The position numbers were made by a program, and so were the translations under genes. From Planctomycetia bacterium (GTDB lineage: Bacteria > Planctomycetota > Planctomycetia > Pirellulales > JALHLM01): a stretch of DNA of 32,239 nucleotides. The stretch is taken from contig JAWXBP010000248.1 of NCBI GenBank assembly GCA_034440135.1, positions 1 through 32,239 of the forward strand, in the 5' to 3' direction. The notes below the pieces were generated by a model. That model ran no database searches. It saw only the letters and a program-made list of their open reading frames with translations, and was not told the origin of the DNA. Positions 1 to 32,239 of this stretch are shown in pieces. Numbering within the stretch: the stretch's first letter is position 1; every line of letters begins with the position of its first letter.

Positions 1-964
1 CGCCGCGCGGCGCTGTCTTGCCGGCGTTGGGACGTGCCGCGGCGCGGGGAGGCTCGGCGGCTGGTTGTTGGAGCGGTACCGGCACCAGTTGCCAGCCCGG
101 CGGCGTGACCGGTTTGCTGAAGTCCTTTTGCAGGAATTGGAACTTCGGATTGATGACCGGCGTGCCGAAGACATGCACGGTGCGCGACTTGCCGTCTGGG
201 TGATAAATCTGTAAGCCCAGCATCGTCAGCGACTCGGCGTCGAGAATGACTTGCGCGCGGCGATAATTCTGCGCGTCGGCCTGAAACTTCGGAGTTGCTT
301 CGAGCAGCAGTTGGCCCGGTTGCGGCTTGACACCTGGTGGATCGATACGCAGCCAGTAGCGCGCCTTGAGCTTAGCGGCCTCGGTGCCGAACAAAAACGG
401 CAGCGGTCCGTCTTCGATGCCTTTGCCCTGTAGTTGCGGCGGCAACTCGTGCGCTTCAACGCGCTTCTTGTCCGGATTGAAGAGAAAGATAGTCTTGCCG
501 TCGGTCACCCAGTGGTCGACTTCGACGTCCTTGTCGTCGCGCGTTACATACAGCCCTTTATCGGGACGCTTGTATTTGATTTCGCCGGTGGTTTTGACCG
601 CTACTGCCGCTTGATTGCCGGGTGCCTGGGGTGCGGCGGCGATGGCGTTTTGCCGGTATTCGAGGCGCGTAAAAGACACGGAAAACTGATCGATCTTCTT
701 GCCTGCCGCTTCCCAGGCCTGGAGCAATTGATCCAACTGGGCTTCTTCTTGCGGCGATAACTGAAACGGCGCACGCGGCGCACCTGCCGGCACGTTGATA
801 TTGGGTCCCGGACGTTGGGCCGGAGCCTGGGCGGTGCGCGCCGCTGGTGCGGCTTGCCGCGTGGTATTCCGCTGCACGGGGACGCGCTGCGTTTGCGCGG
901 CGAGGCCGTTCGTCAAACCGGCGACGAGCGCCAAACTCAGAGAGCCCGAAAGAATTCGTTGCAT
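1..964 (-). CDS. TIGR03009-like secreted planctomycete protein, 3' end beyond the window
   Basis: An open frame of 321 codons runs off the left edge, so the C-terminus is missing. It starts at the ATG at 964, with GGAGG about nine bases upstream. The N-terminus MQRILSGSLSLALVAGLTNGL looks like a signal peptide ending near the AAQ at residues 22-24. A Gln/Pro/Ala-rich low-complexity linker (about residues 24-68) follows, then a folded part beginning LSPQEEAQLDQLLQAWE. The later text, with 'KIDQFSVSFTRLEY', 'TTGEIKYKRPDKGLY', 'WVTDGKTIFLFNPDKKRVE' and 'LPFLFGTEAAKLKARYWLRI', matches my memory of the TIGR03009 family. That family is planctomycete-specific and related in outline to LolA-like outer-membrane lipoprotein carriers. 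Its biochemical function is unknown. The visible C-terminus becomes Pro/Ala-rich again. Family assignment is fairly confident; function is not assigned. Confidence 0.8.
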   Translation of the reverse strand, partial: MQRILSGSLSLALVAGLTNGLAAQTQRVPVQRNTTRQAAPAARTAQAPAQRPGPNINVPAGAPRAPFQLSPQEEAQLDQLLQAWEAAGKKIDQFSVSFTRLEYRQNAIAAAPQAPGNQAAVAVKTTGEIKYKRPDKGLYVTRDDKDVEVDHWVTDGKTIFLFNPDKKRVEAHELPPQLQGKGIEDGPLPFLFGTEAAKLKARYWLRIDPPGVKPQPGQLLLEATPKFQADAQNYRRAQVILDAESLTMLGLQIYHPDGKSRTVHVFGTPVINPKFQFLQKDFSKPVTPPGWQLVPVPLQQPAAEPPRAAARPNAGKTAPRG

Positions 965-1092
965 CGCCCGCCTCCATGCGTGGCAGATTGAAGCGTTACA
1001 CGGCGGAGCGGCGCGCAACGGCCGCGCGCAGCATCCACCGGGGCGAGATTGTAGCGGCCGATGGTCGAAACGCCCAAGAGCGGTTTCGCGGT

Positions 1093-1533
1093 CTAGTTGG
1101 CGGGCTCGGTAAGCTGGCGAACTTCGCGCAAGATGCGGGTATGAATGGCGAAGAGGCCGCGCATGCGTTGCATGCCGAGGGCCTCAGCCAAGCCAAAGTG
1201 TTGGACCAGATCGCTCGGCGTGGCGAGGATTTCATCCGGCGCCGCGCCGTCGAAGGCGCTCACGAGGATGCCGACAAAGCCCTTCACGGTCGGAGCTTCC
1301 GGGGCGACGTCGGCGTGAATCCGCACCTGTCCGTCGGCCAGTTCGACCCATAAGAAGACCGGCGTTTGGCACTCTGGCACGCGGTGCAGGCCCGCGTCGC
1401 GCTCCGCGCGATACGTCTCCGGCAGCGCGGGCAGGCTCTCGGAAAAATCGAGCAGCATGATCAAACGCTCTCGCGGTTCGCAGTCGGCGAATTCGGCTTG
1501 AAGCCCGGCGAGCTTTTCTTGAACGGTAGGCAT
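1093..1533 (-). CDS. sufE: SufE-like cysteine desulfuration protein
   Basis: A 146-residue protein of the SufE family, which accepts persulfide sulfur from a SufS-type cysteine desulfurase and passes it to the Fe-S scaffold. The sequence shows the typical order: an N-terminal helix (PTVQEKLAGLQAEFADCEPR), a 'RLIMLLDFSESLPALPE' segment, then 'RVPECQTPVFLWVEL' with the conserved acceptor cysteine, and the C-terminal 'FGLAEALGMQRMRGLFAI' region. Length fits the roughly 140-residue family. I chose the ATG at 1533 because the family alignment begins there. An upstream in-frame TTG at 1554 would add seven residues, and neither start has a clear Shine-Dalgarno site. No suf partner gene is visible in the window, so this copy is isolated from its usual operon. 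Confidence 0.85.
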   Translation of the reverse strand: MPTVQEKLAGLQAEFADCEPRERLIMLLDFSESLPALPETYRAERDAGLHRVPECQTPVFLWVELADGQVRIHADVAPEAPTVKGFVGILVSAFDGAAPDEILATPSDLVQHFGLAEALGMQRMRGLFAIHTRILREVRQLTEPAN

Positions 1534-1581
1534 GAGGCAAAGTTGTAGGGACAAGATGAAATGGACGAGCGCGATGGTTGA

Positions 1582-3123
1582 CTACTCGGCGCCTTCGTTC
1601 GTTGGCGCTTGGCCGAGAATTATCTGTTCAATGCGGCCCTCGCGTTCGATTTCCAGCGACAGCGGGAGCGTGGCGTTGCGGAGTAACTCGCCGCATTGCT
1701 CCGGACCATCGAAGGGCTGCTCGGCGATGGAGTAAACACGATCTCGCAGCTTCAGGCCAGCCTTGTCCGCGGGAGAACCGGGCACTACGCGCGTGAGGAT
1801 CACGCTGTCTGGTTCTGCTTCATCGCCGCGCCAGGCCAGACCGAGGCGGACCGGGTTGCCGCGCAAGGCAATCGAAAGCGTGCGCGGTTCCGGTTCGTCG
1901 CCGCGACGCACCACGAGGTTGAGGGGACTTTCCGCCGCGAGCACCAGTCCGCCGAAATCGGTGGCGGCGGTGACAGGGACTCCGTTGATGCTTTCCAGCA
2001 CATCGCCGACCTGCAAGCCAGCAGTTTCGCCTGGAGCGCCGGGCACGACTCGCGCAATGCGCAGGCGCGCATCATCCACTTTTTCCCAAGCGATCCCCAA
2101 CCGGCTTCGCAGCGGCGCCAGCGGTTGCTCGCGCTCCGCGCGCCCTTCGGTCGTCTCGGAACGAGAACGTCGCCGGAATTCCGGCAACGTATCGGCGTCG
2201 GCCGTGGCGACGATCAGGTCGAACATCAAGGCGCTGACGCGTTGCATGCCTTCGACATTCAATAGTTCCGCATCGTCGCGGGGCGTGTGGTATTCGTCGT
2301 GCAAGCCGGTGTGCAACATTACCGACGGAAGTCCGGCGACGTAAAACGTGTAGTGGTCGCTGTCTTCGGACATCTCCCAGGTGAAATCGAGGCGCAGGCC
2401 AACCTGGTTCTGCCGACTGATAAAGCGGCGCAAGCCTTGGCCGGTGCGCGTGCCGTAGACTTCCAAGCGATCCTTCCGCAAGCGTCCGACCATGTCCATG
2501 TTGAACGCGAGCTTGACGCGGCTACGGGCGACGGTCGGCGCTTCGATCCAATGCTGCGAACCGAGCAGTCCTTTTTCCTCGCCGTCCCACAACGCGAACA
2601 ACAATGTCCGGCGCGGATGCGGATTGAGCTGCACGATGGCTTCGATGCACTCCAACAAAGCCGAGGTGCCGCTGGCGTTGTCGTCGGCGCCGTTGTGAAT
2701 GAATCCCGTCGGGCCGTTGCTGTTCTCGCGCGTGCCGTAGCCGACGTGATCGTAGTGAGCACCGACCAAGATGACTTCGTCCTGCAATTCGGCGTCGCTA
2801 CCGGGCCAAAGCCCGAGGATGTTGCGGTAGTCGTTGCCGAATTCCTGATAGTACGGCTTAGTCGGGCCAGCCGGTTGGAGGCCGTGACGCTGGAATTCCT
2901 TGACCAGATAGCCGCCCGCGGCTCTTCCGCCGCGGCTGCCGGCCTCGCGCCCTTCGAAGGTATCGTCCGACAGCCGATCCGTATGGACTTTGAGGTCAGC
3001 GCCGCGGATCGACGCCCGGGCGGCCGCCACCGCCGCGAGGTCGGCCCCCGCGGCCTGCTGTCCAGCTTCCCCGACGCACCAGCCAAGTAGGATTGCCGAT
3101 ATCCACCATAACTTATGCGTCAT
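1582..3123 (-). CDS. Secreted M28-family zinc aminopeptidase with two C-terminal PDZ domains
   Basis: A 513-residue exported peptidase. Residues 1-27 form a signal peptide (hydrophobic ISAILLGWCVGEAG). The M28 catalytic domain spans about 40-305 and shows the co-catalytic dizinc ligands: H123 in GAHYDHVGYG, D148 in GADDNASG, the E182/E183 pair in WDGEEKGLLGS, D210 in FNMDMVGR and H279 in HDEYHTPRDD. Two PDZ domains follow (about 338-420 and 425-505), each with a 'VVPG(A/S)P...AGL..GD/RD' core. M28 enzymes release N-terminal amino acids from peptides. PDZ-tailed versions are common in planctomycetes and probably act outside the cytoplasm on imported or surface protein. GAGAAG lies six bases before the ATG. 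The upstream region carries a palindrome (3192-3212) and a long inverted repeat (3242-3344). Confidence 0.9.
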   Translation of the reverse strand: MTHKLWWISAILLGWCVGEAGQQAAGADLAAVAAARASIRGADLKVHTDRLSDDTFEGREAGSRGGRAAGGYLVKEFQRHGLQPAGPTKPYYQEFGNDYRNILGLWPGSDAELQDEVILVGAHYDHVGYGTRENSNGPTGFIHNGADDNASGTSALLECIEAIVQLNPHPRRTLLFALWDGEEKGLLGSQHWIEAPTVARSRVKLAFNMDMVGRLRKDRLEVYGTRTGQGLRRFISRQNQVGLRLDFTWEMSEDSDHYTFYVAGLPSVMLHTGLHDEYHTPRDDAELLNVEGMQRVSALMFDLIVATADADTLPEFRRRSRSETTEGRAEREQPLAPLRSRLGIAWEKVDDARLRIARVVPGAPGETAGLQVGDVLESINGVPVTAATDFGGLVLAAESPLNLVVRRGDEPEPRTLSIALRGNPVRLGLAWRGDEAEPDSVILTRVVPGSPADKAGLKLRDRVYSIAEQPFDGPEQCGELLRNATLPLSLEIEREGRIEQIILGQAPTNEGAE

Positions 3124-3191
3124 CGCACGCTTCTCGCGCTGAGATCGATCTTGCCCAAGGCTCCGATCGATTCAATATATCGACGCGAATG

Positions 3192-3212
3192 CATTCTCGC
3201 AGTACGAGAATG
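3192..3212. promoter_or_regulatory. 8-bp perfect palindrome with 5-nt centre upstream of the M28 peptidase
   Basis: CATTCTCG (3192-3199) and CGAGAATG (3205-3212) are exact inverted copies around CAGTA. The site lies about 70 bases upstream of the peptidase start at 3123, where an operator or a leader hairpin would be expected. I do not recognise the binding protein. It could equally be a chance small hairpin. Confidence 0.3.
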
Positions 3213-3241
3213 GCGCGAAGCTTTGCGTAGCGCTCATTTGA

Positions 3242-3344
3242 CTGTGGGAGGCGTCTCCGACGCCGATGGAGACGGCGCGGCAGCCCTCGACGCGTTGATT
3301 CAAATTCACGCTCGCGCCATCGGCGTCGGAGACGCCTCCCACAG
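3242..3344. repeat. Inverted-repeat doublet, 28-bp perfect arms, 47-nt spacer
   Basis: The arm CTGTGGGAGGCGTCTCCGAC and its next eight bases (3242-3269) recur as an exact reverse complement at 3317-3344. The 47-nt spacer (3270-3316) has no obvious structure. The element fills most of the gap between the epimerase gene stop (3367) and the M28 peptidase start (3123). It has no coding capacity. This type of short intergenic inverted pair is a familiar dispersed repeat in planctomycete genomes and resembles a REPIN (two REP units facing each other). It would form a very stable hairpin in RNA and could also act as a terminator. Confidence 0.85.
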
Positions 3345-3366
3345 GGTTGCTGCGGCGCTCGGTCGG

Positions 3367-6300
3367 TTAGAGACGAATTGTGTCGATCAAGCGCCGGCGG
3401 CCGCGCGTCGTTGGCAATGCACTGAACACCGTGGCGCCGCTTGATTCCAAATCGGCAAACGCCTGATCCCGGGCGGCGACGACTGGATTCGACGAGGTTC
3501 CTCCTGCGGCGCGAAGCTGCTGGCCCACGGCTTCGAGTTCGTAGAGCACCGTCGCGGTCGTGCCGGGCGTGGTCGACATGGTCAAGGTTCCGGCGCCATT
3601 CGCCGCACCGGAGGCGACGGTCGTGCCATTGCGGGAAAGCTCGTAAGTACCCGCCGCGGCAAGTTCATCGAAGACCAGCGTGAGCGTCACGCTCGCGGAC
3701 GACGCCATGACTTTGAATGACGATGCGGCATTCACCGGTTCGACGGTCGCCGTACCGCCGGAAACCGCGACATGCAGAGGGACGCGTTCCACAAGCGCCT
3801 CAGCTTCCAGGCCGGTGAGCGCGGACGTCACCACGAAGGTCGACCCGGTTGAAGTGACCGTGTTGATGTCGCCCGACGCCGCTTCGCCGTCTTCGTCAAA
3901 CAGCGAGTAGATTGCTCCGAGCGCGTCGCTGAACGTGACGATGCTGTATTGATCGAGATCGAGAAGTACCGCGTCCTGACCGCTGACCGCGAGCGGTGTG
4001 GAAGCGGTGGAAAGTCCCCGTACCTTGAGCTTGGTGTCCAGCGAAACGGCATTGTCGCGGAACACATTGTTTCTCGCCCACTCGAACAATACGGTATTCC
4101 CTTCACCATTGTTGAGGATCGTGTTGCCGGCGAACGTGTTGGCGTCGGATTCGCGAGCGCGGACCGCGTAGCCGCCGTTGTTGGCGATGGTATTGCCGGT
4201 GAAGACGTTTAATTTGGGTCGACCGTCATCGCCCGGGCTGGGCGGATCGGATCCCTGAAAGAAGCGGATGCCTTGATCCAGGTTGTCGCTGAAGACGTTG
4301 TTTTCGATGAGATTCTCGGCCGCGCCGACCGTAAAGCGGATGCCGTGCAGATTGAACCGTGCGGTGTTGTTGCGAATGACGTTGTAACGGCTGTCGAAGA
4401 TGGCGATCCCGGTATCGGCGTTGCCGAGCGTGATGTTGTCCTCGATCAAGGCGTAGTCGGTACTGCGATGCAGCATGATGCCGTTGCCGCCGTTGTTGTT
4501 GCTGATATTGCCGGCGATCGTAATGTGATCGCAGCGCTTCGAGCCGATGATGCCGTGCGTGCCGTTGTCGTGCACGTAGTTGTTGGTGATGGTGAGATAG
4601 TCGGAGTCGTCGTGCGGATCGAATCCGTAGGCGACGTTGTAGGCCAACTCGTTGCCGTCCCACAGGCCCCCTTGGTGGCCGTAGGTGAAGACGCCGAAGT
4701 AATTATGGTGGATGTAGTTGTTCAGAATGTCGCCGTAGACGTTGACGACGTCGTACAGTTCGTAGTTCGGTCCGGCCTCGCCGATCACTTTCCAGGACAG
4801 TCCATAGGCTTCGCTGTTGTGCGAGCCGAGGTAGCCGATCTCGCTGTCGACGATGTCCATTCGGGATTCAAGCGGCGTGACGCCATCCGCCGCCAAGCTC
4901 GAACGGACGCGAATGTAAGCGCGGCCGAAAAAGTCGTACTCGGTGTCCGGCCCGTTCACCGCGTTATTCCACGAGGTGACGTAAGTCGAGCGGATATCGA
5001 CCGTGCCATAGTCGCCACGAATCTCGACAATCGCGTTCGTCGCGAGCGTGTTTTCGCTGCGCAGGCGCAGTTGATTGACGTCCCCGCCGATGGCGGTCCC
5101 GTGTAGCAGCAGCGCGCCGCCGTTGATGATGCGAATATTCGCGTCCAGCTTCCAAATTGCCGCGCCGGCGTCGACCAGCGCCAGCGGCGCGCTGGGCACC
5201 AGGTATTTGATGTCGGACAGCGTCGCCGTGTCGCCGTCGATGTAAATGATGTTCGACGTCGCCGAATAGCTGACAAAGGCCGCCAGCACCACAATGTTGG
5301 ACTGTTTGCCGGTCGCGCCAGTTGTCGTGTCCGTGACGACGATCGCCCGGTTCTGCGCCGTGTTGCGCAGCACTGCCGTGAACTCCTTCGCGCCCGCATC
5401 CACCGGAGTGAACGTGTACGGCGCCGGCAGGATGGCATTAGTGTCGCCGCTGGTAAAGGCAATTGTGCCCACGTAGTTCAGCACGACATTGCCATAGACA
5501 TCGAGCGCGGAAACGCTCAGCGGATGCGCGTCGCCGGCAATCGTCGGCGAAGTGAAGCCCTCGACTTTAAAGGCCGCCAGGTCTGCGTGGACCACGGTTC
5601 CGGCCCTGACCGTCGTGAAAACGCCTGAGGCGATGTCCGTGAAGGTCAGTGTTTGCGGACCCGCCGTTTTCAACGTGACGCTGATTTGTTTGCTACCGGC
5701 GTCCGCCGACGTCATGGTGACGCTGCCTGGCACTCCGCCAAAAGGATCGGACGTGGTGACTGAAACCGTTCCAACGTAGCTCTGAAACACGCCGCCACCG
5801 ACATCGAGCGCGCCGATGGTAACCGTCTGCGTCGCGCCCGCGGTGCTGATTGGCGCCGTTCCGGTGGCGCTGAACCCCGTCAATCCATGTGCGACGACAG
5901 TGATACCGGTCAGGCTCTTGTTGAAGCCTCCTGCCGTGTCAGTCGCTTTCACCCAGACGCCAGTGTCGCCGGTCACGAGCGTCACCGGCAACGTGGCGAC
6001 GCCGGCATTCGCCGTGGTGAAGCTGAAGTTCGGCGGCAGGATTGCGGCCGCGTCCTTGCTCGTGATCTGCACTGTGCCGGCGTAGCCGGTGGCGACGTTG
6101 TTATAAGCGTCGAGCGCCGTGACGGTCAGCCCATATTGCTGGCCGGCGTCGGCGACGGACGGAATTCCATCCAGCGCGAGCTTCGACGCGGCGCCTGGAA
6201 TAATGCTGAATGTCCGCACATAGACGCCGCCGGCGGTCCCATTGCCATCGCCGTCGAGCATTTCACCTTGCAGGTCGACAATCGTGTCATACGCGGTGAG

Positions 6301-6648
6301 ACGATAGGCGCCGACGGGAATCCGATCAAACTTGACCGTGGCGGTACGGCCGGAATACGTCGGCGTGGTCGGATAGAGCACGTCGTCCGAGGTGTTGAAC
6401 AAGGAATCTGCGCCGGCGGCGCGCAGATCGTAGTTCGACGATACAGCGCCGCCGGTGACGGTTTCACTGAACACGACTTTGATCGACGTGATGCCGGCCA
6501 CGATCGAGGGATTGCCGTTCAGCGCTGGCGTGGTCGACTCGACAAACGGAGCGCCCGCTAGCAGGCAGCGGCGCTCGAGCGGCTCGCCGTGAAGGCGAAC
6601 GGAAGAGTTCAGGCAGGCAGGGACGCGGGAGGTTCGTCTGGAGCGCAT
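3367..6648 (-). CDS. algG: Surface mannuronan C5-epimerase-like protein: LEPR-XLL, three Ig-like repeats, AlgG/AlgE-type beta-helix
   Basis: Counted from the ATG at 6648, the protein has 1093 residues. An in-frame GTG at 6747 would add 33 atypical residues. Residues 21-32 (GEPLERRCLLAG) are the planctomycete LEPR-XLL motif of large surface proteins. About 35-135 is a Big/Ig-like domain, followed by three similar domains of about 100 residues to about 455, each with an 'ALD.Y.N.V..Y.GT' core. About 460-830 is a right-handed parallel beta-helix with many 'N.I..N' turns. It contains 'SEIGYLGSHNSEAYGLSW' and Y674-GFDPHDDSD (D677, H679). The YGFDPH segment is the active-site signature of alginate C5-epimerases (AlgG DPHD, AlgE YGFDPHE). 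The C-terminal ~200 residues are Ala/Thr/Val-rich beta-domains. It is the last gene after algD in the same orientation. The likely role is converting mannuronate to guluronate in exported polymer. Another uronan as substrate is possible. Confidence 0.8.
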   Translation of the reverse strand: MRSRRTSRVPACLNSSVRLHGEPLERRCLLAGAPFVESTTPALNGNPSIVAGITSIKVVFSETVTGGAVSSNYDLRAAGADSLFNTSDDVLYPTTPTYSGRTATVKFDRIPVGAYRLTAYDTIVDLQGEMLDGDGNGTAGGVYVRTFSIIPGAASKLALDGIPSVADAGQQYGLTVTALDAYNNVATGYAGTVQITSKDAAAILPPNFSFTTANAGVATLPVTLVTGDTGVWVKATDTAGGFNKSLTGITVVAHGLTGFSATGTAPISTAGATQTVTIGALDVGGGVFQSYVGTVSVTTSDPFGGVPGSVTMTSADAGSKQISVTLKTAGPQTLTFTDIASGVFTTVRAGTVVHADLAAFKVEGFTSPTIAGDAHPLSVSALDVYGNVVLNYVGTIAFTSGDTNAILPAPYTFTPVDAGAKEFTAVLRNTAQNRAIVVTDTTTGATGKQSNIVVLAAFVSYSATSNIIYIDGDTATLSDIKYLVPSAPLALVDAGAAIWKLDANIRIINGGALLLHGTAIGGDVNQLRLRSENTLATNAIVEIRGDYGTVDIRSTYVTSWNNAVNGPDTEYDFFGRAYIRVRSSLAADGVTPLESRMDIVDSEIGYLGSHNSEAYGLSWKVIGEAGPNYELYDVVNVYGDILNNYIHHNYFGVFTYGHQGGLWDGNELAYNVAYGFDPHDDSDYLTITNNYVHDNGTHGIIGSKRCDHITIAGNISNNNGGNGIMLHRSTDYALIEDNITLGNADTGIAIFDSRYNVIRNNTARFNLHGIRFTVGAAENLIENNVFSDNLDQGIRFFQGSDPPSPGDDGRPKLNVFTGNTIANNGGYAVRARESDANTFAGNTILNNGEGNTVLFEWARNNVFRDNAVSLDTKLKVRGLSTASTPLAVSGQDAVLLDLDQYSIVTFSDALGAIYSLFDEDGEAASGDINTVTSTGSTFVVTSALTGLEAEALVERVPLHVAVSGGTATVEPVNAASSFKVMASSASVTLTLVFDELAAAGTYELSRNGTTVASGAANGAGTLTMSTTPGTTATVLYELEAVGQQLRAAGGTSSNPVVAARDQAFADLESSGATVFSALPTTRGRRRLIDTIRL

Positions 6649-6801
6649 ATCAAGGGATTCCGGATTTGAGAAAGGGCGTCCTTGCGGGAATAGATCGGTG
6701 CGCCGACCGCCGGCGGGGGCCGCCGGGCATCCGAGCCCGACGACCACCAGGCAGGCAGTTCTTTGAACAAATCAACGATGAGTACGACGGGCGGCGGCCC
6801 G

Positions 6802-8217
6802 CTATGCACGCCGCGCCACGGCGGCCGCGGCGCGTGGCCGGGGCGACTTCACGCGTTTCAACGATTTATGCGACCCGCTGAGAGCCACGGTCGGCACGTC
6901 CACGTCGGCGACGGACTCCGCGTGCGCGGCGATGGTTCGGCCGGCGCCGGTCAGATCGATGACCATGGGGGGACATTCCATGCTGCACGCGACGTCAAAC
7001 AAGTCGTTGTCGTCGCGCGTTAGCACCAGCGCGTCGGCATGCGCCAGCAACTCTTCGGCGGTGCCGACCAGGCGATTGGCGAGATGCGGAATGTGATGCT
7101 CGATGTAATCCCGATTCGCCCCCGTCAGTCGCGCCGTCTTCACAGCGGCGTCGAGGATTCGCAAGTCGTACCCCTTGCCGATCAGGTATTCGGCGATCGT
7201 GACCATCGGACTTTCACGCAAGTCGTCGGTGCCTGGCTTGAAGGCCAGCCCGTCCATGGCGATGCGGCGATGGCCATTGAGATGCAGCACCGCATCGTAA
7301 GCGCGATGTTTGTGCGCTTCGTTGCTGAGACCAATGGATCGCAGCAACGGCGTGTCCACGCAATGCTTGGTCGCCAGCGAAACCACGGCGCTCAAGTCTT
7401 TCGGCAGACAAGAGCCGCCGTAGGGCATGCCGGGACGAAGGTATGCTGGCGAGATGTTCAACTTGCGATCCATCGTGAGCAATCGCATGACGGCGCGGCC
7501 GTCGACGCCCAGTTCCGAGCAGAGCGAGCCGACTTCGTTGGCGAAGGCGACCTTCATCGCGTGGAACACATTGCAGAGCGTCTTGAGCATTTCCGCCTGC
7601 TTATACTGCACCCATTCGATCCGCTCCGGATCGACGGCCATCAGCGCGGCAATGGCGCCTTTTTCCACGTCGGGCTGACCGTCAGCCGTGCCGACCACGA
7701 CGAGCGGCGGGTCGAAATAATCGCGCACGGCAGTGCATTCGCGGAGATATTCCGGGACGATCACGATGCTCACATGGCCGTTGGATTTTCCTGTTGGGCC
7801 TAGGATCGCTGGAACGAGCAGCCCTTCCACCGTGCCCGGCGCGACCGTGCTGCGCATGATGACGAGGTGCGGCTCCGTCTTCTTGCTGAGCGCCGCGCCG
7901 ATAGCCTTCGCGGTGGCCATCACCGCGGACAGATCGTGCGAACCGTCGCGGCCGGTCGGCGTGCCGACGCAAATGAGCGTGGCGTCCGTGTCCAGTACCG
8001 CTTGCTCCGCGTTGGTGGTGGCGGTGATCCGCTTGGCGAGATGCCCTTCGGTCAACAACTCGTCGACTTGCGGCTCGACGACCGAGGCGATGCCGTTGGC
8101 GATCGCATTCACTTTGGATTCCACGACGTCGACGCCGATCACGTGATGACGCAGACGAGACAAACAGGCGACGCTGACGCAGCCGACGTAGCCCAATCCG
8201 AAGACGCTAACTCTCAT
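6802..8217 (-). CDS. algD: GDP-mannose 6-dehydrogenase (AlgD-type nucleotide-sugar dehydrogenase)
   Basis: A 471-residue cytoplasmic enzyme of the UDP-glucose/GDP-mannose dehydrogenase family. It performs a two-step NAD-dependent oxidation of the sugar C6 alcohol to a uronate. The Rossmann start MRVSVFGLGYVGCVSVACLS, 'TLICVGTPT', 'STVAPGTV', 'VPEYLRE' and the catalytic cysteine C270 in 'YLRPGMPYGGSCLPKDLSAV' are all visible. The LRPG..(F/Y)GGSCLPKD form is typical of AlgD, which makes GDP-mannuronic acid. UDP-glucose dehydrogenases usually have 'GPG.GGSCFPKD'. The start overlaps the stop of the alg8-like gene by four bases (ATGA), indicating translational coupling. The last ~25 residues are a basic, Ala/Arg-rich tail beyond the usual fold. 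Family is certain; the GDP-mannose preference is inferred from motif and neighbours. Confidence 0.88.
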   Translation of the reverse strand: MRVSVFGLGYVGCVSVACLSRLRHHVIGVDVVESKVNAIANGIASVVEPQVDELLTEGHLAKRITATTNAEQAVLDTDATLICVGTPTGRDGSHDLSAVMATAKAIGAALSKKTEPHLVIMRSTVAPGTVEGLLVPAILGPTGKSNGHVSIVIVPEYLRECTAVRDYFDPPLVVVGTADGQPDVEKGAIAALMAVDPERIEWVQYKQAEMLKTLCNVFHAMKVAFANEVGSLCSELGVDGRAVMRLLTMDRKLNISPAYLRPGMPYGGSCLPKDLSAVVSLATKHCVDTPLLRSIGLSNEAHKHRAYDAVLHLNGHRRIAMDGLAFKPGTDDLRESPMVTIAEYLIGKGYDLRILDAAVKTARLTGANRDYIEHHIPHLANRLVGTAEELLAHADALVLTRDDNDLFDVACSMECPPMVIDLTGAGRTIAAHAESVADVDVPTVALSGSHKSLKRVKSPRPRAAAAVARRA

Positions 8218-9962
8218 CGATTCAACTCCTGGGGATTCCGAAAAGTGATGGCGGAAGTTTCGAGGGAATGCACGGCGCTGGCGTCATGCTCGGCAATCGG
8301 CCTAGCGCCGAAAAACAATTTGGATTCAAGCAGCTCCGGTTCCAGATGCACCGCGAGTTCCAATGACGCTCGCTTCGTGGTGATCAGCGGCAACTCGTGG
8401 AGGAACGGAATGAACTGCGTTACCGCGCCCACGCTCAACACGAAGGCTGTCACTGCGACGCAGCAATAGAAAGTCGCTAGTCGGCGCCGCAGACCCGCGA
8501 ACGGTACGGAGCGCGACGAATCGAGCGTGCGGTTGCCGCGATTGAGCCAGGTCTGCTTGACCGGGTGGAACACGACCCAGACCTTCACGGCGGCCCCTAC
8601 CCATTCCGACGCGACTTGCAACGGGATGTACCAGAGCGAGATTCGCCGGCTGTGTTTCCAGGCCGACGCCACGCGGAACGTGCGTGTCGCCAGTAGCCAC
8701 AGCACATAGCTCGCGGTGATTCCCCAGCGGCCGTGCCAGATGCTCAGCAGCATGCCGGTCGGCCCGATCAGCACCGTCCAAAAAGAAATCTTCTGATCGA
8801 CGCAACAGAGCCAGGGAAAAAGACCGAGTCGTTGAGGACCAAGCGACATCGCACGGCCGGAATTGCGAAGCATATTGCCCGACCAGCGTTTGAGATTGGC
8901 CACGGCGCGATGGAACGGATTTTCGTTCACCGCTTCATAGGTCGTGACCATCGCGTCGGGGACATATAGCGTTTGGTAACCGTTGGCGGAGAGCCAATAC
9001 CAGGAGCTTTTGTCATCCCCGGAGAACATCTGGTATTCGCCGAACAGCCAGTTGTGCAGGTTGTCGCTTTCGATCTGCTCGATGAAGCGCTCGCTGGTGA
9101 CGACGTCGGCGCGGAACACCGAGAAGCGCCCAGTGAGGCAGAGGAGATGTTTCGATAAGGACACCGAACACATGTAGAGATGACGTTGCCCAAAGCGGAG
9201 CTTGATCCATTCCGTGTACCACATGGGGGCTTCAATCACGGCGCACTCGTTCGTCGTGACGGCGCCGACCTTGAGATCGAGCCGGAACATCGGCAGCACC
9301 TTGGCAAAGGCGCCCAGGTCCGGCGCGCTATCGCCGTCCATCAGTACGACCACGCCGTCAGGATCCACGCCCATCGCGGCGATGTGCTTCAAGCCCGAGG
9401 CGATCGCAGGTCGTTTCCCACAGTCGCCGCGCAGCAGCACCAATTCCGGCGCGCCGTTGATAGTCCAGGCGTCCCTTTCTGAATCCACGGCAGTGCGGAA
9501 CTCTCTCTCCACCGCCACGTCGTCCTCCGGCGATCCGGTGACGAACACGAGCCGCGGCGATCGCTTCAAGCCGGTGAGTTGGCCGAATTCTTTGACGACG
9601 GCCCAGATCACCGCCCGAGTAATCGCGGAGCGCTCGCGGTAGGTCGTCGCCAAGACGACAACGTCGGTAACTCCGCCTTGCGCTTGTACGGCACGCCGTG
9701 CGGCGGCTGCCCAGCGGGGATAGACGATGTAGCGGTAGATGATGGCGCGAACGCAATGCAGCAAGCCCCAGCCCCAGCGCCAAATGCCGATCAATCCCAG
9801 AGCGATCCAAAGTCCCGTGGATTGCCGCGACTCAATCTCGGTCTCCAACGTCATCGCAGCGCCCAAGCCGACGCACAGCATGACGATCATCATGCCGCAC
9901 TGGTACTTCCAGTCCGCAATGCGTTCCGGCGGGATCGAATTAGCATCCGGCGTCGGTGACAT
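8214..9962 (-). CDS. alg8: Alg8-like membrane glycosyltransferase family 2 (putative mannuronan synthase)
   Basis: A 582-residue inner-membrane processive glycosyltransferase. Two N-terminal membrane segments (about 22-40 and 50-75) precede a cytoplasmic GT2 domain containing 'VLATTYRER', D209-G-D211 (nucleotide-sugar/metal binding) and G315-D-D317-K in 'QMFSGDDKSSWYWL' (catalytic base region). 'NLKRWSGNMLRN' (R359-W360) corresponds to the (Q/R)xxRW acceptor-gate motif. Further membrane segments follow at about 390-408, 413-428 and 442-465. The LTGRFSVFRA, SGDDKS, TLYVPDA and KRWSGNMLRNSGRA run closely resembles Pseudomonas Alg8, which polymerises GDP-mannuronate while exporting the chain. 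It is about 90 residues longer than Alg8, with an extra C-terminal membrane helix (about 494-516) and tail. It sits between the Alg44-like and algD genes. A different uronan or mannan product is possible. Confidence 0.85.
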   Translation of the reverse strand: MSPTPDANSIPPERIADWKYQCGMMIVMLCVGLGAAMTLETEIESRQSTGLWIALGLIGIWRWGWGLLHCVRAIIYRYIVYPRWAAAARRAVQAQGGVTDVVVLATTYRERSAITRAVIWAVVKEFGQLTGLKRSPRLVFVTGSPEDDVAVEREFRTAVDSERDAWTINGAPELVLLRGDCGKRPAIASGLKHIAAMGVDPDGVVVLMDGDSAPDLGAFAKVLPMFRLDLKVGAVTTNECAVIEAPMWYTEWIKLRFGQRHLYMCSVSLSKHLLCLTGRFSVFRADVVTSERFIEQIESDNLHNWLFGEYQMFSGDDKSSWYWLSANGYQTLYVPDAMVTTYEAVNENPFHRAVANLKRWSGNMLRNSGRAMSLGPQRLGLFPWLCCVDQKISFWTVLIGPTGMLLSIWHGRWGITASYVLWLLATRTFRVASAWKHSRRISLWYIPLQVASEWVGAAVKVWVVFHPVKQTWLNRGNRTLDSSRSVPFAGLRRRLATFYCCVAVTAFVLSVGAVTQFIPFLHELPLITTKRASLELAVHLEPELLESKLFFGARPIAEHDASAVHSLETSAITFRNPQELNR

Positions 9963-10133
9963 TTAAGGGTCTCGTGGTGCGGTGGCGAAGTGCGCGCAGT
10001 TCCAGACAGCGTCAACATTGCCGCACTTTTGCAAGTACAGAACGTGAGCGCGGCAAACCTTGGGATTGCAACACACTCCAAAGGAGTCGCAGGCGGGGCG
10101 CGATCGAGGCGGGCGAAAGCGCTAGGCGGGCGC

Positions 10134-11312
10134 TTACTTTTCAGCTACGCGCGGAGCGGGCTGGAACCAAGCGGATAGGGCCGCGAGTGGCGGCGGTTGA
10201 TCGGTGCCGATGCCGACCATCGCGGAGAGACCCGGCATCAACCGGACGCCTGGCTCGGCGGGCAACATGATTTGCACGGCGACCTTTGAAGTATCAGTCG
10301 CCTGCATCGGTTGACGCGTGTTCGCGGCCGCGCTTTGCAACTCGCCGTCGGAGAGCACGCCAATGGCTTTGACACGTCCTACGATGACGCGTTCTGGATA
10401 GGCTGCGAAACGCACATCCACGGCGCGATCGACTTGCACGTCGTCCAGAGCGGATTCGTCGACCCAGGCTTCCACCCAGAGCCGATCCCCCGTCCAGAGT
10501 GCAACAATCGGATAGCCGACGCGAACGCTAGCACCGGCCTCGGCGAGCCGCTGGGCGACCCAACCGTTTTCCGGAGCGCGAATCACGGTCGAGTCGAGGT
10601 CGGCCTGCGCCGTCGCGAGCTTGGCCTTCGCTACGTTGATTTCTTCGGCCAGCACGCTCAGCCTGGCCACGCGCACTTCAAGGCCCTGGAGCGCCACGCG
10701 ATCGTTGTCGTTGTCGCTCTGCGCGGCGGAGTGCTGGGCCTCGACGGCGAGGTGATTCGCCATCGCGGTTTCGTGTTGCAGGTGAATGTCATCGGATTCG
10801 CTGCGCGATAGCGTCCCCGGGCGGGTGATCCGCGTGATCCGATCGACCTCGTTTCCCCAGCGCTTTACGGCGCTCTGGGCGGCGGTAATATTGGCTTTCG
10901 CCGCTTGGAGTTGCGCGCTTGAGGCGGCCAGCGAGAGCGCCAAGGACTGGCGATCGACTTCGAGCATTTTCCGCTCGTTGTCGAGCGTGTCGGTGGCCCG
11001 CTGCAATTCGGCCTTCGCTTGCTGTAACTGGGCCAGTTGCCATTGATCTTCGAGACGCGCGAGCACGTCTCCTTTGAAGACCCGCTGGTCGGGCTCCACG
11101 TCGACCGTCGCGATGCGACCCTCGATGCGGGCGCCGACTCGCGAAACGACTCCCCGGACGATCGCGTCTCGGGTGACGACATGGTCGTAACGGTAGGCCA
11201 CCCAACTGCCGACCAACCACAACAGCGCGACGCACGCCGTGACCAACAAAAGACTTCTTCTCCACCAACGTCCGTGCTTCCAGCGACCGGATTTCTCCGT
11301 GTTCGACTGCAT
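10134..11312 (-). CDS. HlyD-type membrane-fusion protein, Alg44-like but lacking PilZ
   Basis: A 392-residue protein with a short basic cytoplasmic tail, one membrane helix (about 18-41, SLLLVTACVALLWLVGSWVAY) and a periplasmic HlyD-like part. That part has a barrel-sandwich half ('ARIEGRIATVDVEPDQRV' followed by KGDVLARLED), a coiled coil (about 90-235), the second half ('STVIRAPENGWVAQRLAEAG') and a beta-barrel. Pseudomonas Alg44 has the same periplasmic architecture plus an N-terminal PilZ domain that binds c-di-GMP and is needed for Alg8 activity. Only about 17 residues precede the helix here, so no PilZ can fit. It is the first gene of the alg8-algD-algG set, which supports a polymer synthesis or export role. 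A GGGGG-type ribosome site lies about ten bases before the ATG. It could also be a generic efflux adaptor, but no transporter is adjacent. Confidence 0.75.
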   Translation of the reverse strand: MQSNTEKSGRWKHGRWWRRSLLLVTACVALLWLVGSWVAYRYDHVVTRDAIVRGVVSRVGARIEGRIATVDVEPDQRVFKGDVLARLEDQWQLAQLQQAKAELQRATDTLDNERKMLEVDRQSLALSLAASSAQLQAAKANITAAQSAVKRWGNEVDRITRITRPGTLSRSESDDIHLQHETAMANHLAVEAQHSAAQSDNDNDRVALQGLEVRVARLSVLAEEINVAKAKLATAQADLDSTVIRAPENGWVAQRLAEAGASVRVGYPIVALWTGDRLWVEAWVDESALDDVQVDRAVDVRFAAYPERVIVGRVKAIGVLSDGELQSAAANTRQPMQATDTSKVAVQIMLPAEPGVRLMPGLSAMVGIGTDQPPPLAALSAWFQPAPRVAEK

Positions 11313-11878
11313 AGAGCTGCCCCCTTCTACGCTTGATGTCGACTGCCGCGACGGCCTGCCGAGCAGGTCGAGGCGACGTCAAATTGTAGGAACTGCCGAT
11401 TTCCTCGCTTGTTCGAGAAAGCGCGCAAATCACTCGATGCCATGAGCGCCGCCACGTCCTGCAATGTTCGTTCATCGCGCCCAACGCGCGACCACGGACA
11501 AAGCTCGACAACGAAGCGAACAACTCATGTTCGCCGATGCAGCCGTTCGCAACTTCCGTGCCGCAAGGTTGACGTGAACCGCGCACTTTGACAAATAATG
11601 CCAAAAAACAGCGTGTTTTCCGGGGTGCGCGCTCTATTTTTGATAAAGCGAATTCACGAAATGTTCGTCGCTGGGCAGCGCGCCAGACGTCCGCGTCCAT
11701 TGCGCTAACCCGAAACTAAATCAATTCGACTGAATTGCCATTGCCGATGCACGGCAAATGCGCACAGCGCGAACACGATTTCAGCACGGACCGCTTCTAT
11801 CGAAAATACTTATACCATGCGCGTGTAAGTGACACGGCATCTGGGCGCAATGACACGGCCGTCAAACTGCGCAAACTA
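11313..11878. other. 566-bp non-coding leader region of the alginate-like operon
   Basis: No convincing gene lies here on either strand. The stretch from about 11590 to 11830 is more AT-rich than its surroundings and is the likeliest place for the minus-strand operon promoter. A TATAAG hexamer reads on the minus strand at 11814-11809, without a good -35 partner at standard spacing. A short perfect palindrome (CAATTC GACT GAATTG) lies at 11722-11737 and could be an operator. These sites are weak individually. The unusual length of the gap is the main reason to suspect regulation. Confidence 0.4.
11722..11737. promoter_or_regulatory. Small perfect palindrome in the operon leader
   Basis: CAATTC and GAATTG are exact inverted arms around GACT, in the AT-rich part of the gap upstream of the Alg44-like gene. 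It is a possible operator. Six-base arms are short enough to occur by chance. Confidence 0.25.
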
Positions 11879-13114
11879 TCAGAAGTCGCACTGCACGATG
11901 GAGCAATCGTCGTCCAGCACGCCGGGTCCGTGCAACGCGCCGATATGCGCCAAGAGTTCGTCGAGTGAGTTCGACGTCGCACGATGTTCAGCGACAAATT
12001 CGATCATTTCCGGCAGCGTCCAGGTGCTGCCGTCGAGACATTGAATTTCGAAGGCGCCGTCACTGAAGATGAGCAAGGACGCTGGTTCGCTGAGCTGCGT
12101 AGATACGTTCTCGAAACCCATGTCCATGCCGAAGCCCACCGATGGCCCGGTCGATTCCAACAGAATCGGCGCCGCGGAGCCCATGAATAGCGCCGCTGGC
12201 GGGTGGCCTGCGCCGGCGTGAATCAACGTCCGCGTGCTGGGCCGATAGACGCCATACCAGATCGTAAAATACTTGCCGTCGTGCTTGTCCATATCGAAGG
12301 CCAGGCACAATCCGTCGAGCACTTGCGCGGGATCGCGGAAATCGACATTCGGCAAACTTTGTGAGCCGATCACGTTCATCGCCGAGACCGACATCAGCGA
12401 CGCCCCGACGCCATGCCCGCTGACGTCGAGCAAGTAGAGGCAGAACTGGTCGTCGTCGAGCCAATGATATCCGAAGGAATCTCCGCCCAGCGACAACGAC
12501 GGTACGAACCGCCAGTCGGTGCGGACTGGCCCCTCCGTGAGCGGTTGCGGCAAGAGTGAGCGAACGTAGTTGGCCGCCTGCTCGATCTCGTCGGCGAGTT
12601 GCCGGCGGCTTTCGTCCAAGCGGTGATACGCTTCATTTCGCTCGCGCAGGGCGATATATCCACGGGAGTGGTAGCGAATCCGCGCGATCAGTTCCAGCTT
12701 GTCGGGCAACTTCACGACGTAGTCGTTCGCACCGAGGGCAAACGCCTCGGCCTTCACGGCAGGGTCTTCCTTCGTCGAGAGTACGATCAAAGGCACGTCA
12801 CGGGTGCGCGGATTTGCGCGAAAGAACTTTACGAGTGTCAGCCCGTCGACCTCGGGCATGACGAGGTCTTGCAGGATGACCGTCGGCCCGGTTTCGTTCG
12901 CGCGGCGCAAGGCCTCGGTCGGGTCGGAGCAATAGTGAAACACGATGTCGCGCTCGTCGGCCAGCATGCGTCGGATCGACTCCGCGACGAGCGGCTGGTC
13001 GTCGACCAAAAGCACGGTGACCGGAATGCTGGCGACGGGCGAATCGGACGCCTTCGAGGTATTCAATGGTGCGGCCATAGTGTGCAAGCGATGAGAGTGG
13101 ACGGGCGCCTGCAT
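11879..13114 (-). CDS. Response regulator: WspR-like receiver fused to PP2C/RsbU serine phosphatase
   Basis: A 411-residue soluble regulator. The receiver (about 31-150) has the acidic pair D38/D39, phospho-acceptor D83 in 'VILQDLVMPEVDG', S113/T114 and K135. Its text, including 'VILQDLVMPEVDGLTL', 'VLSTKEDPAVKAEAFALGAN', 'VKLPDKLELIARIRYHSR' and the linker 'GYIALRERNEAYHRLDESRR', is strikingly like the receiver and stalk of Pseudomonas WspR as I remember it. A GGDEF domain should follow. Instead there is a SpoIIE/RsbU-type PPM phosphatase (about 180-411) with metal ligands D212 (LGGDSFGY), D230 (LLDVSGHGVGASL), D352 (FSDGAFE) and D402/D403 (LDDDCSIV). Such phosphatases remove phosphate from Ser/Thr of STAS proteins. 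It is divergent from the chemosensory operon, so the CheA is the likely phospho-donor. An alternative start at 13078 drops twelve residues. Confidence 0.9.
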   Translation of the reverse strand: MQAPVHSHRLHTMAAPLNTSKASDSPVASIPVTVLLVDDQPLVAESIRRMLADERDIVFHYCSDPTEALRRANETGPTVILQDLVMPEVDGLTLVKFFRANPRTRDVPLIVLSTKEDPAVKAEAFALGANDYVVKLPDKLELIARIRYHSRGYIALRERNEAYHRLDESRRQLADEIEQAANYVRSLLPQPLTEGPVRTDWRFVPSLSLGGDSFGYHWLDDDQFCLYLLDVSGHGVGASLMSVSAMNVIGSQSLPNVDFRDPAQVLDGLCLAFDMDKHDGKYFTIWYGVYRPSTRTLIHAGAGHPPAALFMGSAAPILLESTGPSVGFGMDMGFENVSTQLSEPASLLIFSDGAFEIQCLDGSTWTLPEMIEFVAEHRATSNSLDELLAHIGALHGPGVLDDDCSIVQCDF

Positions 13115-13380
13115 TATGCTTGGCGGCGCCCGGCTGAGATAGCGCCAGGGCGGCGCAGCGGCCGCCCGCCGACATCAGACCGTTACAATCGGACCGCGAG
13201 CGATCGGTTTTGGCCCAGGACCGGCGTCGCAAGCCGGAAACGTCCGTCCTGAACAGTGGTGAGGCGGCCCGCGGTAACTACAATGGGAGGTTGCTTCTCC
13301 TTTTCCGCCCGATCTCGGCGATCCCCGAGTTTTGTACGCCGGCGACCAGCCGTGGTGGCTGTTTGCCGCGAAAGTCGACC
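13115..13380. promoter_or_regulatory. Divergent intergenic region between the PP2C regulator and the chemosensory operon
   Basis: This 266-bp gap separates oppositely transcribed genes, so it should hold both promoters. Two TACAAT hexamers, matching a -10 box in five of six positions, read on the plus strand at 13184-13189 and 13279-13284. Neither has a convincing -35 box at normal spacing. No long inverted repeat was seen. The regulatory role is inferred from gene orientation. Confidence 0.4.
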
Positions 13381-14100
13381 ATGGCCATGAATCTCGACGC
13401 CGCGATGTTGGAGATGTTTCGCTCCGAAGTCGAGACGCATATGGCGGCGCTCAGCGAAGGCTTATTGGCGCTCGAAAAGCAGCCGCGGCGGAGCGAGTTG
13501 TTCGAACCCATGATGCGCGCGGCCCATTCCATCAAAGGGGCGGCGAAGATCGTCGGCCTGCCGGCCGCGGTACAGGTAGCGCACGCGATCGAGGATTGTT
13601 TCGTCGCGGTGCGCGAGAACCGCGTTGCCATGAGCAGCGGTTTGGTCGACGTACTGCTGGCCGGAGTTGACTTGCTGGGTCGCGCCGCGGACGTCGACGA
13701 CGCGGGGCAAGTGTCGCTGGCGGAAGGCGATCCGCAGATTCTGCAAGCCGTTTCACGCATCGCCACGGCGATGCGTGAGAATGCCGCGGGCGCGCAGGAC
13801 AATCAAATACAGCAATTGACGTTACGGGCGCCTGCGCAATTGACGGGATCCTGGGCCGCGTCACAACGCGATCGCATTGTCGCGGCGCTCGCTGCAGGTG
13901 GAACTCCGGCGCAATTTGATCTCAGCGACGTAGAGACCATCGACGCGGCCGCCATTGGTTTTCTGGCCCTCGCATCCGGATCAACTCAAGCGCGCGAGTC
14001 AACCAAGTTCACGACTTTTGGAGCGCGCCGCGAACTTGCACAATTGCTCCGCGCCGCGGGATTGAGCCTCGCGCCCCATTCTGCGCCGGGAGGGGCCTAA
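13381..14100 (+). CDS. Hpt-STAS fusion protein of the chemosensory operon
   Basis: A 239-residue soluble protein starting at the ATG at 13381; a second ATG at 13387 is equally plausible. Residues 1-105 form a histidine phosphotransfer helix bundle like the CheA P1 domain, with phospho-site H49 in 'MRAAHSIKGAAKIVGLP'. Residues about 145-233 look like a STAS domain, with 'FDLSDVETIDAAAIGFLALA' matching the usual 'D(S/T)SG.G.L' helix cap. The serine positions are Ala here (A189, A190), so the STAS part cannot be phosphorylated in the usual place. It is followed after three bases by the cheA gene. The role is inferred: it may take phosphate on H49 and bind a partner through STAS, linking the CheA relay to the PP2C branch. 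The STAS call is less certain than the Hpt call. Confidence 0.75.
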   Translation: MAMNLDAAMLEMFRSEVETHMAALSEGLLALEKQPRRSELFEPMMRAAHSIKGAAKIVGLPAAVQVAHAIEDCFVAVRENRVAMSSGLVDVLLAGVDLLGRAADVDDAGQVSLAEGDPQILQAVSRIATAMRENAAGAQDNQIQQLTLRAPAQLTGSWAASQRDRIVAALAAGGTPAQFDLSDVETIDAAAIGFLALASGSTQARESTKFTTFGARRELAQLLRAAGLSLAPHSAPGGA

Positions 14101-14103
14101 CGC

Positions 14104-16932
14104 ATGGCAGGGCGCGCGCCGCAATCGGCGGAGTTCATCGCGGAGGCCAAAGAACACTTGGCCGACGTGTGCGACCATTTGCTGCGCTGCGAACGGGCCA
14201 CGGGCGACGCCGCACGCGTGACGGTCGAAGGACTGTTGCGGGCCGTGCATTCCGTGAAAGGGGGCGCGGGCTTCTTCGGGTTCAGCATCATCGAAACCAT
14301 TGCGCATCGGATGGAATCGCTGTTGGAAAGAATGCAAAGCGGAGAGATCGTCCGCGACGGCCAGGCAGTCGACGTATTGCTAGCGGCCACCGACCGCATC
14401 GGAGCGCTCCTGGATGACGCCGATCACAGCAACGAGGCGGATATCGCCGCGCTGCTCGCACGGCTGGACGAGATTCAAACCACTCGCGAGCCGATTTTGT
14501 CCAGCGATGCGGTGGAATCCGCAACACGCGATCCGGTTGCCGCGAAATCTCAAATCGTCGAATTGGAGCTCGATCTTCTACGTTGTGGCGCAGCCGGCGT
14601 ATCGCCGCTGGTGTTGTGGGAACGACTCGCTCAGTTAGGCGAGATCGCCGCAGGAAGAATCGCACCTGCGGCAAGAACGCTTGCCGAATGGTCTCCGCAG
14701 GATCCGGTCATTTGGGAAGTTCGCCTCAGCACGTCCCTCGACAAGGAAGACTGCTTGCGGCGACTTGATTTGCCGTCGGCAACGGCGGAGCAAGCGCCAA
14801 CGGAAACCGCACAAGCCACCGGCATTCCTAATTCTGCAGATTCGGAAGTCGCAGCTAAGCCCGCGCTCGATCGCGGTGGTACGATGCGCGTGCCGGTTGG
14901 GCTGGCCGATCAGTTGATGAATCTTGCCGGCGAACTCGTGCTGGTACGCAATCAGTCGCGGCAGGTCGCTGAATCGAACCAGCAGCTGCCGGCAGCCGTC
15001 ATGCAGCGGCTCGATTCCGTGACCCGGGCGTTTCAGGACACAATCCTCCAGACGCGCATGCAGCCAGTCGGCGTGCTGTTCAATAAGTTCCCGCGTTTGG
15101 TGCGCGATTTGGCGCGTCAACTTGGCAAGCAGTTGGAACTGCGGATCGAAGGCGCCGAAGTCGAACTCGACAAAACGATCCTCGACGCGATCTCCGATCC
15201 GCTGACCCACCTGGTGCGCAACGCTTGCGATCATGGCGTCGAATCGCCTGGCGAACGCATGAAACACGGAAAAGCGGCGGTCGGCCGCGTAACGCTCTCC
15301 GCGCATCGCCTGGGCGATGAAATTCGCATCGCCGTTTCGGACGACGGCGCGGGCATTGATAGCGCCGCGGTTCGCAAGCAGGCCATCAAGCAGGGGCACA
15401 GGACGGAACAATCGCTCGCACAACTTTCCGGTTCCGACGTGCTGGCGCTGGTGTTGCTGCCGGGACTCTCTACCGCGGAAACTGTCAGCGAGGTCTCCGG
15501 GCGCGGCGTCGGGATGGACGTCGTGAAGTCGAACCTGGCGCAGCTCGGCGGGACGATTGAGATTGAATCAGCCCTCGGCCAGGGCACGACGTTCACATTG
15601 CGACTGCCGCTCACGCTGGCCATCATTCCCAGCTTGCTCGTGACGGCCGCCGGGCGCCGGTACGCCATTCCGCAAAAGGACCTGGAGGAATTGGTGTACG
15701 TCGGCCCGGGTCAGTCGCGCGCCCGTATCGAACGAGGGCCGGAACAGGACTTCGCGCGCCTCCGCGATCGATTGCTGCCGTTGGTGAATCTCGCGCAACT
15801 GCTGCGAAAGCTGCAAGGCGATCGCGCTGACGATCAAGTCGATACGACTTCGCCGGACTCGCCGTCGTTGTTCGCGGTGGTCAAATCGGGCGCACGGCGA
15901 TTTGCCTTGGTGATCGACAGCGTGCTGTCCAGCGAGGAAATTGTCGTCAAGCCAATGCATTCTCGCTTGCGCGGCCTCAAAGTGTTTTCGGGCGCGACGA
16001 TTCTCGGCGACGGCCATGTCGCGCTGATCTTAGACCCCGCCGGCGTCGCCACAACGGCGCAGCTTCGTTTCGGGAGCGATTCCGCCGCATCGCGACACGA
16101 CCACTCTGCGGAAAAGCAGGAAACGCAGGCCGTGCTGTTGTTGCGGACCGCGAGCGGTGACAGCTACGGCGTCCCAGTCTTTCAAGTTCGCCGTCTGGCC
16201 ATGTTGCGACGCGCGGGCTTCGAGCGACTGTCGTCCGGTTGCTTTCTCGCCATCGACGGCAGGCCAACGCGGCTGATTTCAATCGACGGCCGCGACGTTT
16301 CCCAAGACGGCGCGGAATTCGCCTTTGCCCTTTTGCCGCGCGACGTAGTTCGCGCGGAAGCCGTCGTAGTGGACGAAGTGCTGGGCACGGAACTCGTCGA
16401 CCTGCGACGGCTCAGTCCCTTGCCGGACCAACCCCATGCGCTGGGCATCGCGCAACTGCGCGGGCGCACGACGCCCGTGGTCGATCTTTACCGCCTGCTT
16501 GGCAACGAACAAATGGAGACGATGTCGGCACGACCCGCGGCGAAGAAGAGAATCCTGTTGGTCGACGATACGCAGTTCTTTCGCGAAGTGGTCGGCGGCT
16601 ACCTGGAATCCGCTGGCTACGAAGTGGCGAAGGCGGAGCACGGCGCAGCGGCTTTGGAGCGGCTCGCCAGTGAGTCGTTCGACCTCATCGTCTCTGACCT
16701 GGAAATGCCCGTGGTGGATGGTTGGACGCTGGCCAAAGAGGTGCGCGGAGGAAGTTCCCAACAACAGCAACTCGCAATGCTGGCCTTGTCTACACTTTCC
16801 GCCGAACAGGCCGAAGCGAGCGCCTTGGCGAGCGGTTTCGACGCCTTTCAAGTCAAGCTCGATCGCGCGACGTTGTTGGCGACCGTCGCCTCGCTGCTGG
16901 CGAAAAACCGCGTTCAGGGGGTGCAGCGATGA
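14104..16932 (+). CDS. cheA: Hybrid chemosensory histidine kinase CheA-REC (WspE-like) with two CheW-like domains
   Basis: A 942-residue cytoplasmic kinase. Domains in order: Hpt/P1 (1-125) with H49 in 'LLRAVHSVKGGAGFFGF'; a region about 147-224 that resembles a response-regulator docking (P2) domain; dimerisation P3 ('MRVPVGLADQLMNLAGELVL', 261-340); and an ATPase with N373 (VRNACDHGVE), D414-G-A-G and GRGVGMD (467-472). A CheW-like P5 follows (about 500-650), then a second degenerate CheW-like domain (about 673-800, 'YGVPVFQVRRLAMLRR') and a C-terminal receiver (about 813-936) with D821/D822, D865 and K918. CheA with its own receiver is the WspE/FrzE pattern, seen in arrays that control non-flagellar outputs. 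GGGAGGGG precedes the ATG. The stop overlaps the cheW start by four bases. Confidence 0.92.
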   Translation: MAGRAPQSAEFIAEAKEHLADVCDHLLRCERATGDAARVTVEGLLRAVHSVKGGAGFFGFSIIETIAHRMESLLERMQSGEIVRDGQAVDVLLAATDRIGALLDDADHSNEADIAALLARLDEIQTTREPILSSDAVESATRDPVAAKSQIVELELDLLRCGAAGVSPLVLWERLAQLGEIAAGRIAPAARTLAEWSPQDPVIWEVRLSTSLDKEDCLRRLDLPSATAEQAPTETAQATGIPNSADSEVAAKPALDRGGTMRVPVGLADQLMNLAGELVLVRNQSRQVAESNQQLPAAVMQRLDSVTRAFQDTILQTRMQPVGVLFNKFPRLVRDLARQLGKQLELRIEGAEVELDKTILDAISDPLTHLVRNACDHGVESPGERMKHGKAAVGRVTLSAHRLGDEIRIAVSDDGAGIDSAAVRKQAIKQGHRTEQSLAQLSGSDVLALVLLPGLSTAETVSEVSGRGVGMDVVKSNLAQLGGTIEIESALGQGTTFTLRLPLTLAIIPSLLVTAAGRRYAIPQKDLEELVYVGPGQSRARIERGPEQDFARLRDRLLPLVNLAQLLRKLQGDRADDQVDTTSPDSPSLFAVVKSGARRFALVIDSVLSSEEIVVKPMHSRLRGLKVFSGATILGDGHVALILDPAGVATTAQLRFGSDSAASRHDHSAEKQETQAVLLLRTASGDSYGVPVFQVRRLAMLRRAGFERLSSGCFLAIDGRPTRLISIDGRDVSQDGAEFAFALLPRDVVRAEAVVVDEVLGTELVDLRRLSPLPDQPHALGIAQLRGRTTPVVDLYRLLGNEQMETMSARPAAKKRILLVDDTQFFREVVGGYLESAGYEVAKAEHGAAALERLASESFDLIVSDLEMPVVDGWTLAKEVRGGSSQQQQLAMLALSTLSAEQAEASALASGFDAFQVKLDRATLLATVASLLAKNRVQGVQR

Positions 16933-17405
16933 GTCCGTCGATTCCCACTGAAGCGGCCGCCGCGCTGTATTGCACCTATTGGGTAAACCAGCAATGGTTC
17001 GGCGTTGATGCACAGTATGTGCGCGAGGTTCACGCGGTTACGGACCTGACCCCTGTGCCTGGCGCGCCCGCAGGAGCGGCGGGCTATGTCAATTTGCGTG
17101 GGCAATTGTTCCTGGTACTGGACGCCCGAGTGTTACTGCTTGGCGAAAGGCGAAGCAAGCAGGAAAGCACGCAGCTCGTCGTGTTTCGCGCGACCGCCGG
17201 CGAATCATTCGCCCTGTTAGTCGACGTCTTGGCCGACATGCTGTATGTCTCGGGCGATCAAATTGACGCGCCCGACGCCGATCGCCTGAACATCGCGCGC
17301 GATGGAGTCACCGTCGGGAGCGCACGCATGGAAGACGGACTTTTGACATTGATCGACCCTCGACAATTGCTGCCGGCAGTGTTTTCCGGCCCAGTGAAGA
17401 TATAA
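16929..17405 (+). CDS. cheW: CheW-type coupling protein
   Basis: A 158-residue single-domain CheW that tethers the CheA kinase to chemoreceptors. Visible features are the opening beta-strand 'YCTYWVNQQWFGVDAQYVREV', 'DLTPVPGAPAGAAGYVNLRG' (the conserved G..NLRG core), 'LFLVLDARVLL' and the second-barrel strands 'FALLVDVLADMLYV'. The ATG at 16929 overlaps the cheA stop (ATGA), with AGGGGG seven bases upstream, so translation is coupled. It is the only stand-alone CheW in the window; Wsp systems usually have two (WspB and WspD). The extra CheW-like domain inside CheA may compensate. Confidence 0.92.
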   Translation: MSPSIPTEAAAALYCTYWVNQQWFGVDAQYVREVHAVTDLTPVPGAPAGAAGYVNLRGQLFLVLDARVLLLGERRSKQESTQLVVFRATAGESFALLVDVLADMLYVSGDQIDAPDADRLNIARDGVTVGSARMEDGLLTLIDPRQLLPAVFSGPVKI

Positions 17406-17461
17406 CCGCTTCGAGACAACTGCTTCGCTCAGCGAATTCACCTCCCTTGACTTGAACCACC

Positions 17462-19720
17462 ATGCGCAACATCAGCTTAAAGTCCAAGATCGCGATTCTC
17501 GTCAGCGTACTCACCGCGACGGTACTGGCCGTGGCCATCGTCGGCGCCTGGGAACTGCGTCGCAACAACATCCAGATGCGGCAATTGGTGGACCGCAATG
17601 GACGGGCCATTGAACTGGCATCGCAGATCCGCGTCGGGCTGCTCGCGGCCGTTCGCAGAGAAAAAAATGCGGTGCTCGCGTCGGATGAGATTGCCGCGGC
17701 GAAGTTCGCGATGGATGTCGACAAGAGTGCCGACCAAGTCGAGACGCTCTCCCCGGAACTGGACTCGTTGATCGGCGAGATTGCCGGCGCCGGCGAAGAT
17801 TTCGCCGTGTTCCGCCGCGAATGGCAAAACCTCCGTACCAATCAAGCGGAGGTCTTGCGACTCGCGGTTCTGAACACGAACTCCAGGGCGTCGCGACTGC
17901 TTGCCGAAGATGTCGCCACGCGCATTGAATCGCTGGACCGAATCATGGCGGGCGTCGCACTGCGGGCAATGGCACAGCCCAGCGTCGACGGGACATCGTC
18001 GACTGCGTCGGGATCGTCCGATCGGCGCGAGCGTGCGGCGGAGTTGCGGTTAGCGTTCGCCCAGCTTGTCAATCGGCTGTATGCCCACATCAATGCCGAC
18101 GACGAAGCCGTGATGAATGAATTGGACGGCGAGATTGCGGCGACGCTGGGCAGCATTGACGCTTCGCTCGAAACGCTGCAGGCGTTCGCCGAGGATCGCG
18201 ACCGGCTGGAGCTTGGCCAAGCGGCGATGGAAGCGCGTGGGTTGCGCCGCGACGTGGCGGAGATTCAGAGCCTGTCACGCCAGAATACGAATGCGAAAGC
18301 GGTGAAGTTGACTTCGACGACCTCGGTTACGCAGGTCAACAAATGCGACGCGGCGCTGGCAGCACTTTTGGACAATCTCGGCCGCGCGGCGCAAGCCAAA
18401 CGGGACACTGCGCAGTCTGCGTTCTATCGCGCCGTCGCGATCACGGCCGGTACCGCGACTCTCGGCATCGCGGTCGCATTGATTCTTGGCCGTCTGATCG
18501 CCCGCTCCGTGACGGGACCGGTGGCTCAAGGCGTCGAGGTCGCGCATGCACTCGCGCAAGGAGATTTGACGCGGCGACTTCGAATGACGCAACGCGACGA
18601 GATCGGCCAACTGTCCTGCGCGATCGACCAGGCCGCAGAGAACTTCGCCGCCATTGTGGCGGAAATTCATGACGTGGCGGTGAAGATCGGCGGCTCCGCC
18701 AGCGAGTTGAGCGCGGTCTCGCATCAACTGCTTTCGCAGAGCGAGGAGATGTCGACGCAGGCCGGTTACGTGGCCGGCGGGACCGAACAGATGACGGCCA
18801 ACATCAATACGATGGCCGCCGCGGCGGAAGAAATGAGCATGAACGTGGCTTCGATCTCCTCGGCCAGCGAAGAGATCAGCGTCAATGTCGGCGCGATTTC
18901 CAGTTCCGCCACGCACACGTCGAGCAACGTCAACGCGGTCGTGGAAGGCATTCAAGACGCGGTGCAATCGTTCGAAACCGTGGCTGGCGACGCCCGGCAA
19001 GGCGCGCTGACGACGGCCAAGGCGGTGAATCTCGCCGCCAGCGCGACGAGCACGATGCACACGCTCGACCGCGCCGCCGGTGAAATCAATAAGGTCACCG
19101 AGATGATCAAGTTGATCGCCATGCAAACCAACCTGTTGGCCCTCAACGCCACGATCGAGGCCGCCTCGGCCGGAGAGGCCGGCAAAGGCTTTGCCGTCGT
19201 CGCCAATGAGATCAAGGAGCTCGCCAATCAGAGCGGTAAAGCGGCGGAAGACATCGCACGAATGATCGAGGGAATTCAGACCAATACCCGCGGCGCCGTG
19301 GCAGTCATTCAAGAAGTGGCCGCGACAATTCAGGAAGTCAACACCGCGAACACGCGCATTTCCCAGGCTACCGACGAGCAAACGCAGTTGGCGAACGCCA
19401 GCGCGGTAAAGCTCGACGCGGCCGGCAAGGGCGTTGGGCACATCGCGCAATCGATCACGGAAGTCGCCAAGGGCGCGAATGACATGTCGCGCAACGCGAG
19501 CGAAGCCGCCAAGGCGGCCAGCGACGTCTCCTACAATGCCAGCGAGGCCGCTCGGGCGGTACGCGATATCGCCAGCAATATTCGCGGCGTCAGCCAGGCC
19601 ACGCGCGACAACACGGCGAGCGCCCAGCAAGTGAATCAAGCCGCGGGCGGATTGCAAGGCATCGCCGCGAACCTGGAACGCCTGGTAGCCCGCTTTCGTT
19701 TGACGTCGGACAAGCGATAG
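17462..19720 (+). CDS. Transmembrane methyl-accepting chemoreceptor
   Basis: A 752-residue receptor. Membrane helix 1 is at about 9-29 ([20 protein letters not shown]) and helix 2 at about 322-345. The roughly 290-residue stretch between them is predicted helical and lacks PAS or Cache motifs, resembling four-helix-bundle sensor modules. A HAMP domain follows (about 345-400, '[20 protein letters not shown]' then '[12 protein letters not shown]'), then a long coiled-coil signalling domain. The hairpin tip at about 548-590 reads '[20 protein letters not shown]' followed by [13 protein letters not shown], the CheA/CheW contact site. The coiled coil is very rich in Ala/Ser heptads ('[16 protein letters not shown]', '[20 protein letters not shown]'). 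The ligand is unknown. By analogy with WspA it could sense surface contact or envelope state; that is inference. Confidence 0.92.
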
Positions 19721-19761
19721 AATGAACGACGTGGCGACCCTTCCCGGCCGGTCGATTTGAC

Positions 19762-20862
19762 ATGCCCGAACGCGCGCGAGTCCTGATCGTTGACGATTCG
19801 CGGACTTTTCGCGCCGGGCTGGAAGCCGCGCTCACCGGCGAAGAAGGCGTGGCGGTTGCCGGTTCAGTTTTTAACGGCGAAAGGGCGCTGGAATTCATTC
19901 GCGCGACGCCGCCAGACCTGGTGACGCTCGACGTCGACATGCCGGGCATGGACGGACTGCAAATCCTTCAGGCAATTCAGCAATTCAATCGCGGGCGACC
20001 GGCGTCGGCGGAAGTGGGCGTATTGATGCTGAGCGCCTTCACGCGCCGCGGCGCGGAGATCACCGTCCGCGCGCTGCAGGCCGGGGCGTTCGATTTCGTG
20101 ACCAAACCGAGCGGCACGTCCCCGGAAGATAGCATCGCCCAACTCAAACGCGAGGTCGTGCCTCGCGTGCGCTTGTTCATGGCGCGTCGCCATCAGCAGG
20201 ACAGCAAACGACTTTCCTTTGGTATGCCGGTAGCGCAATTGCCAAGTGCCACGGGCGAGCAGCGGCGCAAGCGGAACATTCAGGCGGTGCTGATCGGCTG
20301 CTCGACGGGTGGGCCGAAAGCCTTGGCTGCGCTGCTGCCAGAAATTGCCGCTGGACCCGACGCGCCGATCATTGTCGCGCAGCATATGCCGGCCGAATTC
20401 ACCAAGTCGCTCGCCGAGAGCCTGAGCCGACAGTGCCGCATTCCGGTCGTCGAAGCGATCGATGGCATGGCGATCGAATCCAGGACGACCTACATCGCGC
20501 CTGGCGGAAAACACCTGGTGTTGCGCCGCGATTCCCTGGGACTGCTGCGCGCCGGAACTAACGAGCAGCCGCCGGAAAGCGGCTGTCGCCCGTCGGCGAG
20601 CGTGTTGTTTCGCTCGGCGGCCGCGGTCCTGGGGGGCAACGCCGTGGCCATCGTCCTCACGGGCATGGGCAACGATGGCGCCGCGGGACTCGGTCCGTTC
20701 AAGCGAGCAGGCGGATATGTGATCGCGCAGGACGAGGCGACCAGCGTTGTTTGGGGGATGCCGGGCAGCGCCGTGACGGCAGGCGTCGTCGATGAAGTGT
20801 TGTCGCTCACGTCGATCGCCGCCGCAGTGCGCGCACTTTCCGCACCCGGGGGAGCGAGTTGA
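19762..20862 (+). CDS. cheB: Chemoreceptor glutamate methylesterase CheB with receiver domain
   Basis: A 366-residue two-domain CheB. The receiver (1-125) has D11/D12, phospho-acceptor D57 in 'LVTLDVDMPGMDG' and K115 in 'FDFVTKPSGT'. After a basic linker the methylesterase domain (about 172-362) carries the catalytic triad: S181 in 'IGCSTGGPKAL', H208 in 'VAQHMPAEFT' and D305 in 'LTGMGNDGAAGL'. It removes methyl groups from receptor glutamates and so adapts the array. In a Wsp-type layout this is the WspF position. WspF loss locks the pathway on in Pseudomonas, so this gene is a likely brake. No clear Shine-Dalgarno site precedes the ATG. Confidence 0.95.
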   Translation: MPERARVLIVDDSRTFRAGLEAALTGEEGVAVAGSVFNGERALEFIRATPPDLVTLDVDMPGMDGLQILQAIQQFNRGRPASAEVGVLMLSAFTRRGAEITVRALQAGAFDFVTKPSGTSPEDSIAQLKREVVPRVRLFMARRHQQDSKRLSFGMPVAQLPSATGEQRRKRNIQAVLIGCSTGGPKALAALLPEIAAGPDAPIIVAQHMPAEFTKSLAESLSRQCRIPVVEAIDGMAIESRTTYIAPGGKHLVLRRDSLGLLRAGTNEQPPESGCRPSASVLFRSAAAVLGGNAVAIVLTGMGNDGAAGLGPFKRAGGYVIAQDEATSVVWGMPGSAVTAGVVDEVLSLTSIAAAVRALSAPGGAS

Positions 20863-20864
20863 CC

Positions 20865-21689
20865 ATGCGACTCGCTCCGGAAACCTTCGACCGCCTGCGG
20901 GTTCGCATTCAAAATCTTTGCGGCCTCGCGATCGGCGCGGATAAGGAATACCTCGTTCGCGATCGGCTTGAGCCCCTCTTGAAGCGCCGCGCTTGGAACA
21001 CTTTCGAGCAACTCGCGGAACGGCTGGAGCTGGCGCGGGACACCGGGCTTGCCGACGAAGTGGTCGAAGCCATCGTCACGCACGAGACGTCATTTTTCCG
21101 CGATCCTCAGGTTTGGGAAGCACTGCGACGGCGCGTGCTGCCGGAGTTGCTCGCGCAAGGCCGTCGCGCGCGCATCTGGAGCGCGGCGACATCCACCGGG
21201 CAAGAGGCGTACTCGTTAGCGATGCTGGCGCAAGAAGTCGCCGAGGCCCAACCGGCGCCCGGCGCGATGGCGGAGCGCTGTTCGATCCTGGCCACTGACA
21301 TCTCTGACCCGGCCATCCAAGTGGGCATGACGGCAGCGTATGAGCCCCGGGAAATCGATCGCGGAGTCTCGGCGGCGCGCAAAAATCGCTTCTTTCACGA
21401 ATCCGGAAAGCATTGGCGCGCGGATGAATCCCTGCGACGGATGATCGAGTTTCGCCGCTTGAATCTCGCCGCGCCGCTGCCACGCTTCGGCGCGTTCGAC
21501 TTGATCTGCTGCCGCAATCTCATGATTTACTACAGCGTGGAAACCCGGCGGGCGCTTTGCGAACAGTTTCACGCCTCGCTGGCCGACGGCGGCTGGCTGC
21601 TGTTGGGCGCGGCGGAGAATCTCTATGGCATCTCAGATCGATTTGAGTCCGAGATGATTGAGGGCGCGCTGATGTTTCACAAGGCCTGA
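20865..21689 (+). CDS. cheR: Chemoreceptor glutamate methyltransferase CheR
   Basis: A 274-residue SAM-dependent methyltransferase that modifies receptor glutamates. The N-terminal helical domain (about 1-75) ends in 'IVTHETSFFRDPQVW', the CheR signature. The SAM-binding motif is 'IWSAATSTGQEAYSLAMLA' and the late strand is 'FDLICCRNLMIYYSVETRR', matching CheR 'CRN..IYF'. No C-terminal TPR repeats are present, unlike WspC. The ATG at 20865 has GGGGGAG eleven bases upstream and lies two bases after the cheB stop. A TTG at 20859 overlapping that stop is a less likely start. Confidence 0.95.
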   Translation: MRLAPETFDRLRVRIQNLCGLAIGADKEYLVRDRLEPLLKRRAWNTFEQLAERLELARDTGLADEVVEAIVTHETSFFRDPQVWEALRRRVLPELLAQGRRARIWSAATSTGQEAYSLAMLAQEVAEAQPAPGAMAERCSILATDISDPAIQVGMTAAYEPREIDRGVSAARKNRFFHESGKHWRADESLRRMIEFRRLNLAAPLPRFGAFDLICCRNLMIYYSVETRRALCEQFHASLADGGWLLLGAAENLYGISDRFESEMIEGALMFHKA

Positions 21690-21785
21690 CGGATCGCGGC
21701 GACTGGTGCGCGTCGGTCGCTTGAACTACACTGTCGGGCACGCCCCATTCCTCAGCCGATTCGATTCTGGAAGCGAGAGTCCCGC

Positions 21786-22166
21786 ATGCCTCAGCTCAAC
21801 ATCACCGAAAACGGGGACGTGGTGGTTGTTTCTTTTGTCGAGTCCAAAATTCTGGACGAGAGCATGATCCGCCAGATTGGCGAGGAATTCAAGAAGCTGA
21901 CCACCGAGGCCGCGGCCGAGCGCAAGTTACTCGTGAAGTTCAGCGGCGTGGGCTTTATGTCGTCCTCGATGATCGGCCAGGTCATGCGATTGTCCAAGCA
22001 ATGCAAGGCCGACAAGGTCGAACTGAAGTTGAGCGATATCGCGCCCGCGATCATGGAAGTGTTCAAACTGACGCGGCTCGACAAGATCCTAGCGATCCAC
22101 GCGACGGAAGCAGAAGCGATCAAAGCCTTCGGCCCGGCGCGCAAGAGCTGGTTCGGTCGGAGCTGA
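21786..22166 (+). CDS. STAS-domain protein, putative anti-sigma-factor antagonist and PP2C target
   Basis: A 126-residue single STAS domain (RsbV/SpoIIAA fold). It has N-terminal strands 'GDVVVVSFVESKILDE', helix 'IRQIGEEFKKL', the strand and cap 'LLVKFSGVGFMSSSMIGQVM' and C-terminal 'VFKLTRLDKILAIHATEAEAI'. The cap contains S59-S60-S61 where antagonists are phosphorylated, so a serine acceptor is kept, in contrast to the Hpt-STAS protein at 13381. It follows cheR after a 96-bp gap in the same orientation and may have its own promoter. In partner-switching systems such a protein is phosphorylated by an RsbW-like kinase and dephosphorylated by a PP2C enzyme. The PP2C regulator at 11879-13114 is the obvious candidate. 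No kinase is visible in the window. Confidence 0.85.
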   Translation: MPQLNITENGDVVVVSFVESKILDESMIRQIGEEFKKLTTEAAAERKLLVKFSGVGFMSSSMIGQVMRLSKQCKADKVELKLSDIAPAIMEVFKLTRLDKILAIHATEAEAIKAFGPARKSWFGRS

Positions 22167-22186
22167 TCTCGGCCCGCATATCACGA

Positions 22187-23650
22187 CTACGCCAGGATAT
22201 CCTGAATCACGTGCCCATGCACGTCGGTCAGGCGGCGATCGATGCCATTGTGACGGACGGTGAGTCGCTCATGGTCGATGCCCAGCAAGTGGAGCAGCGT
22301 AGCGTGGACGTCGTAGCAATACGTCGGCCGGTCGCGATCCGCCGGCATGTAGGACCACTCGTCACTTTCGCCGTAAGTAGCGCCGCCCTGGATGCCGCCG
22401 CCGGCGAGCCAATTGGTGAACACGAATGGATTGTGGTCGCGTCCTAGGGAGCCCTGGCTGCACGGCATGCGGCCGAACTCGGTGGTCCAGAGGACGATCG
22501 TGTCCTCCAACATGCCGCGTTGTCGCAAGTCCTTGATTAACGCCGCGGCCCCCACGGCGAAGCCCCAGCCCAGCGGTTCATGATCGCGGCGAACATCCTC
22601 GTGAGAATCCCAATTGCGGCGCGGGAAGGCGTTGTCGGCGCCCGACCAGACCTGAACGAACCGCACGCCGCGTTCCAGCAGCCGTCGAGCGATCAGACAA
22701 TTGCGCCCGAAGTACGAGGCCTCTTCGGCGCGGCTCATCTGTTCGGAGATCTGCACCGGCCGATCGTCGATTCCATACATGTCGAGGATGTATTGCGGCT
22801 CCTCATTGAGGTGCAAGACGTCCGGCGCACTGAGTTGCATGCGCGCCGCCATCTCGTAGGCTTGAATCCGCGCATCGAGTCGCGAATCACCCGGGCGCGC
22901 GGCTTCATGCCGACGATTGAGCCGTTCGAGCAAAGCGCGGCCATCGTTGTCGCTCGCAGCGGTGATGTAACTGCCCGACGGCGGCATCAGATCGGCGATC
23001 GGTTCCTTCGCCAAAGGGCGGATCATCATCGCCTGATGTTCCGCCGGCAGAAATCCAGCCGACCAGTTCTTCGGCCCATTGGGCGCAAAGCCGCGCGGGT
23101 CGGGCAGCGTCACGTAGGTCGGCAGATTGTCGTTCAGGCTGCCAAGCGCGTAGCTGACCCATGCGCCGACGCTCGGAAAGCCCGTCAGGATAAAACCAGA
23201 GGCCTGCATGAACGTCGCCGGACCATGCACGGCCGATTTGGATTTCATCGAGTGGATGAACGCCATCTCGTCGACCACGTCGCCCAGCGGCGAGACGATC
23301 TCCGTCAACCACTTGCCGCACTCGCCGTATTGCTTCCACGCAAACGGCGACGCCATCGTGTTCCCGGGCGTCGATTGAAACAGCTTCACTTCCTCGCCGG
23401 GATCCCAAGGCTGGCCGTTCCGGGCGATCAACTCCGGCTTATAGTCGAAGGTATCGCACTGGCTCGCCGCGCCGGCCATGTAGAGTTGCACGACGCGCTT
23501 GGCCTTCGGCGGATGATGCAGCACGCCGCCCAGCACGCCAGGACGCTCCTCCGCGAGCAGTTTTTCTTGGCCGAGCATCCACGCGAGCGCAACGCCGCCC
23601 AGCCCGCCCCCGGAATGCCAAAGAAACTCGCGGCGATTGAAGTGAGTCAT
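22187..23650 (-). CDS. DUF1501 protein (Tat-exported, alkaline-phosphatase-like fold)
   Basis: A 487-residue DUF1501 protein. The N-terminus 'THFNRREFLWHSGGGLGGVA' carries a twin-arginine export signal. Recognisable family text includes 'KAKRVVQLYMAGAASQCDTF', 'AFIHSMKSKSAVHGPATFMQ', 'GFPSVGAWVSYALGSLNDNL', 'LWTTEFGRMPCSQGS', 'GRDHNPFVFTNWLAGGGIQG' and the C-terminal 'YCYDVHATLLHLLGIDHERL'. The family resembles sulfatases and phosphatases in fold, but no activity is established. In planctomycetes it nearly always follows a DUF1549/DUF1553 gene, as here. The pair is thought to act outside the cytoplasm. The start codon directly abuts an inverted repeat (23651-23795), so no ribosome-binding site is visible. 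The 3' end converges on the STAS gene with a 20-bp gap. Confidence 0.93.
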   Translation of the reverse strand: MTHFNRREFLWHSGGGLGGVALAWMLGQEKLLAEERPGVLGGVLHHPPKAKRVVQLYMAGAASQCDTFDYKPELIARNGQPWDPGEEVKLFQSTPGNTMASPFAWKQYGECGKWLTEIVSPLGDVVDEMAFIHSMKSKSAVHGPATFMQASGFILTGFPSVGAWVSYALGSLNDNLPTYVTLPDPRGFAPNGPKNWSAGFLPAEHQAMMIRPLAKEPIADLMPPSGSYITAASDNDGRALLERLNRRHEAARPGDSRLDARIQAYEMAARMQLSAPDVLHLNEEPQYILDMYGIDDRPVQISEQMSRAEEASYFGRNCLIARRLLERGVRFVQVWSGADNAFPRRNWDSHEDVRRDHEPLGWGFAVGAAALIKDLRQRGMLEDTIVLWTTEFGRMPCSQGSLGRDHNPFVFTNWLAGGGIQGGATYGESDEWSYMPADRDRPTYCYDVHATLLHLLGIDHERLTVRHNGIDRRLTDVHGHVIQDILA

Positions 23651-23795
23651 ACTAGCCCGTAGCGCAAGCGAGGGAGAATTGACGATGCATACCGTTGGAG
23701 ATGAAGCTCTCAGTTACTTACGACACGAGCAACCGGGAGTTTGATCTCTGGCGGCGCCCGACGTCTACTCTCCCTCGCTTGCGCTACGGGCTAGT
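23651..23795. repeat. Inverted-repeat doublet, 27-bp perfect arms, 91-nt spacer, between DUF1553 and DUF1501
   Basis: The arm beginning ACTAGCCCGTAGCGCAAGCG (23651-23677) recurs as an exact reverse complement at 23769-23795. It begins one base after the DUF1501 ATG and ends 26 bases from the DUF1553 stop, so it makes up nearly the whole operon spacer. The arm is the same family as the pair at 30572-30672. Transcribed, it gives a long hairpin between two co-directional genes. Confidence 0.9.
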
Positions 23796-23821
23796 GTGAC
23801 GATTTGACATCTTACGTTCCT

Positions 23822-25999
23822 TCAATCCACGAACATAAACTCGTTGAGATTCAAAATCGCCCGGCACGCGTTGGCGAGGCCGTGGCGCTCGGCATATTTG
23901 GTCAATTCCGACAATTCGGTTGCATCCGGCTCACGGCCGATCGCAAGTTGAAATGCGTAGCGCAGCTGTTCGTTCAAATCCGGTGAACGTTGCGATGCGC
24001 GCTGAGCGAAATGCTCCGCCATGCGGACCATGAACTTGTTGTTGAGTTGCGCCAGTACTTGCAACGGCGTGAGCGTCTCATTCCGCTTCTCGACGATCAA
24101 CGACGGATCGGCGCAATCCAGCGTTTCCATGAACGGGTCCGGCACGCTACGCACGATGAACCGATAGATCGAACGGCGGTGCGACTTGGGATCGTCCGGG
24201 TCGTGTTCCTGGTATTTGTATTCCGGGGAGTGATCGTCGCGAAAGGCGAAGGCCTGAAAGCCGGGGCCGTACATCGTCGGATCGAGCTTGCCGGCTACGA
24301 CGAGGGCCGCATCGTAAACCGCTTCCGCTTCCAAGCGACGACGATTCATCCGCCAGAGGTATTGATTGCCCGCGTCGATCGCCGCGCAAGCTTCATCATG
24401 CGCGGACGCCTGCCGATAAACGGCGCTGGTGACGATCAAACGGTGGAGCGCCTTGAGCGATTGCCCACCGTCGCGAAACTCCACGGCCAGCCAGTCGAGC
24501 AACTCCGGGTGCGTCGGCTGCGCGCCCATGCGGCCGAAATCGTTGGGCGTATCGACCAGGCCGCGGCCGAAGTGATAGAGCCAAACGCGATTCACGATCG
24601 ACCGCCACGTGAGCGGATTGCGCGGATCGGCAATCCACTCGGCCAACGCCACGCGGCGCGGGCCCTCGTTCTCAGCGCTCGATACGTCAAATTGCGCAGT
24701 CAGTTCGGTCACGCAACTCAACGCGCCCGGGGGCGCTATTTCGAGCGGCGACGCTTCGCTGCCGCGGGCCAGCACGTGAATCGCACGCGGCTTCCCTTGC
24801 GTCGGATGGAAATTTCCCTGTGGTTCGAAGTCCGTCGCCGCGGCGAAAACGATTCCGCTTGCTCCGTCGGCCTTCGACTCCAACGGATATGGCCGATCCG
24901 CGCGGTCCACGCCGGCGAACACTGCCTGCAGCGCGTAATAGTCTGCCTGCGGGATGGGATCGAACTTGTGATTGTGGCAACGCGCGCACTGGACCGTCGT
25001 GCTGACGAACGTGTTCATCGCCGTGGCGACCATGTCGTCGCGATCGAGATTTCGCGTGATCTTCTTGTCGATGATGTCTTCGCCAACCTCGATCTGCCCC
25101 ACGAAATCAAACGGTCCGGCGGCGATGAACCCCGTGGCGACGACGCCGTCGCGCGTATTCGGATACATCACGTCGCCGGCCAACTGCTCGCGCACAAACT
25201 GCGCGTAAGGTTTGTCTTCGTTGAACGCCCGGATGACATAGTCACGATACGGCCAGGCATTGGGCCGCGTCTTGTCCTTGTCGTAGCCGTGCGTATCGCC
25301 GTAGTGAACCACGTCCAGCCAATGCCTGGCCCAGCGCTCGCCGTAGTGCGGCGACTCCAACATCCGATCGACCAGCCGCTCGTACGCGTCGGGTGCCGGA
25401 TCGGCGACGAACGCCGTGACCTCCTCCGGCGACGGCGGCAGGCCGAGCAAGTCATAGCTCAGCCGGCGAATCAAGGCCCGGCGATCCGCTTCCGCCGAGG
25501 GACGCAAGCCAAGCTCGCGCTGCTTGGCCCAGACAAATGCATCGATCGGCGTGCGCACCCACGCCGGATCGGCCGCTGGCACGGGCGGGCGGACGGGCGG
25601 CGACGTCGACCACCATTTCGAACCGGCAAATCGCTGGTCTGTCAGCCGCACATCGTCCGGCCAGAGTGCGCCGTTGCGAATCCAGCCGCGGAGCGCCTCC
25701 ACCTCATCCGGCAACAGCGGTTCCCCCTGCTTGGGCATCAGCGGCTTGTCTCCAGTGACGTAGCCGATCAAAACGCTGCCGTCGACTTCTCCCGGCACGA
25801 CGGCCGGGCCGCTATCGCCTCCGGTCCGCAGGCCGCTGGCGGAGGTTAAGTCCAATCCCCCCTTCGCGTCCGGCGACTGATGGCAGCTTACGCAGCGGCG
25901 CTCGAACACTTGGCGCACGGAATCGGGCAATTCACCCTCGCCACGCGCAGGCGCGGCGAAGCAGACGATGCCAACAGCGGTGAGCCAACGGGCGAACAA
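23822..25999 (-). CDS. PSCyt1-DUF1549-DUF1553 (PSD1) secreted cytochrome-like protein
   Basis: A 725-residue exported protein. After a signal peptide ('[18 protein letters not shown]') comes a planctomycete cytochrome c domain with a CVSCH haem motif, '[20 protein letters not shown]' and '[20 protein letters not shown]'. DUF1549 follows ('[19 protein letters not shown]', '[19 protein letters not shown]', '[20 protein letters not shown]'), then a second C..CH ([12 protein letters not shown]) and DUF1553 ('[20 protein letters not shown]', '[13 protein letters not shown]', '[10 protein letters not shown]'). The family is planctomycete-enriched and its substrate is unknown. The first usable start is TTG at 25999. 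An in-frame ATG at 26053 would extend the signal peptide but is interrupted by TGA at codon 16. It is upstream of DUF1501 and presumably co-transcribed with it. Confidence 0.93.
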
Positions 26000-26486
26000 G
26001 GCGGATCACACGGCGAGAACAGGACGGCGGCCAATGGAAGGCGGGATCCTCATTGTAATTGAGCGCGACACCCGTTCGCCATATGCCCAAGAATTCGCGA
26101 GTCAGAGCCCGAACGAGGGCGTCGCAAAGTCGCCCGCCAACTTCCCGCAAGTCTTACGACCGTTTCTACCGATACCGTTTACTGTCACCGGTTGTGAGTC
26201 GTCATCACGACGGGCTCACAGAAAAAAGGGGGGCCTTTTTTCACTTTGCCGGCCTGAACACCAAAGATTCTTGGTAGGTCGGCTTGGCCGAATTCACCGT
26301 GACGCTTCGATTCGGTCATCGCACGTTCCGGAACGCCTTCCGGTACAGCCGTTTTGCCCAGCAGGTTCGGGGGAACCCTTGGAGCGCCGCTTCGTTCGGC
26401 ACCCTGTCGTCAACTCAACTTTGACGCGGCGCGTCTGAAGGAGATTCCCAGGAGGGCACGGTCCGGTGCGGTCCAGCGAAAGCTGT
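26000..26486. other. Non-coding region upstream of the DUF1553 gene with hairpins
   Basis: No plausible gene is seen. On the minus strand an ATG at 26053 is in frame with the DUF1553 gene but is stopped by TGA. A hairpin-prone stretch lies at about 26194-26219 (GTGAG..CGTC paired with GACG..CTCAC), next to an A6G6C2T6 hairpin (26222-26241), and GGTTC GGGG GAACC occurs near 26363-26376. The plus strand ends in a terminator-like hairpin at 26487-26508 although no plus-strand gene precedes it. A small RNA is therefore possible but unproven. Confidence 0.35.
26222..26241. terminator. A-stretch/T-stretch hairpin, terminator-like in both directions
   Basis: AAAAAAGG and CCTTTTTT are exact inverted arms around GGGG. 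The flanking A and T runs give a U-rich 3' arm on either strand. No gene ends immediately beside it on either strand, so its target transcript is unclear. Confidence 0.4.
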
Positions 26487-26508
26487 GGCCCGCCGGGCCG
26501 TTTTTTTT
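26487..26508 (+). terminator. Rho-independent terminator-like hairpin with T8 tract on the plus strand
   Basis: GGCCC-GCC-GGGCC (26487-26499) is followed by G and eight Ts. The form is that of an intrinsic terminator on the plus strand. No plus-strand gene lies in the preceding 400 bases, so it would end an unannotated RNA or readthrough. The stem is short (five GC pairs). Confidence 0.5.
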
Positions 26509-26518
26509 CCACCCGGCC

Positions 26519-26566
26519 GGTAAAAGCGAACACCCGCGCCGGGATGTGTTCCGCGGCACGGGTGTT
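26519..26566 (-). terminator. Terminator hairpin downstream of the His-rich protein gene
   Basis: On the minus strand, AACACCCGTGCCG (from 26566) pairs with CGGCGCGGGTGTT (ending 26529). This gives 13 pairs with one G-U, followed by CGCTTTTA. It lies 35 bases past the stop at 26601 and is the probable transcription end for that gene. Confidence 0.65.
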
Positions 26567-26600
26567 TGAGTTTCTGGATCAATCGAACATCCGGCACGAT

Positions 26601-26951
26601 CTACCAGCGGCCGTGGCCATGTCCGCCATGCCCGCCATGGCCGTGACCGTGATGATGGTGGTGATACACCGGCGGCGGCAGGCAGTACGACGGCGGTGCG
26701 CCGTAAGGCGTGGCGTAAACCTGCACGCTGGGCCGGTAGTTCAGCCCCACGAACCCGCGGCCGCGATACGCGCCGTAGCCCGGAGCGCCGTACCCGTAAC
26801 CTCCATAGCCACCGCCATAGCTGCTGGCGCCGAAGCTGGCCTGCGGGCCGTTGACATAGAACCCCCAGTTTTGCGCCGAGCTTGGCGAAGCCGCGGCCAG
26901 GACCGCCATCAGCACCACGGGAACGGCGACGAATCGGACCAAGCGTTTCAT
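26601..26951 (-). CDS. Small secreted Gly/Tyr-rich protein with histidine-rich C-terminus
   Basis: A 116-residue protein. The start at the ATG at 26951 is chosen because a signal peptide begins there (MKRLVRF followed by VAVPVVLMAVLAAASPSSAQ) and GAGGAG lies about 12 bases upstream; an in-frame upstream start would add 19 residues. The mature part opens NWGFYVNGPQASFG, then a Gly/Tyr stretch (SSYGGGYGGYGYGAPGYGAY), 'GFVGLNYRPSVQVYATPYG', Pro-rich 'PPSYCLPPPVYH', and a tail of five consecutive His plus four GH(G) units ending GRW. The tail suggests metal binding or pH-responsive behaviour at the envelope. Similar Gly/Tyr/His-rich small secreted proteins are common in planctomycetes and uncharacterised. 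It is monocistronic, with its own terminator. Confidence 0.75.
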   Translation of the reverse strand: MKRLVRFVAVPVVLMAVLAAASPSSAQNWGFYVNGPQASFGASSYGGGYGGYGYGAPGYGAYRGRGFVGLNYRPSVQVYATPYGAPPSYCLPPPVYHHHHHGHGHGGHGGHGHGRW

Positions 26952-27338
26952 GACCTTGTTGCTCCTCGACACAAGTTTTCTTCCAGCGGCGTGAATTGCC
27001 TGACGCACATCCGGTGCGGCCGGCGCCTCGTAACGGGCTGTCCCACCCCACTAAAGCTGACTCACGCTCACTGGCGGATAGACGATGTTGGATCTTGAAT
27101 GCAAGTGCAATGCCAATCGAAGCTGGAGTGGGCGAAGTCGGAATCAAGCCCAGATTTTGGCCGATTTTCACTCAAGTCCGCGAAGCTGACTCAATTAAGA
27201 CGGCGAATTCGCGCCGCAAAACAGCGACAGGCGTTATCACTCTGAGCACACCGGGTGGGTGAAATCGTCGATCGGTTCAGGTATGCTTTCTAGGCAACTT
27301 GGACTTGATGGCGTGCCCCCTGAATTGCGAGGCGTGAA
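26952..27338. promoter_or_regulatory. Divergent intergenic region between the His-rich protein and the GH2 gene
   Basis: This 387-bp gap separates divergent genes and should hold both promoters. I see no convincing promoter pair, repeat or RNA gene in it. The GH2 start has GAGG eight bases upstream and the His-rich protein start has GAGGAG on the other strand. Confidence 0.35.
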
Positions 27339-29585
27339 ATGCGGCGATCGATGCTTGCGGCGGTTCTGATTGGCTTGGCGATTTCCTCGGCCGATGGCGC
27401 CGAATGGAAGCCGGCGAAGGGACCGCTGATGACCCGTTGGGCGGCGGACGTGTCGCCAGCTAAGGTACTTCCGGAGTATCCGCGCCCCACGCTTGTGCGC
27501 GACGCCTGGAAAAACCTGAACGGCCTCTGGGAGTACGCCGTTACGGACATCAAGTCGGCCCAAGTCCCCGCGAAGTTCGAAGGGGAAATTCTGGTCCCGT
27601 TTCCGATTGAGTCGGCCCTGTCAGGCGTGATGCGCCGCGTCAGCGATCAAGAGCGACTCTGGTATCGCCGGTCGTTCGATGTGCCGAGCGATTGGCGTCA
27701 GGGACGGGTGCTGTTGCACTTCGGCGCCGTCGATTGGGAGACCACAGTCAATGTAAACGGCAAAGCGCTGGAAACGCACCGCGGCGGCTTCGACAACTTT
27801 TCCTTCGACATCACCGACGCCCTCGTCGGGGGCGCCGAGCAGGAACTAGTCGTCAGCGTGACCGATCCCACCAGTTCGGGCACGCAACCGCGCGGCAAGC
27901 AAGTCAATAACCCGGAAAGCATCTACTACACGCCGACCACGGGCATCTGGCAGACCGTTTGGCTGGAACCCGTCGCGGTGACCTCGATCGCCGCATTGCG
28001 AATCACGCCGAATGTCGACACAAAGTCCGTCAAAATTGAGCCGGTGATCGCCGGCGACGCCAACGGCGTGCCTCTGATTGTCACCGCGCACGACGGCGAC
28101 ACCGAGGTGGCTGGCGGCTACGCCCCCGCGGGCGAGACGATCGACCTCACCTTCGACCAGCCGAAACTTTGGTCACCGGACTCGCCGCATCTCTACAACC
28201 TGCGCGTGCGGTTGGAACGCGATGGCAAGACCATTGATTCCGCCACCAGTTACTGCGCACTGCGCAAGATTGAGCTCATCAAGGACGCGGCCGGGGTGAA
28301 TCGCATTGCGCTCAACGGCGAGCAGATCTTTCAGGTCGGCCCGTTGGATCAAGGCTTCTGGCCGGACGGGCTGTTCACCGCGCCGACCGACGAGGCCCTG
28401 AAATTCGATCTCGACGAGACAATCCGACTCGGTTTCAACATGACGCGCAAGCACGTCAAGGTCGAGCCGGAACGCTGGTACTACTGGTGCGACAAGTTGG
28501 GCCTGCTGGTCTGGCAAGATATGCCGAGCGGCGACCAGGCGATCGGCCCCAATGGTGGCGAGATCACGCGCACAAAGGCATCGGCCGCCCAATACGAGCT
28601 CGAGCTCGCCGAGATGCTCCGCGAGCGGCACAATCACCCGTCGATTATCACCTGGGTCGTTTTCAACGAAGGCTGGGGACAATTCGACACGGTGCGCGTC
28701 ACCAACGAAACCAAGCAGCGCGATCCTTCGCGGCTCGTCGACTGCGCCAGCGGCTGGAACGATTTCCCGGCCGGCGACCTGGTTGATGTTCACGTCTATC
28801 CCGGTCCCGGCGCGCCGCCGTTGGATGAAAAGCGCGCTACCGTGCTCGGCGAATTCGGCGGCCTAGGTCTCGGCGTGGACGGTCATACATGGACCGACAA
28901 GACTTGGGGCTATCGCGGCGCCGCCAGCCAGGACGATCTGACGGTGCGCTACGAAACGATGCTCCGCGCCAGTTGGAAATTGCTCCGCGACTCAGGTTTG
29001 AACGCCGTGGTCTACACGCAGATTACCGACGTCGAAACCGAGGCCAACGGGCTCTATACCTACGATCGCGCGGTGCTCAAGGTCAACGCCGACCGCATCC
29101 GCGCGGCAAATCTCGGCCAATTGCCGGACCTCGTCGATCTGGTTAAGAGTTCCCAGCAAGAGGAGCACATCTGGCGCTACACGTTCACGAAGCCGGCCGA
29201 GGATTGGTTCGCCGAGAAGTTCAACGACAAAACCTGGCAACAAGGCCCCGCCGGGTTCGGCACAGAAGGCACTCCCGGCGCCGCAGTCCGCACGACGTGG
29301 AGCGGAGAATCGATCTGGTTGCGCCGCGAAGTCGAACTCGACGCCGCGCCGACGAACCAGGTATTCCTCTATGTTCACCATGACGAAGACTGCGAAGTCT
29401 ATCTCAACGGCATCCTGGCCGCGAAACTCGACGGCTACTCAGTCGACTACGAAGCCGTGCCGATCTCCCCGGAAGCCCAGGCAACACTCCGCGCCGGCCA
29501 GAACACCATCGCGGTCCACTGCAGCCAAACCGGCGGCGGGCAGTACATCGACGTTGGGTTGTTGGAGTCGGAACCACAGAAATAA
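27339..29585 (+). CDS. Secreted glycoside hydrolase family 2 enzyme with C-terminal galactose-binding-like domain
   Basis: A 748-residue exported glycosidase. The signal peptide is at residues 1-20 (MLAAVLIGLAISSADG). The GH2 sugar-binding jelly roll spans about 45-215 ('NLNGLWEYAV', 'LWYRRSFDVP', 'LLHFGAVDWETTVNVNGK'), then an Ig-like domain (about 216-310) and a TIM barrel. Catalytic residues are the acid/base E444 in 'WVVFNEGWGQFD' and nucleophile E505 in 'TVLGEFGGLG'. Residues about 620-745 form a second jelly-roll-like domain ('FLYVHHDEDCEVYLNGILAA', 'NTIAVHCSQTGGGQYIDVGL'). GH2 includes beta-galactosidases, beta-mannosidases and beta-glucuronidases; specificity cannot be told from these motifs. 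GAGG lies eight bases before the ATG. The epimerase gene starts 20 bases after the stop. Confidence 0.92.
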   Translation: MRRSMLAAVLIGLAISSADGAEWKPAKGPLMTRWAADVSPAKVLPEYPRPTLVRDAWKNLNGLWEYAVTDIKSAQVPAKFEGEILVPFPIESALSGVMRRVSDQERLWYRRSFDVPSDWRQGRVLLHFGAVDWETTVNVNGKALETHRGGFDNFSFDITDALVGGAEQELVVSVTDPTSSGTQPRGKQVNNPESIYYTPTTGIWQTVWLEPVAVTSIAALRITPNVDTKSVKIEPVIAGDANGVPLIVTAHDGDTEVAGGYAPAGETIDLTFDQPKLWSPDSPHLYNLRVRLERDGKTIDSATSYCALRKIELIKDAAGVNRIALNGEQIFQVGPLDQGFWPDGLFTAPTDEALKFDLDETIRLGFNMTRKHVKVEPERWYYWCDKLGLLVWQDMPSGDQAIGPNGGEITRTKASAAQYELELAEMLRERHNHPSIITWVVFNEGWGQFDTVRVTNETKQRDPSRLVDCASGWNDFPAGDLVDVHVYPGPGAPPLDEKRATVLGEFGGLGLGVDGHTWTDKTWGYRGAASQDDLTVRYETMLRASWKLLRDSGLNAVVYTQITDVETEANGLYTYDRAVLKVNADRIRAANLGQLPDLVDLVKSSQQEEHIWRYTFTKPAEDWFAEKFNDKTWQQGPAGFGTEGTPGAAVRTTWSGESIWLRREVELDAAPTNQVFLYVHHDEDCEVYLNGILAAKLDGYSVDYEAVPISPEAQATLRAGQNTIAVHCSQTGGGQYIDVGLLESEPQK

Positions 29586-29605
29586 TTGTTCACGGATATT
29601 CATCG

Positions 29606-30619
29606 ATGCCCCTCGAAATCCTCACGCTCACCAACGCCGGCGCCAGCGCCCAAATCCTCCCCGAGTTCGGCCTCAACTGTTTCTCGTGGCGGCCAGTCGT
29701 CAACGGCGCTACGTTCGACGCGCTTTGGGCCGTGCCGGAGTTCGCGTCCGGCGAGGGGAAACCGTCGCACTCCGGCATTCCGATTCTCTTTCCTTTTCCG
29801 GGACGCATTCGCGACAGCGCGTACGAGTTCGGCGGGAAGCGGTACACGCTCACCGCGTCGGGCATGAACTCCGGGAACGCCATTCACGGCTTCGTGATGA
29901 ATCGCCCGTGGGAAGTCGTCGACCAGAACGCGTCGCGCGTCGTGGCGCGGTTTCACGCCAGCAAAGTCGAACCCAAGATTCTCGAAGAATGGCCGGCCGA
30001 TTTCGAACTGACGGCCGAATACGCGCTGACTGCCTCGACGCTGTCGTTCACTCTGACGGTGCGCAACCCGGATACACGGCCGCTGCCTTGGGGCCTTGGC
30101 TTGCATCCGTACTTTCGCGTGCCGCTCGGGTCCAGCGGCGCGGCGGCCGATTGCCAGTTGGAAGTGCCCGCCAGTAAACGCTGGGAATTGGTCAGCGTGC
30201 TGCCGACCGGCAAGCAGTTCGATGTTTCCGGTGCATTCGACTTGCGCACTGCCCGAGCCATCACCGACCAGGGTTACGACGACGTCTATGGTGGACTACA
30301 AGCTGACGGCCAACAACACGCCTGCGCCGTGATCGATCCCGCGAACGGGCGGCGGATCAACATCACTTTCGGCCCCGAATACCGCACCGTCGTGGTCTGC
30401 ACGCCGCCGCACCGCGAGGCGGTTTGCATTGAGCCGTATACCTGCGTGCCGGACTTGTTCTGGCTCAACGAACAAGGCCACGACGTTGGCCTGCAGGTTC
30501 TCGCGCCTGGGGCGTCGTTTACGACTCGCGTCGAGTTCTCCGCGCAATGGGCGCTTGGAGAGGCCGCCTCTACTAGCCCGACGCGCAAGCGAGGGGGAGT
30601 TGACGTAGGCCTTGAGTAG
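29606..30619 (+). CDS. Aldose 1-epimerase (galactose mutarotase)-like protein
   Basis: A 337-residue protein of the aldose 1-epimerase superfamily, which interconverts alpha and beta anomers. Key positions are R67/R69 in 'ILFPFPGRIRDSAYEF', H94 in 'NAIHGFVMNR', H167 in 'WGLGLHPYFRV' and E276 in 'REAVCIEPYTC', matching the His/His/Glu set of GalM. No signal peptide is seen, so it is probably cytoplasmic. It follows the GH2 gene closely and may process the released sugar. The last 15 residues (from TSPTRKRGG at about 323) are encoded by the left arm of a dispersed inverted repeat (30572-30672). The natural C-terminus has therefore probably been replaced or extended by the repeat. Confidence 0.85.
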   Translation: MPLEILTLTNAGASAQILPEFGLNCFSWRPVVNGATFDALWAVPEFASGEGKPSHSGIPILFPFPGRIRDSAYEFGGKRYTLTASGMNSGNAIHGFVMNRPWEVVDQNASRVVARFHASKVEPKILEEWPADFELTAEYALTASTLSFTLTVRNPDTRPLPWGLGLHPYFRVPLGSSGAAADCQLEVPASKRWELVSVLPTGKQFDVSGAFDLRTARAITDQGYDDVYGGLQADGQQHACAVIDPANGRRINITFGPEYRTVVVCTPPHREAVCIEPYTCVPDLFWLNEQGHDVGLQVLAPGASFTTRVEFSAQWALGEAASTSPTRKRGGVDVGLE

Positions 30620-30672
30620 ACGCGGTACTCGAACACATCGTCCGGTCCCCCTCGCTGGCGCGTCGGGCTAGT
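30572..30672. repeat. Inverted-repeat doublet, 27-bp arms with one mismatch, 47-nt spacer, at the epimerase 3' end
   Basis: The arm beginning ACTAGCCCGACGCGCAAGCG (30572-30598) recurs as a reverse complement at 30646-30672 with one mismatch. The left arm is translated as the C-terminus of the epimerase-like gene, and the stop at 30619 lies inside the spacer. It is the same family as 23651-23795; the two also share TTGACG just inside the left arm. Confidence 0.88.
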
Positions 30673-30700
30673 GTGGTCACATCGCTCAGCGTGTACTGCT

Positions 30701-30798
30701 GTGGCATGGTCTCCCGACCGTGCCACGGCGGACTTGCTGATCTGCAAAACTGGGAGACCTTCGGTCGGCCCGGTGGCACGGTCGGGAGACCGTGCCAC
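30701..30798. repeat. Inverted doublet of 26-bp units, each itself palindromic, 46-nt spacer
   Basis: Unit one (30701-30726) starts GTGGCATGGTC and ends GACCGTGCCAC; unit two (30773-30798) is its reverse complement with one mismatch. Each unit alone is an 11-bp near-perfect hairpin with a TCCC or GGGA loop. The arm sequence differs from the CTAGCCCG family but the spacing is the same. The right unit supplies the GTG start of the zinc-ribbon remnant. Confidence 0.8.
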
Positions 30799-31118
30799 AA
30801 CAGCGGCGGCAGGTGTTTCGGGCCGTGTCTGCGTATCCGCACTTCGGCGGCGTGCGGTGGTGGTGGGAATGCCCGGGGAAGCCGGCGGATCGTTGGGATA
30901 TTGCGGAGCATCGCGAACTGTGCGGGCGACGTGCGCGGCTGTTGTATTTACGCAAAGGTCGCTGGGCTTGCGGGGTTTGTCATCGGTTGACGTATTTAAG
31001 CGCTTGGGGGAGAGAGAAGAAGCCGAAAGGCCGGGGTATGAGTTCTGATGAAGGTTTGTCGGGGAGCGTGGGGCGCGCGCGGGAGTGGTTGGAACGGAGA
31101 AGGAACGGGGAGGGGTGA
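30792..31118 (+). pseudogene. 5'-truncated remnant of a planctomycete zinc-ribbon protein
   Basis: An open frame of 108 codons begins with a GTG inside the right repeat unit. The text 'YPHFGGVRWWWECPG', 'ELCGRRARLLYLRKGRWACG' and 'VCHRLTYLSAW' matches the middle and C-terminal part of an uncharacterised family I recall from planctomycetes and other bacteria. In that family a W.CP...CGRR...LYLP..RYF.C..CH.LTY(R)S pattern forms a zinc ribbon of four cysteines. The family's N-terminal ~80 residues are absent and repeat sequence sits in their place. No ribosome-binding site or signal is visible. It is most likely a decayed fragment. A short functional protein is less likely. Confidence 0.5.
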
Positions 31119-31592
31119 TGGGGGGAGTTTTCAGTTTTCAGTTTTCAGTTTTCAGTTTTCAGTTTTCAGTGGGAGGAGGACTTGAAACGTTGCGAGCTTG
31201 ATTTGATTTTGCGGTGGGGAGTGGCGGAAGGCAACGGCTTGGTTTTGACCGCGCCGAGCAGGAGGGTTGTGGTTTAATTTGGTTTGAACCACGGAGGGCA
31301 CGGAGGACACGGAGAGGTGGGGAGGAGAGAGAGGAACCGCGAAATACGCGAATGGGCGCGAAAGGAGGAGGGAGTCCGCGGAAGGACACGGAAAAGGGAG
31401 GGGAGGCGGTTTTTGAAACGCGGAGGCGCAGTGCGCGGAGGGAGAGGGGTTAACCACGAACGGCACGAAAGGCACGAAAAGGGGAGGAGAGGGGAAGAGG
31501 AGTAAAGGAGTAGAGGAGTAGAGGAGGTTGTTTTTGGGGAGGTTTGGTTTGTGATTTGAGGTGATTTGGACTGCGTCGCGTGTTTTGGCGGA
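31119..31592. repeat. Gene-free purine-rich low-complexity region with short direct repeats
   Basis: The plus strand is strongly purine-biased from about 31090 to 31560. It contains short imperfect arrays: ACGGAGGGCACGGAGGACAC units at about 31290-31315, CGCGAAATACGCGAATGGGC at about 31337-31357, and ACGAACGGCACGAAAGGCAC at about 31456-31480. Frames exist on both strands, but their translations are repetitive (SVSSVPSVV, FVPFVPFVV) and lack any domain. This is decayed repeat sequence of a kind common in planctomycetes. No gene is supported. Confidence 0.6.
31126..31170. repeat. Heptanucleotide tandem repeat (AGTTTTC)x6.4
   Basis: Six exact copies of AGTTTTC and a partial seventh occupy 45 bases with no interruptions. 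The 7-bp unit would shift frame with each copy gained or lost. It is non-coding here and sits at the start of the purine-rich region. Confidence 0.95.
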
Positions 31593-31652
31593 CCCAGGGA
31601 AGGCCTCCGATGACTTTTCTATCGGCACGAGTCGTTGGGGGCCTTCCCTGGG
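31593..31652. repeat. 13-bp perfect inverted repeat, 34-nt spacer, downstream of the methyltransferase gene
   Basis: CCCAGGGAAGGCC (31593-31605) and GGCCTTCCCTGGG (31640-31652) are exact inverted copies. The spacer holds a smaller CCGAT/ATCGG pair. It lies 21 bases past the minus-strand stop at 31674, so it could serve as a transcription terminator, but there is no T-run. It may be another member of the dispersed inverted doublets in this window. Confidence 0.7.
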
Positions 31653-31673
31653 CTTAACGGGTGGCGCGATCTA

Positions 31674-32239
31674 CTACTGGTCCGCCCCCTCCGCCGCGCG
31701 CTCCAGGTTGAGGGCCAGTAGGCGTTCCAGCAACTGCTCGTCGCTTAGTGCGGGGTCCCAGCCGTAGGCGGCGAAGACGGCTTCGTCCAGGCGGCGGTGG
31801 GCGAGCGCTAGCCAAGTTGGGCGTTCGTTGTAGAGATTCGTCAAGGTGCGCCGCGCCAGTTGCCGGGCGCTGTCCTCATCTTTCGGCACGACGCGCGGGT
31901 ATTTCACCTGGCCGATGCCGCGCGCGTCCGGCTTCTGGACGTAGCGCGCCCAAGGGCCGTCGACTGATCCGGGGAACTCCAACACCTCGGTGCGCGTCCA
32001 CTCCGGCGGATTGAGCCAGTTGCACCGCAGCCGATCCAACTCCGCCGCTGCGGCAGCGATTTCTTTCTCCTGTGACTTTGTTGGCTCGGGGAAGGGGAAG
32101 GTTTCGAAACAGGTGGTGGGGGTGTAGCGGTCGCCGCTTTCTTTTTCTCGGAGTTGTGTGCCCTGCGTATGCGCCCATACCAAATGAATGCGCGAATGCA
32201 GATAACCGAGAAGCGCATCGTCTTCTCTTGCGAACGCAA
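31674..32239 (-). CDS. C-terminal part of a type IIG-like DNA methyltransferase/restriction protein, cut by the window edge
   Basis: The frame is open to the right edge, so only the last 188 residues are seen. It reads 'FAREDDALLGYLHSRIHLVW', then GDRYTPTTCFETFPFPEP, an 'EIAAAAAELDRLRCNWLNPP' helix, 'LTNLYNERPTWLALAHRRLD' and 'YGWDPALSDEQLLERLLALN'. This matches the C-terminal (target-recognition and tail) region of large MmeI/type IIG-like class I SAM-dependent DNA methyltransferases as I remember them. These combine adenine methylation and often endonuclease activity in one chain. The catalytic NPPY motif and any nuclease domain would lie outside the window. The neighbouring repeat-rich, decayed DNA fits an accessory or defence locus boundary. 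Confidence 0.85.
   Translation of the reverse strand, partial: AFAREDDALLGYLHSRIHLVWAHTQGTQLREKESGDRYTPTTCFETFPFPEPTKSQEKEIAAAAAELDRLRCNWLNPPEWTRTEVLEFPGSVDGPWARYVQKPDARGIGQVKYPRVVPKDEDSARQLARRTLTNLYNERPTWLALAHRRLDEAVFAAYGWDPALSDEQLLERLLALNLERAAEGADQ

Follow-up and report, generated by a model that had tools for sequence, protein, structure and literature searches.

A compact four-gene operon lacking PilZ in a planctomycete and its most likely role in making an alginate-like polymer

INTRODUCTION

Alginate is familiar as the gelling agent of seaweed. Its production by bacteria has been shown in two genera, and the locus described here raises the question of whether a planctomycete also has genes for such a polymer. 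The locus lies in a window of 32,239 nucleotides, the whole stretch of DNA that was analysed, which is one contig (JAWXBP010000248.1) of a 7.3 Mb Pirellulales genome that is 96% complete. A sequence-only reading of the window had proposed an alginate-type operon encoding an Alg44-like fusion protein, an Alg8-like synthase, an AlgD-type dehydrogenase and a beta-helix protein. This remains the best reading of the dehydrogenase, the synthase and the epimerase, while the Alg44 fusion part of it has to be withdrawn.

The open-access literature yielded no paper on planctomycete alginate genes. Putative alginate clusters are present in many genomes (PMC4444821) and SAR92 has been reported with alginate genes (PMC10877868). 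A catalogue from 1733 complete genomes lists 64 alginate operons, some of them atypical, lacking algKE or part of the algGXLIJF genes (PMC7112194).

RESULTS

The operon and its surroundings

The genes, their order, their families, predicted folds and motifs are established. The features, with the four genes in transcription order, are as follows.

10134-11312, minus strand: HlyD/EmrA-type membrane fusion (adaptor) protein; one TM helix, barrel-sandwich, long alpha-hairpin
8214-9962, minus strand: Alg8-family GT2 polysaccharide synthase
6802-8217, minus strand: AlgD-type GDP-mannose 6-dehydrogenase
3367-6747, minus strand: open reading frame of the beta-helix protein, a mannuronan C5-epimerase homologue; likely gene 3367-6648, the ATG at 6648 being the likely start by comparison with locus L019
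9006-9020, minus strand: GDDKS motif of the synthase, residues 315-319
7408-7410, minus strand: Cys270 codon in the GGSCLPKD motif of the dehydrogenase
4609-4629, minus strand: YGFDPHD active-site motif of the epimerase homologue, residues 707-713
11879-13114, minus strand: response regulator with SpoIIE-type PP2C phosphatase (Pfam), directly upstream of the operon; possible regulator
13210-22166, plus strand: divergent chemosensory cluster (Pfam) of Hpt-STAS, CheA hybrid, MCP, CheB, CheR and STAS

As first read, the four open reading frames (392, 582, 471 and 1126 amino acids) are co-directional and in the order given, and the four-base overlap of the alg8-like and algD-like genes is found at 8214-8217. 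The domain scan of the window genes agreed with the earlier statement that algK, algE, algX, algI/J/F and algL are missing, none being present. A promoter scan found nothing.

The flanking genes in the profile scan of the window (PSCyt/PSD1, DUF1501, TIGR03009) are of planctomycete type. The nearest relative of the operon, L019, is in a second Pirellulales assembly and has all four genes in identical order with 86-97% identity, so the operon is more than a chance arrangement. It is preceded by the C-terminal end of the same response regulator gene as in the window. Given the planctomycete-type neighbours and this matching gene order and regulator end, an assembly artefact is unlikely.

The dehydrogenase

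A sequence search of the PDB gave the P. aeruginosa GMD, 1mfz, as the best solved relative of the dehydrogenase (E 8e-111, 374 bits) and a UDP-glucose dehydrogenase as the next best (1e-61, 212 bits). A tree built with five solved enzymes put the window dehydrogenase on the GDP-mannose side of the split with 99% support, the placement of 1mfz inside that half being less firm (84-90). The motif GGSCLPKD is shared with AlgD, while the UDP-glucose enzymes have GGSCFPKD, and Cys270 lines up with the motif cysteine of P. aeruginosa AlgD (1mfz). The best match, the tree and the motif all uphold the AlgD assignment, and the enzyme clearly does not fall in a clade for another polymer. Clade and motif point to the conversion of GDP-mannose to GDP-mannuronate as its probable specificity.

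The synthase

The synthase, a GT2 protein by Pfam, was correctly read as Alg8-like, showing 36% identity over 443 amino acids (2e-83) to a Pseudomonas-type Alg8. This reference comes from a genome whose AlgD shares 91% identity with P. aeruginosa AlgD and whose AlgG scores above the NCBIfam cut-off. GDDKS, also present in the Pseudomonas-type Alg8, and further residues invariant in the alignment of Alg8-like proteins are all present in the window synthase. Searches of the PDB with the single sequence and with a profile gave no match to a GT2 enzyme of solved structure at E<=0.01.

In the synthase tree the window protein pairs with Verrucomicrobiales (100/100) and next with cyanobacteria (92/87). 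The nearest neighbours of Pseudomonas Alg8 are rhizobial and roseobacter synthases, and those of Halomonas join next. The phylogeny thus keeps the protein in the Alg8 family but outside the clade holding Pseudomonas Alg8. The Halomonas Alg8-like synthases are nearer to that clade than the window synthase is, yet their genes stand beside those of UDP-glucose-type dehydrogenases, so that belonging to the Alg8 family is not enough to tell which polymer is made. For these reasons the synthase tree was rejected as proof of the product.

Alg8-like genes are widespread, occurring in at least 583 stretches of the genome collection, and most of the cyanobacterial ones have neither a dehydrogenase nor an epimerase gene seen adjoining. 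Planctomycete synthases occupy four separate places in the wider tree, and the synthase was found at E 1e-30 in only 3 of the 392 planctomycete genomes sampled. Horizontal transfer would be a simple explanation of this scattered and rare occurrence.

Several other arrangements were observed around Alg8-like synthases. Halomonadaceae loci L053, L052, L059, L075, L081 and L097 have the synthase and a PilZ-adaptor beside a UDP-glucose-type dehydrogenase (GGSCFPKD), with a PF05426 lyase in addition in L053; these clusters probably serve a uronate polymer other than alginate. Long C-terminal extensions are present on the synthases L027:3993-6110, L028:9791-12028 and L018:9108-11786. The extension in L027 matches the pectate-lyase-like beta-helix family PF12708 (1.8e-7), the other two being only suggestive. 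In an uncultured Pirellulaceae (L064:5121-8485) the gene of an Alg8-like synthase is followed by one whose product has a beta-helix and a polysaccharide lyase 14 domain, a pairing unlike that of the window.

The adaptor

The protein first described as an Alg44-like fusion has the expected TM helix and HlyD domain but no PilZ domain, Pfam finding HlyD_D23/HlyD_3 only; it is the counterpart of Alg44 without PilZ. No PilZ domain was found in the rest of the contig, and the two in the genome are on contigs C58 and C356. Alignment with Alg44-like proteins from L017, L050 and Pseudomonas begins at the TM helix, past their PilZ domain. BLAST gave no significant match to the Pseudomonas-type Alg44; a PilZ-bearing protein of another planctomycete operon matched with 24% identity (4e-12). 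In the AlphaFold model two helices of about 72 residues each, 90-162 and 170-240, form a long hairpin which the alignment shows to be absent from the Pseudomonas-type Alg44. The model has a mean pLDDT of 80 and a pTM of 0.50, the overall arrangement being unsure, and its top Foldseek match was EmrA (4tko, E 2e-23).

The epimerase homologue

The beta-helix protein does carry the C5-epimerase signature ascribed to it, being homologous to these enzymes in sequence, in predicted fold and in the YGxDPHD motif. A profile of seven relatives searched against the PDB matched only mannuronan C5-epimerases, AlgG coming first (1e-31 over about 335 residues). The structure predicted from the seven-sequence alignment had a pLDDT of 90, and its top four Foldseek matches were all AlgG structures (E 1e-14 to 1e-15). 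YGxDPHD is invariant in all seven family members. Tyr314, Asp317 and His319 of AlgG are conserved in the window protein; the position of Arg345 is variable in the family and is Lys here, with an invariant Arg adjoining. Active-site roles of the AlgG DPHD histidine and of Tyr314 have been described (PMC4444821).

The NCBIfam AlgG model scored the protein at 76 bits (2.6e-21) against a cut-off of 700, which the Pseudomonas-type positive control passes. Since the score is so far under the cut-off, the protein is placed by sequence in a family distinct from AlgG though alike in kind. Its beta-helix spans residues ~490-860 and is followed by C-terminal beta domains. It is preceded by an N-terminal module (~34-480), some 450 extra residues with internal repeats and no Pfam match, pointing to secretion or a place at the cell surface. 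A LEPR-XLL surface motif at the N-terminus scored 13.3 bits against a cut-off of 17 and was set aside as a hint only. Among the other NosD-like places in the genome the epimerase profile matched one only, weakly and without the motif.

AlgG-type Rhizobium plasmid proteins (L010:12606-16346 and L011:12596-16363) have about 700 extra N-terminal residues, with weak TPR matches in the former, which is perhaps an AlgK-AlgG fusion. Roseobacter plasmids (L013, L014, L016) carry algD, alg8 and nucleotidyltransferase genes together with AlgI- or lyase-family genes, and their beta-helix protein is without the YGxDPHD motif.

Related operons

The set of synthase, adaptor, AlgD and epimerase occurs again in L019, L020, L050 and L056, and compact clusters with part of it or with altered members were also found.

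L020 (Verrucomicrobiales): synthase, PilZ-less adaptor, response regulator, AlgD, epimerase, PF14592 (PL6-type) lyase
L050 (Gammaproteobacteria): adaptor with a PilZ match below the Pfam cut-off, PF05426 lyase, synthase, AlgD, epimerase
L056 (Pseudomonadota): AlgD, adaptor with a PilZ-like pattern, PF05426 lyase, synthase, two epimerases, nucleotidyltransferase
L038 (Gammaproteobacteria): Alg8-family synthase, adaptor, epimerase; algD frame not intact as read
L027 (Xenococcaceae, cyanobacterium): receiver-adaptor fusion, AlgD, synthase, epimerase-like protein with YGFDPHE and RTX repeats like AlgE

In the L027 fusion (489-2363) a response-regulator receiver domain is joined to an HlyD-type adaptor at the place where Alg44 has PilZ. 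The text-pattern scan of the loci for PilZ and DPHD misses divergent copies and, where loci are GC-rich, includes misread frames. Its blanks were for this reason not scored as absences, and occurrence of the epimerase was scored by profile scan instead. The lyase-family genes adjoining the set in three loci (L020, L050, L056) support a mannuronate polymer. Both lyase families include members with other substrates.

Precursor supply and export

The search of the genome for the algA function and a porin, proposed with the sequence-only reading, gave a match for each on other contigs. A GDP-mannose pyrophosphorylase gene is on C16 (TIGR01479, 2.6e-91, 307 bits, below the cut-off for the two-domain enzyme), and a PF13372 'alginate export' (AlgE-family) porin is on C496. 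The porin family was rejected as a diagnostic of alginate export as it occurs in 105 of 149 planctomycete genomes, and the C496 protein is a candidate exporter and no more.

DISCUSSION

What the operon probably makes

The compact four-gene set most likely makes an alginate-like sugar polymer. On the sequence evidence there is a good probability that it forms an operon for an alginate-type product in which a mannuronate chain would be made by the Alg8-family synthase with the long-hairpin adaptor and epimerised outside the inner membrane, with no PilZ gate. For substrate, product, export and regulation we infer the following route. GDP-mannose would be made by enzymes encoded elsewhere in the genome and oxidised to GDP-mannuronate by the AlgD-type enzyme. 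The synthase, judged by its family, would polymerise this and move the chain across the inner membrane, where the adaptor in Alg44's place may hold or guide it in the periplasm, with no c-di-GMP sensing of the Alg44 type. The beta-helix protein, probably exported, would turn part of the mannuronate into guluronate, as suggested by homology and the intact Tyr, Asp and His. To pass the outer membrane the chain would use a porin whose gene lies elsewhere. The response regulator/phosphatase system next to the operon is the probable means of control, and this is the weakest step. Counting against the reading as a whole are the place of the synthase outside the clade of Pseudomonas Alg8, the low AlgG score of the beta-helix protein with Lys at the Arg345 position, and the rarity of the synthase among the sampled planctomycete genomes.

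The chemosensory cluster is a possible input to this regulator, its link to the operon being conjectural. As an observation in its own right, such a complete cluster opposite a response regulator-SpoIIE phosphatase resembles a chemosensory input to a partner-switch output. The PilZ-less adaptor, the receiver fusion of L027, the response regulator within the L020 cluster and the response regulator-phosphatase upstream of the window operon together suggest, from gene proximity, that phosphorylation takes over the controlling part of PilZ. Among the cyanobacterial members of the branch, most have no such regulator gene in the stretches seen. It is conceivable, if doubtful, that the Alg8-family branch of Pirellulales, Verrucomicrobiales and some cyanobacteria has lost the c-di-GMP gate of alginate synthesis and uses phosphorylation control instead.

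Other explanations

The synthase might make a different polymer, such as a mixed chain with mannuronate or another uronate, on which the beta-helix enzyme acts. The separation of its clade from Pseudomonas Alg8 fits this, as does the evidence that Alg8-like synthases serve more than one polymer, those of Halomonas pairing with a UDP-glucose dehydrogenase. The operon, however, has no second glycosyltransferase or second sugar pathway, the epimerase family matches mannuronan epimerases only among solved proteins, and alginate-lyase-family genes are found in the related operons; a different polymer is thus unlikely. If the polymer is mannuronan, the beta-helix protein could instead make up for the absent AlgL, trimming the chain or setting it free as a lyase or as an enzyme with both epimerase and lyase activity. 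Its matches in sequence and in fold include an 'alginate epimerase/lyase' (8ja4/8jaz), but AlgG is much closer on both counts, and L020, L050 and L056 have the same protein together with a separate lyase-family gene. This makes the lyase role rather improbable, even with the profile search of the genome finding no lyase of the families PF05426 and PF14592.

That same negative result counts against the idea that the genes serve breakdown or modification of algal alginate and not synthesis. Planctomycetes are counted among algal polysaccharide degraders (PMC10877868), and the profile scan shows GH2 and aldose epimerase genes in the window. No role in breakdown is known for a membrane synthase or a GDP-sugar dehydrogenase, and a degradative function is very improbable. 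Synthesis of an alginate-type polymer is kept as the preferred reading.

If the product is alginate, Planctomycetota, and probably Verrucomicrobiota and some cyanobacteria, would join the two genera with demonstrated production. The polymer would be made by a much smaller gene set, raising the question of the minimum for synthesis and export and of how synthesis is switched without PilZ. A separate C5-epimerase family, useful for tailoring alginate, would also be added. The results carry the warning that Alg8-like genes alone are no proof of alginate.

Comparison with known systems

The operon of Pseudomonas and Azotobacter (algD-alg8-alg44-K-E-G-X-L-I-J-F-A) shares with the window an AlgD-type dehydrogenase, an Alg8-family synthase, an adaptor in the Alg44 place and a C5-epimerase or its homologue with DPHD. 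The window operon differs in having four genes in a different order, with no K, E, X, L, I, J, F or A. Its adaptor lacks PilZ and, unlike the Pseudomonas-type Alg44, has the long hairpin, and its epimerase homologue has a large N-terminal module. The secreted AlgE epimerases of Azotobacter are alike in the YGFDPH motif and in bearing extra modules, but Pfam found no RTX repeats in the window protein, which is closer to AlgG in sequence and fold.

The 'atypical' alginate operons (PMC7112194) are also compact and rearranged with export and acetylation genes missing; they are reported from deep-sea bacteria, and the available part of that source mentions neither planctomycetes nor loss of PilZ. 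The compact clusters L020, L050, L038, L056 and L027 resemble the window in their Alg8-family synthase, adaptor, DPHD/DPHE epimerase and AlgD-type dehydrogenase. They differ from it in the traces of PilZ in L050 and L056, in the receiver fusion and RTX-type epimerase of L027 and in the adjoining lyases of L020, L050 and L056. What is new here is a compact alginate-type operon without PilZ, a variant related to the Pseudomonas system.
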